Part shown: positions 1-63,777 of the stretch, piece by piece
How positions within the stretch are numbered: position 1 is the first letter of the stretch
Layout: each line of letters opens with the position of its first letter
Source: Clostridia bacterium
GTDB lineage: Bacteria; Bacillota; Clostridia; Christensenellales; Aristaeellaceae
Assembly: GCA_017547805.1 (NCBI GenBank)
Contig: JAFYOR010000043.1
Coordinates: 1 to 63,777, forward strand
Length of the DNA: 63,777 nt
Reading direction: 5' to 3'
Translations under genes and position numbers: made by a program
The notes under the pieces: model-generated
The model's database searches: none
What the model was told of the DNA's origin: nothing
The model's input: only the letters and a program-made list of their open reading frames with translations

Positions 1-1
1 C

Positions 2-871
2 AAGAATGGTGATCAGTGGACGACTAGCATTACTGTTCCGAAGTTCGACGCGACTGGCAACGAGATCACCTACACCGTGACCGAGGATGCGGTGGAGAAG
101 TACACCATGACTTCCAACACCGGCGACGCGGCAAACGGCTTTGTGATCACCAACGCCATCAACGTCGGTGACCTGTCCATCAGCAAGACCGTTGTGGACG
201 AGAAGACGAACGACGGCGTTGCGCCGAACCCCGACCAGACGTTCATCTTCACCGTGACGCTCCCGGATGGCGAGTTTGATTACACGATCAAGCAGGGCAA
301 GAAGGTGGTCAGCACCGGAACGATTTCCAACAACGGCACGATCATGCTGAAGGATGGTCAGACCGCGACGATTGAAAACCTGCCGGAAAACACCCCGTAT
401 TCTGTCACCGAGACCGTCCCGACCGGCTATGTCAGCGAGACGACGATCGAGGATAATGGCACGGTGGGGGCGATTGATGCGGGCAAGACGGATGCGGTCA
501 CGGTTGAAAACACCTTCAAGGTGGCGGAGCTGAAGATCACCAAGACGGGACTCGATATCTATGCCTATGGCGGCGATATCGACCGCGAGAGCGCGATCTT
601 CACGGTGACCGTGACAAAGGATGATCTCAACTTCAATAAGACCTACACCATCGCCCTTGCAAACGATGGCACTGCGACGATCACGGGTCTCCCGGTTGGC
701 GCAAGCTACACCATCACCGAGCAGAACGACTGGACGTGGCGTTATAACGACGTGGACCCTGTTGAGGACGAGATTGAAAACGGCACCAACAGCGTGACCA
801 TCAGCAACACCGGCAAGTATCCGTACTGGCTGGGCGGCGACAACTACAAGACGAATACTTTCGGAAACTAA
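2..871 (+). CDS. Cna_B-domain surface protein, C-terminal part (5' end outside window)
   Basis: The frame is open from the window edge, so this is the C-terminal end of a larger secreted fibre or adhesin protein. At least two Cna_B (SpaA/prealbumin-like) beta-sandwich modules are visible. Each starts with a lysine segment (SISKTV; LKITKTG), carries a TE or TEQ motif (YSVTETVP; YTITEQND) and ends with VENTF or ISNTG, the K-E-N set that forms intramolecular isopeptide bonds in this family. The protein ends in YKTNTFGN with no LPxTG-like signal or membrane segment, so it is not wall-anchored by itself. A SipW-type protein, an SPHTG-anchored protein and a class B sortase follow closely, which suggests it is a fibre subunit. 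That role is inferred. Confidence 0.85.
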   Translation, partial: KNGDQWTTSITVPKFDATGNEITYTVTEDAVEKYTMTSNTGDAANGFVITNAINVGDLSISKTVVDEKTNDGVAPNPDQTFIFTVTLPDGEFDYTIKQGKKVVSTGTISNNGTIMLKDGQTATIENLPENTPYSVTETVPTGYVSETTIEDNGTVGAIDAGKTDAVTVENTFKVAELKITKTGLDIYAYGGDIDRESAIFTVTVTKDDLNFNKTYTIALANDGTATITGLPVGASYTITEQNDWTWRYNDVDPVEDEIENGTNSVTISNTGKYPYWLGGDNYKTNTFGN

Positions 872-885
872 GGAGGTGAGCGCAA

Positions 886-1416
886 GTGATGAACAAGAAT
901 ACCAAGTCCATTCTGGCGCTCACCATGGCTGCGCTGCTGCTGACCGTTGCGGTCAGCGGCACGCTGGCCTACCTGGTGGACGTGACGTCTCAGGTTAAGA
1001 ACACCTTCACGCCCGCGCGCGTGACGTGCGCTGTGAATGAACCGGGTTGGACGGATGGAAACAAAACGAAGAGCAATGTTTCCATCACCAATACGGGAAC
1101 CACGAGCGCGTATATCCGCGCGATGATCGTTGGTAACTGGTATGACGCGAACGGTAACATTGTCGCACCGCATACGGTAGAGATTGGCAATCCTACCGGC
1201 TGGAAAAAGGATGGCGAGTACGATTATCACGTCAATCCTGTTGCGGCTGGGCAGGATACGTCCGTTCTGATCGCTTCCTACACGCCGGTCAGGCCGGAAG
1301 GTGTTCCCGCTGATGCAGTCTTCAAGATGACGATCGTCTGTCAGGCTGTCCAGTCTGAACCGAAGACTGCTGTCACGCAGGCGTGGGGCAGCGATGCTGC
1401 TGCTCTTCTGAACTAA
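886..1416 (+). CDS. SipW-dependent-type signal peptide protein (TasA/camelysin-like fibre subunit)
   Basis: About 175 residues. The N-terminus (MNKNTKSILALTMAALLL, then VSGTLAYLVD) has the short basic start, hydrophobic stretch and GTLAYL-D boundary typical of proteins processed by SipW-type signal peptidases, followed by the NTFTPARV strand seen in TasA-like matrix fibre proteins. The rest is a beta-rich secreted domain. An AAGGAGGT site at 870-877 serves either GTG 886 or the in-frame ATG 889. The gap from the Cna_B gene is about 15 bases, so they share an operon. No SipW peptidase gene is in view and would have to lie elsewhere. The family call is firm; the exact fibre role is inferred. 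Confidence 0.8.
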   Translation: MMNKNTKSILALTMAALLLTVAVSGTLAYLVDVTSQVKNTFTPARVTCAVNEPGWTDGNKTKSNVSITNTGTTSAYIRAMIVGNWYDANGNIVAPHTVEIGNPTGWKKDGEYDYHVNPVAAGQDTSVLIASYTPVRPEGVPADAVFKMTIVCQAVQSEPKTAVTQAWGSDAAALLN

Positions 1417-1428
1417 GGAGGCACGAAA

Positions 1429-2064
1429 ATGAAAAAGATTCTTTCCATTCTCGTTCTCCTTGCGCTGCTGGCGGTGAGCGCGATGGCCGCGGCGGAATCC
1501 TCGGCAACGTACATGAACGACGTGCTGCTGTTTGATTTCAAGCCGGGCAGCGAGTATTCCGCGACGGACCTGTTCACCAACTTCAAGAACGTTCTTCCCG
1601 GCGATACGCTGACGCAGCGGATTCTCGTTCAGAATTCCTCCGGCATCGACGTGCGTATGTACGTTAAGCAGTCGCCTGAGACCTTTGTGCAGACCGACAT
1701 GCCGGATTTCCTTGGCCAGATGCGGCTGAAGGTGGAGATGGCGGGCAAGACGCTCTTTGACGCGCCGGCGAGCGAAGCGGCGCAGATGAAGGAACCGGTT
1801 CTGCTGGGTATCTTCAAGAAGCGCAACAAGAATCAGGCCTATCTGGACGTGACGCTGGAAGTGCCGATTGAAATGAGCAGTGAGTACATGAACCAGGTTG
1901 GCGTTGTGCCGTGGACGTTCATCGTCGAGGAAGTGCGCGATATCGATAGCCCGCACACCGGCGACTGGTATGAGAACGGCGTGTGGCTGGCGATGGCCGG
2001 CGCGCTCGCTGTGGCGATCCTCGCTGTGCTGGTGCTCATGCGCAGGCGCAGAAGAGCGAATTAA
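1429..2064 (+). CDS. Sortase-anchored surface protein with SPHTG sorting signal
   Basis: 211 residues. The N-terminus is a normal signal peptide (MKKILSILVLLALLAVSAMAAAE). The C-terminus has SPHTGD, then a hydrophobic helix (about residues 184-203) and a basic tail RRRRRAN. That is the layout of a sortase sorting signal, but the motif is S-P-x-T-G rather than LPxTG, a form recognised by class B sortases such as C. difficile SrtB (known for that family). The middle is a beta-rich region with a segment resembling SipW-associated secreted proteins. It lies 12 bases after the TasA-like gene, has an AAGGAGG site, and a class B sortase lies just downstream. It is likely the wall-anchored base of the fibre; that is inferred. 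Confidence 0.75.
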   Translation: MKKILSILVLLALLAVSAMAAAESSATYMNDVLLFDFKPGSEYSATDLFTNFKNVLPGDTLTQRILVQNSSGIDVRMYVKQSPETFVQTDMPDFLGQMRLKVEMAGKTLFDAPASEAAQMKEPVLLGIFKKRNKNQAYLDVTLEVPIEMSSEYMNQVGVVPWTFIVEEVRDIDSPHTGDWYENGVWLAMAGALAVAILAVLVLMRRRRRAN

Positions 2065-2072
2065 CACAAGAT

Positions 2073-2110
2073 AAAACGGGGCTGGGGGCATTCGTCCCGG
2101 CTCCGTTTTT
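2073..2110 (+). terminator. Rho-independent terminator after the surface-protein genes
   Basis: A 14-bp stem with some G-T pairs (AAACGGGGCTGGGG against TCCCGGCTCCGTTT) closes a short loop and ends in a T run. It separates the three surface-protein genes from the sortase pair. Confidence 0.8.
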
Positions 2111-2142
2111 CATTCAATCCAGCAGGAAGAACAGGAGAACGC

Positions 2143-2304
2143 ATGAAAAGCAACAAGATTCTCATTATGATCCTGATCGTGCTGATCCTTGCGCTCATCG
2201 CTGTGGTCGGTGTGATTGTCTACAAGCAGGCGGAATACCGCGCGGGCGAGCTGTTTTATGACAGTCTGCGCACGGGGATGCTGAGAGGAAGAGACGTATG
2301 CTGA
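2143..2304 (+). CDS. 53-residue single-pass membrane microprotein overlapping the sortase start
   Basis: A short gene of 53 codons with an ACAGGAGAACGC leader before ATG 2143. It has a basic start (MKSNK), one long hydrophobic helix (about residues 6-26), then a tail YKQAEYRAGELFYDSLRTG. Helix plus tail resembles the membrane anchor and stalk that begin ordinary class B sortases, while the sortase downstream starts instead with a cleavable-type signal peptide. The stop codon overlaps the sortase ATG by 7 bases, which implies translational coupling. It may be a split-off membrane anchor or partner of the sortase. That idea is inferred from the resemblance and the overlap. Confidence 0.6.
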   Translation: MKSNKILIMILIVLILALIAVVGVIVYKQAEYRAGELFYDSLRTGMLRGRDVC

Positions 2305-3416
2305 AAAAGCTGTTTTTGGTGCTGATGCTTGCGGCGATGTCTGTATCCGCAGCGCTTGGCGAGGCTACGCCCGAACCGCTGCTTCCGGCGCAGGAGAGCG
2401 CGGCGTTTGTGGAGGCGATGTTCCGCGCGGCGTCCGGCGTGACTGCGGAGGAGGAGAAGGCCGTCCGCAAGAACATGACGCGCGAAGAGCAGGATGCGCG
2501 AAACCTCGCACACGCGGAGTATCGCGCGCGGACGCTGCCGTGGCTCGTGCTTGCGCTCACGCCCGAGGAAGCGCTTGCGTGGGCGACGCCTGCGCCTTCG
2601 CCCTCCCCCACGCCGTCGCCTGAAGAGACGGCGAAGATCGTCTATACGGCGGAGGACAGCTACGCGGCATTCGGTGAAAATGCGCTGGGCGCGGCATTCC
2701 TTACGCTGCTGTCATCGCTCGGCGCAAATGACGCTGAAAGTGCGATGACGCTCTCGCGCCGTGTTGCGCAGGAGTGGATGGCGCAGGTCGACCACGCAAA
2801 GCTCTATGAGATGAACGCGGATTATCTGATGTGGATCTATGCGCCCGGCACGCAGATCGATTATCCCGTTGTGCAGCATGAGGGAAATGAGTATTACCTC
2901 AACCATCTCTTCAGCGGGAAGCGCAACGCCGCCGGCACGCTGTTCATCGACTACCGCAACCTGCCTGACATTCAGGATCCCAATACGCTTGTCTACGGTC
3001 ACCACATGCGCAACAACTCGATGTTCGGCACGCTGACGGATTACGAGGATCAGGAGTACTTTGAGGCGAATCCGTATATGCTGGTCTTCAGCGATCAAGA
3101 AATTGCGATCCTTGAGATCTTTTCCGGCTATGTAACCGACAGCGACGACCATTGCTACGATCTTGCCATCGCGGGCGAGGAGAGCATGAATGCATTTGTT
3201 GAAAAGGCAAAGCGAAAGAGTAACTTTGACACGGCGGTGGAAGTGACGACGGCGGACCGGGTGATGACGCTCTCCACCTGCGCCTACGCGTTTGAGAACG
3301 CGCGGTATGTCGTGCTTGCGCGTGTGAATACCGTCTACAAAAAGCCGAGCGAGTGGGAACTCAAGCAGCTGATGCAGCAGATGAACTCAGAATCCGCAGT
3401 TCTTGGCGGCGAATGA
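2298..3416 (+). CDS. srtB: Class B sortase
   Basis: 372 residues, longer than most class B sortases. It starts with a signal peptide (to about residue 23) and a charged, proline-rich stalk (residues about 95-115, PAPSPSPTPSP). The transpeptidase domain (about 165-360) has the family catalytic set: His in VYGHHM (about 234), Cys in TLSTC (about 328) and Arg in the last strand (YVVLARV, about 341). Class B sortases cut an NPxTN, SPxTG or similar signal and join the protein to cell-wall peptide. The SPHTG protein upstream is the obvious substrate. The start overlaps the 53-residue membrane gene and has no strong separate ribosome site, which fits coupling. Confidence 0.92.
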   Translation: MLKKLFLVLMLAAMSVSAALGEATPEPLLPAQESAAFVEAMFRAASGVTAEEEKAVRKNMTREEQDARNLAHAEYRARTLPWLVLALTPEEALAWATPAPSPSPTPSPEETAKIVYTAEDSYAAFGENALGAAFLTLLSSLGANDAESAMTLSRRVAQEWMAQVDHAKLYEMNADYLMWIYAPGTQIDYPVVQHEGNEYYLNHLFSGKRNAAGTLFIDYRNLPDIQDPNTLVYGHHMRNNSMFGTLTDYEDQEYFEANPYMLVFSDQEIAILEIFSGYVTDSDDHCYDLAIAGEESMNAFVEKAKRKSNFDTAVEVTTADRVMTLSTCAYAFENARYVVLARVNTVYKKPSEWELKQLMQQMNSESAVLGGE

Positions 3417-3421
3417 AAACA

Positions 3422-3453
3422 GCCCGGAAGCTAAGCTTTCCGGGCCTTCTTTT
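3422..3453 (+). terminator. Terminator after the sortase
   Basis: GCCCGGAA pairs with TTCCGGGC around a short loop, followed by CTTCTTTT, six bases after the sortase stop. Confidence 0.8.
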
Positions 3454-3518
3454 GTCCTGAAGAAACATGGGAGATAGAATCCGTCGGATGCGGCGGGCGG
3501 TTGTGGTCGCTGCCGCGC

Positions 3519-3547
3519 TTGTGAATGTGCGGAGTTTGTGCTATACT
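3519..3547 (+). promoter_or_regulatory. Promoter of the pyrophosphatase gene
   Basis: TTGTGA and TATACT are separated by exactly 17 bases. The 5' leader is about 45 bases and contains the GGAGG site at 3591. Confidence 0.65.
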
Positions 3548-3599
3548 GCATGTGTGCAATCAAACAGCTTCCATGAAAAGATGAAACAACGGAGGTTTT

Positions 3600-5213
3600 A
3601 TGGAACCGATTTACGTCACCGGTCACCGTAATCCAGACACGGATTCGATTGTTGCGGCAATGGCCTATGCTGCGCTGCGCAACGCGCTGGGAGACCGGGA
3701 ATATCAGGCGGCAAGCCTTGGCTATGTGTCGGACGAAACGAAGCGTGTGCTGGACCGCTTCGGCTTTCAGCCGCCCAAGCTTCTTCATAATATGTATACC
3801 CAGCTCAAGGACATCGACTACGGCACGCCGCCCGTGCTGTCCTCCGGCGTGACGGTGGAACGCGCGTGGCAGGTGCTCCAGGCGCAGAAGGAGGTTTCCT
3901 CCGTCGCCGTGGCCAATGAGGATGGCACGCTCTATGGCATTCTTTCAAGGGAAGACGTCGCCAGCTACAATATGAGCCTCGTGGATAACGCGTATCTTGC
4001 GCCGGTGCCGGTGTTTAACCTGCTTTCCGTGCTGGAGGGCAAGCTGCTCAGCGACTCCGGCGCGGGTGCGGATATGATCAGCGGCGAGGTCACCATCGCC
4101 CTGCCGCAGAGCCGTGAGAACCTGCTCTTTGGCAAGCAGGACAGCATCGTCGTCTGCGGCAATCAGCCCGACATGATCCGCCGCGCGCTGGAGATCGGCG
4201 TCAACTGCATCATCCTCTGCCAGCCGGAGATTACCGAAGAGCTGCGCAGCGTAGAGACGAACACCAGCATCATCATTACGCCCTACGACGCGTACAGGAC
4301 GCTCAGGCTGATCTTCCAGTCCACGCCGGTCAGCCGCATCTGCCGCACGCACGACGTCACCTGCTTCCATCTGGAGGACAGGGTGGACGACGTCAGGGAG
4401 CAGGTGCTCAAACACAGGGAGCATAACTATCCGATTCTGGATGAAAAAGAGCGTGTGGTCGGTGTTCTGGCGCGCAGGCACCTGCTTCGTCCGCGCCGCA
4501 AGCGCGTTGTCCTCGTCGACCACAACGAGGCATCCCAGTCCGTGCCCGGTCTTGAAGAGGCGGAGATTCTGGAGATTATCGATCATCACCGCCTTGCGGA
4601 CATCCAGACGACGAACCCGATCTACGTGCGCAATGAGCCGGTGGGCTCTACGAACACGATCATCGCCGGCATGTTCCAGGAGCGCGGCCTGATGCCGTCT
4701 GAAAAGATGGCCGGCATGATGGCGGCGGCGATTGTCTCCGACACGGTCATGTTCAAATCCCCGACCTGCACGGCGCGTGACCGGCAGATGGCCGAGCGCA
4801 TGGCGCGCATCGCCAATGTGTCGCTGGATGAGCTGGGGCACGACATCTTCTCCGCGACCCTGACCGGCAAGGATGCGTCCGACCTGCTCAACATGGACTA
4901 CAAGGAGTTCCATATTGCGGGATACGACCTCGCCGTTGCGCAGATCACCTGCGTGGACAGCCCGGGCATGCTCAGGCGCAAGGAGGAGTTCCTCGCGGAA
5001 ATGCGCCGCATTGCCAAGGAGAAGGGTCATGCGTTTGTCCTGCTCATGCTTACCGACGTGCTGCTGGAGGGCACGCAGCTGCTGTATGTGGGCGACGACG
5101 AGATCGTCTCTCAGGCGTTCTCCGTCACCGCGAAGGACGGCGCAGTCTTCCTGCCGCATGTGATGAGCCGCAAGAAGCAGGTTATCCCGAGCCTGTCCGC
5201 TCTGTGGGGCTAA
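3600..5213 (+). CDS. ppaC: Manganese-dependent family II inorganic pyrophosphatase with CBS and DRTGG domains
   Basis: 537 residues, much longer than the roughly 310 of plain family II enzymes, because a regulatory insert (about residues 65-300) splits the catalytic DHH domain. The N-terminal part has the metal motif GHRNPDTDS; the second part has IDHHRLAD (DHH) and GSTNTI, then a DHHA2-like C-terminal domain. The insert reads as CBS, DRTGG and CBS modules, which bind adenine nucleotides and control activity in this subfamily. It hydrolyses pyrophosphate to phosphate in the cytoplasm and so drives biosynthesis forward. It is a single-gene unit with its own promoter and GGAGGT site. Confidence 0.93.
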   Translation: MEPIYVTGHRNPDTDSIVAAMAYAALRNALGDREYQAASLGYVSDETKRVLDRFGFQPPKLLHNMYTQLKDIDYGTPPVLSSGVTVERAWQVLQAQKEVSSVAVANEDGTLYGILSREDVASYNMSLVDNAYLAPVPVFNLLSVLEGKLLSDSGAGADMISGEVTIALPQSRENLLFGKQDSIVVCGNQPDMIRRALEIGVNCIILCQPEITEELRSVETNTSIIITPYDAYRTLRLIFQSTPVSRICRTHDVTCFHLEDRVDDVREQVLKHREHNYPILDEKERVVGVLARRHLLRPRRKRVVLVDHNEASQSVPGLEEAEILEIIDHHRLADIQTTNPIYVRNEPVGSTNTIIAGMFQERGLMPSEKMAGMMAAAIVSDTVMFKSPTCTARDRQMAERMARIANVSLDELGHDIFSATLTGKDASDLLNMDYKEFHIAGYDLAVAQITCVDSPGMLRRKEEFLAEMRRIAKEKGHAFVLLMLTDVLLEGTQLLYVGDDEIVSQAFSVTAKDGAVFLPHVMSRKKQVIPSLSALWG

Positions 5214-5390
5214 GTGAGCTATACCCACACCCGCTTCGCAGCGGCAGGCGGTGCCTGCACCCATACCGCTTCGCGGCGGTTAACCCGCTGCGTTCGGGCG
5301 GAAGGCCCTCCGCAGCTGATCTTTGCGGACAGAAATCATTCTATCCAAAATACACGAAACCGGAGACGAAAGTCTCCGGTTTCTTACTTT
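5211..5390 (+). repeat. Stop-abutting intergenic repeat (family 1) with terminator, after ppaC
   Basis: The repeat begins at the ppaC stop (TAAGTGAGCTATACCCACA) and runs through CCGCTTCGCAGCGG, one 36-bp unit with GGCGGTGCCTGCACCC, then CGCTTCGCGGCGG, CCCGCTGCGTTCGGGCGG, CTCCGCAGCTG and AATACACGAAACCGGAG. It ends in a 12-bp stem (5356-5367 with 5372-5383), a GAAA loop and a T-rich tail, which is a good terminator. Close copies follow other genes in this window (see 20548, 39770, 59212, 62232). Confidence 0.75.
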
Positions 5391-5407
5391 ATGTGCAGTT
5401 TGTTATA

Positions 5408-5483
5408 AGCGGCGCGAAGCGAAGAAGGGGTTCGGGGACTGGTCCCCGAGCGGGGGGCTGGGGGCAGCAGCCCCTAACGTTCC
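5408..5483. repeat. Multi-hairpin intergenic repeat (family 2), copy 1
   Basis: The block starts at GGCGCGAAGCGA and contains stacked small palindromes (GGGGACTGGTCCCC; GGGGGCAGCAGCCCC) ending in TAACGTTCCCC, directly against the ldcA stop codon. Related copies lie at 8786-8868 and 63590-63680. It may act as a terminator or 3' stabiliser for ldcA on the minus strand. Confidence 0.55.
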
Positions 5484-5485
5484 CC

Positions 5486-6421
5486 TTATTCCACCGCGCT
5501 TTCCAGCACCGTCAGGCGGCAGTTGTCCGCGTCCATGCGCACGCGCGCGCCAAGCGGCAGCGTAATCGCAGGCGTCACATGGCCTGCCTGCAGGCCGGTG
5601 AACATCGGCTTGCCGCAGGGGGCGGCGCAGTCGCGGATGACCTCCTCAAGCGTCAGGCCAAAGTTCGGATACTCGACCGGGCAGTCGTTGAAATCGCCGA
5701 AGATGACACCGGCGCAGTCGTCAAACTTGCCGGCAAGACGCAGCTGCGTGAGCATCCGGTCGACACAGTAAGTGCGCTCGCCGACCTCTTCGATAAAGAG
5801 GATACGGTCCTTGGTGTTGATTTCATACGGCGTGCCGATCGTACCGGCGATGAGCGAAAGATTGCCGCCGACGAGAATGCCTTCCGCGCTGCCGGGGTTC
5901 ACGGTCTTCCTTTCGTGATAGCCGGCGGCGTTGATCAGATCGCCCATGGGGTAATCATTCATGACCGCGCTGAAGAGCGATTCGCGGACAAAATCGATGG
6001 GCAGGCAGTCGTTCCAGCTGGTCGCCATCGGGCCGTGGAAGGTGATGAAGCCGCAGCGCTCCGCAAAGGCGATGTGCATCGCCGTGATGTCGCTGAAGCC
6101 GATGAAAACCTTCGGGTTTGCGCGGATGAGGTCGTAATCAAGCAGGTCAAGCATGCGCATCGTGCCGTAGCCGCCGCGCGTGCTGACGATGGCCTTCACC
6201 TCGGGATCGGCAAACATGGCGTTGACGTCACGGGCGCGCAGCTCGTCCGAGCCGGAAAGGTAGCCGTATTTCGCGTTTGCGCTTTCGCCAAGCTTAACAT
6301 TAAAGCCCAGCGATTTGGCGTATTCCACCGCCCTGCCGACCGCGCCCTCCACGCGTACCGCGCCGGAGGCGCCGATGATGCCGATGGTATCGCCGAACTG
6401 GAGTTTCTTGGGCTTGATCAT
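5486..6421 (-). CDS. ldcA: LD-carboxypeptidase (muramoyltetrapeptide carboxypeptidase, S66)
   Basis: 311 residues from ATG 6421, chosen because AAGGAG lies just before it; an upstream in-frame start has no such site. S66 enzymes remove the terminal D-Ala from the cell-wall tetrapeptide during peptidoglycan recycling. The family motifs are present: the nucleophile serine in GFSDITAMH (Ser110), a glutamate in LFIEEVGER and the histidine in GHVTPA, with the GTIGTPYEI linker between domains. No signal peptide is seen, so it is cytoplasmic. It is the last gene of a three-gene minus-strand operon with an M20 amidohydrolase and alanine racemase, which fits D-amino-acid and cell-wall peptide metabolism. 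Confidence 0.9.
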   Translation of the reverse strand: MIKPKKLQFGDTIGIIGASGAVRVEGAVGRAVEYAKSLGFNVKLGESANAKYGYLSGSDELRARDVNAMFADPEVKAIVSTRGGYGTMRMLDLLDYDLIRANPKVFIGFSDITAMHIAFAERCGFITFHGPMATSWNDCLPIDFVRESLFSAVMNDYPMGDLINAAGYHERKTVNPGSAEGILVGGNLSLIAGTIGTPYEINTKDRILFIEEVGERTYCVDRMLTQLRLAGKFDDCAGVIFGDFNDCPVEYPNFGLTLEEVIRDCAAPCGKPMFTGLQAGHVTPAITLPLGARVRMDADNCRLTVLESAVE

Positions 6422-6431
6422 GTGCTGCTCC

Positions 6432-7604
6432 TTACTGATTGTCCAGAACCAGCGCGGCATGCATCAGCGTGCCGATGGTCAGGCAATCCTCGTCGATGTG
6501 GAAATCCTTGCTGTGCAGCGGCGGCGCGGGCATTTCGCTCTCGCGGACGCAGCCGAGGTGGAAGAATGCGCCGGGCGCGCAGTCGCAGAAGAAGGAGAAA
6601 TCCTCGCCGCCCATGCTGGGTTCCGGCTTGATGATCACGTTTTCCTCGCCCAGCAGCCTGCCGGCAATGCGGGTGATGCGCGCGGCCTCGTTATCGTCAT
6701 TGACCAGCGCGGCGTAGCCGGGAACGATATTGACGTCCGCACGGCAGCCCATCGCCAGCGCGATGCCTTCGGCAGTTTCGCGGATGCGCTGCTTCATCAT
6801 CGCGCGGATCTCACGGTTCGCCGTGCGCAGCGTACCGCGGATTTCCACGTTGTCGCAGATGATGTTCTGCGCTGTGCCGCCTTTGATGATGCCGAGACTG
6901 AGCACGGCGCTCTGCAGCGGGGACAGGTTGCGGGAAACCAGCGTCTGCAGCGCACAGATCACCTGTGCCGCACAGACGATGGCGTCGGCGCTGCTTTCGG
7001 GATAGGCGCCGTGACCGGCTTTGCCAAGGATGTTCAGGATGATCGTATCCGTGGACGCATTGAGCGTGCCCGGGCGGGTTTCGACCTTTCCAAGCGGAAT
7101 GCGCGGCATGACGTGCAGGCCGTAAACGCGGTCGACGTGCGGATTTTCCATGACGCCGGCAAGCACCATCGGCTCTGCGCCGCCGAGGCTTTCCTCCGCC
7201 GGCTGGAAGAGGAGCTTCACCTGACCGTGCAGCTCGCTGCGCATGGCATGCAGCACCTTCGCAGCGCCCAGCACCATGGCGACATGCGCGTCGTGACCGC
7301 AGGCGTGCATCATGCCCGGATGTGTGGAACGGAAGGCGCAGCCCTCCGGCTCCTCAAGGGGCAGGGCGTCCATGTCCGCGCGCAGCGCAACCGTTTCGCC
7401 CGGCAGCGCGCCCTGAATCAGGCCGACAACCCACGTGCGCTCCGTCTGATACGGTATGCCGATTTCATCAAGCGCATCCATGATGATCTTCTGGGTTTTG
7501 AATTCTTCAAAGCCGTTTTCCGGCACGCTGTGCAGCGCGCGGCGCTTGGCGATGATCCAATCGCGCTCGGCTTCAACCAGCGCTTTGAGCTTCTGATCGT
7601 CCAT
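6432..7604 (-). CDS. M20 family metal-dependent amidohydrolase (hippurate/IAA-amino acid hydrolase type)
   Basis: 390 residues. The M20D features are clear: LRADMDALP, the metal-binding HACGHDAH, the EESLGGAEPM segment, a central dimerisation domain (GHGAYPESSADAI) and the late EDFSFF. Such enzymes split the amide bond of N-acyl amino acids or short amino-acid conjugates in the cytoplasm. The natural substrate cannot be read from sequence; the neighbours alr and ldcA suggest a cell-wall-derived or D-amino-acid compound. It starts 12 bases after alr and has a GGAGG site; ldcA begins 10 bases after its stop. Confidence 0.85.
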   Translation of the reverse strand: MDDQKLKALVEAERDWIIAKRRALHSVPENGFEEFKTQKIIMDALDEIGIPYQTERTWVVGLIQGALPGETVALRADMDALPLEEPEGCAFRSTHPGMMHACGHDAHVAMVLGAAKVLHAMRSELHGQVKLLFQPAEESLGGAEPMVLAGVMENPHVDRVYGLHVMPRIPLGKVETRPGTLNASTDTIILNILGKAGHGAYPESSADAIVCAAQVICALQTLVSRNLSPLQSAVLSLGIIKGGTAQNIICDNVEIRGTLRTANREIRAMMKQRIRETAEGIALAMGCRADVNIVPGYAALVNDDNEAARITRIAGRLLGEENVIIKPEPSMGGEDFSFFCDCAPGAFFHLGCVRESEMPAPPLHSKDFHIDEDCLTIGTLMHAALVLDNQ

Positions 7605-7616
7605 ATTCAGCCTCCG

Positions 7617-8762
7617 TTATTCAAGTGGGAGAACGCAGGAAACGACCTTCCCGTTCTCCATGTATACGCGCGCAACGCGCTTGCCCGTTCGTGCGAGGGA
7701 TTCGTTGCGGTTGAGCCCCGCGACGGATGCGTATTCATCCACGCCGATTGTGCCGCCCAGCAGGATGACTTCGTCGCCTTCGCGCGCATCGGGAATGTCG
7801 GTGACGTCGACCATCATCTGATCCATGCACACAAGCCCGGCGACGGGAGCCCGCTGTCCGCGGATTTCGACCGCGCCAATGCTGTTCAGGCGCGGATAGC
7901 CGTCGATGTAGCCGCAGGAAAGCGTGGCGATCACGCTGTCGCGGCTGATGGGATGTGTTTCGTCGTAGCCGAGGCATTCTCCTGCCTTAACGCTGTGCAG
8001 CTGCGCGATTCTCGTCTTGACCGTCATGGCGAGCTGACTTTCCTCCGGATGGGCGTAGCCGCGCGGGTACACGCCGTAGAGCCATGCGCCGGTGCGCACG
8101 GCATCAAGGTGATCCTCGGGATAGCGCACCATGCCGATGCTGTCCAGCGCGTGCGTCATCGGCACGGCGATGCCCCGCGACGCGAGCGCGTCGCGCACAC
8201 CGGTGAGCAGATCGATCTGCTTTCTGTCGCTCTCCCTGTTGCGCAGGGCGAGATGGGTAAACAGGCCTTCCAGCGCAATCGCGCCGCCGTCAAGCATCGC
8301 TTCGATGGCGTCAGCCGCCTGAGCGGGATTGAGGCCGAGGCGATTGAGGCCCGTTTCGATCTTGACATGTGCACGGGCCACTTTTTGGGCGATGCCTGCA
8401 GCAGCTTTGACGGTGTCCGCGTAAGCCGGGCTGAAAACCGTCAGCAGCATGCCCTGCTCAATCGCCTTGACCGCCTGCGCCTTGGAGCAAAGGCCGAGGA
8501 TCAGCACGTCGATGTCCGGCAGGACTGCCTTGAGCTGCGCTGCTTCATCAAAGGACGCGACGGCAAAAAAGCGCTGTCCTTCCTGATACAGCCTCTGAGC
8601 GACCATCGGCGCGCCGAGGCCGTAGGCGTCCGCCTTGAGCACGCAGATGAGCTGCGTGCCGGCTTTCAGATGCATCAGGGCATTTTTATAGTTGAGAACC
8701 AGCCGGGTGAGATCGACCTCCGCCCAGCAGCGGGATACGGCCTCTTCGTAGGAGATGTTCAT
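7617..8762 (-). CDS. alr: Alanine racemase
   Basis: 381 residues from ATG 8762, which follows GGAGGG; a start 15 bases earlier is less well placed. This PLP enzyme interconverts L- and D-alanine for peptidoglycan. The PLP lysine is in VLKADAYG (Lys43). The C-terminal part has CLGYDETH, CGYIDGYPR and VCMDQMMVDVT, which carry the catalytic tyrosine region and the phosphate/substrate contacts of the family. It is the first gene of the alr-M20-ldcA operon, so D-Ala production and LD-carboxypeptidase release of D-Ala are co-expressed. Confidence 0.93.
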   Translation of the reverse strand: MNISYEEAVSRCWAEVDLTRLVLNYKNALMHLKAGTQLICVLKADAYGLGAPMVAQRLYQEGQRFFAVASFDEAAQLKAVLPDIDVLILGLCSKAQAVKAIEQGMLLTVFSPAYADTVKAAAGIAQKVARAHVKIETGLNRLGLNPAQAADAIEAMLDGGAIALEGLFTHLALRNRESDRKQIDLLTGVRDALASRGIAVPMTHALDSIGMVRYPEDHLDAVRTGAWLYGVYPRGYAHPEESQLAMTVKTRIAQLHSVKAGECLGYDETHPISRDSVIATLSCGYIDGYPRLNSIGAVEIRGQRAPVAGLVCMDQMMVDVTDIPDAREGDEVILLGGTIGVDEYASVAGLNRNESLARTGKRVARVYMENGKVVSCVLPLE

Positions 8763-8785
8763 CTTTTCTCCCTCCAAAACTCTTT

Positions 8786-8868
8786 TTATCGCGCGAAGCG
8801 ATGTAGGGTCAAGGGATGAAATCCCTTGGCAGGGTTTTAGGGGCAGCCGCCCCTAACGTTCTCCCCAA
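8786..8868. repeat. Multi-hairpin intergenic repeat (family 2), copy 2
   Basis: Starts CGCGAAGCGATG and contains AGGGATGAAATCCCTT and GGGGCAGCCGCCCC, ending TAACGTTCTCCCC. The layout matches the copy before ldcA. It lies in the leader of the alr operon. Confidence 0.55.
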
Positions 8869-8872
8869 AAGC

Positions 8873-8908
8873 AAAACGGCAGCCGCATTTATGCGGCCGC
8901 CGTTTTTT
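8873..8908 (-). terminator. Terminator downstream of the opp operon
   Basis: AACGGCAGCCGCAT and ATGCGGCCGCCGTT form a near-perfect stem with A/T runs on both sides. It closes the minus-strand opp operon before alr. The rest of 8763-9147 holds family-2-like hairpins (for example GGGGATTTCATCCCC at about 8947 and GAAGCCCCACTGGGGCTTC at about 9021) and no gene. Confidence 0.7.
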
Positions 8909-9147
8909 CATATAATCGTTTACTATTCTCAAATAAACTGCTCATTGGGGATTTCATCCCCAAACCCCGACAGAAGATTTCTTTCTCCTCGCTCGACGTT
9001 CGTCGGTCAGGACGGCTCTGAAGCCCCACTGGGGCTTCATTCACTACCGTCCCAGTTCGGATAAATCCGAACCCTTGACCCGTCTCCGCTTCGCGCAGTT
9101 TTAAGCTGATTTTTCATTTAAGAATAGTGACACTGCAGCGGCTCGCT

Positions 9148-10083
9148 TTATTTGCTGACGATTTCGCGATACTTCTTCAGTTCCGCTTCGTTGCCCCAGA
9201 CCATGTGGCCCGGCTCAATCTCCACCCACTGCGGCTTATCGACGCTGTAGTCATGCTGCGTGGGATCGTAGACCTCCAGCACCTTGTTCTTCTCGCGCGC
9301 CGGATCCGGCAGCGGAATCGCGGAGAGCAGAGCGCGGGTGTAGGGATGCAGCGGATGCGCGAAGAGCTTTTCCGTCTCCGCCAGCTCCACCAGCACGCCC
9401 TTGTGGATGACGGCGATGCGGTCGCAGATGAAGCGCATGACCGACAGGTCGTGGGAGATGAACAGATAGGTGAGGCCGCGTTCCTTCTGCAGCACGCTCA
9501 GAAGGTTCAGAACCTGCGCGCGGATGGACACGTCCAGCGCGGAAATCGGCTCGTCAGCGATGATGAAATCCGGCTGCATGATCAGCGCACGGGCGACGCC
9601 GATACGCTGGCGCTGTCCGCCGGAGAACTCATGCGGGAAGCGGCTGGCAAACTCGGGCAGCAAACCGACCTCGGCAAGCGCCTTGGCGACCTTCGCCTTG
9701 CGCTCGGCCTCCGGGATGCGCTCACCGGAGAAGAGGCCTTCGGAAACGATATAGTCAACCTTCGCACGCTCGTTGAGGGAAGCCATCGGATCCTGGAAGA
9801 TCATCTGGATTTCGCGCGTCACCTGACGGTCGAGCTCCTTGCTGATCTTGCCGTTGATCTTCTTGCCCTTGAAGATGACATCGCCGGAGGTCGTCGGATT
9901 GATGCGGATGATCGCGCGGCCGATGGTCGTCTTTCCGGAGCCGGATTCGCCGACCAGACCGAACGTTTCGCCCTTGTAGATGTCAAAGCTGACGTTGTTG
10001 ACGGCCTTGAAGAGCTTTTTCTTCTTGCCGAAGCATACATCCATGTTCCGAACGGAAAGCAGGACTTCTCTTTCCTCACTCAT
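9148..10083 (-). CDS. oppF: Oligopeptide ABC transporter ATP-binding protein OppF
   Basis: 311 residues from ATG 10083; the open frame extends upstream but that part is out-of-frame OppD. Walker [10 protein letters not shown], signature [14 protein letters not shown], Walker [14 protein letters not shown] and the OppD/F-type tail ([17 protein letters not shown]) are present. OppF pairs with OppD to power import through OppB and OppC at the inner face of the membrane. Its start overlaps the oppD stop by 8 bases, so the two are coupled. It is the last gene of the operon. Confidence 0.94.
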
Positions 10084-11122
10084 AGCCCAGCACTCCTTCC
10101 GTGGACAGCTTTTGAACCGCCTCGGGCGGATCGATCTTCGGCGCGCGCGGGTCAAGCAGCCAGGTGCGTGCCTTGTGCGTCGGGGAAACTTCAAAATACG
10201 GCGGGCGCTTGACGAAATCGATCTTCAGCGCACGCGGATTGCGCGGGGCGAACGCATCGCCCTTCACCTCGTTGAAGAGGTTGGGCGGCGTGCCGTGGAT
10301 GGAATAGAGCGGTTCGCCCTTGATGCCCAGCTGCGGCAGGGAGGAGAGCAGCGCCCAGGTATACGGGTGCTTGGGCTGATAGAAGACCTCTTCGCACAGA
10401 CCGATCTCCACGATGTCGCCCGCGTACATGACCGCGATGCGGTCGGCAACGTTGGCGACGACGCCGAGGTCGTGCGTGATGTAAACGGTCGTCAGCTCGT
10501 ACTTTTCCTTCAGGCTGCGGATCAGGCGGAGGATCTGCGCCTGAATCGTGACGTCCAGCGCGGTCGTCGGCTCGTCGCAGATGAGGATCTTGGGACGGCA
10601 GGCTACGGCGATGGCAATGACCACGCGCTGGCGCATGCCGCCGGAAAACTCATGCGGATACTGCCTGGCGCGGCGCTCCGGCTCGGTGATGCCCACGTCC
10701 ACGAGGGTGGAGATCATCTCCTTGTGCGCAGCCTCGCCGGTCAGGCCCTGATGCAGCTCGATGGCTTCCAGGATCTGCGCGCCGATGGTCTTGAGCGGAT
10801 TGAGGCTGGTCATCGGGTCCTGAAGGACCATGGCGATTTCCTTGCCGCGCACGCTCAGCCACTGGCGCTCGGTGTTGTACTTGGTCAGGTCATGACCCTT
10901 ATAAACGATTTCGCCGCTGTCGATCCAGCCGTTGGCGTCAAGCAGACCCATGAAGGTCTTGACGAAAACGGACTTGCCGGAACCGGATTCGCCGACGATT
11001 GCAAGGCTTTCGCCCTTGTAAAGGTCGAGCGAGACGTCGCGGATGGCGTGCAGCGTGCGGCCGCGAAGGCTGAACTTGACATTCAGATCCCTGACGGAAA
11101 GGACGGTTTCTCTGTCCTGCAT
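10076..11122 (-). CDS. oppD: Oligopeptide ABC transporter ATP-binding protein OppD
   Basis: 348 residues. Walker A GESGSGKS, signature [15 protein letters not shown] and Walker [14 protein letters not shown] are intact, followed by the C-terminal extension with [13 protein letters not shown] that is characteristic of the OppD/DppD group. It forms the ATPase dimer with OppF. GGAGG precedes the start, and the gap to oppC is 15 bases. Confidence 0.94.
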
Positions 11123-11137
11123 GTTGCTTCGCCTCCT

Positions 11138-12568
11138 TTAGTTCTTGTACATGTGGTTCTTGGGATCGGCGGCGTCAGCAAACGCATTGCCGATGATGTA
11201 GAAGGAAATCGTGACGACGGACAGCACGATGACCGGGAAGATCAGCTGGTAGCGCAGGGAAGCGGAAGTGACCAGCTTGCGGCCTTCGTTGATCAGGTTG
11301 CCAAGGCTCGGGGTATCCACCGGCAGACCCAGACCGATGTAGGTGATGAACACCTCGCTGCCGATGGCGCCCGGAATCGCCAGCGCCATGCGCAGGGTGA
11401 TGACGGAAACCAGATACGGCAGCAGGTTCTTGACGATGATGCGCGTGGTCGTCGTGCCAAGGCAGCGGGACGCGAGGTTGTAGTCGCGGTCGCGGATGAT
11501 GACGATCTGGTTGCGGATGAAGCGGGCCATGCCCAGCCATCCGGTCAGGCACATCGCAAAGACCAGCGTGGAAAGGCCGGGCTTGAGGATGTAGGAAATC
11601 AGGATCAGGATGATCGTGTTGGGGATGTTGTCGATGACGTTGTAGACCTCGGTGAGCAGGCGGTCAAGCTTGCGCACATAGCCCCAGAGAACGCCGATGG
11701 TGATGCCCACGAGCGCCTCCACGAGCGCGACGGCGAAGCCGATAAACAGGCTCGTGCGCGTGCCGCTCCAGATGCGCGCCCACAGGTCCTGACCGATGTT
11801 GTTCGTGCCGAACCAGAAGGCGTGCTCGGAGGGCAGGATGCGCAGCTCGGCATCGGCGTTGGTCGTGGCAAGGCCGTCCTCGCCAATCGTCAGCAGGTCG
11901 CTCTGCACATACAGTGCGGTGCCGGCGTTGGTGTAGTCGACGGGCTGCATGTAGATGTCGATCTTGAAGTTGGAACGGCTTTCGTACGGCACGGCGGTCG
12001 GATCATCCGGGAGCTTGAGCTTCGTCTGGAAGTTATTCTTGACGTAGCCGGTCTTGCCCTTGTATTCGACCTTGCACCATTCTTCGCCGTACTCGATGAT
12101 ATCAAACTTCGTGCGCGCCTTGAGGCTGTCCACGACGTTGTGCACGGTGTACCAGCCGTCCTCGTCCTTGACCGACTCGGCCACGAGCTGTGTGCCGGCC
12201 GGCGCGCTCGTTAGCACCGTCGTCAGGCTCGGGGACATGTTGGAAAGCTGTTTGCCGGTCTGCGGATGATTGTTGACCTGATTGGCCGGATACTGGCCCG
12301 GCAGATACGGCTGGATGAAGGTGAACACCAGCAGTACGGCCAGCACGAATACCAGAAATACAGCCAGCTTGTTCTTGAGGAACACCTGGAACGTGGAACG
12401 CCAGTAGGAGTAGTTGGAGTAGCCGCTCTTTTCGCCGGCCATCTCGTCGTATTCGGCAAGGACGAAGAGCTCGTCCTCATTGATCGCCTCTTCGCTCAGT
12501 TCGGTCTTGAGCTGAGTTTCAAGCGCCTGTTCGAGCTTCGCGCTCTTGCTGTCTTTGATGGAAAACAT
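11138..12568 (-). CDS. oppC: Oligopeptide ABC transporter permease OppC with extracellular SH3b-like insert
   Basis: 476 residues against about 300 for usual OppC. ATG 12568 was chosen because it follows AAGGAGGG and sits right after the oppB stop. An acidic cytoplasmic tail (about 1-65) leads into the first helix (about 67-88). Then comes an insert of about 155 residues (91-248) before the normal FGTNNIGQDLWARI permease core. The insert contains EEWCKVEYKGKTGYVKNNF (about 162-180), which resembles the second half of bacterial SH3 (SH3_3) domains. The core has the GMARFIRNQ coupling region and the usual helices. Topology places the insert outside the cell, where it could touch the peptide-binding protein or the cell wall; that role is inferred. 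Confidence 0.9.
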   Translation of the reverse strand: MFSIKDSKSAKLEQALETQLKTELSEEAINEDELFVLAEYDEMAGEKSGYSNYSYWRSTFQVFLKNKLAVFLVFVLAVLLVFTFIQPYLPGQYPANQVNNHPQTGKQLSNMSPSLTTVLTSAPAGTQLVAESVKDEDGWYTVHNVVDSLKARTKFDIIEYGEEWCKVEYKGKTGYVKNNFQTKLKLPDDPTAVPYESRSNFKIDIYMQPVDYTNAGTALYVQSDLLTIGEDGLATTNADAELRILPSEHAFWFGTNNIGQDLWARIWSGTRTSLFIGFAVALVEALVGITIGVLWGYVRKLDRLLTEVYNVIDNIPNTIILILISYILKPGLSTLVFAMCLTGWLGMARFIRNQIVIIRDRDYNLASRCLGTTTTRIIVKNLLPYLVSVITLRMALAIPGAIGSEVFITYIGLGLPVDTPSLGNLINEGRKLVTSASLRYQLIFPVIVLSVVTISFYIIGNAFADAADPKNHMYKN

Positions 12569-12569
12569 A

Positions 12570-13511
12570 TCAGCGCGCGCCCTCCTTCTTGACAAAGCTG
12601 ATTCGCGGATCGATGACGCCCATGAGCAGGTCGCCCAGCAGCAGGCCCACGATGCCGATACAGCTGTAGATGATGACGATGGCCTGAACCATCGTGTTGT
12701 CCTGACGGCCGATGACGTCGACCAGCAGACCGCCCATGCCCGGGATGGAGTAGAGCGATTCGACATAGATCGAGCCGCAGACGGTATACAGCAGGGAGGT
12801 CGGGATGTACTGGATCATCGGGACGAACGCATTGCGGAAGACGTGGCTGGTCATGATCTTCTTTTCCGCGATGCCCTTGGCGCGCGCAAGGCGCACGTAG
12901 TCCTTGTTCATCTCGTCCACCATGTAGCGGCGCAGCCACATCGCGTAGGACGCGGTGGAGCCCAGCGACATGGAGAAGACCGGCAGAATCCACGTCAGAT
13001 AGTTCGTCTCGTCAAAGAGCATGGAGATGCCCAGCGCCGTGGAGCCGTAGAGCTGGATGAAGATGTAGTACACGGCGGAGGGAACGGCATTGATGAAGAC
13101 GATGAACATCGTGCCGAACTTATCCCAGAACTTGCCCTTGCCTCTTGCCATCGCCGTGCCCAACGGAATACCCATCATCAGCGACAGCGCCATGGACAGC
13201 ACGCCCAGCTTGATGGAGATGGGCGCCTTCTTGGCGATGATGCCGGCAATCGGCGCGCCGACGCTGTAACGCGTGGAATTGCCCAGATCGCCCTGCAGCA
13301 GGTTCTTCAGGAAGTTAAAGAGCTGCACGGGAATGGGATCGTTCAGGCCCAGCTGTTCGAGCTTGGCGTTGATGGTCGCCGCGTCAGCCTTTTCGAAGTT
13401 GTCAAAATAGCCTTCAATCGGCATCTGGCGCAGGAGCACAAAGACCACCGTGATGATGATCAGCAGCGTCACCAGTGAGGAGGCCAGGCGTTTGATGGAA
13501 TACTTCAGCAT
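12570..13511 (-). CDS. oppB: Oligopeptide ABC transporter permease OppB
   Basis: 313 residues from ATG 13511 (GGAG before it), the normal OppB length. The first helix follows MLKYSIKRLASS, and the BPD_transp_1 core includes GMGGLLVDVIG and the DYVRLARAKG coupling motif that contacts the ATPases. With OppC it forms the membrane channel for peptide uptake. The stop is one base from the oppC start. It follows oppA after a 259-base gap that contains a strong hairpin. Confidence 0.93.
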   Translation of the reverse strand: MLKYSIKRLASSLVTLLIIITVVFVLLRQMPIEGYFDNFEKADAATINAKLEQLGLNDPIPVQLFNFLKNLLQGDLGNSTRYSVGAPIAGIIAKKAPISIKLGVLSMALSLMMGIPLGTAMARGKGKFWDKFGTMFIVFINAVPSAVYYIFIQLYGSTALGISMLFDETNYLTWILPVFSMSLGSTASYAMWLRRYMVDEMNKDYVRLARAKGIAEKKIMTSHVFRNAFVPMIQYIPTSLLYTVCGSIYVESLYSIPGMGGLLVDVIGRQDNTMVQAIVIIYSCIGIVGLLLGDLLMGVIDPRISFVKKEGAR

Positions 13512-13697
13512 GATATCTCCAACCTTTTGCTTGAAAGCGGCTTTCGCCGCCGGATATGCTTTGCACGGAGCAAAGATTCTTTTCTGCGGACCGTTAGATA
13601 TGCGGCGCGCAGCAGAGGTTTCATCAGGTTGCGTACGTCCCTGAGGAAAGCTCTGCTTCGCATAACGCATGTGGCGGATTGCCCATGCGAATGAGAA

Positions 13698-13725
13698 CCC
13701 GGGCGACGCCGTCGCGTCGCCCGGG
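13698..13725. other. Strong hairpin without T run between oppA and oppB
   Basis: CCCGGGCGACG pairs perfectly with CGTCGCCCGGG around a 6-base loop. No T run follows on the minus strand. Such hairpins often protect the 3' end of the binding-protein message so that OppA is made in excess over the permease; that function is inferred. Confidence 0.6.
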
Positions 13726-13770
13726 CGATTAGCAGAAAACGTTTGCCTTTTCAGGCGTGGGGCCAGGGGA

Positions 13771-15621
13771 TTACTCGGCCAGGCTGGCGCGGGCTTCTTC
13801 CCAGGCGTCCAGAGCGTCGAAGTACTGGTCGGTGCTCATCGGCGCGTCCAGCAGCTTCTGGCCCTTGTAGCGCTCGTTGGAGATGCCGAACGGAGCGAAC
13901 TGGCCTTCGAACGCGTTGAGGCGGGTGGCGGTGTAGCCGCCGTTGTCATAGCCGTACGGGATGACGAGCGCCTTCTCGATCAGATACGCCTCGGCGGTGG
14001 CATAAGCCTCGTAGCGGGCGGTCAGATCGCCGGTGATCTCGCGGGCGGCGTCGACGAGCTTGTAGTACTCGGACACGCCGTTCTCATCCAGATACTCGGT
14101 GGCGAGTTCCGGCCAGTTGTAGGTGCCGTCATAGAACGGATCGGTGTAGGTGTTCGGGTCGGCGTAGTCCGGGCCCCAGTTGCACTTCATGAACGCGTAC
14201 TTGCCGGAGCGGCGGACTTCCTTGAGGAAGCCGGAGGACGGGCCAGCCTCGACGATGATGTCGATGAGGTCGGTGCCGAACAGGGCTTCAAGCTGCTGCT
14301 CCATAACCACGCACTCCTCAGCCCAGGCGCTGGAGGACGGGTTGTACGGCATGAGCATCTTGACCGGGAAGGTCGCGCCGGCAGCCTTCAGCTCCGCAAC
14401 GGCCTTATCCATGTACTCCTTGGCCAGCTCCTCGTTGAAGGTGTCCATGCCAAGGTCGGTGATCGCGGCGAGCGCGCCCATATCGGTGTAGTCAACGCCG
14501 TTGATGGAGACGAACTGCGGCGGGGTCACGGTGTTGAAGAGGATGGACTCGGGGTTGTCCGGTTCCATGACCATCTTGGACTTCACGCGGTCAAGGCCGT
14601 AGTAGAACGCCTTGCGGAAGTTCTCGTTGTTGACGACGATCTTCCAGTTCTCCGGCTCATACTCGGCATCGAACTTCGGATCGAAGTTGAAGAGCATCCA
14701 GTAGGAGTAGAAGCCGCTCTGGCGGACCGGGCAGATCAGCTCCGCGGTCTCTTCGTTGGAGAGCCACTCGGAAGCGATCGCGGTGGAGATGGACGCGCTG
14801 TCCACTTCGCCCTGCTTGAAGAGCTCCGGAGAGAGGGTGCCGGCTTCCTTGTTGTAGGTCTGCTCGATGGAGGTGATGAACACGTTCTCGGCATCCCAGT
14901 TGGTCTCGTTCTTGGCGTAGACGCGCTTCTCCTGCGGCTTGAAGACGGACAGGACGTAAGCGCCGTTGTACAGGATGTTCTCGTTGCTGGTGGCAACGCC
15001 GAAGTCCGCGCCCTTCTCGGCGAGGAAGTCCGCATTCACCGGCATGAAGCACACGTAGGTGACCATGCTCAGGAAGTACGGGCAGGGCTCGACAAGGGTG
15101 TACTGCAGGGTGTAGTCGTCAACCGCCTTCACGCCCACGGTCTCCCAGTCCATCACCGGGTAGGGCTCGGCGCCCTCTTCCGGGGTGCTGGTGCCCAGGT
15201 AGTAGGCCTCGGCGCCGGCGATGACGGAGTAGAAGATGTTGGCAGTGGAAGAAGCGTTCGCCGCGTCAAGGATGTACTTGGCGGCGGTGACGAAGTCGTG
15301 CGCGGTCACATCGGCGTAAACCGTGCCGTCGGCCTTAACCCACTTCGCGCCTTCGCGGATCTTGAAGGTGTAGGTCATGGTCTCTTCGTCGTACTCCCAG
15401 CTTTCGGCCAGAGACGGCTGAACCTGACCATACTTGTCATACTCGACCAGGGTGTCGATGACGTTGGCGGCCAGAGAGAACTCGTTGGTGGTCGCGGTGG
15501 TCAGGTAATTGAGCGTCGTGATTTCTGCGGAATACAGCGTACGATAAGCGCTATCGGCGAGCGCGCTGGTCATGCCAAGGCACAGAGCCAGGCACAGCGC
15601 AAAAGCGATGATCTTCTTCAT
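13771..15621 (-). CDS. oppA: Oligopeptide-binding protein OppA (SBP family 5), no lipobox
   Basis: 616 residues from ATG 15621, which has AGGAGG 6-10 bases upstream. It begins with a signal peptide (MKKIIAFALCLALCLGMTSALADS). The likely cut is after A-L-A; neither cysteine sits in a lipobox, so it does not look like a lipoprotein, although binding proteins of Gram-positive bacteria usually are. The mature part is a family 5 peptide-binding protein (LYSAEITTLNYL, LAESWEYDEETMTYTFKIREGAKW, NENFRKAFYYGLDR, then the C-terminal lobe). It captures peptides outside the cell and delivers them to OppBC. First gene of the opp operon. Confidence 0.92.
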   Translation of the reverse strand: MKKIIAFALCLALCLGMTSALADSAYRTLYSAEITTLNYLTTATTNEFSLAANVIDTLVEYDKYGQVQPSLAESWEYDEETMTYTFKIREGAKWVKADGTVYADVTAHDFVTAAKYILDAANASSTANIFYSVIAGAEAYYLGTSTPEEGAEPYPVMDWETVGVKAVDDYTLQYTLVEPCPYFLSMVTYVCFMPVNADFLAEKGADFGVATSNENILYNGAYVLSVFKPQEKRVYAKNETNWDAENVFITSIEQTYNKEAGTLSPELFKQGEVDSASISTAIASEWLSNEETAELICPVRQSGFYSYWMLFNFDPKFDAEYEPENWKIVVNNENFRKAFYYGLDRVKSKMVMEPDNPESILFNTVTPPQFVSINGVDYTDMGALAAITDLGMDTFNEELAKEYMDKAVAELKAAGATFPVKMLMPYNPSSSAWAEECVVMEQQLEALFGTDLIDIIVEAGPSSGFLKEVRRSGKYAFMKCNWGPDYADPNTYTDPFYDGTYNWPELATEYLDENGVSEYYKLVDAAREITGDLTARYEAYATAEAYLIEKALVIPYGYDNGGYTATRLNAFEGQFAPFGISNERYKGQKLLDAPMSTDQYFDALDAWEEARASLAE

Positions 15622-15671
15622 GGCTGTTCCTCCTAAAAAAGATTTTCGGCATTGTATGCCGACATGCTGAT

Positions 15672-15700
15672 ACAATACCACAAACTAGTAAAAAATGCAA
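15672..15700 (-). promoter_or_regulatory. Promoter of the opp operon
   Basis: On the minus strand TTGCAT and TATTGT are 17 bases apart, about 50 bases before the oppA start. The remaining gene-free stretch 15701-16010 is A+T-rich; it holds a TATAAT at 15854-15859 that could serve the SH3b gene, but no good -35 box is seen. Confidence 0.55.
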
Positions 15701-16032
15701 TTGTAAACCACGCATATTTCATATTTTCCAATTATATGCGTGATTTAAAAACAGATTTTCGTCTTTTGCATAAATGTGCAAGACGAACTGCTCAAACCTG
15801 TATTCGTTGTGAAAAATAACCCAAACGCATCCGGCTATGTGCAGGGTGCACAATATAATAAGGAAGATTCCTAATTTGACAAACTGTTGTCTGCGGGGCG
15901 TTTCGACAGCGTTCCCGGCAATCCGCGCGCCCGCGCGGGAAAGCGGAAAATAACCGCCGCGCCGGCGCATAAAATGCGTATATTCATCCTTCGGAGCAAA
16001 TAGGATGTACTATCATGCAAGGAGGGATTCTG

Positions 16033-16542
16033 ATGATGAATCACAAGGGAAAATATGATGCGGGGAAATGGTCTCCCCGCGCGGCGCTGATGCTGCTGCT
16101 GGCTGCGGTTTGCGTGAGCTGCGTGCTGCCTGCCGCTGCGCTTGGAGAAACGCTGACGTGCATCGTGCCGGATGGTCAATATGTCAACGTGCGCAATCGG
16201 GCGTCCGCTTCCGCGTCGGCGCTGGGCAGCATGCATACGGGCGAGACGATCGACGCCGATCCTGCACAGATTGTCAACGGTTTCTTCAGCTTCACCTTCC
16301 GCGAACGCGCGGCGTATGTCTCCGTCCGGTATTTTGAAATCCCGGAGGAGACGCACTATATCGTCGAGGCAAACGGGCGCGTCCGGCTGCGCAAATCGCC
16401 CGGCGGCGAGGCGGACGGCTTCATTAAGCCCGGCGCGCAGGTCTATGTGGCGGCGTGGCGTTATGGCGCGGACGGGAAGAAGTGGGCCCGCTGCACAGGC
16501 GGACAGTATATCGCGGCGCAATACCTGCGTCCGGCGCAATGA
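16033..16542 (+). CDS. Secreted protein with two bacterial SH3-like domains
   Basis: 169 residues from ATG 16033 (or 16036), chosen because AAGGAGGG lies just before; the earlier ATG 16015 overlaps that site. A signal peptide ends near PAAALGE. Two SH3b-like repeats follow: one with YVNVRNRASASASALGSM (about 40-95) and one with GRVRLRKSPGGEADGFI (about 102-165). SH3b modules bind cell-wall peptides or serve as spacers in secreted proteins. No catalytic domain is present, so the protein may be a wall-binding adaptor. It is divergent from oppA, whose permease partner OppC also carries an SH3b-like segment. Confidence 0.75.
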   Translation: MMNHKGKYDAGKWSPRAALMLLLAAVCVSCVLPAAALGETLTCIVPDGQYVNVRNRASASASALGSMHTGETIDADPAQIVNGFFSFTFRERAAYVSVRYFEIPEETHYIVEANGRVRLRKSPGGEADGFIKPGAQVYVAAWRYGADGKKWARCTGGQYIAAQYLRPAQ

Positions 16543-16670
16543 ACGCGCGGAGGACTGCGGCATATTCAAAAAAGCGCGCAGAGCGCGCCCCCCACTTCCG
16601 CCCGAGTCTGCATGATATGCATCATGGCACACGCGGGCGATTTCGCACAATTTCTTATAGGTCAAAAAAG

Positions 16671-16706
16671 AAAGGCAAACGGGATTTTAGGTCCGTTTGC
16701 CTTTTT
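16671..16706. terminator. Bidirectional terminator between convergent genes
   Basis: AAAGGCAAACGG pairs with CCGTTTGCCTTT. It has an A run on the left and a T run on the right, so it can end both the SH3b gene (plus) and the small secreted protein gene (minus). Confidence 0.8.
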
Positions 16707-16717
16707 GCTGTATTCTC

Positions 16718-17377
16718 TTATTTCAGTCCGTCCCACAGCGCCGCGTCCTCTTCTTCAAGCAGCGCATGCTCGTCAAAGCCTTCCTTCATGCTGACAATGC
16801 GCTCAAAGATCACTTCGTCCGTGCGCTCGTCCTCGCCGTAGCGGCATTCAAATACGCGCACCTGGAGCAGATCGTTGTTTTCAATCGTCACAAATACATC
16901 GCCTTCAAAGACTGCCGTTTTGTGGTTTTGGCTGATCGCATAGCGCACGAGCTTCAGATCGCTTCCCTCCCAGCGGAAAACGTGCTTTTCGTGCAACAAC
17001 CCTGCCCAGCCAATCTGGTGATAGGTGGTGACCAGCCCGTGCTCGGGATCAAGCGCATAATTGGGCAGGCCGTCATCAAACAGATCGTTGCGTCCGGCGA
17101 GGACATACTGGCTGCCGTCCCAGACGTAGAACTCAAAAAAGCCGTTGCTTGCGCCCTGTGTGATGAGGAATACGAGATCGTCATGTCCGTCGAAATTGAC
17201 GTCCGCCTGTTGAACGGTCGCCCATTCCTCCTCACGGGAGATGTAGTAAATCTCCTGCCCGTTTGGCGCGGTATATCGGTGAATATTCTCAAGCTGAGGC
17301 GTCGTGCCGACGATTTCCGCCGCAGCGTTTACAGATAACAGTGCGAAAAGCAGCGTCAGAAGAATGAGTCGTTTCAT
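16718..17377 (-). CDS. Secreted protein with FG-GAP/VCBS-like calcium-loop motif, function unknown
   Basis: 219 residues with a signal peptide (MKRLILLTLLFALLSVNAAAE) and a GGAGGT site. One motif, DVNFDGHDDLVFL (about 58-70), is the D-x-N-x-D-G-x-x-D-L loop of FG-GAP/VCBS repeats, which often bind calcium. The rest is tyrosine- and tryptophan-rich and beta-like (FEFYVWDGSQYVL). A similar shape is found in small secreted proteins that sit next to SH3b proteins in Clostridia, but the function is not known. It is convergent with the SH3b gene. Confidence 0.65.
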   Translation of the reverse strand: MKRLILLTLLFALLSVNAAAEIVGTTPQLENIHRYTAPNGQEIYYISREEEWATVQQADVNFDGHDDLVFLITQGASNGFFEFYVWDGSQYVLAGRNDLFDDGLPNYALDPEHGLVTTYHQIGWAGLLHEKHVFRWEGSDLKLVRYAISQNHKTAVFEGDVFVTIENNDLLQVRVFECRYGEDERTDEVIFERIVSMKEGFDEHALLEEEDAALWDGLK

Positions 17378-17470
17378 GAAAGCGCACCTCCGTTCCTGTG
17401 AATGATTCTGCTTACAGGACGGATAAACCTGCTGAGGAATTTCATTTATTGCGGGATAAACGAGAAAATG

Positions 17471-17498
17471 AAAGCGCGCGGGTTTCCCCGCGCGCTTT
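17471..17498 (-). terminator. Terminator after the flavoprotein gene
   Basis: AAAGCGCGCGGG and CCCGCGCGCTTT form a perfect 12-bp stem with a TTTC loop, followed on the minus strand by CATTTT. Confidence 0.7.
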
Positions 17499-17550
17499 TG
17501 CGTCTTTTGTGTATGAACGCCGTCAGGCGGTCATGTTGAGGAAGAGCGGA

Positions 17551-19320
17551 TTACTTGCCCAGCTTCTCAGCGATGACTTCCGCCGCGACCTTGCCCCAGG
17601 TCAGGCAGTTGCCGTGGCCCATGCCGCCGATGGAGTTGAGGCCGCCGACGTTGGCCATGCCGACGATTTCACCGGCGATGTAGGCGCCTTCGATGATGGT
17701 GCCGTCGTTGCGGACAACCTGGCAATCCACGTTCATCATCGGACCGCCGGAGGTGATCATGATGTACGGAATGGTCTTGACCGCGTAGAACGGGCCGTTT
17801 TCCATGGCGACAAGCTGCTGGGTGCGGCCGAACGGATCGTTGCCGGTCTTGCAGCCCTCGTTGTAGGCGGCGATGGTCGCGGTGAAGGTTTCAACCGGCA
17901 GGCCGACCTTCTCGGCGAGTTCTTCGACGGTGTCAGCCTTGAAGGCGTTGCCCTGCTCGATGAGCATCTGGGCGAACGGCTCGAATTCCTGCTTGATGCT
18001 GCCCCACGGACCGTTGGAGAAGACCTTCGCATCCGGAATCAGCATTTCGGTAGAGAAGACGGTGTAAACGATGTTCTGGTCGGAGTAAGCCCAGGAGTCG
18101 CTCTTGACCTTGGAGTCCGCGCCGACTTCGTCCGCCATGCGCTCGCCGGCGGTGTTGATCCACAGGCAGCCGTTGAGAACGTTGAAGTAGCTGAAGTCAA
18201 AGAAGTTGTCCGGGTTGGTGCGGATGCCGCCGGCGTAGGAGGTGCAGAAATCCATGTTGGTGAACGCCGCATCCAGCTCGGCCAGCCACTTGTAGCCGTC
18301 GCCCGTGACGAAGGACGGGGAGGTGGAGAGCACGTTGGTGAAGTTGTACTTGGTCAGCAGTTCCTCGCTGCCGCCGTAGCCGCCGGTGGCGATGACGGTC
18401 GCCGGGGCATAGTACGCATTGGCGGTGCCGTCGGGCATGGTGACGTTCACGCCGACAACAGCCTTGTTTTCATCAACGATCAGGCTCTCAACCTTGGTGT
18501 TGAGCGCGAGGTAAGCGTTCTTGCCGACAAACTCCTCAAAGCGGGCGTTCAGCGCCTTGATGAACGCGGAAGCGCCGCCGTTGCCGCTGTAGTTGCGGGC
18601 GACGTTCAGCGGCTGATAGACGCCGAAGTACGGAGCGCGATCGCCGAAGTCAGCACCCAGCTCGTCGATCCAGTCGACCGCAGCGCCGGAAACCTCGGAG
18701 AACTTACGGGCGATTTCCTCGTTGAAGGTGCCCGCGCCGCCCAGACGCACGAAGTCCGCGAAGCACAGCTCGGCGGAGTCCTCGATACCGGCGTCAGCCT
18801 GCATCTTGGTCATCGCGCCCAGCAGCGTGCCGCCCGCGACCATCGCAGAGCCGCCGACGGAGCCGGTCTGCTCGATGAGCAGGACGTTGAGGCCGAGCTC
18901 GGCGCCGCGCGCCGCAGCGGTCATGCCCGCCATGCCCGCGCCGATGACGATCATATCCGGCTGCTCAAACGGCATTTCAGCGGCAGCCTCTTCGCCGACG
19001 AGGGCGTTCTTGACGGCAGCCTTGATGCCTTCGGAGGTGAAGGTCGCGGTCGCAACCGCGTCCACTTCCCAGCTCTGCGCGGCGACGATCGCATCCGGGA
19101 TCGCGGCAAACGCCGGATCGGAGATGCCGGCGGTTTCGGTGTGGGAGAGCACCTCGACCTTGGCAATCTTGCCGCCTTCCACGGTGACGGCGACTTCGAT
19201 GTTGCCCATCAGGCCCGCGCCGGTGCCGTTAAACACGCCGTCGGCGAATTCCGCGCCCGCGAAGGACGCCATGGACAGCAGCATGACCATGGACAGGAGA
19301 AGAGCGATGAGTTTCTTCAT
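17551..19320 (-). CDS. Secreted FMN/FAD-dependent reductase of the flavocytochrome c / fumarate reductase family
   Basis: 589 residues with a signal peptide (to about 23). Residues about 25-105 form an FMN_bind domain with DAVATATFTS (87-96), matching the site where ApbE attaches FMN to a threonine (probably Thr93). The rest is an FAD_binding_2 domain: dinucleotide motif VIGAGMAGMTAA at about 121, VIATGGYGG, and the C-terminal GGMGHGNCLTWGKVAAE. The pair acts as an extracellular terminal reductase in related anaerobes. The HHTMGG region of fumarate reductases reads MITSGGPMM here, so the active-site histidine is lost and fumarate is an unlikely substrate. The true acceptor is unknown. Single-gene unit with its own promoter. 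Confidence 0.88.
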   Translation of the reverse strand: MKKLIALLLSMVMLLSMASFAGAEFADGVFNGTGAGLMGNIEVAVTVEGGKIAKVEVLSHTETAGISDPAFAAIPDAIVAAQSWEVDAVATATFTSEGIKAAVKNALVGEEAAAEMPFEQPDMIVIGAGMAGMTAAARGAELGLNVLLIEQTGSVGGSAMVAGGTLLGAMTKMQADAGIEDSAELCFADFVRLGGAGTFNEEIARKFSEVSGAAVDWIDELGADFGDRAPYFGVYQPLNVARNYSGNGGASAFIKALNARFEEFVGKNAYLALNTKVESLIVDENKAVVGVNVTMPDGTANAYYAPATVIATGGYGGSEELLTKYNFTNVLSTSPSFVTGDGYKWLAELDAAFTNMDFCTSYAGGIRTNPDNFFDFSYFNVLNGCLWINTAGERMADEVGADSKVKSDSWAYSDQNIVYTVFSTEMLIPDAKVFSNGPWGSIKQEFEPFAQMLIEQGNAFKADTVEELAEKVGLPVETFTATIAAYNEGCKTGNDPFGRTQQLVAMENGPFYAVKTIPYIMITSGGPMMNVDCQVVRNDGTIIEGAYIAGEIVGMANVGGLNSIGGMGHGNCLTWGKVAAEVIAEKLGK

Positions 19321-19367
19321 TGTTATTTTTCCTCCATTTCATGAGAGTAAATGGGTTCCTTACACCT

Positions 19368-19395
19368 ATTATACACCATAGATTGTGAAAATCAA
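19368..19395 (-). promoter_or_regulatory. Promoter of the flavoprotein gene
   Basis: Minus strand TTGATT and TATAAT with a 16-base spacer, about 48 bases before the start; GGAGG is at about 19331. Confidence 0.7.
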
Positions 19396-19521
19396 GACAA
19401 AAGCCGCGGTTTTGCCATAATATTTGTTGGCGGCAGCAATGATGCACAGAGCATGCTCTGTATGCGCAGGGAACAGCTGGCTTGTTGCATACGTACGGGT
19501 ATTCTCTCTGAGGCGTGAAGT

Positions 19522-19806
19522 GTGGTTTGCGCACCAATGCAAAAGAACGCCTCTGTGCTGCAAACATAAGTTCCGCGCCCGCCAGCTCCTTCCGTCACGG
19601 CTTCGCCGCGCCACCTTCCTCCCGGAGGAAGGCTCCTTGTATACGTTTCTTCCACAGATCGGCGACTATTCCGCTCAAAAGCAGCGCTTTTGGGGCCTCC
19701 CTCCGGGAGGGAGGGAGACCAGCCGCAGGCTGGTGGAAGGAGCCTGCGGGCGCGTAAATTGCACCCATTGCACAGTTGCGTTCTTTTGCAATGGTGCGTA
19801 AACCAC
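19522..19806. mobile_element. MITE-like element with 29-bp terminal inverted repeats
   Basis: The ends (19522-19550 and 19778-19806) are inverted repeats matching at about 27 of 29 positions, containing GCAAAAGAACGC. Inside are long palindromic arms (CTCCTTCCGTCACGGCTTCG, CCTCCCGGAGG, CTCCCTCCGGGAGGGAG). No open reading frame encodes a transposase. A related element is at 50155-50426. It fills most of the 566-base gap between the flavoprotein and yczE-like genes. Confidence 0.7.
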
Positions 19807-19886
19807 GCTTTATTTCCTCCCGCAGTTATGGTATGATAAAAACACATTCAATACAACATATTCAAGTGATGAAAGGCAGAGAATCC

Positions 19887-20504
19887 ATGTTGAAGAAAAT
19901 TGTGCGGACGATTCTGGGCATCCTTCTTGTTTACGGCTCCGTCGCCTTTGCGCTCAAGGCCGGCATCGGCGTGCTTCCGGTGGACGCGGCAATCACATCC
20001 ATCGCCGTCCTCATCGGCATGAAGGTCGGTACGTTTTCCATGCTCTTCCATGGCAGCTTCTTCCTCGGACAGATCGCCATGGAGAAAAAGAACTTCCGCA
20101 AGACGGAATTCCTTCAGCTGCTGTATATCACGCTGGGCGGTTCGGTGCTCAATTTCTTCCTGTATACCGTCCTTGGCAACGTCGTTTTCACGTCCTATCC
20201 GCTGCGTCTGATCGTGTGCGTTCTGGCGTTTATGGTCAGCGCGTTCGGCTGCACGATGGTGCTGGAAACGCGCCTGATGCGCACCCCGATGGAGGGCTGC
20301 ATCCAGATGATCGCCGAGCGGATCGGCACGACGATGGGCAAGCTTCGCCAGAAAATCGACATCGTGCTGGTGATTATTTCTGTGGGCATCACGCTGATCT
20401 TCGGCGTGGAGTGGACGCTGCGCGAGGGCACGATCATCGCCGCGCTGCTCTTCGGACCGATGATGGACCTTTGGAAAAAGCTGTTCTTCAGCCCGAAGGC
20501 ATAA
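19887..20504 (+). CDS. YczE/YitT-type integral membrane protein
   Basis: 205 residues from ATG 19887 (AAAGGCAGAG leader; ATG 19869 is an alternative). A -10-like TATGATAA lies at about 19831, which rules out earlier starts. About five to six membrane segments are seen, beginning KIVRTILGILLVYGSVAFALKAGIG. The GIGVLPVDA, FGCTMVLETRLMRTPMEGCIQM and FGVEWTLREGTIIAALLFGPMMD segments match the YczE/YitT family of unknown transporters. No partner gene suggests the substrate. Confidence 0.75.
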   Translation: MLKKIVRTILGILLVYGSVAFALKAGIGVLPVDAAITSIAVLIGMKVGTFSMLFHGSFFLGQIAMEKKNFRKTEFLQLLYITLGGSVLNFFLYTVLGNVVFTSYPLRLIVCVLAFMVSAFGCTMVLETRLMRTPMEGCIQMIAERIGTTMGKLRQKIDIVLVIISVGITLIFGVEWTLREGTIIAALLFGPMMDLWKKLFFSPKA

Positions 20505-20547
20505 GAGCATGTGTAAATCTGTCTGACGCGATTTTTGAGCAAACAAA

Positions 20548-20673
20548 GAAACCGAAGCCGGAAGGCTTCGGTTTCGTGTATTTTGGCAAAAAACCATATA
20601 TTCCGCAAAGCGCAGCTGCACAGCGCCCTAAAGCGCCGCGAGGTGGCAGGCGGATGCGGGCACAGCCCGCTTA
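20548..20673. repeat. Stop-abutting intergenic repeat (family 1) with bidirectional terminator
   Basis: On the minus strand the repeat begins at the stop codon of the aspartoacylase-like gene (TAAGCGGGCTGTGCCCGCA) and runs through CTGTGCAGCTGCGCTTTGCGG to AATACACGAAACCGAAG. It ends in a 12-bp stem (GAAACCGAAGCC, 20548-20559, with 20564-20575) that can also terminate the yczE-like gene on the plus strand. Confidence 0.75.
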
Positions 20674-21606
20674 CGCTTTGGTGTTGCCCAGCACCTGGAA
20701 GACGGGGCTGTGCTCGGTGATGAAGGGGCCGTCCTGCACGAAGAAGAGCGTGCCGGTGAGCGGCGTTTTGAGCACTTCCTTCACCGCGCCGTCCAGCGGG
20801 TTGATGACGAAGGCCAGCTGCTCGCCGCGGCGCACATGCGCGCCGGCGAACTTGACGCGGCGCAGCAGGCCCGCCGTGCCGGCGGAGACGGAGATCATAT
20901 CCGCATCGGAGATGACCGTCACGCTGTGGCCAGGGGTCATGTCGCTGCGGATAATGCCGCGGCCGTTGAGGAAACGGATGATCGCGCGCAGCGTCTGTTC
21001 GGCTGCGTTTTCGTCGATTTCTCTGGTTTTGCCGGCGTAAAGCGAGTAGGCGCAGGTGCCGGCAAGCTGCCAGGTGTAGTTGAGCGTTGAAAGGTCTGCG
21101 TTGCGCGGCGTGCGCACATAGACGTAGGGCAGACCGAATTCGCAGCCCAGCTCCGGGTTCTGGCGTCCGGTATCCATCACGCGGACGTGCGGGATGAAGG
21201 AGCCGGGCTGATAGAAGCTGGTCAGCTGGACGCCGTATTTGTAGGCCTTCAGCCGGTCAAAGAGCGCGCCGGTGATGCGCTCGCTCGTCTCGCCCTGAAG
21301 ATCGCCGGGGAAGCGGCGGTTGATGTCCATATTTTCCGGCGCCCAGAGGCGGTTGCCGGTGTTCATGGAAAAACCGATGACCGTGGGAACGACCATAACG
21401 CTCTTGCCGGGCATGATGCCGCCCTCGCGCTCAACCTCGCGCAGATACGCGACCAGACGCGCGCAGACATACAGCTGCTGAATCTCATCGCCGCGCAGCG
21501 CGCCGAGCACCACGCAGCTCTTTTCGCCCTTGCCAAAGCGATAGCCCATGACGTTCATGTCGTCACGGAAATAGGACGGTACGGTAAGGAGGATGTCCTT
21601 TTTCAT
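20671..21606 (-). CDS. Aspartoacylase/succinylglutamate desuccinylase-like protein with degenerate zinc site
   Basis: 311 residues. The fold and length fit the AstE/AspA branch of M14-like deacylases, with ENMDINRRFPGD matching the conserved N-R-x-F-P-G and a C-terminal barrel-like domain (GHSVTVISDADMISVSAGTAGLLRRVKF). The zinc-binding G-x-H-G-D-E motif reads ALRGDE, so His is Arg, and the D-x-H region reads GVQLTSF, so the third ligand is also lost. The upstream gene, which overlaps by four bases (ATGA), is an intact paralogue. This copy is probably catalytically inactive and may act as a partner or regulator of the other; that is inferred. Confidence 0.8.
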   Translation of the reverse strand: MKKDILLTVPSYFRDDMNVMGYRFGKGEKSCVVLGALRGDEIQQLYVCARLVAYLREVEREGGIMPGKSVMVVPTVIGFSMNTGNRLWAPENMDINRRFPGDLQGETSERITGALFDRLKAYKYGVQLTSFYQPGSFIPHVRVMDTGRQNPELGCEFGLPYVYVRTPRNADLSTLNYTWQLAGTCAYSLYAGKTREIDENAAEQTLRAIIRFLNGRGIIRSDMTPGHSVTVISDADMISVSAGTAGLLRRVKFAGAHVRRGEQLAFVINPLDGAVKEVLKTPLTGTLFFVQDGPFITEHSPVFQVLGNTKA

Positions 21607-22568
21607 GCCTGAACCTCCTTCTTGACGCGGGCGATCAGCGTGCCCGGATAAACGGCGCTGTAGCTGCGCTGGGAGAAGACCAGACCGGATGCCGGCGCGT
21701 GCACTTCCTCACGCACGCTGCCTTCCAGCGCGTCGATGACCATGCCCAGCAGCTCGCCCTCCTCAACGCGCTTGCCGATGTGATCCAGCGGCACATACAC
21801 GCCCGGGGCTTCGCAGGTGATGACGCAGATTTCTTCCTCCGTGCGGATGCAGGGGATGTCCTCGTCCCTGGGCACGGTCAGCGCGCAGTCGCCTGTCCAA
21901 AGGCCCATGTCCTTCATCTTGCACATGATGCCCTCAACCACGCGCTCGGCGATCTCGTGCGGGCGGCGATGGCGCTCGTCCGCTTCAAGGATCAGCGCCG
22001 ACGTGCCAAGCTCCACCAGCGTGCCGGTCAGGGAACCGGAATACAGATTGTTGTCGGGATAGACCCAGATCAGCTCCGGGCACAGGGCGCGCGCCTGCCG
22101 GATCAGCTCCTCGGCATGCGGCGTGTTCATGCGCACTTCGTAAAGCTCGCTCTTGTTCTGGGTGCTGGCATGGATGTCCAGCACCAGATCAGCACCCCGC
22201 ATGTCTTCCAGCACGCGCCAGCACACGCTTTCAAGCGCGGTTCCGTCCGGACGGCCGGGGAAAGCGCGGTTCATGTCCAGCTGCGCGGTGGAAGGAACCA
22301 TGCGCGAGCCGCAGTCAAGACCCAGCGGGTTGAGCATCGGATAGATATCGACAATACCGTGCAGGTGTTCCGGCTGCGCCATGATGCGGCGCGCGACGCC
22401 GAATACGACGAGCTGACCCATCATTTCATCGCCATGGATGCCCGTGGCGATGCACAGCCGGCCGGCAGATGTGCCCTCGGAGGCATAGCGGCAGCGCTTC
22501 ACGCGCCATGCTTCTGCAACGGGCATGGCGACGCTGGCCACGGTGGTGATTTCCCGGATGATCGCCAA
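21603..22568 (-). CDS. Aspartoacylase/succinylglutamate desuccinylase-family deacylase (intact zinc site)
   Basis: 321 residues from TTG 22568, the best-placed start (GAGGG 7 bases upstream). No ATG has a good ribosome site; ATG 22526 and a GTG further upstream remain possible. The zinc motifs of the AstE/AspA family are complete: GIHGDE (His and Glu), LDMNRAFPG and VLDIHAST (third His). Such enzymes remove an acyl group from an N-acyl amino acid or similar small molecule. A C-terminal beta domain (APGVYVPLDHIGKRVEEGELLG) resembles a biotinyl-like fold. The operon partner is a degenerate paralogue. The substrate is not known. Confidence 0.85.
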   Translation of the reverse strand: MAIIREITTVASVAMPVAEAWRVKRCRYASEGTSAGRLCIATGIHGDEMMGQLVVFGVARRIMAQPEHLHGIVDIYPMLNPLGLDCGSRMVPSTAQLDMNRAFPGRPDGTALESVCWRVLEDMRGADLVLDIHASTQNKSELYEVRMNTPHAEELIRQARALCPELIWVYPDNNLYSGSLTGTLVELGTSALILEADERHRRPHEIAERVVEGIMCKMKDMGLWTGDCALTVPRDEDIPCIRTEEEICVITCEAPGVYVPLDHIGKRVEEGELLGMVIDALEGSVREEVHAPASGLVFSQRSYSAVYPGTLIARVKKEVQA

Positions 22569-22584
22569 ACCTTTTCCCTCGCTT

Positions 22585-22764
22585 TCAAAAGGAGCCGGCG
22601 CCAAAACCGTCTCCGTAATCCTCCGCCGATGGCGATTCCTTTGCTCTGCTGAAAAATGCACGGAAGCTTTTCATGCGTTTGCAGAAGATGCCGTGCCTGC
22701 AGAACATTTCGGGTGTGAAGCGGGCGGGGCCTGCTTTTTCATCATCGGGGGCGGAATGATTCAT
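22585..22764 (-). CDS. Possible 59-residue leader peptide upstream of the deacylase pair
   Basis: The frame opens at ATG 22764 just after AGAAAGGAAT and ends 16 bases before the deacylase TTG start. It begins MNHSAPDDEKAGPARF, is charged, and has two cysteines (EMFCRHGIFCKR). The promoter at 22776-22804 would start transcription only a few bases before this ATG, so the frame may be a short upstream gene or chance coding in a 200-base leader. No family is recognised. Confidence 0.3.
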   Translation of the reverse strand: MNHSAPDDEKAGPARFTPEMFCRHGIFCKRMKSFRAFFSRAKESPSAEDYGDGFGAGSF

Positions 22765-22775
22765 ATTCCTTTCTG

Positions 22776-22804
22776 ATGCTACCACAAATGCGTTGTTTTT
22801 GCAA
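22776..22804 (-). promoter_or_regulatory. Promoter of the deacylase pair
   Basis: Minus strand TTGCAA and TAGCAT with a 17-base spacer. Confidence 0.5.
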
Positions 22805-22889
22805 GAGAAAGATTTACAATTTCATATTTGGTTCAATATTGTCGTTTTTTCCGCTGGGATACGGCTGAAAAGTTCATTGAAGAGCCTAT

Positions 22890-22918
22890 TTGTGGATAGG
22901 GGTGTGCTGTGCTATAAT
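22890..22918 (+). promoter_or_regulatory. Promoter of the alpha-galactosidase gene
   Basis: TTGTGG and a perfect TATAAT are 17 bases apart. The leader is about 65 bases. The stretch between the two divergent promoters (22805-22889) is A+T-rich without other obvious sites. Confidence 0.7.
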
Positions 22919-22989
22919 ATATTGAGCCCGTATGGGGCCGGCTTTTGCTGAAGATCAGAAAGATTCTATATGAACACGGGGAGGATATC

Positions 22990-25170
22990 ATGTCCATTAT
23001 CTACGATTCGCAGACAAAGTGTTTCAATCTGAGCAATGACCGCATCAGCTATGTCATTCGCATGGCTGCCGATCTTTATCCGCTGCATCTGTACTGGGGC
23101 AAGCGTGTGCGCCGCATCAGCGACAAGATGGTTTCCCGCAGAATGCAGGATGGATATCCGCAGAGCGACGAGAAATTCTCCCTGCACGAGACGCCGCTGG
23201 ATCATCTTCCGCAGGAATGCCCGACGTACGGCGTGGGCGATCTGCGCGAGGGCATGCTCCATGTCATCCATCAGGACGGCACGCATGCGCTGGATCTGCG
23301 TTACGCGTCCCATGAGATCATCGAGGGCAAGCCGGAGCTGCCCGGCCTGCCCAGCGCCCGCGGCGACAAGGCGCAGACCCTGATTCTCACGCTGGCCGAC
23401 GCCCTCAGCGGCATCCGCGTTAAGCTGTACTATACGATTTATGAAGATCTTGACGTCATCGCCCGCAGCGCGCTGATTGAAAACGGCGGCGATGCGCCCG
23501 CCGTCATCGACCGTGCGTATTCCGCCTGCGTGGATTTTGAGTATTCCGACTACACGCTGATGACCATGAGCGGCGCGTGGGCGCGCGAGCGTCAGCTTTA
23601 TACCCGCAAGATCGCCCCGGGCGAGCAGGGCGTCTCCAGCGCCCGCGGCGCGTCCTCCGTGCAGACCAGCCCGTTCATGGCGCTGCTTGCATCCAATACG
23701 AATGAAGATGCCGGCGATGTCTACGGCTTTGCGCTGTGCTATTCCGGCGGATTCAAGGCGACGGTTGAGGTGGATCAGAACTGGTCCGCCCGCGCGATGA
23801 TCGGCATTCAGCCCTTCAACTTCAATTGGACGCTGGAGCCGGGCGCGTCCTTCCAGACGCCGGAAGCCTATCTGTGCTATTCGCCCGACGGCCTCAACGG
23901 CATGAGCCAGAATTTCCACAAGCTCGTCCATCGCCGCATCACGACCGGCAAATACGCGGGCAGCAAGCGCCCGATCCTCATCAACAACTGGGAAGCGACG
24001 TACTTTAACTTCAACGAGGAGAAGCTCGTCGCCCTTGCCGCGCGCGCCAAGAAGGCGGGTATCGATCTGTTCGTGCTGGACGACGGCTGGTTCGGCCATC
24101 GCGATGCGGATAATTCCTCTCTGGGCGACTGGTTTGACGACAAGCGAAAGCTGCCTAACGGCATTGCCGGTCTCTCTGAAAAGATCCATGCGCTGGGCAT
24201 GAAGTTCGGTCTGTGGGTCGAGCCGGAGATGATCTCCCCGGACAGCGAGCTCTATCGCGCCCATCCTGACTGGTGCATCCATGCGGGCGAGTATATCCGC
24301 GTGGAATCCCGCCATCAGCTGACGCTGGATATGAGCCGTCAGGACGTGCAGGATTACGTCGTGGAGGCGATCACGGCGGCCATGAAGCGCGGCAACGTCG
24401 ATTACGTCAAGTGGGATATGAACCGCTTCATTACCATGTGGGGCAGCGAGCAGCTGCCGGCGCAGCGCCAGCAGGAGCTGGGCCATCGCTATATCCTCGG
24501 CCTTTACAGCGTGATGCGCCGCATCATTGAAAAGTATCCCGATGTGCTCTTTGAGTCCTGCGCCGGCGGCGGCGGACGCTACGATCTGGGCATGATGTGC
24601 CTGATGCCGCAGGCGTGGACGACGGACGATACCGACGCGCACATGCGCTGCCGCATCCAGTATTCCACCTCCATGGTCTTCCCGCAGAGCTGCATGGGCG
24701 CGCATGTTTCCGCCGTGCCCAACCATCAGACCGGGCGCAGCACGCCGCTGGCGACCCGCGCGGCGGTGGCGATGGGCGGCACGTACGGCTACGAGCTCAA
24801 CCTGCTGGAGCTGCCGGATGAGGAGATCGAGGAGATTGCCAAGCTCACCGATAAGGTGCGCGGCATGCAGGAGCTGCTGCTCTACGGCACGTTCTTCCGC
24901 CTCAAGAGCCCCTATGAGGGCAACCAGACGGCGTGGATGTGCGTGAGCGAGGACAAGAAGGAAGCCATCGTCACCCATGTCTTTACCCTTGGCCAGCCCA
25001 ACCCCAAGGACGTGCGCCTGACGCTGCGCGGCCTTGATCCGGAGCTTGACTATCAGGACGTGGAGACCGGCGCCATCTACGGCGGCGACGAGCTGATGCT
25101 CCACGGCATCATCGTCAAGAAGCCGTGGGGCGACTACTGCTCCGAGCAGTTCCACCTCAAGGCGCTGTGA
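22990..25170 (+). CDS. Alpha-galactosidase, GH36
   Basis: 726 residues from ATG 22990, which follows GGGGAGGA. GH36 enzymes release terminal alpha-galactose from melibiose, raffinose and galactomannan side chains. An N-terminal beta-supersandwich domain (about 1-290) leads into the TIM barrel: FVLDDGWFGHRD, LWVEPEMISPDS, the nucleophile aspartate in VKWDMNRF, ESCAGGGGRYD, and the acid/base region WTTDDTDAHMR. A beta-sandwich follows (about 640-726). There is no signal peptide, so it is cytoplasmic and acts on imported oligosaccharides. Monocistronic; the terminator is at 25291. Confidence 0.95.
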   Translation: MSIIYDSQTKCFNLSNDRISYVIRMAADLYPLHLYWGKRVRRISDKMVSRRMQDGYPQSDEKFSLHETPLDHLPQECPTYGVGDLREGMLHVIHQDGTHALDLRYASHEIIEGKPELPGLPSARGDKAQTLILTLADALSGIRVKLYYTIYEDLDVIARSALIENGGDAPAVIDRAYSACVDFEYSDYTLMTMSGAWARERQLYTRKIAPGEQGVSSARGASSVQTSPFMALLASNTNEDAGDVYGFALCYSGGFKATVEVDQNWSARAMIGIQPFNFNWTLEPGASFQTPEAYLCYSPDGLNGMSQNFHKLVHRRITTGKYAGSKRPILINNWEATYFNFNEEKLVALAARAKKAGIDLFVLDDGWFGHRDADNSSLGDWFDDKRKLPNGIAGLSEKIHALGMKFGLWVEPEMISPDSELYRAHPDWCIHAGEYIRVESRHQLTLDMSRQDVQDYVVEAITAAMKRGNVDYVKWDMNRFITMWGSEQLPAQRQQELGHRYILGLYSVMRRIIEKYPDVLFESCAGGGGRYDLGMMCLMPQAWTTDDTDAHMRCRIQYSTSMVFPQSCMGAHVSAVPNHQTGRSTPLATRAAVAMGGTYGYELNLLELPDEEIEEIAKLTDKVRGMQELLLYGTFFRLKSPYEGNQTAWMCVSEDKKEAIVTHVFTLGQPNPKDVRLTLRGLDPELDYQDVETGAIYGGDELMLHGIIVKKPWGDYCSEQFHLKAL

Positions 25171-25184
25171 TAGGTCGTGCTTTC

Positions 25185-25256
25185 GCGGACGCGCAATGCG
25201 CGCCCCTACAAGGCGGGATGACCGCAAACCTGTAGGGGCGACCATTGGTCGTCCGC
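25185..25256. repeat. Short palindromic intergenic element
   Basis: GCGGACGCGCAATGCGCGCCCC and its partial inverse (GGGGCGACCATTGGTCGTCCGC) flank a centre with CCTACAAGG and CCTGTAGG. The ends are inverted repeats, so the RNA would fold into a long hairpin. Confidence 0.6.
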
Positions 25257-25290
25257 ATCCCGCCCGCAGGGGCCTGCGATGTATATAACC

Positions 25291-25337
25291 ACGCGCTGTT
25301 TCAGCGGCTGACAAAGTCCGCGAAACAGCGCGGTTTT
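25291..25337 (+). terminator. Terminator after the alpha-galactosidase
   Basis: ACGCGCTGTTTC pairs with GAAACAGCGCGG over a 19-base loop and is followed by TTTTG. Confidence 0.6.
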
Positions 25338-25481
25338 GTCGCATGCAATGCGACGCGTGCGCCCACCTCTTGGGTTATCATGGCATTATCAGGAGGGAAA
25401 TCCAGTCCGTCCTTGACAATCCTTGTGCAAAGATATACCATTATATGTAACAGAAGCATTCATCCCTAAGGAGGTCATGTT

Positions 25482-27257
25482 ATGAAGAAATTCTTCGCGC
25501 TGCTGCTCTGTCTTACGCTCTTTGTTCCTGCGCTGGCGGAATCCTGCGTCCTCTGCGGCGGGGATACTGTGTGCGATACCTGCAACGGACTGGGCTATGA
25601 GGAGATGGAAGCCTTCGGCGGCGGCATGACGAAGGTGGCATGCACGGCGGGCTGCAGCAACGGCGCCTGCCCCACATGCAAAAAGGAATGTGAATTCTGC
25701 GGCGGGGACGCCGTATGCGATACCTGCAATGGCCTTGGTTATCAGGAGATGGAAGCCTTCGGCGGCGGCATGACGAAGGTCGCCTGCACAGGGGAAAACT
25801 GCGAGGATGGAAAGTGCAGCATGTGCGCCGCGGCTGATGCATCAACGGCGGAGGAAAACCCGCTTGCGCAGGCGCATCCCTTCGCTGAAGCGAAGGTTGA
25901 GGCGGCGGTGCGTAAGACGCTTGGAAAAAACAAGGGAGACATTACCTATGAGGATCTTCTGAAGGTTACAAAGCTGGAAGTTGTCGCTCAAAAAATCTCT
26001 GACGTATCGGACTTCGGGTATATGACCAATCTGACAGATTTGAATCTGACTGGCAATGAGCTCACCGACATTACGCTCCTTTCCGGGCTGACCAGTCTGA
26101 CAGCTTTGAATCTGAGGAGCAATAAGAACATCGACCTTACGACCCTTTCCAGAATGATCAATCTGAGAACGTTGAATCTGGAATACAATCAGCTCACCGA
26201 CATTACGCCCCTTTCCGGGCTGACCAATCTGACGGATTTGAAGCTGTTCGCAAATGATATCATCGACATCGCGCCCCTTTCCGGGCTGACCAATCTGATA
26301 GCTTTGGATCTGAGCGGAAATGAGATCACCGACCTCGCGCCGCTTTCCGGCCTGACCAATTTGACGACTTTGGATCTGAACAACAATGAGATCACCGACA
26401 TCATGCCCCTTTCCGGGCTGACCGGTCTGATTTATTTGAATCTGCACAACAATAAACTGACTGACCTCACGTCCCTTGCCAGCCTGACCAATTTGACAAG
26501 GTTGTGGATACCCAGCAATGAGATCATCGATATCACGCCTCTTTCCGTGCTGACCAATCTGACGGCTTTGGAGCTGGGAATCAATCAGATCACCGATATT
26601 ACGCCCCTTTGTGAACTCACCAAACTGACATATTTGGGTCTGAGTGCGAATGAGATTGTCGACCTCGCGCCGCTTTCCGGGCTGACAGATCTGACGACTT
26701 TGAATCTGGAAAAAAATGAGATCATCGACCTTACGCCGCTTTCCGGGCTGACCGATCTGACAGAGTTGTATCTGGCTGATAATCAGATCATCGACCTCAC
26801 GCACCTCTCCGGGATGAACAAGCTGAAGTCTTTGGATTTGAGAAGTAACAAGATCAAAGATTTTTCTCCGGTCTCCGGCAAGAAAATCCCATACCTTAAA
26901 ACAAAGGACACCCCCAAAGGAGGGACGTTCAGTTCTGCCGCATCTTCCAAGAGTTCTGCCTCTGGTTCCTCATCGTCTTCTTCTTGGTCGAGCTCTTCTT
27001 CCAGCAGCTGGAGTTCCTCCTCGTCCTCTTCCAGCAGCACCACCACGCGCACGAAGGACTGCACCAGCTGCAGCAACGGCAAGGTTTCCTGCACGCAGTG
27101 CGGCGGCAGGGGCTACTTTGAAAAGCGCGTGTCCGTGCCCAATTACTCCGGCAAGGGCAGCAAGTATGAAACGGTGAAGGAAGACTGCGGCAAGTGCCGG
27201 GGTCTTAAGACGCAGGACTGCAGCGCCTGTGACGGCAGGGGCAAGGTTGAATACTAA
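25482..27257 (+). CDS. Secreted LRR protein flanked by DnaJ-like cysteine clusters
   Basis: 591 residues with a signal peptide (MKKFFALLLCLTLFVPALAE) and AAGGAGGT. Residues about 22-120 hold two near-identical cysteine blocks (CxxC-GG, CDTCNGLGY), like the CxxCxGxG zinc repeats of DnaJ. Then come 13 tandem 22-residue leucine-rich repeats of internalin type (N-L-T-x-L-x-L-x-x-N-x-I-x-D-I-x-P-L-S-G-L-T, about 184-470). A serine-rich linker (about 485-525) is followed by a second cysteine cluster (CTSCSNGKVSCTQCGG, CGKCRG, CSACDGRG). No anchor is visible. The LRR part suggests protein binding outside the cell. The use of DnaJ-type cysteine clusters there is unusual, and function is unknown. Confidence 0.85.
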   Translation: MKKFFALLLCLTLFVPALAESCVLCGGDTVCDTCNGLGYEEMEAFGGGMTKVACTAGCSNGACPTCKKECEFCGGDAVCDTCNGLGYQEMEAFGGGMTKVACTGENCEDGKCSMCAAADASTAEENPLAQAHPFAEAKVEAAVRKTLGKNKGDITYEDLLKVTKLEVVAQKISDVSDFGYMTNLTDLNLTGNELTDITLLSGLTSLTALNLRSNKNIDLTTLSRMINLRTLNLEYNQLTDITPLSGLTNLTDLKLFANDIIDIAPLSGLTNLIALDLSGNEITDLAPLSGLTNLTTLDLNNNEITDIMPLSGLTGLIYLNLHNNKLTDLTSLASLTNLTRLWIPSNEIIDITPLSVLTNLTALELGINQITDITPLCELTKLTYLGLSANEIVDLAPLSGLTDLTTLNLEKNEIIDLTPLSGLTDLTELYLADNQIIDLTHLSGMNKLKSLDLRSNKIKDFSPVSGKKIPYLKTKDTPKGGTFSSAASSKSSASGSSSSSSWSSSSSSSWSSSSSSSSSTTTRTKDCTSCSNGKVSCTQCGGRGYFEKRVSVPNYSGKGSKYETVKEDCGKCRGLKTQDCSACDGRGKVEY

Positions 27258-27266
27258 GTAAAATAA

Positions 27267-27307
27267 AAACGGATGCAGACCGGTTTGGATCTGCATCCGT
27301 TTATTTT
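27267..27307 (+). terminator. Terminator after the LRR gene
   Basis: AAACGGATGCAGA pairs with TCTGCATCCGTTT, followed by ATTTTG. Confidence 0.85.
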
Positions 27308-27339
27308 GTTTGGAACCAAAAGCGTCGCCTGCGGGCGAA

Positions 27340-27499
27340 GACCTCATCCGTCTCGCCTTCGGCGATCCACCTTCCCCAAAGGGGAAGGCTTGATGTGCGC
27401 TTTGCCGAAAATATGAGATAATTCAAATCTGCTTAAAACCGCTGCAAAGGCCTTCCCCTTTGGGGAAGGTGGCAGCCCGCAGGGCTGACGGATGAGGTC
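27340..27499. mobile_element. 160-bp MITE-like palindromic element
   Basis: Perfect 13-bp terminal inverted repeats GACCTCATCCGTC and GACGGATGAGGTC. Inside, CCTTCCCCAAAGGGGAAGGC is repeated as an inverted copy on the other side. No coding capacity. It fills the gap between the LRR gene terminator and the tldE stop. Confidence 0.75.
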
Positions 27500-27506
27500 T
27501 CCCGTC

Positions 27507-28841
27507 TCAATCCTCGCCCGCGACGCTGATCTCCCTGACGAGCACCGCCGGGGAGGCGATGGGTGAGCCCTCGAACTTGAGCTCCGCGCCCACCTCGAGG
27601 ATATCCTTCATCAGCTGATAGAAGTTGCCCGCGACGGTAAACTGTTCAACCGCGCGCACCTTCTTGCCGCCCTTGACCTCAAAGCCCTTGGACAGGAGCG
27701 AGAAATCGCCGGAGACGCCGTTGGCGCCCGCGTGCAGGCCGGTCACTTCCGTCAGATACAATCCGTCGCCCAGCTGCGCAAGCAGCGCGTCCTCCGTCTT
27801 TTCACCGGGAACGAAATAGAAGTTCGTCGGGGCAACCTGTCCCGCGCCGGCTGCGTTGCCGGTCGTTTTGCAGCCCGCCTTCTTCGCGGTCTTGCGGTTG
27901 TGCAGCAGGGTTTTAAGCACGCCGCCTTCGATGACGTTCTTTCTGAACGTCGCCGCGCCCTCGCGGTCAAACGGGCTGCTGGCAAGTCCCCAATCCATCA
28001 GCGGATCATCGCGCAGGGTGACGCAGGCGCTGGCGATGGTTTCGCCTTCCTTGCCGGCGAGCAGGGACATGCCCTTCTGCGCGTTTTCGGCGGAGAAGAT
28101 GCCGCAGAAGGTGGAGAGCAGGTCGCTCATCGCGCTGCCCTTGATGACGACGGGGTATTTGCCGCTCTTCATGCGTCCGGCGTAGAGCTGGGAAAGCGCG
28201 TCCTCCTGACATTCCGCCGCCAGCGCTTCGGGCTTGATGGCGTCCATGCCGTAGCCCCAGTGGAGCTTGAAACCCGTCGCCGCGCGGTCGCCGTCCTTCG
28301 CCAGCGCGCTGGTGAAGGAATAGATCATGTTGCTGCGGTGGGAAAGATCAAGTCCCAGCGAGTTCTTCATCGTGAAGGTGCTGCAGGAGGTTGCGACCAC
28401 CGTGTCATCCGGCTTGATGCGCGCGTCGGCGCCCTGCATCAGCTGATCGATGCCAAGCGCCAACGCGATCTTTTCCTGCGCGCTGATGCCCTCCAGCGCC
28501 TCGTTGAAGTTCACGACGGTTTCATAGCGCTCATCCGGCGGGAGGATTTCGTCCTGCTCCTCGGTTTCAATCAGCTCGGCGCTCTCCCTGACGCCCTGAA
28601 TCAGCAGCGCGAGGCTGTCTTCGTCCAGCGCCTGCGTGCGCGCCGTGCCGATGCGCCCGTTCACCTTGCCGCGCAGGGTGATGCTGTGCTTTTCGCTCAC
28701 CTTGTAGTCTTCCAGCTGCGCATTGCGCGCGCGGACGCTGAACGCATCGGAGATGCTGCAGCTCACTTCCGCCGGGGAGATGCCCGCCTGCGCGGTGGCC
28801 TCAAGCGCCCGGGCGATAAATTCATTGATGTTCATATCCAT
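27507..28841 (-). CDS. tldE: TldE/PmbA family protein (metallopeptidase partner)
   Basis: 444 residues; GTGAGG precedes ATG 28841, with an alternative ATG two codons later. TldE resembles TldD but lacks the HExxxH zinc motif, as seen here; TldD and TldE act together as a heterodimeric protease that trims modified peptides (microcins, CcdA in E. coli). Recognisable parts are ARNAQLEDYKVSEKHSI at the N-terminus, GSAMSDLLSTFCGIFSAENAQKG in the middle and GNAAGAGQVAPTNF toward the C-terminus. It follows tldD by 10 bases, so both are made together. Confidence 0.9.
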   Translation of the reverse strand: MDMNINEFIARALEATAQAGISPAEVSCSISDAFSVRARNAQLEDYKVSEKHSITLRGKVNGRIGTARTQALDEDSLALLIQGVRESAELIETEEQDEILPPDERYETVVNFNEALEGISAQEKIALALGIDQLMQGADARIKPDDTVVATSCSTFTMKNSLGLDLSHRSNMIYSFTSALAKDGDRAATGFKLHWGYGMDAIKPEALAAECQEDALSQLYAGRMKSGKYPVVIKGSAMSDLLSTFCGIFSAENAQKGMSLLAGKEGETIASACVTLRDDPLMDWGLASSPFDREGAATFRKNVIEGGVLKTLLHNRKTAKKAGCKTTGNAAGAGQVAPTNFYFVPGEKTEDALLAQLGDGLYLTEVTGLHAGANGVSGDFSLLSKGFEVKGGKKVRAVEQFTVAGNFYQLMKDILEVGAELKFEGSPIASPAVLVREISVAGED

Positions 28842-28851
28842 GACGCTTTCC

Positions 28852-30237
28852 TCACTTTCCGCCGACGGTCAGTTTGCTCACGCGGATCATCGGCTGGCCG
28901 ACGTTGGTGGGCACGCTGCCGCTCAGGCTGCCGCATACGCCCTGCTCCATTGTCATGTGCCTGCCGACGCGGTCGATGCGCATGAGAATTTCGCTGCCTC
29001 TGCCGATCAGGGACGCGCCGCGCACGGGCGAGACGATCCTGCCGTCCTTGACAAGGTATCCCTCGTTGACGGCGAAGTTGAATTCGCCCGTCGCCGGGTT
29101 GACGCTGCCGCCGCCCATCGCCTTGGCAAACAGGCCGTCGCCCATCGTGCGGATCATTTCCTCTTCGTCGTCCTGACCCGCGGCGATGTAGGTGTTTCTC
29201 ATGCGGCTGGTCGGGGCGTAGGTGTAGTCCTGACGCCGTCCGCTGCCGGTGGGCGCCATGCCCATCTTCAGGCCGTTGAGGCGGTCGATCATGTAGTTTT
29301 TCAGCACGCCGTTTTCAATCAGCGTCAGGCGCGTGGTCGGCGTACCCTCGTCGTCGATGTTCTCACTGCCCCATTCGTTTTCCATCGTGCCGTCGTCGAT
29401 GGCGGTGACGCAGGGCGCGGCGATTTGCTGACCAAGCTTGCCGGCGAATTCGCTCATGCCCGGTTCAACGCTCGTCGCCTCCAGCGAGTGGCCGCAGGCC
29501 TCATGGAAGATGACGCCGCCAAAACCGCCTGCGATGACGACCGGCATTTCGCCGGCGGCGCAGTAGGGCGCGGTGAGCATCGTGGCGGCCTGCTTTGCCG
29601 CGCGCTCGCCCGCGGCGGCGGGATCGATGCGGGTTTTGAAGAACTCAAAGCCCATGTGCGCGCCCGGACCGAAGAAGCCGGTCTGGTTTTCCTTTCCGTC
29701 GCTGGCGACGACGGAGCAGGCAAGGCGCGTATACGTGCGCGTATCGCCGGTGAACAGACCTTCGCTGTTGGCGATGATCACGTGCTGCTCCTTGGCGGTC
29801 AGCCCGGCGCGGACCTGCACGATGGAATCGCTCACCGCGCGGGCGGCGCTGTTGACCGCGCGAAGGACGTCTGCACGCTCCTTCGCGGGAACGGAAAGCA
29901 CCGGCAGGGCGATCTTATGGATATTGGGCGTGACGGATTCGCGCAGCGTCACATCGCGTCCGCTGCCCTTGGTGTCCGTCACAGCGGCTGCGGCGCGATC
30001 CGCGCAGCGAAGCAGGCCGGCAGGACTCACGTCGCAGGTGTAGACGTAGATGGAACGCAGACCGTCATAGACGCGGATGCCTGCGCCGCGGGGACGGGAA
30101 AGCGCCGCGTTTTCGATCTGGTTTGCGCTGAGAATGGCGCTCCATTCGGTGGTGTCTTCATAGAAGATTTCGGCAAAGGTACCGCCGCAGGCAAGTGCGC
30201 GGGCAAGCGCCTGTGCAGCGAGAGACGATGTCAGCAT
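28852..30237 (-). CDS. tldD: TldD family zinc metallopeptidase
   Basis: 461 residues. The zinc motif H-E-x-x-x-H is present as FHEACGHSLEA (about residue 243), preceded by GGFGGVIF. The N-terminal domain (ADRAAAAVTDTKG, VRAGLTAKEQHVIIANSEG) and the C-terminal FNFAVNEGYLVKDG match TldD. It works with TldE, whose gene follows directly. No precursor peptide gene or RiPP maturase is visible nearby, so the substrate is unknown; a general peptide-clearing role is likely. Confidence 0.92.
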   Translation of the reverse strand: MLTSSLAAQALARALACGGTFAEIFYEDTTEWSAILSANQIENAALSRPRGAGIRVYDGLRSIYVYTCDVSPAGLLRCADRAAAAVTDTKGSGRDVTLRESVTPNIHKIALPVLSVPAKERADVLRAVNSAARAVSDSIVQVRAGLTAKEQHVIIANSEGLFTGDTRTYTRLACSVVASDGKENQTGFFGPGAHMGFEFFKTRIDPAAAGERAAKQAATMLTAPYCAAGEMPVVIAGGFGGVIFHEACGHSLEATSVEPGMSEFAGKLGQQIAAPCVTAIDDGTMENEWGSENIDDEGTPTTRLTLIENGVLKNYMIDRLNGLKMGMAPTGSGRRQDYTYAPTSRMRNTYIAAGQDDEEEMIRTMGDGLFAKAMGGGSVNPATGEFNFAVNEGYLVKDGRIVSPVRGASLIGRGSEILMRIDRVGRHMTMEQGVCGSLSGSVPTNVGQPMIRVSKLTVGGK

Positions 30238-30287
30238 CGGGGTCCTCCTTCTGCGGCGGAAGGGCGTTCCGCCGGCTTGATAGGTTC

Positions 30288-30316
30288 AGTATAGCCGATT
30301 TTTGGGGATATGTAAA
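30288..30316 (-). promoter_or_regulatory. Promoter of tldD-tldE
   Basis: Minus strand TTTACA and TATACT with a 17-base spacer, about 45 bases before the tldD start. Confidence 0.7.
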
Positions 30317-30319
30317 TCT

Positions 30320-30900
30320 TGAACTGCCGGAAGGGTGGGAGATGGACTGATTGGATCGTAAGCTATCCTTTAAGCATCAGCAATCTTGTTCAGTATATGC
30401 ATCAGGTTACGCGCTCCGCTGAGGCCTGGGAGATCAGGGGGATTTCTGATTCTTCCATGGAACTCGCAAGGAGCGCTTGCGCGACTATGCGAATTTCCCG
30501 GATGCGCCCCTGGACCCAGAGTTGTGAAAGGTACTACGAGAATCAAACTTGCGATCCAAGATGCGAAACTTCCGTATACCGAAGATCTACAGATAAGAAG
30601 AAGCGAGTCAACCGCTTGCGGTTCCGCGAGCTTCAAGCTGAGCATGCAAGTTCTTAGTTTTCTACACTTATCGGTTTGGCGTTTAAGATCAGTCCCCTAC
30701 AGACTAGTTGCAAGGGGTGAAGGGATCCAAGGGGGAAGAGGGGGGATGCACAATCCCCCCCCTATCCCTCCTTGGCCCAGCGGAGCGCGTTCTCCTGTCG
30801 CGTAAACAGGATCTAACTCATTGGAGCATAACCTATACTTCCCCCCCTCCCCCTTTTGCCGCATATCTTCATCACTACGAAAACTCCTTCCTGTTCTCGC
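30320..30900. other. Lower-G+C gene-free stretch, possibly a decayed element
   Basis: About 600 bases without a convincing gene. Base composition is visibly less G+C-rich than the flanks; all open frames are short and have no ribosome site. A hairpin GGGGGGATGCACAATCCCCCC lies at about 30741-30762, and GCGGAGCGCGTTCTCC recalls other intergenic repeats here. It may be the remains of a transferred gene or insertion element, but no family could be recognised. Confidence 0.4.
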
Positions 30901-30929
30901 TTGCATCTGCCCCCGGCGCTATGTATAAT
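30901..30929 (+). promoter_or_regulatory. Promoter of the MFS gene
   Basis: TTGCAT and TATAAT are 17 bases apart, about 25 bases before the GGGAGG site. Confidence 0.7.
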
Positions 30930-30959
30930 GATGCTGACTGAAACGGGAGGGTGCAGAGG

Positions 30960-32234
30960 ATGAAACGAATCGCTCAGTTCTTCATGAAAAACGCGCTGCT
31001 GCGCACGCTGCTGACCATCAGGGGCAATGCGCGCGCGTGCCTGTGGACGGAGCCGCTCTGGGGCATTCCGTATAATCTGTGCCTTCCGTATGCGTCGCTG
31101 TATATGGCGGCGCTGGGGCTGTCGCCGGCGGATATCGGCATGGTGGCCAGCATCGGCATCGTGTCGCAGGTGATTTTCTCCACCCTTTCCGGCGTCATCA
31201 CCGATAAGCTGGGGCGGCGGTGGACGACGGTGATTTTCGATACGCTGGCGTGGTCGGTGCCGGAGTTCATCTGGATGGCGTCTCAGGATGTCAACTGGTT
31301 CATTGCCGCGGCGCTGTTCAACGGCGCGTGGCGTGTGACGGAAAACTCGTGGGATCTGCTGATGATGGAGGATCTGGACGCGAAGGACGTGCTGCCTGCG
31401 CTGTCGCTGACGCATGCGCTCGGCCTGATTGCCGCGTTCATCGCGCCGCTTTCCAAATTCGCCATCGACGCCTTTGGCCTTGTGCCGACGATGCGCGTGC
31501 TCTACGGCATCACCGGCACGTCCATGACGGTCAAGTTCCTTCTGGTGCATATCTTTTCCACGGAAACGAAGATGGGCGTGCGGCGGCGCGAGGAAACGAA
31601 GGATAAATCGATTCTTTTCCTGCTCCTTGAATGCAGAGAGGTATACGTGAGGCTTGTCCTCAACCGCAGAATGCTGCTGACCTTCGGCATCCTCGCTGCG
31701 CATTCGCTGGTGACGACGCTGGTGAGCACCTACTGGGCGCTGCTCGTGTTTGATTCGATGGGCGTTTCGCAAGGCAACATTGTTCTGTTTTCCACCTTCA
31801 AGAATCTGGTGATGCTCTTCGGTTCGTTTATCATCGTTCCCAGAATCTCTCTGGCGAATTTCAAAAAGCCGCTGCTCATGGGCTTTGGCGCGTATATCGC
31901 CTCCCTTGCGCTCCTGCTGGCGGCCTCCTTTGGCGTATCGGCGCTGCCGCTGCTGATCGTCTCCTGTGCGCTGGAGGCAGTTTCCCTTGCCATTCTTGCG
32001 CCCACGGTCCGCTCCCTCATGCTCATCAGCGCCAATGCGCAGGAACGCGCCCGCATCTGCGGTCTGGTTTACGCGACGACCGCGCTGCTGACGGCGGTTT
32101 TCCCCGGCATCGTCGGCATGCTGGCGGAGATCTCGCTGCGTATGCCGTTTGTCGTGTGCATTGCGATTTTTCTCTTTGCATGCGTGCTTTCGCTGCTGCT
32201 TGCGCGATTGCCCAGGGAGGAAATGCTGCGCTGA
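30960..32234 (+). CDS. MFS transporter
   Basis: 424 residues from ATG 30960 (GGGAGG about 10 bases upstream). About 12 hydrophobic segments are seen. The loop after the second helix has GVITDKLGRRWTTV, the major facilitator G-x-x-x-D-x-x-G-R-R motif, and the two halves are joined by a charged loop (STETKMGVRRREETKDKS). It resembles drug or metabolite exporters of the family, but the substrate cannot be read. It seems to be transcribed alone; the next gene has its own promoter. Confidence 0.85.
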   Translation: MKRIAQFFMKNALLRTLLTIRGNARACLWTEPLWGIPYNLCLPYASLYMAALGLSPADIGMVASIGIVSQVIFSTLSGVITDKLGRRWTTVIFDTLAWSVPEFIWMASQDVNWFIAAALFNGAWRVTENSWDLLMMEDLDAKDVLPALSLTHALGLIAAFIAPLSKFAIDAFGLVPTMRVLYGITGTSMTVKFLLVHIFSTETKMGVRRREETKDKSILFLLLECREVYVRLVLNRRMLLTFGILAAHSLVTTLVSTYWALLVFDSMGVSQGNIVLFSTFKNLVMLFGSFIIVPRISLANFKKPLLMGFGAYIASLALLLAASFGVSALPLLIVSCALEAVSLAILAPTVRSLMLISANAQERARICGLVYATTALLTAVFPGIVGMLAEISLRMPFVVCIAIFLFACVLSLLLARLPREEMLR

Positions 32235-32270
32235 TGGCGCGCCGTTTTCGCGTGATTTTGTCAAAACCCC

Positions 32271-32300
32271 TTGCGGGAGTGCGCGCTGTGCGTGTACAAT
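32271..32300 (+). promoter_or_regulatory. Promoter of the unknown gene and parA
   Basis: TTGCGG and TACAAT with an 18-base spacer, followed by an 80-base leader ending in GGAGGGAGGG. Confidence 0.5.
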
Positions 32301-32380
32301 ATAGGGTGATCATGGCGCAGTCTGCGCCTGAAGACTGCTGATGACGACGTAGACAGGAGGATCCGGAGGGAGGGACTTGA

Positions 32381-32830
32381 ATGCCCGGCAGAATTGACCG
32401 CATTGATGCGATGCTGCGCGCCGCGCTTGGCGATGCGCTGATTGATCGCTGTCCCGATATGATCTATAATGTCAACCAGACGCTTGTGCGCTTTGGTCGC
32501 ACGCAGGACACGCTGCCTGCGCTGCTGACGAAGATCGACTCGTCGCTCTTTAACGCCGTGTATCTGGGGACGGAGCGCACGATGCTCGTCGTGCGCGGCG
32601 GCGCGCGCGTGCGCGTGACGACCGACCAGATCCGCGATCTGTCCGACCGTCTGCTGTCCCTTGTCTATGACAGCGCGCCGGCGACGCCGGAACTGCAGTC
32701 GCAGTTATTTGATTTTTCGCGCGAAGGCTCCTTTGCGGCGATGCGCGTGCTCGCCGCGCGTTTCCCGCTGGATGAATTTGAGCGGGAGTACCTGATGCGC
32801 GTGCTTGAAGAAAACCAGCAGACCGAATAA
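32381..32830 (+). CDS. Conserved-looking protein of unknown function upstream of parA
   Basis: 149 residues with a strong GGAGGGAGGG site. I do not recognise the family. The protein is soluble and mixed alpha/beta (RCPDMIYNVNQTLVRFG; VYLGTERTMLVVRGGARVRVTTDQIRDL) with an acidic helical end (DEFEREYLMRVLEENQQ). No signal peptide or membrane segment. It lies 51 bases upstream of parA in the same direction and shares its promoter, so a link to chromosome segregation or its control is possible but unproven. Confidence 0.65.
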   Translation: MPGRIDRIDAMLRAALGDALIDRCPDMIYNVNQTLVRFGRTQDTLPALLTKIDSSLFNAVYLGTERTMLVVRGGARVRVTTDQIRDLSDRLLSLVYDSAPATPELQSQLFDFSREGSFAAMRVLAARFPLDEFEREYLMRVLEENQQTE

Positions 32831-32881
32831 ACCTTCCGCCGCGTCATGCGGGGCAGGAAATCTGCGGATTTGAGGAATATC

Positions 32882-33637
32882 ATGGCTAAAATTATCGCAA
32901 TCACCAATCAGAAGGGCGGCGTGGGCAAGACGACCACGAGCGTGAACCTGGCGGCCTGCGTGGCGGCGGAGGGCAAGCGCGTGCTCGTCGTGGACGCTGA
33001 TCCGCAGGGCAATACATCCAGCGGTCTGGGCGTGCGCGTGAAGGAAAAGACGCCGACCGTTTACGAGGTTATGGCCGGACAGGTGGCGCTTAAAGATGCG
33101 CTGGCGAAGACGCCGGTGAAGACGCTGTTCGTTCTTCCTGCGGATATCCGTCTGGCTGGCGCGGAGATCGAGCTGGCAGGCATGGACCATCGCGAGCATG
33201 TTCTGGCGGACGCGCTTTCCAGCGCCAAGGACGATTTTGACTATATTTTCATCGACTGCCCGCCGTCGCTGGGACTGATCACGCTCAATGCGCTGTGCGC
33301 GGCCAGCGGCGTGCTGATTCCCATTCAGTGCGAATACTTCGCGCTGGAGGGCGTCAGCGCCCTGATGGGCACCGTGCAGAAGGTGCAGAAGATCAACAGG
33401 CGGCTGAATATCGAGGGCGTCGTGCTGACGATGCTGGATGCGCGCACCAATCTGGGTCTTCAGGTTGCGCAGGAGGTGCGCAAGGTCTTCAAGGGCAAGG
33501 TGTACAATACCGTCATCCCGCGCAATGTGCGTCTGGGCGAAGCGCCCAGTCATGGACTGCCGATCCATCTTTACGATGCGCGGTCCATCGGCGCGCAGAG
33601 CTATCAGCAGCTGGCGAAGGAATTCCTTGCGCGATAA
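32882..33637 (+). CDS. soj: Chromosome-partitioning ATPase ParA/Soj
   Basis: 251 residues from ATG 32882 (GAGGAAT before it). The deviant Walker A KGGVGKTT, the A' motif VVDADPQGN and Walker B FIDCPPSLG are intact, and the length is that of chromosomal Soj without an N-terminal HTH. It binds DNA non-specifically with ATP and moves ParB-parS complexes. parB follows, but a 172-base gap with a MITE-like repeat separates the two. The usual Firmicutes neighbours near the origin (gidB, mnmG) are not seen here. Confidence 0.94.
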   Translation: MAKIIAITNQKGGVGKTTTSVNLAACVAAEGKRVLVVDADPQGNTSSGLGVRVKEKTPTVYEVMAGQVALKDALAKTPVKTLFVLPADIRLAGAEIELAGMDHREHVLADALSSAKDDFDYIFIDCPPSLGLITLNALCAASGVLIPIQCEYFALEGVSALMGTVQKVQKINRRLNIEGVVLTMLDARTNLGLQVAQEVRKVFKGKVYNTVIPRNVRLGEAPSHGLPIHLYDARSIGAQSYQQLAKEFLAR

Positions 33638-33642
33638 GCATA

Positions 33643-33770
33643 AACCTCATCCGTCACGGCTTCGCCGTGCTGCCTTCTCCGGGAAACTGAACAGTCGTGC
33701 AAGCACTCCGCCTGCCTGAATCGCCCACAGGGCGCGGCAGGCTGCAGTCTCAAAGGGGAAGGCTTTATTT
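33643..33770. mobile_element. Decayed MITE-like repeat between parA and parB
   Basis: AACCTCATCCGTCACGGCTTCGCCGTG at the left matches the arm of the elements at 27340 and 19522/50155; AAAGGGGAAGGC at the right matches the inner arm of the element at 27340. The middle is rearranged and the right terminal repeat is lost. Confidence 0.55.
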
Positions 33771-33809
33771 GCAAATCACCGTTATCTGAAATGAGGAAGG
33801 AATAGCATT

Positions 33810-34697
33810 ATGGCGAAGAAAATGGGTCTTGGCCGGGGTCTGAGCGCGATCCTGCCGGATGTGGAAGAGGTTGTGGAATCCGTTGAGGCGCAGGAGGCGG
33901 ACAAGGCTGCCGTCGTGCCGGCGGACGCGGTCTGCGAAATTCCGGTCGGTGAAATCGACCCCAACCGCAATCAGCCGCGCAAAAATTTCGACGACGATGC
34001 GCTGCTGGCGCTGGCGGAGTCCATCCGCCACAGCGGCGTGCTTTCGCCCATTCTTGTCGCCCGCGAGGGGAAGCGCTATACGATCATCGCTGGCGAACGC
34101 CGCTGGCGCGCGGCGCGCATCGCGAATCTGGAGACGATTCCGGCCATCGTACGCGACTGGGACGAGATCAAGAAGCAGGAGGCGGCGCTGATTGAAAACA
34201 TCCAGCGCGAAAACCTCAATGCGATTGAAGAGGCGCAGGGCATCCGCGCGCTGATGGACGAGTGCGCGCTGACGCAGGAGGCCGTCGCAGAGCGTCTGGG
34301 CCGCAGCCGTCCGGCGATCGCTAATCTGCTGCGCCTGCTGACCCTGCCCAAGAAGATGCAATCCGCTGTCATCGAGGGCAGCATCACTGCCGGTCATGCG
34401 CGCGTGCTGGCGGGCATTGCCAGCCGCGAGCAGCAGGCGAATCTCTTCGCCAAAACGCTGCAGTTTGGCTGGAGCGTGCGTCAGCTGGAGGCCGCGGCGA
34501 AGCAGTCCCCGGAAAAGAAGCCGCAGAAGCCCAAGGCTGTGCTGCCGGTGGAATATGAAGAGCTGACCGAGCGCCTGAGGAATGCCACGGGACTGAAGGT
34601 CAAAATGGAAGGCAGCGAAAAGAAGGGAAAGATCGTGCTCACCTATGAAAGCGCGGACGAGCTCCAGCGCCTGTGGGACATGATCGGACAGGAATAA
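33810..34697 (+). CDS. spo0J: Chromosome-partitioning protein ParB/Spo0J
   Basis: 295 residues with AGGAAGGA before the ATG. It starts with LGRGLSAIL, then has the ParB/Srx CTP-binding domain (NQPRKNFDD, GERRWRAARIA, ENIQRENLNAIEEA), the helix-turn-helix (TQEAVAERLGRSRPAIANLLRLLTLP) and a C-terminal dimer domain. It loads on parS as a CTP-dependent clamp and recruits SMC. I found no sequence close to the parS consensus in this window. A terminator follows at 34705. Confidence 0.94.
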   Translation: MAKKMGLGRGLSAILPDVEEVVESVEAQEADKAAVVPADAVCEIPVGEIDPNRNQPRKNFDDDALLALAESIRHSGVLSPILVAREGKRYTIIAGERRWRAARIANLETIPAIVRDWDEIKKQEAALIENIQRENLNAIEEAQGIRALMDECALTQEAVAERLGRSRPAIANLLRLLTLPKKMQSAVIEGSITAGHARVLAGIASREQQANLFAKTLQFGWSVRQLEAAAKQSPEKKPQKPKAVLPVEYEELTERLRNATGLKVKMEGSEKKGKIVLTYESADELQRLWDMIGQE

Positions 34698-34704
34698 ACA
34701 TTTC

Positions 34705-34736
34705 ATCCGCCCAAGGAGCTTTGGGCGGATTTTTTG
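34705..34736 (+). terminator. Terminator after parB
   Basis: ATCCGCCCAA pairs with TTGGGCGGAT, followed by TTTTTT. Confidence 0.88.
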
Positions 34737-34798
34737 AACACATCGGAAATTGCCTGGAAATCCCGGCCGCAGACGTGCGTGATGCGGACTCTGCCCGC

Positions 34799-34829
34799 TT
34801 GACCTGTCCCCCGGGGACGGGTGTATCCT
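34799..34829 (+). promoter_or_regulatory. MerR-type promoter/operator with 19-bp spacer
   Basis: TTGACC and TATCCT are 19 bases apart, the elongated spacer of MerR-activated promoters. The spacer holds the dyad ACCTGTCCCC/GGGGACGGGT (one mismatch). It lies directly before the merR-like gene, so autoregulation is likely. Confidence 0.75.
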
Positions 34830-34849
34830 TGATACAGGAGGTGACGGCC

Positions 34850-35710
34850 ATGACGCTTCATGACGTGATGAGGACAACCGGACTGACGCGCAAGGCGATC
34901 GAGTATTATATCGATCAGGGGCTGATTGCGCCCCGGACGCAGGAAAACGGCTACCGGACATTCAGCGAAGCGGACATTGACCGCCTCGCTGCGATTGCTG
35001 TATACCGCAGGCTTGGCGTATCGGTCGCAGAGATACGGGAAATCCTTGAAGGCGACCGGGCGAAGGCGCTTGGCGCCGTGATCGTCAGGCGGCGCATCGA
35101 CGCGCAGCGCCGGAGCAGAAAGGACGCGCTGCTGGAGCAGTTGTCCGCAGGTGCAACGCCGGAGGAAATTGAGCCCGAACTCAGTGCGCTGGAGGCGGGC
35201 GCAACCATCGCGGACCGACTGCTTGATGCGTTTCCGGGGTGTTTTGGACAGTATGTTTCGCTGCACTTCGCGCATTTTCTGTTCATGCCCATCGGGAGCG
35301 CGCAGCAGATGGAGGCATATGAAACCATTCTGCGCTGGCTGGACGCGCTGCCGCCGCTTGAGCTGCCGCAGGATCTGCAGGCGCTTCTTGATGAAACGAC
35401 ATCTGCGCTGCCCGTGGAGCAGATGGAGGATATGCATGCCGCCGTTGTGCGCATGAGCGAGGATCCCGGCGCGTATCTGAAAGAGCACGAAGAGATCATC
35501 CGCACGGTTATGGCGATGAAAGAGACGCCGGAATACCGGGTGTCTGCGCCTGCGCGGCTGATGGAAGCGATGAAGGCGTTTCAGCAGCAAAACGGATATA
35601 CGGATGTGTTCATTCCGGCGATGGAACGGCTGAGTCCGGCGTATGCCGCCTATCGAAAGCGGATGAAGGCTGCGGACGAGGCGCTGGCCGGGATACTGAA
35701 AACGATATGA
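34850..35710 (+). CDS. MerR family transcriptional regulator
   Basis: 286 residues from ATG 34850, which has AGGAGGT before it; upstream sequence belongs to the promoter. The N-terminus is the winged-helix DNA-binding domain (MRTTGLTRKAIEYYIDQGLIAP, NGYRTFSEADIDRL), followed by a dimerisation helix (about 80-105). A C-terminal domain of about 180 residues with many helices could bind a ligand but matches no effector domain that I recognise. No cysteine metal site is seen. The only nearby promoter of MerR type is its own, so its other targets are elsewhere. Confidence 0.88.
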   Translation: MTLHDVMRTTGLTRKAIEYYIDQGLIAPRTQENGYRTFSEADIDRLAAIAVYRRLGVSVAEIREILEGDRAKALGAVIVRRRIDAQRRSRKDALLEQLSAGATPEEIEPELSALEAGATIADRLLDAFPGCFGQYVSLHFAHFLFMPIGSAQQMEAYETILRWLDALPPLELPQDLQALLDETTSALPVEQMEDMHAAVVRMSEDPGAYLKEHEEIIRTVMAMKETPEYRVSAPARLMEAMKAFQQQNGYTDVFIPAMERLSPAYAAYRKRMKAADEALAGILKTI

Positions 35711-35711
35711 T

Positions 35712-35738
35712 AAAAGGCCCGTGAAGGGCCTTTTTTGC
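35712..35738. terminator. Bidirectional terminator between merR-like and symporter genes
   Basis: AAAAGGCCC pairs with GGGCCTTTT, with A and T runs on either side; it serves both convergent genes. Confidence 0.8.
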
Positions 35739-35796
35739 TGTGCCTGTGGGTGATAAGGATGGATGAGGTCGTTATCGCTTTGCGCGGTATAAAGGA

Positions 35797-37188
35797 TCAG
35801 CCGTTTTCATGCCGCTTTTTCAGTTCAAGCACGTTGGATTCCACGAGCGTCTTTTTCAGCGGATACCAGAAGAAGAGGATTGCCGCAAGGATGGCAAAGC
35901 CCACCGCCGGCAGGAGCGTGGCGATGCTGTAGATGCCGTGCACGACGCCGGGGTCAAAGGCGGTTTCCTGCGAATAGCCGATGGCGGAAAGCAGGAAGCC
36001 GGAGAGTCCGGCGGACGCCGCCTGACCCAGCTTGCGCGCGAAGGAATACAGCGCGTAGACCGAGCCGTCCTCGCGCACGCCGGTCAGGATTTCCTGATGG
36101 TCGATGACGTCGGTGATCAGCGCCCAGGAAACCATCGTAAAGACGCCCAGCGCCATGAAATTGACCGTGCTGAGCAGCACGTAGACCCAGACATTCTGCG
36201 GACGGAGGACATAAAGTAGCAGACAGATGGCCGCTGCGACGGCGTTGGCGCCGCCGGAAACCTCCGCCTTGCCAAGGCGCTGCGTCAGAGGCTTTGCAAA
36301 GGCTGCGGAGAACAGCATGCCGCCCGTCATCAGGAAGGTGGCGACGGACTGCGCCTGCGTGCTGCGGTAGACGTTGGGGAAGACGTAATTGGCCATCGAC
36401 TGCAGCGTGAGCGTGGCGAGCAGATTGACAATCGACGCGGCGATGATCGCGATGAGCGCGCGGTTTGAAATCGCGTTGATGAGCATCTGGCGGATGCTGA
36501 CTTTTCTGCTTTCGCTCTCCTGCCCTGCGCGCACGCGCTCCGTGACCAGAAAATAGCACAGCAGATGGCAGACGACCGCCAGAACGGAAAACGCGCCGGC
36601 CAGCGCGGTGAAGCGCGCGCCGTTGAGTATCGTGTTGCCCTCCACCTGATCGTAGGCGAGCATCGGCACGCCGGCGCCGATGACCAGACCGGCAAGCAGG
36701 CTGCCCACGCTGCGGAAGGTGGACAGCGACTGCCTGTCGCCCGGATCGCTGGAAATCGCGGAAGCCATGGAGCCGTAGGGAATGTTGACCGCGGTGTAGA
36801 AGACCGATCCCCAAAGAATATAGGTGACAAACAGATAGCCAACCTTGAAGGCGAGGGGAAGATGCCTCAGCCCGCTTTGATAGATCAGGAAGGAGGCGAC
36901 GGCCACCGGCACGCACGCGCGCAGAATCCACGGCTTGAATTTGCCCTGCGGCGTTGCGCGGCTGCGGTCGCACAGCCGTCCCACGGTTACGTCCGTAAAG
37001 GCGTCGACAAAGCGCGCGATCATCATGATCACGCCGACGATAGCCGCCGGCACATCCATGACGTCCGTGTAAAACTTCAGAAGGAAGCTGGAAGACAGGA
37101 TGAACGTGAAGTCGTTGCCAAAGTCCCCGAATAGATAGCCCAGCTTGTCCCGAAGGCCAAAGGGCCGGAGTTTGCTGCTTAGCGTCAT
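35797..37188 (-). CDS. GPH family sugar:cation symporter
   Basis: 463 residues from ATG 37188 (GAGGAG before it). The N-terminus KLGYLFGDFGNDFTF and the loop DAFTDVTVGRLCDRSR are signatures of the glycoside-pentoside-hexuronide family (MelB, XynB-like), with about 12 helices and FKPWILRACVP. These carriers bring glycosides into the cell with Na+ or H+. The sugar is unknown; the alpha-galactosidase, the GH2 enzyme and KDG kinase elsewhere in the window are candidate users, but no glycosidase lies beside it. Confidence 0.88.
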   Translation of the reverse strand: MTLSSKLRPFGLRDKLGYLFGDFGNDFTFILSSSFLLKFYTDVMDVPAAIVGVIMMIARFVDAFTDVTVGRLCDRSRATPQGKFKPWILRACVPVAVASFLIYQSGLRHLPLAFKVGYLFVTYILWGSVFYTAVNIPYGSMASAISSDPGDRQSLSTFRSVGSLLAGLVIGAGVPMLAYDQVEGNTILNGARFTALAGAFSVLAVVCHLLCYFLVTERVRAGQESESRKVSIRQMLINAISNRALIAIIAASIVNLLATLTLQSMANYVFPNVYRSTQAQSVATFLMTGGMLFSAAFAKPLTQRLGKAEVSGGANAVAAAICLLLYVLRPQNVWVYVLLSTVNFMALGVFTMVSWALITDVIDHQEILTGVREDGSVYALYSFARKLGQAASAGLSGFLLSAIGYSQETAFDPGVVHGIYSIATLLPAVGFAILAAILFFWYPLKKTLVESNVLELKKRHENG

Positions 37189-37319
37189 GTTTGCTGCTCC
37201 TCTCCGCCGTGCGGCGCACATACATCATCAATCGCTGAAAGGATGTCCTGAAAGCGGAGAAATTATCATCGGACGCCGCAGATTCAGGCAGAAGACGCGC
37301 AATCGGACCAAAAAGAAAA

Positions 37320-37355
37320 GCATCCGCTTCTTCAAACGAAGAAACGGATGCCTGT
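37320..37355 (-). terminator. Terminator after the DUF1836 gene
   Basis: GCATCCGCTTCTTC and GAAGAAACGGATGC form a stem with one mismatch; the minus strand continues into a T-rich run. Confidence 0.75.
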
Positions 37356-37387
37356 TTTCAGAAAAACGCATCATCCGGTTGAAGCTG

Positions 37388-37897
37388 TCAGCCCAGTTCC
37401 TGCGAAGCGTCCTCGATGACGACGGTTTCGAAGCTGTACTGAACGTAGATGATGTTCGCCACAGCGATGATCACGCTGCGCAGCATGCGCTTGAGCTCGG
37501 TGTTGCTCGTTCCGATGGCGTCCACCTCGTCCTTGAGGCCGAAGGTGAAGCAGAGCATGTTTTCCAGCTCGCAGCAGAAGTAATTGTACGCCGTTTCCAC
37601 GGAATACATCTTCTTCTGCATGTCAAACAGACGCGCGCAATGCTCCATGGACACGACATTCTTGATGATCGTGATGGCGATCAGGTGGGCGATCTGCTCG
37701 GCGTCGTACTGCTTGCGGATCGGGTTTTTGATGTACCCCTTCTTGACGTAGTTGCTGACCATGGAGGAGGTGATCTCCATTCCGCCCAGCGGCTCAAGAT
37801 AGCGGTTGATGTACTTGACGGTCTGGTCCAGATACAGTCCCACATCGGGAATCTCCCGGAAGCGGGGCAGTCTGAAGGCTGTAATCGATGCAGGCAT
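37388..37897 (-). CDS. DUF1836 domain-containing protein (putative HTH regulator)
   Basis: 169 residues from ATG 37897 after AGGAGG. The N-terminal LPRFREIPDVGLYLDQTVKYI and MEITSSMVSNYVKKGYI with KQYDAEQIAHLIAI match DUF1836, a Firmicutes family with a MerR-like DNA-binding fold. The C-terminal half is helical. It is divergent from degV, and the two promoters lie back to back within 80 bases, so it may control degV; that is inferred. Confidence 0.85.
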   Translation of the reverse strand: MPASITAFRLPRFREIPDVGLYLDQTVKYINRYLEPLGGMEITSSMVSNYVKKGYIKNPIRKQYDAEQIAHLIAITIIKNVVSMEHCARLFDMQKKMYSVETAYNYFCCELENMLCFTFGLKDEVDAIGTSNTELKRMLRSVIIAVANIIYVQYSFETVVIEDASQELG

Positions 37898-37918
37898 AAC
37901 TTCATCCTCCTGACAGGT

Positions 37919-37947
37919 ATTATACATCCTGTTACTGGAAACGTCAA
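37919..37947 (-). promoter_or_regulatory. Promoter of the DUF1836 gene
   Basis: Minus strand TTGACG and TATAAT with a 17-base spacer. Confidence 0.8.
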
Positions 37948-37966
37948 TGAACGATTCGCGCTTCCC

Positions 37967-37995
37967 TTGACAGGGTTTATCAAAGCTGATATACT
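37967..37995 (+). promoter_or_regulatory. Promoter of degV
   Basis: Perfect TTGACA and TATACT with a 17-base spacer, about 49 bases before the start. Confidence 0.85.
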
Positions 37996-38043
37996 CAAAA
38001 AAACTGCTGCCATCTTGACTTTTCCGGACATGTGAGGCGTATC

Positions 38044-38880
38044 ATGATGAAATATAAAATTGTTGCCGATTCTTCTGCCGATATCCATACGCTTGCGGAC
38101 GTTGCGTTTTCTTCCGCGCCGCTGAAGATCAACATCGGCGAGCGGATCTTTGTTGACGACGCGAAGCTTGACGTCATGGAAATGGTCAGCGTGCTGCGCG
38201 CCTTCAAGGGCAAGACGACGACGGCCTGCCCGAACACGGAGGAATATCTGGAGGCCTTCGGCGATGCGGACCGCGTTTTCTGCATCACGATTTCCAGCAA
38301 TCTCTCCGGCAGCTACAACGCCGCCCGTCTGGCGAAGGAACAGTACGAAGAGGAGCATCCCGGCAGAAAGGTGCATATCATCGATTCCCTGTCCGCCGGC
38401 AGCGAACTGACGATGATCGCCGAAAAGCTGCGCAGCATGATCTGCGAGAAGCTGGATTTTGATCAGATCGTGGAGAAGATCACCGCGTACCATGAAAAGC
38501 TGGGCACGATGTTCGTGCTTCAAAGCGTGCATAATCTGGCCAACAACGGCCGCGTGAACCCGACGATTGCCACGCTGGTGGGTATGCTGGGCATCCGCAT
38601 GGTCGGCAAGGCGAGCGACGTGGGCACGCTGGAGCTGACGGACAAGTGCCGCGGCGACAAGCGCGCGCTGGCGCAGCTGTTCAGGACGATGAAGGAAATG
38701 GGCTTCGCCGGCGGTCTGGTGCATATCCACCACTGCGCCAACGAGGCGAGCGCCAAGCTGCTGCGCGACCATATCCTCGGCGAGTTCCCGGCGGCGAAGG
38801 TCATCGTGGATAAGCTCGGCGGTCTGTGCTCCTTCTATGCGGAGTACGGCGGAATGATCGTCGGATTTGAGCTGGCGTAA
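38044..38880 (+). CDS. DegV family fatty-acid-binding protein
   Basis: 278 residues (ATG 38044 or 38047; GAGG upstream). KIVADSSADI at the start, TACPNTEEYLEAF, ITISSNLSGSYNAARLA and IIDSLSAGSEL are the conserved DegV segments that hold a fatty acid between two domains (FakB type). In Firmicutes FakB proteins present fatty acids to the kinase FakA; no fakA is in view. The C-terminal domain with FYAEYGGMIVGFE is complete. Confidence 0.92.
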   Translation: MMKYKIVADSSADIHTLADVAFSSAPLKINIGERIFVDDAKLDVMEMVSVLRAFKGKTTTACPNTEEYLEAFGDADRVFCITISSNLSGSYNAARLAKEQYEEEHPGRKVHIIDSLSAGSELTMIAEKLRSMICEKLDFDQIVEKITAYHEKLGTMFVLQSVHNLANNGRVNPTIATLVGMLGIRMVGKASDVGTLELTDKCRGDKRALAQLFRTMKEMGFAGGLVHIHHCANEASAKLLRDHILGEFPAAKVIVDKLGGLCSFYAEYGGMIVGFELA

Positions 38881-38900
38881 GCGATTATTGAGAAAGCAAA

Positions 38901-38936
38901 AGAGGCGGTTTTCCGGGTTGGAAAACCGCCTCTTTT
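38901..38936. terminator. Bidirectional terminator between degV and the XRE gene
   Basis: AGAGGCGGTTTTCC pairs with GGAAAACCGCCTCT, followed by TTTCTTT, and by an A-rich stretch on the other side. Confidence 0.82.
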
Positions 38937-38938
38937 CT

Positions 38939-39151
38939 TTAACGAATGCTCAGATTTTCTGATCTCTCAACCAGATAGTCAAGAGAAACGTGATAATAAT
39001 CTGCCAACGCAATCAGATGCTGCAAAGGAATGGTCTGATATCCACGCTCATAACGGGAATATACAGTTTGCTGGATGCCAAGAATCTGCGCAACATCCGT
39101 CTGAGAGAGGTCATGGTCTTCCCGCATATCTTTGATGCGCTTAAAATACAT
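38939..39151 (-). CDS. Small XRE family HTH regulator
   Basis: 70 residues with GGAGGTGAGG before the ATG. Almost the whole protein is one HTH_3 domain: IKDMREDHDLSQTDVAQIL, then IQQTVYSRYERG and LIALADYYHVSLDYLVERSE. It is divergent from the SLOG-family gene, and a perfect 18-bp palindrome lies between them. It is probably the repressor acting at that palindrome; the length and layout are those of a small stand-alone repressor. Confidence 0.88.
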   Translation of the reverse strand: MYFKRIKDMREDHDLSQTDVAQILGIQQTVYSRYERGYQTIPLQHLIALADYYHVSLDYLVERSENLSIR

Positions 39152-39178
39152 AACCTCACCTCCATGTCATGATGCTCA

Positions 39179-39208
39179 TTGACATTATGACACGGAGTAT
39201 GTTAGTAT
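39179..39208 (+). promoter_or_regulatory. Promoter of the SLOG-family gene
   Basis: TTGACA and TAGTAT with an 18-base spacer, placing the transcript start at about 39215. Confidence 0.6.
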
Positions 39209-39217
39209 CATTCAAAC

Positions 39218-39235
39218 TAGTACTTATAAGTACTA
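39218..39235. promoter_or_regulatory. Perfect palindromic operator, likely XRE site
   Basis: TAGTACTTATAAGTACTA is a perfect 18-bp palindrome located at the expected start of the SLOG-gene transcript. A bound repressor there would block that promoter. Confidence 0.65.
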
Positions 39236-39251
39236 TTCCGGGGCGATACAA

Positions 39252-39704
39252 ATGAGAATAAAACGTTGTTTTTTCATCGGTCATGCCGATGTATCGGAGG
39301 ATATTCTTCCCCGATTGAGCGCGGCTGTCGAGCAGCAGATTGATCGCAACGGCGTGACGGAGTTCTATGTCGGCAATCACGGTAAATTCGATGCGCTTGC
39401 CTGCCGTGCGCTGCGGGCAGCAAAGAAAGAACATCCCGCTATTCATTGCTATCTCGTTACGGCATATCACCCCGGCATGGTAAAGCTTGAAGTGCCGGAG
39501 GGGTTTGACGGCATCTTTTATCCCCTTGAAAGGAGCGTGCCGCCGCGCGTGGCAATACCCAGCGCGAACCGGGAAATGATCCGCCGGAGCGATGTGCTCA
39601 TTGCGGCGGTCTGCCGCCCTGGACGGTCAAGAGAGGTGCTGGAATACGCGCGGGAACGCGAAAAACGAGGACTGATTCAAATTACCAATCTTTTCGATAA
39701 GTAA
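39252..39704 (+). CDS. SLOG-domain protein (YpsA/DUF1273-like)
   Basis: 150 residues. CFFIGHADV at the N-terminus, YVGNHGKFDALACRALRAAKKEHP in the middle and VTAYHPG match the SLOG superfamily of Rossmann-like nucleotide or nucleotide-derived ligand binders; the C-terminal RSDVLIAAVCRPGRSREVLEYA completes the fold. It is paired with an XRE repressor and palindromic operator, so its expression is controlled. Function within the family is unknown. The ribosome site is weak (GGGGCGA). Confidence 0.75.
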   Translation: MRIKRCFFIGHADVSEDILPRLSAAVEQQIDRNGVTEFYVGNHGKFDALACRALRAAKKEHPAIHCYLVTAYHPGMVKLEVPEGFDGIFYPLERSVPPRVAIPSANREMIRRSDVLIAAVCRPGRSREVLEYAREREKRGLIQITNLFDK

Positions 39705-39709
39705 ATAAA

Positions 39710-39747
39710 AAGCGAGGGAACGCAGTTTGCGTTCCCTCGCTTATATT
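39710..39747 (+). terminator. Terminator after the SLOG gene
   Basis: AAGCGAGGGAACGCA pairs with TGCGTTCCCTCGCTT, a 15-bp perfect stem, followed by an A/T-rich tail. Confidence 0.8.
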
Positions 39748-39769
39748 ATTGCTCAGTAGTTTCCGAGGG

Positions 39770-40012
39770 TCCTCTGCCCGAAGGAAACGGATTCAAGCTA
39801 CCGCGAAGCGGAAGTGGATGCAGGCACTGCCTGCCGCCGCGAAGCGGAAGTGGGTGCAGGCACCGCCTGCCGCCGCGAAGCGGAAGTGGGTGCAGGCACC
39901 GCCTGCCGCCCGTAAACGACGCTGCGCAAAGCCGGGGATCGGAGGGCCTTCTGCCCGTGCGATCCCATTCAAGCCGCCGCGAAGCGATGTGGGTGCGGGC
40001 ACAGCCCGCTTA
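39770..40012 (-). repeat. Stop-abutting repeat (family 1) after leuS with three tandem 36-bp units
   Basis: On the minus strand the repeat starts at the leuS stop (TAAGCGGGCTGTGCCCGCA) and continues CCCACATCGCTTCGCGGCGG. At 39802-39909 lie three copies of a 36-bp unit (CGCGAAGCGGAAGTGGGTGC, then AGGCACCGCCTGCCGC on the plus strand); copies 2 and 3 are identical and copy 1 differs at two positions. The same unit occurs once after ppaC. Confidence 0.78.
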
Positions 40013-42655
40013 GCAAACGATGTTGAGCAGACGGCCCGGAACGAAGATCAGCTTGCGCACGACCGCGCCGTTCACCAGCGCCTTGACCGTCTCGTTCTCC
40101 AGCAGCTTTTCGCCGTCGGCCTGCGTCAGGTTCGCCGGCACCATGATGCGCGCGCGTACCTTGCCCTTGATCTGAACCGCGATTTCGACCTCGGCGGCGA
40201 CGAGCTTGTTCTCGTCGTACTTCGGCCAGCTCTGCGCGTAGATCGGCTCGCCGAAGCCGCACGCTTCCCACATTTCCTCGGTGATGTGCGGAGCGACCGG
40301 GTTGAGGCAGAGCATCAGGGCCTTGAGCTCGCCGCGGGTGATCTTGCCATTGGTGTAGATATCGTTGACGAAGGACATCATCGCTGCGATGGCGGTGTTG
40401 AACTTCATGCGCTCGATGTCGTCGGTGACCTTCTTGATCATGGAGTTGACCGCGACTTCCATCTCCTTGCGCACGTCTTCCTCGTCGGTGAGCATGTCCT
40501 GCAGACGCCACACGCGCTCAAGGAAGCGGCGGCAGCCGCGCGCGCCCTCGGTAGACCACGGAATCGCCTGGTCAAACGCGCCCATGAACATCTCGTACAG
40601 GCGGAAGGCGTCCGCGCCGATCTCCGCGATGGTCTCGTCCGGGTTGATGACGTTGCCCTTGGACTTAGACATCTTGGCGGCGGTGTGCTTGCTGGAGTCG
40701 CCGTACTTCTCGGCGCACCACTTGTTCATCTTCTTTTCGTCCAGCAGCTTCTCGATGACGGCCTTCTGCTCGTCTTCCTTCATCGCCATGAAGGCGTCCT
40801 TCGCCGGCAGCGCGTCCGCGCCGTCCTTGAGGATCTTTTCAGCGCCCCACGCCTCAATGCCGTCCATCGCGGCGTTAAAGCGCTCCATCGTGGTCATACT
40901 CTCGTAGCACTCCGGGTTGCGGCCAAGGATCATGCCGTGGCTGGTGCGCTTGAGGTAGGCTTCCTTGTTCGGGATCGCGCCGATGTCGTAGAGGAACAGG
41001 TTCCAGAAGCGGGAGTAGAGCAGGTGCAGCGTGGTGTGCTCCATGCCGCCGTTGTACCAGTCAACCGGCAGCCAGTAGGAGAGCTCTTCCCAGCGGGCGA
41101 GGTCGGTATCGCAGTGCGGATCGGCGTAGCGCAGGAAGTACCAGCTGGAGCCGGCCCACTGCGGCATGGTATCGGTCTCGCGCTTGGCGGCGCCGCCGCA
41201 GCACGGGCAGGTGGTGTTCACCCAGCTGTCAATCTTGGAGAGCGGGGATTCGCCGGAATCGGTCGGCTCGTAGTTGTCAACGTCCGGCAGGAGAACCGGC
41301 AGCTGCTCCACGGGCACCGGCACCCAGCCGCACTTTTCGCAGTTGACCAGCGGGATCGGCTCGCCCCAGTAACGCTGGCGGGAGAAGACCCAGTCGCGCA
41401 GCTTGAAGTTGACCTTCTTTTCGCCCAGACCCTTCTCGGTCAGCCAGGCGATGATGGTCTTCTTCGCCTCCGCGACGGACAGACCGTCAAGGAAGCCGGA
41501 GTTGCACAGCACGCCTTCCTCGACGTCGGTGTAGGCGGCCTTCTGCACGTCCTCGCCGCCGGCGACGACCTCGATGATCGGCAGACCGAACTTGGTGGCG
41601 AAGTCCCAGTCGCGCGTATCGTGCGCCGGAACGGCCATGATCGCGCCGGTGCCGTAGGTGACGAGCACGTAGTCGGAGATGAAGATCGGGATCAGCTTGC
41701 CGTTGACCGGGTTGATCGCCTTGATGCCCTTGAGCTCCACGCCGGTCTTGTCCTTGGCCAGCTCCGTGCGCTCAAAGTCGCTCTTCTTGGCGGCGGCTTC
41801 GCGGTAGGCGATGACGTCGTCCCAGTTCTCGATGCGGTCCTTCATCGCGTCCACGGCGGCGTGCTCCGGCGCGACGACCATGTAGGTCGCGCCAAAGAGC
41901 GTGTCGGCGCGGGTGGTGTACACGCGCAGCTTCATATCGGAATCGGCAATCGCAAAATCGACTTCAGCGCCTTCGCTGCGGCCGATCCAGTTGCGCTGCT
42001 GCGTCTTGACCTTCTCGATGAAATCGACGTCGTCAAGGCCGTCCAGCAGCTTCTGGGCGTACTTGGTGATTTTGAGCATCCACTGGCTCTTGACGCGGCG
42101 GATGACCTCCGCGCCGCAGCGCTCGCAGCGGCCAGAGACGACTTCTTCGTTCGCCAGACCGCACTTGCAGCTCGGGCACCAGTTGACCGGCATCTCGCTC
42201 TTGTAGGCGAGGCCGTGCTTGTAGAGCTGCAGGAAGATCCACTGAGTCCACTTGAAGTAGTTGGGATCGGTGGTGTCCACCTCGCGGCTCCAGTCAAAGG
42301 AGAAGCCGATGCGCTGCAGCTGCTGACGGAAGTGATCGACGTTCTTCTTCGTCACGCCCGCCGGATGGACGTGGTTCTTGATGGCGAAGTTCTCCGTCGG
42401 CAGACCGAAGGCGTCCCAGCCCATCGGATACAGGACGTTGTAGCCCTCCATGCGGCGCTTGCGGGCGATGATGTCCATCGCGGTGTTGGAGCGCGGATGG
42501 CCGACGTGCAGACCCGCGCCGGAGGGATACGGGAACTCGATCAGGCCGAAGAACTTCGGCTTGCTCTTGTCGCTCTTCGCCTCAAAGCAGTGGGCGTCCG
42601 CCCAGTTCTTCTGCCACTTGAGTTCGATGTGTTCGGGGTTGTAGATTTTGCTCAC
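40010..42655 (-). CDS. leuS: Leucyl-tRNA synthetase
   Basis: 881 residues from GTG 42655, which follows GGAGGC; the upstream in-frame residues lie in the T-box leader. The class I signatures are HVGH in FPYPSGAGLHVGHPRSN and KMSKS in AAKMSKSKGN. The connective editing domain (YTTRADTLFGATYMVVAPEH) and zinc-like cysteines (WCPSCKCG, CERCG) are present, and the anticodon-binding and C-terminal domains are complete. It charges tRNA-Leu. Control is by the T-box leader just upstream. Its 3' end runs straight into a repeat array. Confidence 0.96.
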   Translation of the reverse strand: MSKIYNPEHIELKWQKNWADAHCFEAKSDKSKPKFFGLIEFPYPSGAGLHVGHPRSNTAMDIIARKRRMEGYNVLYPMGWDAFGLPTENFAIKNHVHPAGVTKKNVDHFRQQLQRIGFSFDWSREVDTTDPNYFKWTQWIFLQLYKHGLAYKSEMPVNWCPSCKCGLANEEVVSGRCERCGAEVIRRVKSQWMLKITKYAQKLLDGLDDVDFIEKVKTQQRNWIGRSEGAEVDFAIADSDMKLRVYTTRADTLFGATYMVVAPEHAAVDAMKDRIENWDDVIAYREAAAKKSDFERTELAKDKTGVELKGIKAINPVNGKLIPIFISDYVLVTYGTGAIMAVPAHDTRDWDFATKFGLPIIEVVAGGEDVQKAAYTDVEEGVLCNSGFLDGLSVAEAKKTIIAWLTEKGLGEKKVNFKLRDWVFSRQRYWGEPIPLVNCEKCGWVPVPVEQLPVLLPDVDNYEPTDSGESPLSKIDSWVNTTCPCCGGAAKRETDTMPQWAGSSWYFLRYADPHCDTDLARWEELSYWLPVDWYNGGMEHTTLHLLYSRFWNLFLYDIGAIPNKEAYLKRTSHGMILGRNPECYESMTTMERFNAAMDGIEAWGAEKILKDGADALPAKDAFMAMKEDEQKAVIEKLLDEKKMNKWCAEKYGDSSKHTAAKMSKSKGNVINPDETIAEIGADAFRLYEMFMGAFDQAIPWSTEGARGCRRFLERVWRLQDMLTDEEDVRKEMEVAVNSMIKKVTDDIERMKFNTAIAAMMSFVNDIYTNGKITRGELKALMLCLNPVAPHITEEMWEACGFGEPIYAQSWPKYDENKLVAAEVEIAVQIKGKVRARIMVPANLTQADGEKLLENETVKALVNGAVVRKLIFVPGRLLNIVC

Positions 42656-42664
42656 GGAAAATAG

Positions 42665-42968
42665 CCTCCTTAACACTTGACAAAACACCCCTGCCGGCGG
42701 GATGTCTGAGTTGCATCCACCGGCAGGGGCGTCAATTTACGCTGTACCACCCTGCTTCAGCCGACAAAACGGCCCTTAGCAGACTATGAAATAGTCATGA
42801 CCGGTCACGGGGTCTTCCGTCGCAGATTACTTTCTTCACCTGCGCAACTCCGGGATGAGGAATCTGCGCGCCTGCCCGTCGGCTTTCACCAGCCGCCGAC
42901 TCTCTGCGGGTGCAAAGCAGCGAGATGCTTCCCTTCATCGTCTTTCTGTCGGATATGAAACTGCGTCT
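42665..42968 (-). promoter_or_regulatory. T-box riboswitch leader of leuS
   Basis: About 300 bases between the promoter and leuS. The T-box sequence AGGGTGGTACAGCG is at 42740-42753, preceded on the RNA by a long stem I region. An intrinsic terminator follows: CGCCCCTGCCGG pairs with CCGGCAGGGGTG (42684-42731) and ends in TTTTG. Uncharged tRNA-Leu is expected to favour the antiterminator and allow leuS expression. I could not assign the specifier codon by eye. Confidence 0.88.
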
Positions 42969-42997
42969 ATTGTACAGAACCGGGGCTCAAAAGTCAA
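42969..42997 (-). promoter_or_regulatory. Promoter of leuS
   Basis: Minus strand TTGACT and TACAAT with a 17-base spacer, about 320 bases before the start codon. Confidence 0.75.
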
Positions 42998-43086
42998 GGA
43001 TTTTCGTTTTTTTCTGATCCTGCCTGACTTTTTACGCATCAGACGGCAGTTTTTGAAAAAATCTGCAAAAAAATCGAAAAAGGGGC

Positions 43087-43115
43087 TTGCCAAACACCAT
43101 GTCTTCTGCTATAAT
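43087..43115 (+). promoter_or_regulatory. Promoter of tRNA-Thr
   Basis: TTGCCA and TATAAT with a 17-base spacer, 15 bases before the tRNA. Confidence 0.8.
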
Positions 43116-43130
43116 TCCTTTTGTTGCAGC

Positions 43131-43207
43131 GCTGATGTAGCTCAGCCGGTAGAGCGCATCCTTGGTAAGGATGAGGTTCACGAGTTCGATTCTCGTCATC
43201 AGCTCCA
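43131..43207 (+). tRNA. tRNA-Thr(GGT)
   Basis: The acceptor arm GCTGATG pairs with CATCAGC, followed by T and an encoded CCA. D arm AGCTC...GAGC, anticodon stem-loop ATCC-TTGGTAA-GGAT with anticodon GGT (43164-43166), and T arm CGAG-TTCGATT-CTCG. Reads ACC/ACU threonine codons. Confidence 0.95.
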
Positions 43208-43428
43208 GAAGAAAACACCTCTGTGTGAAAAACGCAGGGGTGTTTTTCATTATGCAAACGCATATCACGCCCCTTTTCAAGGAAAAAATCACGAGATTCA
43301 TTCTCGTCATCAGCTCCGGAGGCAATCACCTCTGTGTGAAAAACGCAGGGGTGTTTTTCATTGTGTTATTGCATATCGCGCCCCTTTTCAAGGAAAAAAT
43401 CACGGGTTCGATGCTCGCTGCCGGCTTA
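43179..43428 (+). repeat. 111-bp tandem duplication carrying the tRNA-Thr 3' part
   Basis: Units start at 43179, 43290 and 43401 (the last one partial), each beginning CACGAG or CACGGG from the tRNA T arm. Units 1 and 2 each contain the tRNA 3' end, a terminator (ACACCTCTG with CGCAGGGGTGT, then T run) and CGCCCCTTTTCAAGGAAAAAA. The T loop of unit 2 is altered, so it is not a second tRNA. Confidence 0.85.
43212..43247 (+). terminator. Terminator after tRNA-Thr (first copy)
   Basis: AAAACACCTCTG pairs with CGCAGGGGTGTTTTT, ending in a T run. A second copy is at about 43327-43358 within the tandem duplication. Confidence 0.75.
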
Positions 43429-43430
43429 TC

Positions 43431-43459
43431 TTGTGTCCAGTCCCCATCTGATGTATACT
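43431..43459 (+). promoter_or_regulatory. Promoter of the zinc-ribbon membrane protein gene
   Basis: TTGTGT and TATACT with a 17-base spacer. Confidence 0.65.
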
Positions 43460-43517
43460 ATTCTGTATCAGACGAAGCGGATCCGGGCTTCACAGCAGAA
43501 AACGGAGGAGAACATAC

Positions 43518-44144
43518 ATGGGCGTTTATCAGTATTCCTACATAACGAGCGAAAAAACATATCAGTATATGTATCGCTGCTCAAAGTGCGGCAAGCTGGT
43601 CGTGCAGCATTCTACCGTAACGGGCACGAGCGACCAGTATAACGGGCGGGGCACAATGACGCAAAAATCTCAGGATCAGGCAAAGCGGCGGGCAACTGCC
43701 GCGAAGACCGATGCGATCGTAAGCGCCAATACTGAGCTGGACCGCCTTGTCAAAAAGGTCAGGAGAAAGAATTTCAAGGACACGCAGATTACCGGTCAGT
43801 GCCCGCTGTGTGCGCATCAGGAGCCGTGGCAGCGTCTGAGCAAGTCGGGTCTGGCCATTCCGATGACCTGCTTTTCGCTCATGTTTCTTTTTATCGGCAT
43901 CGGCTTGCTGGTGACCGATGAGACGGGCATGGGTGCTAAGCTGACGGGCGCCGGCGCTGCGATCATCCTGCTTCTGCTGTTTGGTTCGCATCAGCGCAAG
44001 AAGCGTGCGCAGCAGGCAAGCGACATGCCGGAAGCGTCCCTGCCGCATATCTTCCTGTCGCAGGCGGAGTTTATCGAAGCCTGCGAATCGCTTGATAAAA
44101 AGGCAGACGAGCAGATCTACGATAAGCGGCAAAGACAGCCCTGA
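43518..44144 (+). CDS. Zinc-ribbon membrane protein of unknown function
   Basis: 208 residues, GGAGGAG before the ATG. It begins with a putative zinc ribbon split in two halves, CSKCGK (about 21-26) and CPLCAH (about 94-99), joined by a charged helix. Two close membrane segments follow (about 115-130 and 138-155), then a basic cytoplasmic tail and an acidic end. I know no named family for this layout; it may be a metal- or stress-responsive membrane protein, but there is no evidence. Confidence 0.7.
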   Translation: MGVYQYSYITSEKTYQYMYRCSKCGKLVVQHSTVTGTSDQYNGRGTMTQKSQDQAKRRATAAKTDAIVSANTELDRLVKKVRRKNFKDTQITGQCPLCAHQEPWQRLSKSGLAIPMTCFSLMFLFIGIGLLVTDETGMGAKLTGAGAAIILLLLFGSHQRKKRAQQASDMPEASLPHIFLSQAEFIEACESLDKKADEQIYDKRQRQP

Positions 44145-44187
44145 TCATGGGCGCTTCTTTGCCGGACAGTTCCTGTTTATATCGCGA

Positions 44188-44237
44188 AAAAAGCGCTGTC
44201 CCCGCGGCTTTTCATCTGCCCGGGACAGCGCTTTTAG
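44188..44237. terminator. Bidirectional terminator
   Basis: AAAAGCGCTGTCCC pairs with GGGACAGCGCTTTT over a 20-base loop; it lies between convergent genes. Confidence 0.75.
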
Positions 44238-44281
44238 TTACATAAGATATTGCGTGAAAAACACCTGCGTGCGGCGCTATA

Positions 44282-44743
44282 TCAATAGTTTTCAAGCAGC
44301 TCGATGAAGCACTTGAGATCGTTCCTCGCGTCGATGTACGCGTATTCGCCGCTGGCATTGCCGTATTTGCCGCGCTGGGTGCACGGCATGCCGGCAAGCT
44401 CGCAGGCGCGGATCTTTCCATCCATGTCCTTGATCTGAAAGGCGATGTGATGCACGCCCTCTCCGTACTGATCCAGATGATCCTGCCATGTACTCGCTGC
44501 CCCGTTGGGCTGAATCAGCTCGATCTGTACGTTCGGGCCCGCGTCAAAGAACGCCATCAGGCAGTTGGCGTACGGAGCGGGCTCGCCGTTATAGCGCGTG
44601 CCGGTCACTTCGTACTGACCGCCGTCCACGCATTCGGGCGGCTCCACGCCAAGAAAGGCGGCGAACTTGCGCTTGGCGGCTTCCACGTCCCGGACGATGA
44701 AGCCGACCTGTGTGACGATGTTGGTGCCGAGCATTCCGGGCAT
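44282..44743 (-). CDS. VOC superfamily (glyoxalase-like) protein
   Basis: 153 residues from ATG 44743 after AAGGAG. Two beta-alpha-beta-beta-beta modules are seen: TQVGFIVRDVEAAKRKFAAFLG first, then GEGVHHIAFQIKDMDGKIRACE and DLKCFIELLEN. Metal ligands of the family (first-strand residue, His in VHHIAF, Glu near the end) are partly present, so it could be an epimerase or lyase of the glyoxalase/methylmalonyl-CoA epimerase type. The substrate is unknown. Not obviously in an operon. Confidence 0.82.
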   Translation of the reverse strand: MPGMLGTNIVTQVGFIVRDVEAAKRKFAAFLGVEPPECVDGGQYEVTGTRYNGEPAPYANCLMAFFDAGPNVQIELIQPNGAASTWQDHLDQYGEGVHHIAFQIKDMDGKIRACELAGMPCTQRGKYGNASGEYAYIDARNDLKCFIELLENY

Positions 44744-44878
44744 ATGTTTCACTCCTTTGCTTGTTGGCTGTCTGTTTTTTCCTGTTCGGGAAATTGCGTA
44801 GAAGTCATGGTCACGGACACAGGTGAAACGGCGATTGCAGCGTGCTTCGGATGTGGAGGCGGGCACTGCCCGCTTTTG

Positions 44879-46054
44879 TCAGAGCATCAGGCGGTAGATG
44901 TTTTCCACGTCCTTCTTGCTTAGCGGGACAAAGCCGCCGATGGTGCCCTGACGCGCGTCGCCGTAGCAGGCGCACTGCGCCATGCGCTCAATATCTTCTT
45001 CCTTCGCGCCCAGCTGAGCAAAGTTGACGGGCATGCCGATGGAGACAAGGAAGCGCCGCAGCGCGTCGATGCCGGCCTTCGCCGTGCGCTCGGGGTGTTC
45101 AAAATCCATCTCGCAGCCCCACACGCGCACCGCCGCCTGCGCAAAGCGCATGACGTTGTGGTGCATGTTGTAGGTGAATACGGCCGGCATCACGACGGCA
45201 AGCCCCGCGCCGTGCGCGCAGTCGTAGATGGCAGAAAGCTCGTGCTCGATGTCGTGGCTGGCCCAGTCCTGCGTGCGGCCAACGCCGCAGCAGTTGTTGT
45301 GCGCCATCATGCCGGCCCACAGAATGTTGGCGCGCGCCTGATAGTCGTTAGGATCGGCCATGACCTTGGGCGCTTCGTTGATCATCGTGAGCATCAGCGC
45401 CTCGATCACGCGGTCGGTGCATTCTACATCCGCCGTGTTCGTCAGGTAGCGCTCGTAGAGATGCGCCATGATATCCGTGATGCCGCACGCGGTCTGATAC
45501 GGCGGGAGTGTCTGCGTGAGCGCGGGGTTGAGGATGGTGAACTTCGGGCGCAGGCCTTCGCCGCTCGCGCCGCGCTTGTACATGCCGTCCTCGTAGGTAA
45601 TCACGGAGTCGGGGGAGCCTTCGCTGCCTGCGGCGGCGATGGTCAGCACCGTGCCGATGGGCAGCGCGTTGTCAACCGGCTTGCCCTGATAGAAGTCCCA
45701 GAAATCGCCGTCGTACACGACGCCGGCGGCAATGGCTTTCGCGGAATCGATGGTGCTGCCGCCGCCTACGGCGAGGACGAAATCCACGCCTTCCCTGCGG
45801 CAAAGCTCGATGCCCTCGTAAACCAGACCGCTGCGGGGATTGGGCTTGACGCCGCCCAGCTCCACATAGGCAAGCCCTTGCGCTTCAAGCGATTTTTTCA
45901 CGCGATCAAGCAGACCGGAGCGAATGACGCTGCCGCCGCCGAAGTGCACGAGCACTTTGCTGCCGCCAAAACGCCTGACGTACTTGCCGGTATCCTGCTC
46001 GGTGTCTTTGCCGAAGGCAAAATACGTCGGCGCATAGAACGTAAAGTTATCCAT
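44879..46054 (-). CDS. Iron-containing alcohol dehydrogenase (butanol dehydrogenase/YqhD type)
   Basis: 391 residues from ATG 46054 (GAGGAGG before it). The NAD(P)-binding GGGSTIDSAKAIAAG and the metal-binding set, DIMAHLYERY followed by HDIEHELSAIYDCAHGAGLAVVMP, are complete. It reduces aldehydes to alcohols, or the reverse, with NAD(P)H in the cytoplasm. The DxxxH-H-H pattern fits the BDH/YqhD branch. It is followed directly by the GCGGGCAGTGCCCGCC repeat tail. It has its own promoter. Confidence 0.92.
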   Translation of the reverse strand: MDNFTFYAPTYFAFGKDTEQDTGKYVRRFGGSKVLVHFGGGSVIRSGLLDRVKKSLEAQGLAYVELGGVKPNPRSGLVYEGIELCRREGVDFVLAVGGGSTIDSAKAIAAGVVYDGDFWDFYQGKPVDNALPIGTVLTIAAAGSEGSPDSVITYEDGMYKRGASGEGLRPKFTILNPALTQTLPPYQTACGITDIMAHLYERYLTNTADVECTDRVIEALMLTMINEAPKVMADPNDYQARANILWAGMMAHNNCCGVGRTQDWASHDIEHELSAIYDCAHGAGLAVVMPAVFTYNMHHNVMRFAQAAVRVWGCEMDFEHPERTAKAGIDALRRFLVSIGMPVNFAQLGAKEEDIERMAQCACYGDARQGTIGGFVPLSKKDVENIYRLML

Positions 46055-46093
46055 ATTGCCGCCTCCTCTTTGATGGGCTGTATTTCTTCCGTA

Positions 46094-46122
46094 ATTATAG
46101 CAAATATCGAAGCTCTTTTCAA
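46094..46122 (-). promoter_or_regulatory. Promoter of the iron-dependent alcohol dehydrogenase
   Basis: Minus strand TTGAAA and perfect TATAAT with a 17-base spacer. Confidence 0.75.
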
Positions 46123-46159
46123 TCGTGCGCGGCGATGCCGGATGCGTGCCGCGCATGAA

Positions 46160-46194
46160 AAAAAGATACCCGTTCCTGAGCGGACGGGCATCTG
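46160..46194 (-). terminator. Terminator after the beta-lactamase-fold gene
   Basis: AGATGCCCGT and ACGGGTATCT form the stem on the minus strand, followed by a run of Ts. Confidence 0.75.
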
Positions 46195-46203
46195 ATTTGG
46201 CTG

Positions 46204-46968
46204 TTATCCCAGCAGCGCCATCACATGCGGGCTGAGTTCCTGATGGAGTGCGACGCACTGCCTTTCATCCGGTGCGGTCGCCAGCACGGCAAAGACCAGC
46301 GTGCGCTTTTCGCCGAAGAGAATGCCGGCGTCGTGGGCAATGTCGCTCAGTCCGCCCGTCTTGTGGGCGGCCTTCTGCGCGGGATTGGCGTCCATCAGCA
46401 GCTCCTTGTCCTTCTGGCGCAGGAGGATGGGGAGCGCCGTTTCGCACATGAACGGCGTAAGCCCTTCGCCTGTGAGCAGCATCGTGTACAGACGGCGCAT
46501 GTCTTTGGCGCTGGTGTGGTTTTCCCTGCCGCTGCGCGCTGCTTCGTAATCGAGCATGTGGCGGCGCAGCACGGTGTCTTCAAGCCCGATGCGCCGGCTG
46601 AACACGTTCACCTTGTCCATGCCAAGCATATCGATGAGCACGTTGGTGGCGCTGTTGTTGCTTTCGGTAATCATATATTCAAGCAGAACGCAAAGCGGCA
46701 CGTCCGTTCCGTTTTGGATCACGGGCGCTTCGTCGCCCACGCATTGACCGGGCTGAACGGAAATCCTTGTTTCCAGGGAGATCAGCCCCTTTTCCACGTC
46801 CTCAAGCGCGCAGAGCATGATCGGCGTTTTGATCAGGCTGGCGCTTTTGAAGACGGTTTCTTCTCTGTGTGACAGCAGCGTTTCGCCGCTTTTTGCGTCC
46901 CACAGGGCGCAGCCCGCCGTGCAGCCATGCTTTTCTTCCAGATGGCAGATGAATTCATGAAGAAGCAT
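46204..46968 (-). CDS. Serine beta-lactamase-like protein (class A fold), no signal peptide
   Basis: 254 residues with GGAGGG before the ATG. The class A motifs are S-x-x-K in SASLIKT (about residue 43), SNN in ITESNNSATN (about 103) in place of SDN, and K-T-G in HKTGGL. A glutamate of the omega loop may be in DYEAARSGRENH. No signal peptide or membrane helix is present, which is unusual, since secreted beta-lactamases act outside the membrane. It may be an intracellular esterase or peptidase. It follows the histidine phosphatase gene by 29 bases. Confidence 0.82.
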   Translation of the reverse strand: MLLHEFICHLEEKHGCTAGCALWDAKSGETLLSHREETVFKSASLIKTPIMLCALEDVEKGLISLETRISVQPGQCVGDEAPVIQNGTDVPLCVLLEYMITESNNSATNVLIDMLGMDKVNVFSRRIGLEDTVLRRHMLDYEAARSGRENHTSAKDMRRLYTMLLTGEGLTPFMCETALPILLRQKDKELLMDANPAQKAAHKTGGLSDIAHDAGILFGEKRTLVFAVLATAPDERQCVALHQELSPHVMALLG

Positions 46969-46997
46969 TGCGTTCCCTCCTTCTCTTGCGCCCTGCG

Positions 46998-47708
46998 TCA
47001 GAACGCCGGACGGTCGTTGACGGGCAGCACGTCGTGATACAGGTGGGCGTCATTGGAGAGCGTGAGGACGCTTGGAACGCAGACGCCGTGGCGCTCCCTG
47101 AATTCAAGCACCGTCAGGCTGCTGTGGCACAGATCAAACATCTGTCCGTAATGCGGATAGGGGATGCCCAACACATGGCTGAAGAACGCGCCTCCAAAGC
47201 CTGCGTGCGCAAAGAGCGCGATGCGTTCGTTGTTTTCGCGTGTAACGCGGTAGACGCCCGGCGTGTCGGTGTGCTCGTAGCCAAGGGACGCAAAAAAGGC
47301 GTCGCTTTCCCGCGCGATGCGCTCCATGCCTACCTTGTACGTTGTGCCGGCAAAGGCAGGATGATCGTACCAGCGCATGCCCAGCGCGCGCACCTCGGGC
47401 GAGGCGAAGAGCCGGACCGTCGGGGGATGCAGGTTCGCCCATGTGCGCCGCCCGTCCTCGTGCTTGAGGGTTAGTTCATCCCATGCGTGCACCTCGCTGG
47501 CGAAGTCAAGCGCGGTGATTTCCTTGCCGAGCAGCTCGGCTAAGGGCTGCGCGGTCTGCATGGCGCGCTTCATCGGGGAGGCGTAGATGCGGTCCATGCC
47601 ATAGCGGGCCAGCCGCCTGCCGATGGCCTCCGCCTGACGAAGCCCCAGCGGCGTCAGGGAGTCGGGATCATAGCACGGATCGCCGTGACGGACAAAGAAA
47701 AACAGCAT
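46998..47708 (-). CDS. Histidine phosphatase family protein
   Basis: 236 residues from ATG 47708; GGAGGG lies 7 bases upstream. FVRHGDP carries the catalytic RH, and LTPLGLRQAEAIGRRL and YASPMKRAMQTA match the phosphoglycerate-mutase-like fold. The second catalytic histidine is in ALFAHAGFG. Such enzymes dephosphorylate small molecules or phosphoproteins; the substrate is unknown. First gene of a two-gene unit with the beta-lactamase-fold protein. Confidence 0.88.
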   Translation of the reverse strand: MLFFFVRHGDPCYDPDSLTPLGLRQAEAIGRRLARYGMDRIYASPMKRAMQTAQPLAELLGKEITALDFASEVHAWDELTLKHEDGRRTWANLHPPTVRLFASPEVRALGMRWYDHPAFAGTTYKVGMERIARESDAFFASLGYEHTDTPGVYRVTRENNERIALFAHAGFGGAFFSHVLGIPYPHYGQMFDLCHSSLTVLEFRERHGVCVPSVLTLSNDAHLYHDVLPVNDRPAF

Positions 47709-47738
47709 CGTCAACCCTCCGTTTGTTTCGTTTTGATT

Positions 47739-47767
47739 ATTTTATCACGGAATCAGCGCATGCACAA
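47739..47767 (-). promoter_or_regulatory. Promoter of the phosphatase/beta-lactamase-fold pair
   Basis: Minus strand TTGTGC and TAAAAT with a 17-base spacer. Confidence 0.5.
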
Positions 47768-47932
47768 GCACATGCGCCGGGCGATGATGGAGAACCAAAC
47801 GGCGCAGGCATATACGCAGATCAACCGCGCGCCGGATGCGATTGAAGACGAAGATGTTCGCAAGATTCTCTTGACGAGCCGACCCAATACAAGATGAAGC
47901 TCTTTGGCGGCTATAAATACGTGGATTAAGCC
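47760..47932 (+). pseudogene. Possible small gene remnant
   Basis: A frame from ATG 47760 reads MHKHMRRAMMENQTAQAYTQ and stops at 47897; the -1 frame continues as MKLFGGYKYVD to 47932. The reading is protein-like, but there is no ribosome site and a promoter of the opposite strand overlaps it. It may be the tail of a lost gene with a frameshift. Confidence 0.25.
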
Positions 47933-47946
47933 GGTAAGCGGCAGAG

Positions 47947-47986
47947 AAAAAGCGTTCCCTGCGTGCGAATGCGGGGAACGCTTTTG
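47947..47986. terminator. Terminator downstream of eutH
   Basis: AAAGCGTTCCC and GGGAACGCTTT form a stem with further pairing inside; T runs occur on both strands. It serves the minus-strand eamA-eutH pair. Confidence 0.7.
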
Positions 47987-48034
47987 TATGGTTTGTGCGT
48001 TCCTTTATAGAATATCGCAAAAACCATGCTTTTT

Positions 48035-49129
48035 TCAGGACGTGGGGGATTGCGCTTCCTTTCCGTACAGCCGCCTGCACAGCAGACAGCCAAGCAGCAC
48101 CGACGAGACGCCGCCCGTAAGCTTGGCCAGCGTGACCGGGAAAACGTAATCCGGGTTAAAGGACATGGTGAACGCCAGATGATCGGCGAAGGCAAACGCT
48201 GCGGAGATGGCGAAGGCGGAATTGAGCAGGACGCCCTTTTTATCCATCTTGTCCATCATGGCAAACGTGGTGACGCTGGAGGCGAGCGTGGCGACAAAGC
48301 CCATGACGCTGTGCTCGTTGACAGCAAGCAGGCGGCTGAGCGCGCGCATGGGCTTTGTGATTGCGCGGGAAAGCAGCGCGAGCATGGGAAGGACGCCCGT
48401 CAGGAAGATGCTGCAGCTCAGGGAAACGGCGGCTGCGTCTTCCAGCGTCGTCAGCCCGGGGATCAGCTCCACGCCCGTTAGATAGCGCAGGATGGACAGC
48501 GCAAGCCCCACGGTGATGAGCGCCTTGATGAAGACGCCCAGCACGCTGAAGATGCGCGCGCACAGATCCGGGCACAGGGCAAGGCCTGCGGCGATCAGCG
48601 CGGAAAACAGAATCAGAGGCAGCAGATTGGCAAGCAGCGCGCCAAAGGGAATGCCGGCGAGCAGTCCGCCTGCAAGGCAGCCCACGGGAATGGTGACGAT
48701 GCCGCAGAGCATGCCCAGCAGCAGCTCGCGGTGAAGCGGCTTGCGCACCGAGGTCAGCGAAACGGGGATGGTGAAGGCGATGGTGCCGCCCATCATGCAG
48801 GAGACGACCAGCCCATTGAACATGCCCAGCGCCGGATCGGCGGCGACCTGAACGGCCAGCGCCGCGCCGCCCATGTCGTTGGCGATCAGCGAGGTGGGGA
48901 TGATGGATGGCTCGATGTGAAGCGTTTCGTGAAAGAAGGTGAGCAGCGGCGTCATGAACTGAGCAATCAGGGGCACCATGACGATCATGCCGATCATCGA
49001 CAGCGCGAGGCTGCCGAAGAGATGCAGGCCGCGCTCGAATTCCTCGCCCAGTCCGAAGCGGTTGTCAAGCATCCGGTCAACAGCGCCCAGCAGGGCGAAG
49101 GCGGCGATGAGGATATTGAGGATGTTCAA
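48035..49129 (-). CDS. eutH: Ethanolamine permease EutH-like
   Basis: 364 residues with about 10-11 membrane helices. The segments IAFALLGAVDRML, HIEPSIIPTSLIANDMGGAALA and SVMGFVATLASSVTTFAMMDKMD match EutH, the ethanolamine transporter of eut microcompartment operons. No other eut gene (ammonia lyase, shell proteins) is nearby. It follows an EamA transporter gene by 20 bases and has a GGAGGT site. It may serve a eut operon elsewhere, or have a different role. Confidence 0.85.
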   Translation of the reverse strand: MNILNILIAAFALLGAVDRMLDNRFGLGEEFERGLHLFGSLALSMIGMIVMVPLIAQFMTPLLTFFHETLHIEPSIIPTSLIANDMGGAALAVQVAADPALGMFNGLVVSCMMGGTIAFTIPVSLTSVRKPLHRELLLGMLCGIVTIPVGCLAGGLLAGIPFGALLANLLPLILFSALIAAGLALCPDLCARIFSVLGVFIKALITVGLALSILRYLTGVELIPGLTTLEDAAAVSLSCSIFLTGVLPMLALLSRAITKPMRALSRLLAVNEHSVMGFVATLASSVTTFAMMDKMDKKGVLLNSAFAISAAFAFADHLAFTMSFNPDYVFPVTLAKLTGGVSSVLLGCLLCRRLYGKEAQSPTS

Positions 49130-49149
49130 TGTTGTACCTCCGCGCTTAT

Positions 49150-50028
49150 TTACAGGCTGAGCATCACGATGCTCACCGCCGCCAGCGCGATGCCGGCGAT
49201 CTGAGCGGAGGAGAGCTTTTCCTTGAAGAGGATGCGGGAATAGAGGACGGAGAGCACCAGCACACCGCCGTTATCGATGGTGTAAAGCACGGTGGCGTCA
49301 ACGAGGGTGAGCACGTAGAGCACCATGTGCACCGCGAGCGTCGCACAGATGCAGCACAGCAGCAGGAAAAGGAGCGGCTCCTTCTTCATCCGCAAGCCGG
49401 CAAGCAGCGCTTTTTTGTCGCGCGCAATCTGCACGGCGGCGTACAGCAGGGACATGCCCAGATACGAGAGGATGATCATCTCGTTGCGCTGCGCGCCCTG
49501 CATGGAAAGCTGCTGCAGATTGAGCATGATGGAATACATGCCGTTGGAGACAAAGAGCGCCGCGCACCAGAAAAAGAACCTGCCGGAGCTGCCCCTGAGC
49601 GTCAGACCCTTGAGGTTCATGAGCACGAAGGAGACCAGCATCATCGCGATGGCGATCAGCTGCATGGCGCTCAGGCTGCCGCCGAGGAAAAACACCGTAT
49701 GCAGCAGCGGCAGCACGATCGCGCCGAAGAGCATGCAGATCATCTGGAAGGAATACGAGCCGGAGCGGCTGGCCTGAATCATCGCCGTGTTATAGACAAG
49801 CAGCGTGATGGCGTTGATAAGGCCGCACAGCAGCGTGATGCCGGAGGGCGCAAAGCGCAGCCCCGCGATGAGCAGCGTCGCGATGCCGGCGAATGCGCCG
49901 TAGGCGATGGAGAAGACCGTGGAGGTCATCGCCGCGCTGCCGCTGTCGTATTTTTCGGAAAACAGCTTGCAGAACAGAGATTGGAAGGAGAAAAGGAGTG
50001 TCATTACCGCGACGAGCAGCGCTGTCAT
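49150..50028 (-). CDS. EamA/DMT family transporter
   Basis: 292 residues from ATG 50028, which follows GCGAGG; the earlier in-frame ATG 50064 lies inside the -10 box and can be ruled out. Ten membrane helices in two EamA repeats: the first is MTALLVAVMTLLFSFQSLFCKLF onward, the second begins after the charged loop ARDKKALLAGLRMKKEP. Drug/metabolite transporters of this type export or import small molecules. Paired with eutH. Confidence 0.85.
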   Translation of the reverse strand: MTALLVAVMTLLFSFQSLFCKLFSEKYDSGSAAMTSTVFSIAYGAFAGIATLLIAGLRFAPSGITLLCGLINAITLLVYNTAMIQASRSGSYSFQMICMLFGAIVLPLLHTVFFLGGSLSAMQLIAIAMMLVSFVLMNLKGLTLRGSSGRFFFWCAALFVSNGMYSIMLNLQQLSMQGAQRNEMIILSYLGMSLLYAAVQIARDKKALLAGLRMKKEPLLFLLLCCICATLAVHMVLYVLTLVDATVLYTIDNGGVLVLSVLYSRILFKEKLSSAQIAGIALAAVSIVMLSL

Positions 50029-50062
50029 GCTATCAAACCTCGCTTTGTGTTGATATGGTTTC

Positions 50063-50090
50063 ATTATATGGGCAAAAATGGTTTTGTCAA
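50063..50090 (-). promoter_or_regulatory. Promoter of the eamA-eutH unit
   Basis: Minus strand TTGACA and TATAAT with a 16-base spacer, about 35 bases before the start. Confidence 0.8.
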
Positions 50091-50154
50091 TCGTTTATCG
50101 GGGCGGCGTGTCTTGCTGATGAGCGGTCGGGGATGTATAATGAATATATGTTTT

Positions 50155-50426
50155 ATGCATCATTGTAAAGAACGAATTCTGAATGATTAAGAAGTCATTG
50201 CGCCCGCTGGCTCCTTCCGTCACGGCTTCGCCGTGCCACCTTCCTCCCGGAGGAAGGCTTTATGTATACGCTTCTTCTATAGATCAGCAGCTTTTACACT
50301 GAAAAGCAGCGCTTTTTCAAGGCTCCCTCCGGGAGGGAGCTGTCTGCCGAAGGCAGACTGAGGGAGCCGGCGGGCGCTATTGCTTTGTAATCATTCAGAA
50401 TTCGTTCTTTTGCAATAGTACACAAA
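50155..50426. mobile_element. MITE-like element, second copy of the long type
   Basis: The terminal inverted repeats include a perfect 23-bp match (50167-50189 with 50388-50410, centre AACGAATTCTGAATG) and a weaker outer part. Inside are CTCCTTCCGTCACGGCTTCG, CCTCCCGGAGG and GGCTCCCTCCGGGAGGGAG as in the copy at 19522-19806. No coding capacity. Confidence 0.75.
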
Positions 50427-50444
50427 GCACAGGGTAGGCAAAGC

Positions 50445-50580
50445 CCTCTCAGTCACGGCTGCGCCGTGCCAGCTTCCCCGGAAGGGGAGTCAGGATTATT
50501 GCGCAGCTCCGTCTGATCTTGCCTCTCCCTTTGGGAGAGGTGTCTCCGCAGGCAGACGGAGAGGGTTGGCGCAGCTTATA
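50445..50580. mobile_element. Second, different MITE-like palindrome adjacent to the first
   Basis: AGCCCTCTCAGTCACGGCTGCGCCG at the left and CAGACGGAGAGGGTTGGCGC at the right are inverted arms; CCTCTCCCTTTGGGAGAGG lies inside. It lies 18 bases beyond the end of the previous element. Nothing else is seen in the gap before the oxidoreductase gene. Confidence 0.55.
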
Positions 50581-50686
50581 CTATATGCACCAATCAGAAA
50601 AAGAACCGTCGATATACACTTGATTCACCAATTCTCAAAACGAACAAAACCCACACAATGCAGCATAGAAACGGGGGAATATGAGG

Positions 50687-51673
50687 ATGAAAGCGGCGAT
50701 TCTCGGCGCGGGATTCATTGCGGAATTTCATGCGCAAGGCTACCTGCATGCGCAGGGCGTTGAACTGTGCGCCGTGTGCGACACGGACGAAGGGAAGGCG
50801 CGCGCGCTGGCGGCGCGATACGGCTGCGCGTGGTATACCGACGCAGGGACGCTCCTTGAGCGGGAACGGCCCGAGCTGGTGTCCGTCTGCCTGCCGACGT
50901 ATCTGCACAGGGAATACACCGTGATGGCGCTTGCCTGCGGCGCGCATGTGCTGTGCGAAAAGCCGCTTGCCCTGACGCTTGACGACTGCGAGGCGATTGC
51001 CGTGGCGGCGAAGCAGGCGCAGCGCATCGTCATGACGGGACAGGTGCTGCGCTGGTGGCCGGAATACACGCGCATCGCCGCGCAGATCCGCCGTCTCGGC
51101 GCGCCGCTCTATGTCCGCGCACAGCGGCTTCAGCATGCCAGCCGTCCCGACGCATGGCATCTGAAACGGGAGTTGGGCGGCGGCGCGCTGTTTGATCTCT
51201 TTGTTCACGACATGGACTTTCTGCTGGGGCTGTTTGGCACGGATGCCGAGGTTGTCAGCGTAAGCGGCAGCCGCGGCGGCGGCGGTTCGTGGCGGCGCGT
51301 GTCGGCGGCGCTGCGGTTTAAGAATGGTACGTCGGCTTTTGTGGAAGCCAGCAACCAGATGCCTTCTGGCTATCCCTTCACGGCGGCGCTGCATGTGCAG
51401 TATCCGGACGCCGCCATCGATTACCGCTTCCGCACGGCGGTGAATATCGGCCTTGAGGCAAGCGCGGAAACGGAATTCCTGCTCTATGACGGCGGCGGCG
51501 TATCCGCGCTGCCGCTTGACGGCGACGCGCAGGCGCGGGCGTTCAGGGATGAAATCGACGCGTTTGTCCGCAGCGTGCGCGACGGCGTACCCGCCCTGCC
51601 GCTTGAGGAGAGCATCGCCGTGATGCGGGTGATTTGCCAGATTGAGAAACGGCTTGAGGAACAGCAAGGATAA
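50687..51673 (+). CDS. Gfo/Idh/MocA family oxidoreductase
   Basis: 328 residues from ATG 50687 (GGGGG 9 bases upstream; ATG 50681 is an alternative). The N-terminal Rossmann motif AAILGAGFIAEFHA, then VSVCLPTYLHREYTVMAL and CEKPLALTLDDCEAI are family signatures. The C-terminal domain (GGGALFDLFVHDMDFLLGLFG) binds sugar-like substrates. It oxidises or reduces a sugar or cyclitol with NAD(P). It heads a three-gene unit with a GH2 glycosidase (36 bases downstream) and a PHP protein, which suggests a role in glycoside breakdown. Confidence 0.9.
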   Translation: MKAAILGAGFIAEFHAQGYLHAQGVELCAVCDTDEGKARALAARYGCAWYTDAGTLLERERPELVSVCLPTYLHREYTVMALACGAHVLCEKPLALTLDDCEAIAVAAKQAQRIVMTGQVLRWWPEYTRIAAQIRRLGAPLYVRAQRLQHASRPDAWHLKRELGGGALFDLFVHDMDFLLGLFGTDAEVVSVSGSRGGGGSWRRVSAALRFKNGTSAFVEASNQMPSGYPFTAALHVQYPDAAIDYRFRTAVNIGLEASAETEFLLYDGGGVSALPLDGDAQARAFRDEIDAFVRSVRDGVPALPLEESIAVMRVICQIEKRLEEQQG

Positions 51674-51709
51674 GGCGCGCGGACGATGCGCAGGAAGGAA
51701 AGGAAGCCT

Positions 51710-53845
51710 ATGAAGTTTTATCAGAACTGGCAGGCGCGCGCCATCCGCGAAGACGGCCCGGGCGAATGGTTTGCGGCGCAGGTGCCCGGCAATGTGCAGT
51801 GCGACTACGGGCGCATGATGGGCTGGGGCGACATCAGCGTGGGCGAAAACGTTACGAAGTTCCGCCAGACGGAAGGGTATACATGGGAATACAGAACCGC
51901 GCTTGACTATTGTGTGCAGCCGGGCGAGACGGCGGTCTTCGTCGCGGAGGGCATCGACTACCGGTTCGATCTGCTTATCGGCGGAGAAGTGAAGCTTTCC
52001 CATGAGGGCATGTTTTCCCGCGTGGAGCTTCCGCTTGACGCCTGCGCCGGTCAGGAACTGACGGTGCGCATCCATCCCCATCCGATCCGCGAAAGTGCGG
52101 AATTTGCCGACCGCCAGCAGGCGGACCAGTGCGTCAAGCCGCCGGTATGTTATGAATGGGACTGGCATCCGCGCATGCTTGTTTCCGGCATCTGGCAGGA
52201 GACATATGTGGAAACGCGCAGGACGGATTATATCCGCCGCTGCGAGGCGTTCTATACGCTCAGCGACGATCTTTCCTTCGTGCAGATCCGCTTTGAAAGC
52301 GACTGCGATGCAGCGGTAGAGATCGAGCTGTTTGATCCCGATGGAAAGAGCCTGGGCACGGGCGATTGCTTTGACATAGAAAATCCGCGCCTTTGGTGGT
52401 GCGCGGGGCAGGGCGAGCAGGCGCTGTATACCTACGAGGCGAGGACGGACAGCCACGCTGTGCGCGGGCAGATCGGTCTGCGCCGGGTTCGCATGGTGAT
52501 GAACGAGGGCGGCTGGGTGGAGCCGATCGCCTTCCCGAAGGGGCGCTCCGTCGCGCCGATTCAGTTGGAGCTCAACGGCAGGCGCGTGTTTGCCAAGGGC
52601 AGCAACTGGGTCAATCCGGATATCTATAACGGCCTGATCGACGAAAGCCGCTATGATGCGCTGCTCACGCTTGCGCGGGATGCGCACATGAACATCCTGC
52701 GCTGCTGGGGCGGCTCGGGCATCAACAAGAAGGCGTTCTATGACATCTGCGACCGGCTGGGTCTGATGGTCTGGGTGGAGTTCCCGCTTGCCTGCAACAA
52801 CTACGTCGGTACGCCGCATTACCTTGCCGTCCTTGAGCAGGAGGCGGCGGCGATCATCCGCGATCTGCGCGGACATTGCTGCGTGGTGATGTACTGCGGC
52901 GGCAACGAGCTGTTCAACAACTGGTCGCTGATGACGGACCAGTCCCTTGCGCTGCGGCTGCTCAATAAGCTCTGCTATGAGCTTGACCGCGACCGTCCGT
53001 TCATCATGACTTCGCCCGTCTTCGGCATGGGTCACGGCGGCTACACCTTCTACGATCCGGATGCAAAGTGCGACGTGTTCACGCTTTTCCAGAAAAGCCA
53101 TTGCACGGCGTATACGGAGTTCGGCGTGCCGGGCGCATCGTCCGTGGAGGACCTTCGCAGGATCATTCCGCAGGAGGAGCTTTTCCCCATCCGGGATATG
53201 GGCTCCTGGCGGCTGCATCATGCGTTCGGCGCGTGGGGCGCGCAGCGCTGGCTGTGCATGGATGTGCTGAATATGTACGCGCAGGAACCGCTCGATTCGC
53301 TTGAAAAGGTCGTGGACATGAGCGTCTGGCTGCAGACGGAGGGATACAAGGCGGTCTTTGAGGAGGCGAGGCGGCAGGCGCCCTATTGCTCCATGGCGAT
53401 TAACTGGTGCTACTGCGAGCCGTGGGTCACCGCCGCCGGCAACAGCCTGATCACCTATCCCCTCAAGCCCAAGCCCGCGTATGAGGCGGTGAAGACGGCG
53501 CTGCGTCCGGTGATGATGAGCGCGAGAATTCCGAAATTCGACTGGCGGGCAGGCGAGCGCTTCAGCGCGGAAATCTGGATGCTCAACGACGCGCCCCGCG
53601 CCGCGCGGGAAACGGCGCGCGTGACGCTGCTGCTGGCAGGAGAAGAATACCCGCTGATTCAGTGGGACAGCGGCGACGTGGGCGCGAACGAAAACCGGAT
53701 CGGTCCGACGGTCAACTTCATCCTGCCGGATGTGGACGCGACGCAGATGACGCTGCGCCTTGACGCGGGCGAGGCGTCCAGCGAATACCGCCTGTGCTAC
53801 CGGCGGAGCGAAAAATACGCCGTCAGCCGGCAGATGAACATGTGA
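51710..53845 (+). CDS. GH2 beta-mannosidase-like glycoside hydrolase
   Basis: 711 residues from ATG 51710 (AAGGAAAGGAAG before it). N-terminal sugar-binding domain (PGNVQCDYGRMMGWGDISVGEN, EWDWHPRM), an immunoglobulin-like domain, then the TIM barrel with GSNWVNPDIYN, ILRCWGGSGI, the acid/base glutamate in CGGNELFNNW and the nucleophile glutamate in AYTEFGVPG. The W-G-G-S and GGNE layout is that of GH2 beta-mannosidases. No signal peptide; it acts on imported oligosaccharides. Second gene of the Gfo-GH2-PHP unit. Confidence 0.9.
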   Translation: MKFYQNWQARAIREDGPGEWFAAQVPGNVQCDYGRMMGWGDISVGENVTKFRQTEGYTWEYRTALDYCVQPGETAVFVAEGIDYRFDLLIGGEVKLSHEGMFSRVELPLDACAGQELTVRIHPHPIRESAEFADRQQADQCVKPPVCYEWDWHPRMLVSGIWQETYVETRRTDYIRRCEAFYTLSDDLSFVQIRFESDCDAAVEIELFDPDGKSLGTGDCFDIENPRLWWCAGQGEQALYTYEARTDSHAVRGQIGLRRVRMVMNEGGWVEPIAFPKGRSVAPIQLELNGRRVFAKGSNWVNPDIYNGLIDESRYDALLTLARDAHMNILRCWGGSGINKKAFYDICDRLGLMVWVEFPLACNNYVGTPHYLAVLEQEAAAIIRDLRGHCCVVMYCGGNELFNNWSLMTDQSLALRLLNKLCYELDRDRPFIMTSPVFGMGHGGYTFYDPDAKCDVFTLFQKSHCTAYTEFGVPGASSVEDLRRIIPQEELFPIRDMGSWRLHHAFGAWGAQRWLCMDVLNMYAQEPLDSLEKVVDMSVWLQTEGYKAVFEEARRQAPYCSMAINWCYCEPWVTAAGNSLITYPLKPKPAYEAVKTALRPVMMSARIPKFDWRAGERFSAEIWMLNDAPRAARETARVTLLLAGEEYPLIQWDSGDVGANENRIGPTVNFILPDVDATQMTLRLDAGEASSEYRLCYRRSEKYAVSRQMNM

Positions 53846-53860
53846 CACAGGAGGAAAGGC

Positions 53861-54661
53861 ATGGCATTTTTATACGAAACGCATCTGCACACCAGCCAGA
53901 CCAGCCGCTGCGGCAGCAGCACGGGCGCGGAGCATGCGCGCTTTTACAAGGAATTGGGCTTTTCCGGCATCATTGTGACCGACCACTTTTTCAGCGGCAG
54001 CTGCCATGTGCCCAAGGAACTGCCGTGGAAGGAGCGCATCGAGCGTTACTGCGCGGGATATGAGGATGCGCTTGCCGAGGGGCAGAAGATCGGGCTCGAC
54101 GTCTTTTTCGGCGTCGAACACAACTGGAACGGCGATGATTATCTCATTTACGGCATCGACAAGGCGTGGATGATTGCCCATCCCGAGATGGAACACTGGA
54201 CGCGCGGCGAGCAGTATGCGGCGGTGCGTGCGGCGGGCGGCTGCGTCGTGCAGGCGCATCCCTTCCGCACGCGGGATTACATCGCCCATGTGCAGCTGGC
54301 GCTGGGATACTGTGACGCCATTGAGGCGGCCAACGCCGGAAACGACGCGCACAACGACGCCTTTGCGCTGGCATATGCGAGGAAATTCGGCCTGCACATG
54401 ACGGCCGGCTCGGACAATCATCATTCCCTGCGCAGCGACATGGACCCCGAAAAGCATATCTTCGGCGTCGCGCTTGACGAGCGCCTGACGTCCATCGACG
54501 ATTACGTCCGACTGATTCTTGAAAAGCGTCCTATCGCCCTGCATGTTCCCGCCGGGCGGTTTGATGCGGATGAGAACGTGCAGATTGAAAGCTTCTTTGT
54601 CGACGGCGAAGGGGCGCGCGAAAACACGAACCGTCTGTCCCTTGCGGACTGGATACGATAA
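53861..54661 (+). CDS. PHP domain phosphoesterase-like protein
   Basis: 266 residues; AGGAGGAAAGG lies before the ATG. The four PHP motifs are HLHTS, TDHF, GVEHN, QAHPFR and GSDNHH, which hold a metal cluster. Such proteins hydrolyse phosphate esters. It lies 15 bases after the GH2 gene in the same unit. A link between a PHP protein and glycosidases is known in a few sugar-degradation clusters, but the substrate here is unknown. Confidence 0.85.
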   Translation: MAFLYETHLHTSQTSRCGSSTGAEHARFYKELGFSGIIVTDHFFSGSCHVPKELPWKERIERYCAGYEDALAEGQKIGLDVFFGVEHNWNGDDYLIYGIDKAWMIAHPEMEHWTRGEQYAAVRAAGGCVVQAHPFRTRDYIAHVQLALGYCDAIEAANAGNDAHNDAFALAYARKFGLHMTAGSDNHHSLRSDMDPEKHIFGVALDERLTSIDDYVRLILEKRPIALHVPAGRFDADENVQIESFFVDGEGARENTNRLSLADWIR

Positions 54662-54673
54662 AAGGGGAAACAA

Positions 54674-54712
54674 AGCGGCGCTGCCTGCGAAAGCGGGCGG
54701 CGCTCTTTCATT
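54674..54712 (+). terminator. Terminator after the glycosidase unit
   Basis: GCGCTGCCTGC and GCGGGCGGCGC pair (with G-T pairs) around GAAA, then CTCTTTC. Confidence 0.6.
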
Positions 54713-54785
54713 TGATCCGTGAATATGATATAATCATCAATTGAAATGTACAGCACGCGCTGGCGCAGGGCGCCGAAAGGATTGA

Positions 54786-56171
54786 ATGATGTCTTTATCT
54801 GGAAAGAGCTTTACGCGGACGATGCTCTCCATCGCCATTCCGGTGACGCTGCAGAATCTGCTTTTTTCTTCTTTTACGCTGATTGATACCGTCATGGTCG
54901 GCTCGCTTGGCGATCTGCCGCTGGCTGCGGTCGGCATGGCGGGCAAATGGTCATGGTTTCTGGGTGTTGTGGTTTACGGCCTGACCAGCGGCGCGTCGGT
55001 GTTTATCGCGCAGTATTACGGCGCGGGAGACAAGCGCGGCATCCACCGAACATACGGTCTGATGAGCGTGATGATCATGGCGGTGTCGCTGCTGTTTATG
55101 CTGGCGGCGCTGTGCGTGCCGGAATTGATTATCGGTTTCTTCACGAAGGATGAGGCGGCGATGGAAATCGCGAAAAACTATCTTCGCATCATCGCGCTGA
55201 GCTACCCCTTCCTCGCGCTGCTGAGATCGGGCTCCACGCTTCTTCAAAGCACGCAGAAGGTCAGCATTCCCTTCATTGCGGCGGCCTGCTCGGTTGCCAC
55301 AAATCTCGTCTTCAATGCGCTGCTGATCTATGGCCTGTGCGGCTTTCCGGCGCTGGGCGTTGCCGGCGCGGCGATCGCTTCCGTGCTGGCCAATGCCGTC
55401 AACGCCGCGGTGATTTATCTGCTGGGCTGGAAGCAGAAGACCATGCTCTTTGCGCCGGTTTCCCATCTGCTGGATATCAGCCGCAGCTTCTTCAAGGACT
55501 ATCTGCGCATCGGCGCGCCGGCGATGTTCAATGAGACCGTCTGGGCGCTGAGCTATCTGATTTACTGTGCGATCTACGGTCACATGAGCACGGAGGCGTA
55601 TGCGGCGATCACGGTGGTCAAGTCCATCGAAGACCTGACCTGCGTGGCGATCTTCGGCCTTGGTTCTTCCTGCGCGGTGATGATCGGCAGCATGATCGGT
55701 CAGGGCGATCTCGATGGCGCCAAGCGCTGCGCGTGGTATCATATCGCGCTGACGGCGTCGCTTTCCGCGGTGTTTGGCGCGGTGCTGATCGTGATGCGCG
55801 GCTCGGTGATGTCGCTCTTCGGCGTGTCGGATGTGGTTCGCGCGGACGCATCTGCGGTCATGCTGATCTTCGGTCTTGAGATGGCGGTACACAACCTGCC
55901 TTACATGATGGTCTGCGGCATTTTCCGCGCCGGCGGCGATACGCGCACGGGGCTGATTGTGGACATCATCTCCGCCTACCTGATCGGCATCCCGATCACG
56001 GCGGCTGCGGGTCTTGTTTTCCATCTGAGCGTGCCGGCAACCTACCTGATCATGTATCTGGTGGAAGATGTGTTCAAGGTATTTATTTACGGCAGACATA
56101 CGCTTTCGTACAAATGGATTAAACCTGTCGTCAGGCTGGACGACAATGATGCTAAGGAGGCGACGGCATGA
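54786..56171 (+). CDS. MATE family efflux transporter
   Basis: 461 residues (ATG 54786 or 54789; GAAAGGA upstream). Twelve membrane segments in two bundles; the first has TLIDTVMVGSLGDLPLAAVGMAGKW, the second CVAIFGLGSSCAVMIGSMIGQGD, both typical of MATE proteins. It exports organic cations or peptides with Na+ or H+. A TATAAT is at 54729-54734 but its -35 box is weak. Its last four bases overlap the ABC exporter start. Confidence 0.92.
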   Translation: MMSLSGKSFTRTMLSIAIPVTLQNLLFSSFTLIDTVMVGSLGDLPLAAVGMAGKWSWFLGVVVYGLTSGASVFIAQYYGAGDKRGIHRTYGLMSVMIMAVSLLFMLAALCVPELIIGFFTKDEAAMEIAKNYLRIIALSYPFLALLRSGSTLLQSTQKVSIPFIAAACSVATNLVFNALLIYGLCGFPALGVAGAAIASVLANAVNAAVIYLLGWKQKTMLFAPVSHLLDISRSFFKDYLRIGAPAMFNETVWALSYLIYCAIYGHMSTEAYAAITVVKSIEDLTCVAIFGLGSSCAVMIGSMIGQGDLDGAKRCAWYHIALTASLSAVFGAVLIVMRGSVMSLFGVSDVVRADASAVMLIFGLEMAVHNLPYMMVCGIFRAGGDTRTGLIVDIISAYLIGIPITAAAGLVFHLSVPATYLIMYLVEDVFKVFIYGRHTLSYKWIKPVVRLDDNDAKEATA

Positions 56172-57937
56172 GTAAACCTGTTTTTGAGGAAAAGGCTGCC
56201 CCGAAGAAGGGTGCAATCAAAGAATTCCTGTCCTACTACAAGCCGCATATGCGCATGTTCCTGCTGGATATGTGCTGCGCGTCGGTGATTTCTCTCGTGG
56301 ATATCCTTTTCCCGGTTTTTACCCGCAAGGTGCTCTACGATTACATTCCCAATCAGATGATGCGCACCTTTGTGCTGATGACGCTGCTGATGCTTTGCTG
56401 CTTCCTCATCCGCACGGCGGCGCAGTGGACGGTGACGTATCTGGGTCACGTCATGGGCGTGCATATTGAGGCGGACATGCGCGCGGCGATCTTCGCGCAC
56501 ATGCAGAAGCTCGGCTTCAGCTTCTACGATAAGAACCGCACGGGTCTGCTCATGACCCGCGTGACCAACGACCTGTTTGAAATCACGGAGCTTGCGCATC
56601 ACGGCCCGGAGGACCTGTTCATCTCCATCGTGACGCTCACCGGCGCGTTCATCGTGCTCTTTGGCATCCAGCCGATTCTTGCGCTGGTGCTTCTGGCGAG
56701 CGTGCCGCTGATTGTCACCTTTGTCGTCATGCGCAGAAAGAAGATGATGTCCGTTTCCCGCGCGGTTAAGCAGCGCACGGCGGGCATCAACGCGGAAATC
56801 GAAAGCTCGATTTCCGGCATCCGCGTGGCGAAGGCGTTCGGCAACGAGCGCGAGGAAATTGCCAAGTTCACCGACTGCACGGGCCGCTATGTGGAGGCGC
56901 GCCGCGAGTATTACAAGGTGATGGCGAATTTCTTCTCCGGCACGGAGCTGATGATGAACCTGATGAGCCTGTCCATCATCGCCGTGGGCAGCTATCTGAT
57001 CATGCGCAATGACATGGACATCGCGACGCTGGTCACCTTCAACATGTACGTCGCCAGCGTGCAGAGCCCCATCCGCAAGCTCGCCAACTTCACGGAGCAG
57101 TTCACGCAGGGCATGGCGGGCTTCCAGCGCTTCCGCGCGATCATGCACGAAACGCCGGATATCGTGGACAGCCCGGACGCACAGCCGATTGACAGCGTCG
57201 TGGGTGAAATCGAGTTCAGGGACGTCACCTTCACCTACGACGAGGAGAAGGAGGACGTGCTGGAGCATGTGAACCTGCATATCCAGCCGGGCAGGATGCT
57301 GGCGCTTGTCGGCCCCAGCGGCGGCGGCAAGTCGACGCTTTGCCAGCTGATTCCGCGCTTTTACGAGGTGACCGAGGGCAGCGTGCTGCTGGATGGCAAG
57401 GATATCCGCAGCCTCAAGCTCGCGGATCTGCGCGCGAACATCGGCATCGTTCAGCAGGACGTCTTCCTCTTTGCGGGCAGCATCCTTGAAAACATCCGCT
57501 ACGGCAAGCCGGATGCGACGATGGAGGAAATCATCGAGGCGGCCAAGCAGGCGGAGATTCATGAGGACATCCTGCGCATGCCCAACGGTTATGACACCAT
57601 CGTCGGCGAGCGCGGCATCATGCTCTCCGGCGGACAGAAGCAGCGCGTGTCCATCGCGCGCATCTTCCTGAAGAATCCGCGCGTGCTGATCCTTGACGAG
57701 GCGACCAGCGCGCTGGATACCGCCACGGAGCGAAAGATTCAGGCGGCGTTTGACCGTCTGGCTAAGGGCAGGACGACGCTGGTCATCGCGCACCGGCTTT
57801 CTACCATCAGGAACGCGGACGAGATTGTCGTCATCAGCGAGCACGGCATCCTGGAGCGCGGCACGCACGCCCAGCTGGTCAAGGCCGGCGGATTGTACGC
57901 CGACCTTGCGCAAGGCGCGGCGCTGGCGGGAGAATAA
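56168..57937 (+). CDS. ABC exporter, fused permease/ATPase
   Basis: 589 residues. Six-helix ABC_membrane domain (about 20-310), then ATPase domain with Walker A GPSGGGKST, signature LSGGQKQR and Walker B VLILDEATSALD, D-loop and H-loop intact. It is a type IV exporter (MsbA/LmrA-like) likely working as a homodimer. It overlaps the MATE gene by the ATGA motif, so both may handle the same compounds. The substrate is unknown. Confidence 0.93.
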   Translation: MSKPVFEEKAAPKKGAIKEFLSYYKPHMRMFLLDMCCASVISLVDILFPVFTRKVLYDYIPNQMMRTFVLMTLLMLCCFLIRTAAQWTVTYLGHVMGVHIEADMRAAIFAHMQKLGFSFYDKNRTGLLMTRVTNDLFEITELAHHGPEDLFISIVTLTGAFIVLFGIQPILALVLLASVPLIVTFVVMRRKKMMSVSRAVKQRTAGINAEIESSISGIRVAKAFGNEREEIAKFTDCTGRYVEARREYYKVMANFFSGTELMMNLMSLSIIAVGSYLIMRNDMDIATLVTFNMYVASVQSPIRKLANFTEQFTQGMAGFQRFRAIMHETPDIVDSPDAQPIDSVVGEIEFRDVTFTYDEEKEDVLEHVNLHIQPGRMLALVGPSGGGKSTLCQLIPRFYEVTEGSVLLDGKDIRSLKLADLRANIGIVQQDVFLFAGSILENIRYGKPDATMEEIIEAAKQAEIHEDILRMPNGYDTIVGERGIMLSGGQKQRVSIARIFLKNPRVLILDEATSALDTATERKIQAAFDRLAKGRTTLVIAHRLSTIRNADEIVVISEHGILERGTHAQLVKAGGLYADLAQGAALAGE

Positions 57938-57945
57938 GAAAACAG

Positions 57946-57977
57946 AAGCGGCGGATTTTGCGATCCGCCGCTTTTTC
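57946..57977 (+). terminator. Terminator after the ABC exporter
   Basis: AAGCGGCGGAT pairs with ATCCGCCGCTT, followed by TTTCC. Confidence 0.82.
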
Positions 57978-58092
57978 CTACAAAAAAGGAGCGCTCAATC
58001 GATAATTTGAACATTAAAGGGATATAAAGATGGTGTGAAAATTATGTGAAATTCACAAAAAACCAGAAAAATCAAAAAAGTCATCAGACGTC

Positions 58093-58121
58093 TTGATTTG
58101 CTCGGAAGATTCGTGTATAAT
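58093..58121 (+). promoter_or_regulatory. Promoter of the sugar kinase gene
   Basis: TTGATT and perfect TATAAT with a 17-base spacer; leader about 65 bases. Confidence 0.78.
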
Positions 58122-58191
58122 AAGCATGAAAAGTGAGGCAGTACGCGGTAAAATGCCGCTGCCCTCAAATAAATTTTCAGGAGTGATACCA

Positions 58192-59214
58192 ATGGCCAAA
58201 GTCATTACTTTCGGCGAACTCATGTTGCGCCTGCAGCCCTTCAATTACGAGCGTTTCGTTCAGGCTACCACCTTCGAAGCTTCCTTCGGCGGCGGCGAGG
58301 CCAATGTTGCTGTTTCTCTTGCCAACTATGGCTTTGATGCCGAGTTTGTTACCAAGCTCCCGGCTCACTCCATCGGTCAGATGGCCGTCAACTCCCTGCG
58401 TCAGTATGGCGTTGGCACCAAGTTCATCACCCGCGGCGGCAACCGCGTGGGCATCTACTACAACGAGAAGGGTGCTTCCCAGCGTCCGTCCGTGTGCATC
58501 TACGACCGCGCCAACTCTGCGATCGCTCTGGCTTCTTCCGAGGACTTTGATTGGGACGCCATCTTCGACGGCGCCGACTGGTTCCACTTCACCGGCATCA
58601 CCCCGGCTCTGGGCAAGAATGTCGTTGAGATCTGCAAGGAAGCCTGCAAGGCGGCCAAGGCCCGCGGCGTGAAGATTTCCTGCGACCTGAACTACCGCGG
58701 CAAGCTGTGGACCCGTGCCGAGGCGCGCGAGGCCATGACCGAGCTGGCGAAGTACATCGACGTGTGCATCTCCAACGAGGAAGACGCGAAGGATGTTTTC
58801 GGCATCGAGGCTGAGGACACTGACATCACCGCCGGTGAACTGAACAAGGAAGGCTACAAGTCCGTTGCCCGTCAGCTGATGGACAAGTTCGGCTTTGAGA
58901 AGGTGGCCATCACCCTGCGTGAGTCCAAGTCCGCCTTTGACAACGACTGGTCTGCCATGCTCTACGACGGCGAGAACTACTGCTTCTCCAAGCTGTATCA
59001 CCTGCACATCATCGACCGCATCGGCGGCGGCGACTCCTTCGGCGGCGGCCTGATCTATGCGCTGCTCTCCGGCAAGTCCAGCCAGGAAGCCATCGAGTTT
59101 GCGGTTGCTGCTTCCGCGCTGAAGCACTCCATCGGCGGCGACTACAACCACGTCACCGTGGCTGAGGTCGAGAAGCTCGCCGGCGGCGACGGCTCCGGCC
59201 GCGTCCAGCGCTAA
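58192..59214 (+). CDS. kdgK: 2-dehydro-3-deoxygluconokinase (PfkB family sugar kinase)
   Basis: 340 residues from ATG 58192 after CAGGAGTG. It starts with ITFGELMLRLQP and FGGGEANVAVSLANYG, the KDG kinase type of PfkB start, and has the catalytic DRIGGGDSFGGGLIYAL (about 280) with the general base aspartate. It phosphorylates KDG from pectin and uronate breakdown. Codon choice is more uniform than in its neighbours (mostly GCT, GTT, TCC), which suggests high expression. No other uronate gene is near. The gene runs directly into the family-1 repeat at its stop. Confidence 0.88.
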   Translation: MAKVITFGELMLRLQPFNYERFVQATTFEASFGGGEANVAVSLANYGFDAEFVTKLPAHSIGQMAVNSLRQYGVGTKFITRGGNRVGIYYNEKGASQRPSVCIYDRANSAIALASSEDFDWDAIFDGADWFHFTGITPALGKNVVEICKEACKAAKARGVKISCDLNYRGKLWTRAEAREAMTELAKYIDVCISNEEDAKDVFGIEAEDTDITAGELNKEGYKSVARQLMDKFGFEKVAITLRESKSAFDNDWSAMLYDGENYCFSKLYHLHIIDRIGGGDSFGGGLIYALLSGKSSQEAIEFAVAASALKHSIGGDYNHVTVAEVEKLAGGDGSGRVQR

Positions 59215-59362
59215 GCAGGCTGTGCCTGCACCCGCTTCGCTTCGCGGCGGTTTGACCCGCTGCGTTCGCGCGGAGGGCGCTCCGCAGCTGATTTTCAGCT
59301 GGGGATGAAACGTATCTGAACAACAAGAAACCGGGGACGAAAGTCTCCGGTTTTTCTTTTTT
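59212..59362 (+). repeat. Stop-abutting repeat (family 1) with terminator after kdgK
   Basis: The stop codon is the first part of the repeat (TAAGCAGGCTGTGCCTGCA). It continues CCGCTTCGCTTCGCGGCGG, CCCGCTGCGTTCGCGCGG and CTCCGCAGCTG, and ends in a GAAACCGGGGAC/GTCTCCGGTTTTT stem with a T run (59327-59355). From 59363 to 59574 no gene is seen. Confidence 0.8.
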
Positions 59363-59574
59363 CTGAAAGAATGTCGCAGCTTCGTTCTTTTGAGTGGTAT
59401 GAAACCATGCTTTTCGTGCCAATGTTTTATATGAATACGCATCAGGAAACACACCCTGCTCCCTCTGGCCACAGCGGAGCGCGTAACCAGTTTCTTATAC
59501 AGAAATGCTTCCGCTGATAGCATGCTTTGCCCACCGGTACTGCCGCAGCTTCATCCCGTGCTTTTCTTCCAACC

Positions 59575-59603
59575 TTGCCAGCCTACATCATTTGTGCTAG
59601 AAT
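59575..59603 (+). promoter_or_regulatory. Promoter of the ICMT-like gene
   Basis: TTGCCA and TAGAAT with a 17-base spacer. Confidence 0.6.
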
Positions 59604-59635
59604 GGCAGCAAAACAGAAACAGGAGATATGATCGG

Positions 59636-60307
59636 ATGAAAGCCAAACTTGCGGCGAAGGCGATGGCCTTTTTCCTCGTTGGCGCGGCGCTGGTTGCGCT
59701 GCTGCTTTTCCTGCCTGCGGGCACGCTTTCTTATCCCGGCGCATGGCGGCTGATGGGGCTGCTCTTTATCCCGATGCTGATTCTTGGCGTGCTGCTGCTG
59801 ATCTTTGCGCCGGAGGTGCTCAAAAAGCGCCTGAATGCAAAGGAAAAGATGGGCGACCAAAAGCGCGTGGTCGGCGTCACGGGCGTGGTGTTCCTCCTTG
59901 GCTTTGTGCTGGCGGGGCTGGATTTCCGCTTCGGGTGGACGGCTGTTCCCGGCTGGCTGATCGCGCTGGCGTCGCTGGTGTTCGTTGCGTCCTATGCGAT
60001 GTATGGCGAGGTCATGCGCGAGAATGCGTGGATCTCCCGCACGATCGAGATTCAGGAGGGGCAGAAAGTCGTTTCCACCGGGCTGTATGGCGTTGTGCGC
60101 CATCCGATGTATCTGGCGGCGAGCCTGCTGTTTACGTCCATGCCGCTGGTGATGGGCTCCTTTGTGTCGTTTGCTGTGTTCCTCGTGTTTCCGCTGATGA
60201 TGGGCGTGAGAATCCGCGGCGAGGAGGAGCTGCTCATGCGTGAGCTTGACGGCTATGCGGCGTACCGGCAGAAGGTGCGCTATAAGATGATTCCATTTAT
60301 CTGGTAA
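59636..60307 (+). CDS. Isoprenylcysteine carboxyl methyltransferase-like membrane protein
   Basis: 223 residues from ATG 59636 (AGGAGA before it). About five membrane helices, then GLYGVVRHPMYLAASLL and EEELLMRELDGYAAYRQKV, the SAM-binding signature of the ICMT/phospholipid methyltransferase superfamily. In bacteria such proteins methylate unknown lipids or small molecules. The stop codon runs into TAAGCGGGCTGTGCCAGCACCC, another family-1 tail. Confidence 0.82.
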   Translation: MKAKLAAKAMAFFLVGAALVALLLFLPAGTLSYPGAWRLMGLLFIPMLILGVLLLIFAPEVLKKRLNAKEKMGDQKRVVGVTGVVFLLGFVLAGLDFRFGWTAVPGWLIALASLVFVASYAMYGEVMRENAWISRTIEIQEGQKVVSTGLYGVVRHPMYLAASLLFTSMPLVMGSFVSFAVFLVFPLMMGVRIRGEEELLMRELDGYAAYRQKVRYKMIPFIW

Positions 60308-60405
60308 GCGGGCTGTGCCAGCACCCACATCCGAAGCAGCTTGGCTTTTGCCGATCCACCGCTTCCGTAGCCGTGTTTTCACACGATTTCCACAGTACAG
60401 ACAAA

Positions 60406-60440
60406 AACGGCGCATCCCCGGCTGAGGGATGCGCCGTATT
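60406..60440 (-). terminator. Terminator after the CD3324 gene
   Basis: ACGGCGCATCCC pairs with GGGATGCGCCGT; the minus strand ends in TTTTTG. Confidence 0.8.
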
Positions 60441-60737
60441 CTATTTCCGGCTGTCGTCATCGGCGGCTTCGCGTTTCTGGCTGACGATGATGCGCTGAAT
60501 GCTCTTGACGGACAGGTAGTAGCGCCGGGCAAGCGCTTCCGTGCGCTCTCCGGCGAGGTATTCCTTGTAAATCCGCTCGTTGCGCGCTTTGAGTTCCCGG
60601 CGCGTGGCGGTTTTTTCGCCCCATTCCTTTTTGGAGCCTTTGATGCGGGGAATATAGAGGAATTCTCCGTCGGCATATTGCTGAACCTGCTCAAGGAGTT
60701 CCTTGGGCAGATGCTGTGTTGCATTTTTGTATCGCAT
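60441..60737 (-). CDS. CD3324 family protein (small HTH protein)
   Basis: 98 residues from ATG 60737 (AAGAAGGAA before it). YKNATQHLPKELLEQVQQYADGEFLYIPR and the W-G-E-x-T-A-T-R-R-E segment match the CD3324 family, with a C-terminal helix-turn-helix (GERTEALARRYYLSVKSIQRII). These small Clostridia proteins are probably DNA-binding; the target is unknown. A short frame with a strong ribosome site lies upstream at 60823-60912 and may share the transcript. Confidence 0.82.
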   Translation of the reverse strand: MRYKNATQHLPKELLEQVQQYADGEFLYIPRIKGSKKEWGEKTATRRELKARNERIYKEYLAGERTEALARRYYLSVKSIQRIIVSQKREAADDDSRK

Positions 60738-60822
60738 GGCTGTTCCTTCTTTCTCCCTGACGGGAACAGCAAAGCGGCGGCAACACCGTGAAAATATTCT
60801 TGATTTTACGCGGCCGCTTTGC

Positions 60823-60912
60823 TCATTGGATCGGTAATTCGTGCTTGCCCGGGGTATACATGACAGATACAAGGCGCATCGTAAACATATGACCGTAATT
60901 GAGATTAGACAT
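60823..60912 (-). CDS. Possible 29-residue microprotein
   Basis: A GGAGG site lies 8 bases before ATG 60912. The frame reads MSNLNYGHMFTMRL and ends KHELPIQ at the stop 60823. The strong site suggests translation, but I recognise no family and the frame could be the start of a truncated gene. It lies 85 bases before the CD3324 gene. The rest of the gap 60913-61072 shows no gene. Confidence 0.35.
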   Translation of the reverse strand: MSNLNYGHMFTMRLVSVMYTPGKHELPIQ

Positions 60913-61072
60913 TGAAAAATTCCTCCATTATTTATATTGATAAGTGTTTGTCTGTTCATGATAACACATAACGAGTACGGAGAAAACCTCAAATTTGAAT
61001 ATAATAGAAAGCGCGGAGAGGAAAACTGGCTTTTCCCGCCGTGTGCGCCGCCGCGGATCCGGGGGAAATAAA

Positions 61073-61104
61073 CAGCGCCTTTCCGGAAACAGGAAAAGGC
61101 GCTG
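61073..61104 (-). terminator. Hairpin downstream of the MBL-fold gene
   Basis: CAGCGCCTTTCC and GGAAAAGGCGCTG form an imperfect stem. The MBL-fold gene ends at 61139 with TAAGCGGGCCGTGCC, a family-1 tail start. Confidence 0.5.
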
Positions 61105-61138
61105 CAGAATGCTTTGGATATGGACGGGCACGGCCCGC

Positions 61139-62053
61139 TTATTGTTTGTCGGGAGCGACCTGGGGCATTTCCTGCGGATCAAAGCAGCCGACTGCCTGCT
61201 CGATGTACCAGTCCGTTCCATCCGTCACAGCGCGCACCGCGCCCTCTCCGGAGAGAAATGCCGGAATAGCGCGGCCTTTGAGCTGGGACATGGACTGGGA
61301 AAAGACGGTCTTCTTTTCGTTGGTCACCACCGCTGCGCCGGGCATGACCGTATCAAGGAATTCCGGCACAGCCGGGACAAGACCGTGATGCGGAATCTTG
61401 ATGATGTCCGCTTTGAGGATCCCCTCCTGACGGTTTTCCATGAAATACCGCTGGACCTCGCCCGTGATATCCGCGCACAGGAGCAGAGAGCTTTCGCCAA
61501 ACGTCACTTTCAGCACGAGGGAGCGCGCGTTGGCGCCGAAGAGCTCCGTGCAGTGGAGCACGTGAAGCTGCGCGCCGCCGAGCGTCAGCAGGTCGCCGTC
61601 GTGCACCTGACGCAGCGGAATCTGGTTATGCTGCGCCTGACGGATGGTACGGTACAGGCGTTCTTCATCCTTGAGGAAGCTGTCCTTGTATCCGTGCAGG
61701 AATTCGCCGGCGGTGAAGCCGTAGCGCATCAGATAATACAATCCGTCGATGTGGTCGTCGTGATAATGCGTGCTGAAGAAGTACTTCATGCTCCGCTCAA
61801 GGCCGCGCGCCGCCAGCGCATCGCGCAGCTGTTCGCGATAGGGCTTGGGGCCGCCGTCCACCATCATGCTTTCCCCGCCGCAGCGAAGGAGCATGGCGTC
61901 GCCCTCGTTGGTGTCAAAGATTGTCCACTCCAGCACGTCCTTGTCCTGCCAGTCCTCGGGCGGCGGACCAAAATGGATTTCCGCCTGCGCGCAGGCATAC
62001 AGGAACAGCATCATCACGACAGCGCACAGCGTTGCTTTCATCATTCGTTTCAT
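61139..62053 (-). CDS. Secreted MBL-fold metallohydrolase (ComEC C-terminal-domain type)
   Basis: 304 residues from ATG 62053 (AGGA upstream). A signal peptide (to AQAE) comes first, then an MBL domain with IFDTNEGDAMLLRCGG, the metal motif THYHDDHIDG (H-x-H-x-D-H), ADITGEVQRY and IPHHGL. The layout is that of ComEC/Rec2-like stand-alone MBL proteins, thought to cut nucleic acid or phosphodiesters outside the membrane. No comE genes are near. Monocistronic. Confidence 0.87.
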   Translation of the reverse strand: MKRMMKATLCAVVMMLFLYACAQAEIHFGPPPEDWQDKDVLEWTIFDTNEGDAMLLRCGGESMMVDGGPKPYREQLRDALAARGLERSMKYFFSTHYHDDHIDGLYYLMRYGFTAGEFLHGYKDSFLKDEERLYRTIRQAQHNQIPLRQVHDGDLLTLGGAQLHVLHCTELFGANARSLVLKVTFGESSLLLCADITGEVQRYFMENRQEGILKADIIKIPHHGLVPAVPEFLDTVMPGAAVVTNEKKTVFSQSMSQLKGRAIPAFLSGEGAVRAVTDGTDWYIEQAVGCFDPQEMPQVAPDKQ

Positions 62054-62231
62054 CAAATCGTTTCCTATCCGCTTTTGAGCATTGATTCGTTCCGCACCGC
62101 CGGCGCGGACTGAAGGACTTTATTATAATGTATTTTCCTGCATGCAGGCAACCTCTATTTTCATAAATACGATAGGGGAAACGCGCTTCCATCTTTGCTT
62201 CGCGCAGATTAAAGAAAGCAATATGCCAAAA

Positions 62232-62385
62232 AAGAAACCGAAGCCCTTCAGCTTCGGTTTCGTGTATTCCGGTAAAATGCCATATGTTCCGCAAAGTCCA
62301 GCTGCACAGGGCCCTCCGCCCGAACGCAGCGGGTCAAGCCGCCGCGAAGCGGTGCGGGTGTGGGCACAGCCCACCGGCCCGCTCA
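62232..62385 (-). repeat. Stop-abutting repeat (family 1) with terminator after serA
   Basis: On the minus strand it starts at the serA stop (TGAGCGGGCC, then GGGCTGTGCCCACA) and continues CGCTTCGCGGCGG, CCCGCTGCGTTCGGGCGG and CTGTGCAGCTGGACTTTGCGG. It ends with AATACACGAAACCGAAG and a GAAACCGAAGC/GCTTCGGTTTC hairpin plus T run (62234-62261). Between 62054 and 62231 no gene is seen. Confidence 0.78.
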
Positions 62386-63561
62386 GACGCCCAGCAGCCT
62401 CACGCGCTTCATGCCGGCGATTTCCTGCGTCTTGTCGACAAGCGCCTCGCGCATGCGATGCGGCACATCGTCGATATCGATGACGGAAACGGCCATCGTT
62501 CCGCGGGAACGGTTCACCAGCTCGCCGATGTTCAGGCCGAAGCCCGCGACGGTGGAGGTGATGGAGCCCAGCACGTTGGGCACGTTTTCGTGGATGCACA
62601 GCAGGCGCGGCGTCGTGACCGGCGCAACATCCACCGCAGGCAGGTTGACGCTGTTGCGGATGATGCCGTGCTCAAGGAAGTCACGGGTCTGCGCGGCAGC
62701 CATCACGGCGCAGTTTTCCTCGCTCTCCGGCGTGGACGCGCCCAGATGCGGGATGCAGATTACGCCCTCCACGCCGATCATCTTGTCGGTCGGGAAGTCG
62801 GTGACGTATGCCGCGACGCGGCCGTCGCCCAGCGCTTCGATCATCGCGTCGTCATCCACCAGCGCGGCGCGGGAGAAGTTCATCACGCGCACGCCCTTGC
62901 GGCACAGCGACAGCGCGCGCTTGCCGATCATGCCGCGGGTCGCGTCCTTGAGCGGCACGTGGACGGTGACAAAGTCGCACGCAGACATCAGCGCATCCAG
63001 AGAATTCTCGCGCTTGATGGAGCGGGAGAGCTTCCACGCATGCTCGACGGAGATCATCGGGTCATAGCCCACAACCTTCATGCCAAGGGAAATCGCCGCG
63101 TTCGCCACGAGCACGCCGATCGCGCCCAGACCGATGACGCCCAGCGTCTTGCCGCGCAGCTCCGGTCCCACGAACTTGCCCTTGCCCTTTTCAACCAGCT
63201 TTTCCACCTCGGCGCCCTTGCCCTTGAGGGTCAGCGCCCACTCGATGCCGCCAACCACGTTGCGGCAGGAGAGCAGCATGCCGGCGAGCACCAGCTCCGC
63301 CACGGCGTTGGCATTGGCGCCCGGAGTATTGAAGACGCAGATACCGTTCGCGCTGCAGGCGTCCACGGGAATGTTGTTGTAGCCGGCGCCGGCGCGCGCG
63401 ATGGACAGGACGCTTGCCGGAATCTCCATGTCGTGCATGGACGCGGAGCGGACAAGAATCGCCTCCGGCTTTGCGCAGTCGTCGGTCACCTGATACTTAT
63501 CATCCAGCTGCGTGTAGATCGCAGAGGAAATCGCATTGAGCGTTTTAATCTGATATGCCAT
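62383..63561 (-). CDS. serA: D-3-phosphoglycerate dehydrogenase
   Basis: 392 residues from ATG 63561 (GAAGG upstream). NAD-binding GVIGLGAIGVLVANAA, the substrate and catalytic regions RAGAGYNNIP, MNFSRAALVD and PHLGASTPESEENC, and a C-terminal ACT domain (PRLLCIHENVPNVLGSITSTVAG) that binds serine in many enzymes. It starts the serine pathway from 3-phosphoglycerate. serC lies upstream on the same strand at the window edge, so serC-serA form an operon. Confidence 0.94.
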   Translation of the reverse strand: MAYQIKTLNAISSAIYTQLDDKYQVTDDCAKPEAILVRSASMHDMEIPASVLSIARAGAGYNNIPVDACSANGICVFNTPGANANAVAELVLAGMLLSCRNVVGGIEWALTLKGKGAEVEKLVEKGKGKFVGPELRGKTLGVIGLGAIGVLVANAAISLGMKVVGYDPMISVEHAWKLSRSIKRENSLDALMSACDFVTVHVPLKDATRGMIGKRALSLCRKGVRVMNFSRAALVDDDAMIEALGDGRVAAYVTDFPTDKMIGVEGVICIPHLGASTPESEENCAVMAAAQTRDFLEHGIIRNSVNLPAVDVAPVTTPRLLCIHENVPNVLGSITSTVAGFGLNIGELVNRSRGTMAVSVIDIDDVPHRMREALVDKTQEIAGMKRVRLLGV

Positions 63562-63589
63562 GGCGGTTTCGCCTTCTTTCTTTTTTATT

Positions 63590-63680
63590 GGGAAAGAACG
63601 TCGGGGCGGATGCCCCGAACCCCGCCTGAGGGATTTCATCCCTCAGACTCCCTTCATCGCTTCGCGCCGGTTTAAAGCGG
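63590..63680. repeat. Multi-hairpin intergenic repeat (family 2), copy 3
   Basis: In the serC-serA gap, read on the minus strand: GGCGCGAAGCGATGAAGGG, then AGGGATGAAATCCCT, and GGGGCATCCGCCCC, ending ACGTTC. This matches the copies at 5408 and 8786. Confidence 0.55.
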
Positions 63681-63682
63681 CG

Positions 63683-63777
63683 TTACTTGTTGGCGGCTTC
63701 GAATTCCTTCATGAATGCGACCAGCTTCTTCACGCCTTCCATCGGCATGGCGTTGTAGATGGAGGCGCGCATGCCGC
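63683..63777 (-). CDS. serC: Phosphoserine aminotransferase, C-terminal end (cut by window edge)
   Basis: Only the last 31 codons are visible: [18 protein letters not shown], then [10 protein letters not shown] and stop. The G-M-R-A-S-x-Y-N-A-x-P motif is the strongly conserved end of SerC, a PLP enzyme that makes phosphoserine from the SerA product. Together with serA downstream it forms a serine-synthesis pair. Confidence 0.85.

Follow-up and report, generated by a model that had tools for sequence, protein, structure and literature searches.

A palindromic repeat element sits behind dozens of unrelated genes in the genome of this Clostridia bacterium, very often from the first base after the stop codon. 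The register at the stop codon was confirmed as real and genome-wide. A preliminary description of the window (the whole 63,777-nt stretch analyzed) had noted copies directly after several stop codons; the observation proved stronger than the window alone showed, and the interpretation offered with it was partly supported.

In the host genome, the parts of the element follow in the order hairpin A, small hairpin B, hairpin C, spacer and, often, terminator T. The copies in the window are listed below, where +0 denotes a start immediately 3' of the stop codon and R1 is the covariance model used for the genome search.

59215..59360, + strand: full A-B-C-spacer-T copy behind the kdgK-like PfkB-family kinase gene (TAA 59212-59214), +0
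60308..60339, + strand: hairpin A with a ACCCACATCCGAAGCAG tail behind the ICMT-like gene (TAA 60305-60307), +0; weak match, 25.8 bits
61124..61138, - strand: hairpin A alone (GCGGGCCGTGCCCGT), no B or C seen after it, behind the MBL gene (TAA 61139-61141), +0; outside the R1 match list
62375-62382, - strand: partial copy GCGGGCCG at +0 behind serA, before the full hairpin
62228..62374, - strand: full A-B-C-T copy behind serA (TGA 62383-62385), full hairpin at +8
39914..40009, - strand: A-B-C unit behind leuS (TAA 40010-40012), +0
39798..39906, - strand: three more A-B units in tandem with a 36-nt period, downstream of the leuS A-B-C unit
20542..20670, - strand: A with B/C in diverged form and terminator T, behind the aspartoacylase-like gene at 20671-21606 (TAA), +0
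5214..5389, + strand: whole span behind ppaC (TAA 5211-5213), with a diverged first unit GTGAGCTATACCCAC at +0
5244-5389, + strand: full A-B-C-T copy behind ppaC, a good unit at +30 after the diverged one
44843..44873, - strand: hairpin A with a CTCCACATCCGAAGC tail behind the Fe-ADH gene (TGA 44879-44881), +5; outside the R1 match list

The sequence scan bore out the described position at +0 for kdgK, where the hairpin starts with GCAGGCTGTGCC, and for the ICMT-like, MBL, leuS and aspartoacylase-like genes, where it starts with GCGGGC.GTGCC. The diverged form reported for ppaC was also found. At serA, only the partial copy touches the stop codon, and the Fe-ADH hairpin lies one base further from the stop than the four bases that had been given. 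A 12-mer with up to two mismatches matched the window 31 times (14.0 expected), a number reached in 0 of 100 shuffles. A regular expression detected the hairpin behind 6 of the 46 called window genes and passed over kdgK (GCAGGC) and ppaC (diverged); with these two, the family stands at eight window gene ends. Pfam searches at E 1e-10 backed the names kdgK (PfkB), leuS, serA, ppaC and Fe-ADH and gave no match for the ICMT-like, MBL and aspartoacylase-like genes, whose names are those of the preliminary description.

Alignment of 15 host copies showed ACCC directly 3' of hairpin A, followed by B and C. Hairpin A has no T-tract, and only module T combines a GC-rich stem with a T-tract as an intrinsic terminator does. 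As a correction to the earlier statement that fuller copies share motifs and end in a terminator, AATACACGAAACCG with the terminator, common to the 15 aligned copies, is a separate module, T: in two sister leuS copies, terminators other than T stand after A-B-C. Conservation was 73-91% in A, B, C and T vs 47% in the spacer; higher conservation of hairpins can equally mean functional selection. On their 5' side, copies are preceded by stop codons or varied triplets, with no fixed bases and no fixed tetranucleotide, and the 3' ends of the element are variable. Many arrays run head-to-tail, copies in opposite orientation also occur near some arrays, and short incomplete copies precede the full hairpin at serA and at other genes. 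Rfam covariance models (E up to 1) left the element unmatched in the seven loci submitted.

Imperfect pairs in hairpin A were G-U in 6 cases vs A-C in 17 (129 copies), or 6 vs 10 in 37 distinct copies. G-U is thus not favored over A-C, unlike what is expected from selection on a sense-strand RNA hairpin. For this reason, and because palindromes can be perfected otherwise, covariation was not accepted as proof of an RNA. Template-switch correction can also perfect short palindromes.

Genome-wide, the search yielded at least 149 R1 matches in 2.67 Mb (149 of 150 candidates scored), grouped into at least 86 arrays; one of the 149 was flagged wholly within a called gene. The R1 model omits the stop codon and was trained on 23 copies, taken from the window and from the first loci found by BLAST. 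Some weak matches belong to another repeat family (e.g., C28:13663 and C80:51385). Sixty-two of the 86 listed arrays lie in sense orientation at most 300 nt behind a gene called by our home-made caller, which was trained on window genes. Offset was exactly 0 in 26 of these 62, and 36 were within one base of the stop. Under uniform placement, 0.38 of 61 arrays would be expected at exactly 0 (the case at -9, C64:13503, was removed before this calculation). The stops at offset 0 comprise TAA, TGA and TAG. R1 arrays were absent from +4 to +6, and a single one lay between +10 and +18; individual genes with the hairpin at +4 or +5 were picked up by the regular expression. One array (C11:14471) reads TAA, CCG, then the hairpin (+3); it is absent from the R1 list and lies in stretch L183, which had been chosen as away from copies. 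The carrier genes scanned (n = 20) include the housekeeping genes purE, lepA, prfC, obgE, grpE and fhs.

The fixed register recurred in sister species, where 17 of the 25 inspected copies start at exactly 0 and 2 at +1; these come from 41 R1 matches at E 1e-4, and nine more of genome G025 were also inspected. Of 50 genera sampled, one gave matches (covariance search, best 57 candidates per genome), and the family appears restricted to one genus of uncultured gut Clostridia.

The register, absent from two other repeat families, depends on real stop codons. In those families, the motif starts at 0 in 0 of 18 and 1 of 15 cases. Strong hairpins follow 104 of 262 genes in stretches L174-L193, which are mostly away from copies; 2 of the 104 start at 0 (shuffled mean, 0.2) and there is no sharp peak, so the idea that hairpins in this genome generally abut stops was rejected. 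Stop trinucleotides have a frequency of 1.8 per 60 nt behind stops. Nevertheless, among arrays more than one base away from a stop, 1 of 50 is preceded by such a trinucleotide (the context of 2 of the 50, at contig edges, is unreadable), indicating that the register tracks the real stop codon. Insertion at stop codons, as suggested earlier, is possible, but this result disfavors a plain TAA/TGA/TAG DNA target. T-tracts adjoin 3 of 86 arrays vs a background of 1.1%.

Comparison of orthologues pointed to gain behind existing stops. LeuS (12 of 22 matches compared) and PrfB (25 of 27, the other two being without a C-terminus) terminate at the same position whether or not the element follows, and thus the stop does not come from the element. 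In a 20-kb host stretch, seven gene ends, picked for being occupied, carry copies, whereas inspection by eye found no occupied end among the 48 genes matched from 11 sisters, some purE-like and purF-like rows among the 48 possibly not being true orthologues. For five of these seven genes, the C-terminus falls at a matching position. These comparisons support the suggestion of a mobile 3'-UTR module: the copies act as dispersed modules, gained lineage-specifically behind unchanged stops.

We tentatively favor the reading that REP-like, genus-restricted palindromic repeats were added, mostly in one orientation, flush to existing gene 3' ends, with the register set at gain. The gain process would recognize the end of a gene product (the stop codon, perhaps other RNA 3' ends) and not a DNA sequence. 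The register, fixed when the element is gained, would then be kept, since a zero gap between a constrained stop and a constrained hairpin should hardly drift. Once placed, A-B-C would open the 3' UTR or contribute to the spacer before the next gene; in this genome a terminator often comes after it. The offsets in the host and in sister species, the comparison with other repeats and hairpins, the orthologue comparisons, the pairing breaks in hairpin A and one tRNA-Leu gene (below) speak for this reading. Against it count the 0 matches to Y1 and RVT_1 in the 83%-complete host draft, the singleness of the tRNA case, a unit behind a ROOL RNA that is not flush, the few arrays with an adjoining T-tract, the single copies at +4 and +5, and the conservation of the hairpins, which may reflect a selected function.

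It is also possible, if somewhat doubtful, that selection sets the register: insertion would occur at many sites, and flush copies would be kept for an effect on the terminating ribosome, mRNA decay or 3'-UTR processing. Such an effect has been proposed for E. coli REPs lying no more than 15 nt behind a stop; the available text of PMC12306157, citing an earlier study, reports that REPs at this distance stall ribosomes and lower translation. The greater conservation of hairpins over spacer and the several housekeeping genes among the 20 scanned carriers agree with this. However, an effect spanning up to 15 nt gives no reason for exactly 0. The scarcity of R1 arrays at +4 to +6 and at +10 to +18 also speaks against it, the single genes at +4 and +5 from the regular expression aside. 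Moreover, A-C is at least as common as G-U in hairpin A, and seven separate spacers would need to have been trimmed to zero within one 20-kb stretch.

An improbable form of end-directed gain is a mobile repeat joined via an RNA intermediate to the 3' ends of gene products. Template switching or ligation, for example, would attach the 5' end of the element where an RNA ends, such as an mRNA cut at the stop codon, a tRNA after CCA or a transcript at the terminator U-tract, and the copy would then recombine back into the gene. Reverse transcriptase (RVT_1) had 0 matches in the host draft (83% complete), which counts against this. At one tRNA-Leu gene, hairpin A follows exactly after the encoded CCA; this was 1 of 15 distinct tRNAs in the examined loci. 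Of the four matches to a search pattern across 29 genomes, all lay in the host and one at a tRNA. As this is a single case, the idea that the element also docks frequently at tRNA ends was rejected. A unit behind a ROOL RNA begins 6 nt past the modeled end and is not flush.

A REP family whose copies are moved by a RAYT/Y1 transposase and whose DNA target includes the stop codon is quite unlikely. The family resembles REP/BIME elements of E. coli, Pseudomonas and others in its short GC-rich palindromes in many extragenic copies, its tandem arrays and the placement of some copies near stops. It differs from them in two defining features: it lacks a tetranucleotide of the GTAG/GGAG type (described in the available text of PMC2817692) 5' of the hairpin, and no cognate RAYT gene was found in the host draft. 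The proposed search for Y1 (PF01797) gave 0 matches in this 83%-complete draft (G000), the genome with most copies, and none in G012, whereas 16 of 29 genus genomes have one. Stop trinucleotides elsewhere are hardly used. Further differences from REPs are the mostly single orientation to the gene, the sharp stop register and several linked hairpins (A-B-C) in fixed order.

The suggestion that the element supplies the stop, by inserting near gene ends with survival of frame-terminating copies, is barely credible: two odd copies (C64:13503 and G025:C47) do end the frame inside the hairpin loop, but empty leuS and prfB orthologues end at the same residue and all three stop codons are used at offset 0. 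Equally implausible are ordinary stop-proximal terminators or a gene-calling artifact. Stem-loops near stops are common in low-GC Firmicutes (PMC1590033, available text) and our caller is home-made, but hairpin A has no T-tract and continues into ACCC, B and C, the starts of other hairpins do not cluster sharply at 0, and cross-species C-termini confirm the leuS and prfB stops.

Other known systems are less similar. Like ERIC and other bacterial MITEs, the element is about 100-150 bp long and strongly folded; according to the available text of PMC2229807, ERIC has terminal inverted repeats, a target duplication and TA ends, and a ribosome-linked effect on mRNA decay is proposed for Yersinia ERIC. 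Our family has no fixed bases before the copies and varying 3' ends. Uptake-sequence terminators of Neisseria and Haemophilus (PMC1852404, available text) are likewise concentrated in 3' regions, and T is terminator-like. Here, however, hairpin A abuts the stop without being the terminator, and the two sister leuS A-B-C copies precede other terminators. Like hairpin A, integron attC is a palindrome that folds and directly follows a reading frame, but our family stands behind chromosomal housekeeping genes.

A literature search, in which subscription journals were little covered, found no description of a repeat with a single-base stop register. To our knowledge, DNA-moving enzymes see sequence and not reading frame; if the RNA-intermediate reading were true, it would mean an insertion process that reads the stop signal of the genetic code. 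Repeated single-base placement after older stops of all three kinds would imply either an element guided by translation or RNA ends, or selection with near-single-base precision. Neither answer, a guided element or a selected stop-touching hairpin, would be expected, and with very close strains the question can be tested in sequence data by comparing occupied with empty orthologues.

The element consensus was derived from an alignment of 15 full copies and comprises the following parts.

Parts of the element in the 15-copy consensus
Hairpin A: GCGGGC TGT GCCCGC, then ACCC
Hairpin B: short, CGCTTCGCG, 3' of ACCC
Hairpin C: outer stem GCTGCG/CGCAGC enclosing an inner stem, GSGC..GSGC
Spacer: approximately 40 nt, between hairpin C and module T
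Module T: terminator-like hairpin GAAACCGGAGACGA..GGTCTCCGGTTTC, then T-rich

Mean pairwise identity was 73% for hairpin A, 88% for B, 91% for C, 86% for T, and 47% for the spacer, and 10 of the 33 predicted pairs of the element showed at least one pair-keeping double change. In sister species, the inner part of hairpin C is alike and its outer stem is different. Module T looks like an addition of the host lineage, since the leuS copies of sister genomes G004 and G011 both precede other terminators.

The host genome (G000) is a 2.67-Mb draft (113 contigs, 83% complete), in which contig C30 is the window (63,777 bases). It was searched with R1, a covariance model of hairpins A and B that omits the stop codon, and at least 149 matches with E up to 10 were obtained (150 of 3,116 candidates scored). 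A 148-position covariance model gave at least 131 host matches (150 candidates scored). Because of these scoring caps, both copy numbers are lower bounds. At E of 1e-4 or better, R1 matched 10 of 29 genomes of the genus, the host counted in, with 67 matches in the host and 41 in the nine others together. When 120 genomes of the family were searched with stricter filters (57 candidates scored per genome), at least 3 matched at 1e-5, and each of these belongs to the genus of the host, one of 50 genera sampled. Named genomes were scanned for an exact pattern, which returned 10 stretches; every one comes from a Clostridia or Clostridiales draft, and sheep or water-deer rectum is the source label of four. 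No Rfam match was found over the element in the seven loci searched. The host assembly seems to break at element copies, and some copies may be missing, because six host contigs (C26, C64, C65, C66, C85, and C90) end inside or near element matches.

Other repeats were also seen. A second palindromic family of the CCTCATCCGTC..CCTTCCCC type is located in the window at 19575-19691, 27341-27377, 33644-33680, and 50200-50316. At locus L102, stretches of about 150 nt (8607-8758 and 13352-13512) recur in sister genomes, mostly with 87-91% identity, and this repeat looks recently mobile. Within the open frame 25482-27257 of the window, tandem repeats with a 66-nt period (25957-26916) and two 99-nt copies 144 nt apart were detected; by eye, these repeats look like CxxC zinc-finger modules. 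Two tandem 111-nt copies (43178-43399; 88% identical) lie within the open frame 42855-43451.

Like REPs, the element is a dispersed palindrome 3' of genes. It was not classed as a REP, because it lacks the typical 5' motif and no transposase was found in the draft genome. The preliminary description had proposed looking for a RAYT/Y1 transposase gene; searches for Y1 and RVT_1 gave no match in the host draft. ERIC-type elements are described as having terminal repeats and TA ends and as duplicating their target (PMC2229807). Xanthomonas heptamer repeats show enrichment at distances of up to 50 bp from stops, which some of them overlap; the available part of that source describes no single-base register (PMC4692102).

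The preliminary description had reported a fixed register at stop codons in the window, and this register was borne out when it was tabulated beyond the window. Genes were called with a self-trained codon model in 477 kb covering the R1 matches, window included. The 149 matches group into 86 arrays: 62 are in sense orientation within 300 nt 3' of a called gene, 6 are sense but farther off, 11 are 3' of an opposite-strand gene, and 7 have no called upstream gene. With offset 0 as the first base after the stop codon, 26 of the 62 arrays start at 0, compared with 0.38 expected under uniform placement in the same gaps (61 arrays). Seven start at +1, 3 at -1, 4 at +3, 6 at +7 to +10, 1 at -9, and 15 across +19 to +205. 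By eye, four of the six arrays at +7 to +10 seem to consist of a partial hairpin copy at 0 or +1 followed by a full hairpin, and in several of those at +19 to +107 a diverged first unit seems to lie at the stop or close to it. The stop codons at offset 0 are 20 TAA, 5 TGA, and 1 TAG (348, 244, and 7, respectively, in all 599 called genes). A looser regular expression placed the family 3' of 56 genes, 24 at 0, 6 at +1, and single genes at +4 and +5. Among the 41 sister-species matches, 25 were examined: 17 start at 0, 2 at +1, and 6 elsewhere or as second units. Of nine further copies in sister genome G025, three start at 0 and three others at +2, +4, and +24, respectively; one is a second unit, and two have no called sense gene upstream.

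As a control, 262 genes in 400 kb mostly away from copies were analyzed. A strong hairpin was present within 40 nt in 104 of them, and 2 of these hairpins start at 0 (shuffled mean, 0.2); for all 599 genes, 40 strong hairpins start at 0 (shuffled, 3.2). For two other dispersed repeats, whose motif starts may not be true ends, 0 of 18 and 1 of 15 start at 0. Counted in all frames, the 60 nt past stops contain 1.8 stop-like trinucleotides, and such a trinucleotide precedes just 1 of the 50 arrays that do not lie within one base of a stop. Thus, the element follows the in-frame stop codon.

The C-terminus of LeuS is KLIFVPGRLLNIVC in all 12 listed orthologues. Hairpin A is at 0 in the host, G004, and G011, is absent from 8 of the 12, and in G012 a hairpin of different sequence follows the stop. 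Similarly, prfB ends with ITAYLQMQ in 25 of 25 listed orthologues; hairpin A is at the stop or at most one base off in G011, G005, G013, and the host, and at 0 in G015. Degenerate hairpin forms are present in G012 and G025, and the remaining orthologues have other 3' sequences, including terminators and other repeats. The shared C-termini of leuS and prfB with and without hairpin A contradict the earlier proposal that the element may supply the stop codon. In a 20-kb stretch of host contig C5, seven genes, selected for being occupied, carry the element at 0 (amidohydrolase-like, unnamed, purE, purF-like, unnamed, IMP dehydrogenase, and formate-tetrahydrofolate ligase), the purF-like gene having a partial copy at 0 and a full hairpin at +8. 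By eye, hairpin A was found in none of 48 matched counterparts in 11 sister genomes. The C-termini end alike across sisters for five of the seven genes and vary too much for a judgement in the other two; neighboring same-strand genes flank the copies located 3' of purE, the purF-like gene, and the next unnamed gene. Judged from these comparisons, the element is gained 3' of old stop codons. A ZMP/ZTP riboswitch was matched 5' of the formate-tetrahydrofolate ligase gene (L102 17122-17209; same match in L003). At two loci, L133 (G000:C64:13503) and L322 (G025:C47), no stop precedes the copy: GAG is followed by GYG GGC TGA, and the loop TGA of the hairpin ends the gene frame. This arrangement would be explained if a TAG had been lost and the TGA in the loop had become the stop instead.

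DNA enzymes are not known to recognize the reading frame, and the register would therefore require directed placement or selection for flush copies. We tentatively favor a register set by placement at gain. That selection retains mainly copies flush with the stop is a somewhat less probable reading, for which the better conservation of the hairpins than of the spacer speaks, as does the effect on translation reported for REPs within 15 nt of stops (PMC12306157). However, broken pairs in hairpin A are A-C no less often than G-U (17 versus 6 in 129 copies; 10 versus 6 in 37 distinct copies), which argues against a sense-strand RNA role of this hairpin.

Three kinds of junction are leads, not proof, for further docking places. 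Hairpin A lies directly 3' of CCA in one tRNA-Leu gene, the single case among 15 distinct tRNAs at the loci examined, and a CCA-junction search of 29 genomes gave four matches, all in the host and one at a tRNA. A T-tract directly precedes 3 of 86 arrays, compared with 1.1% of intergenic positions. A hairpin-A unit is located 6 nt past the modeled end of the second of two adjacent ROOL RNA copies (6197-6844 and 6964-7499 of locus L131, host contig C56). If the register is set by placement at gain, the ends of gene products would direct where the element is placed.
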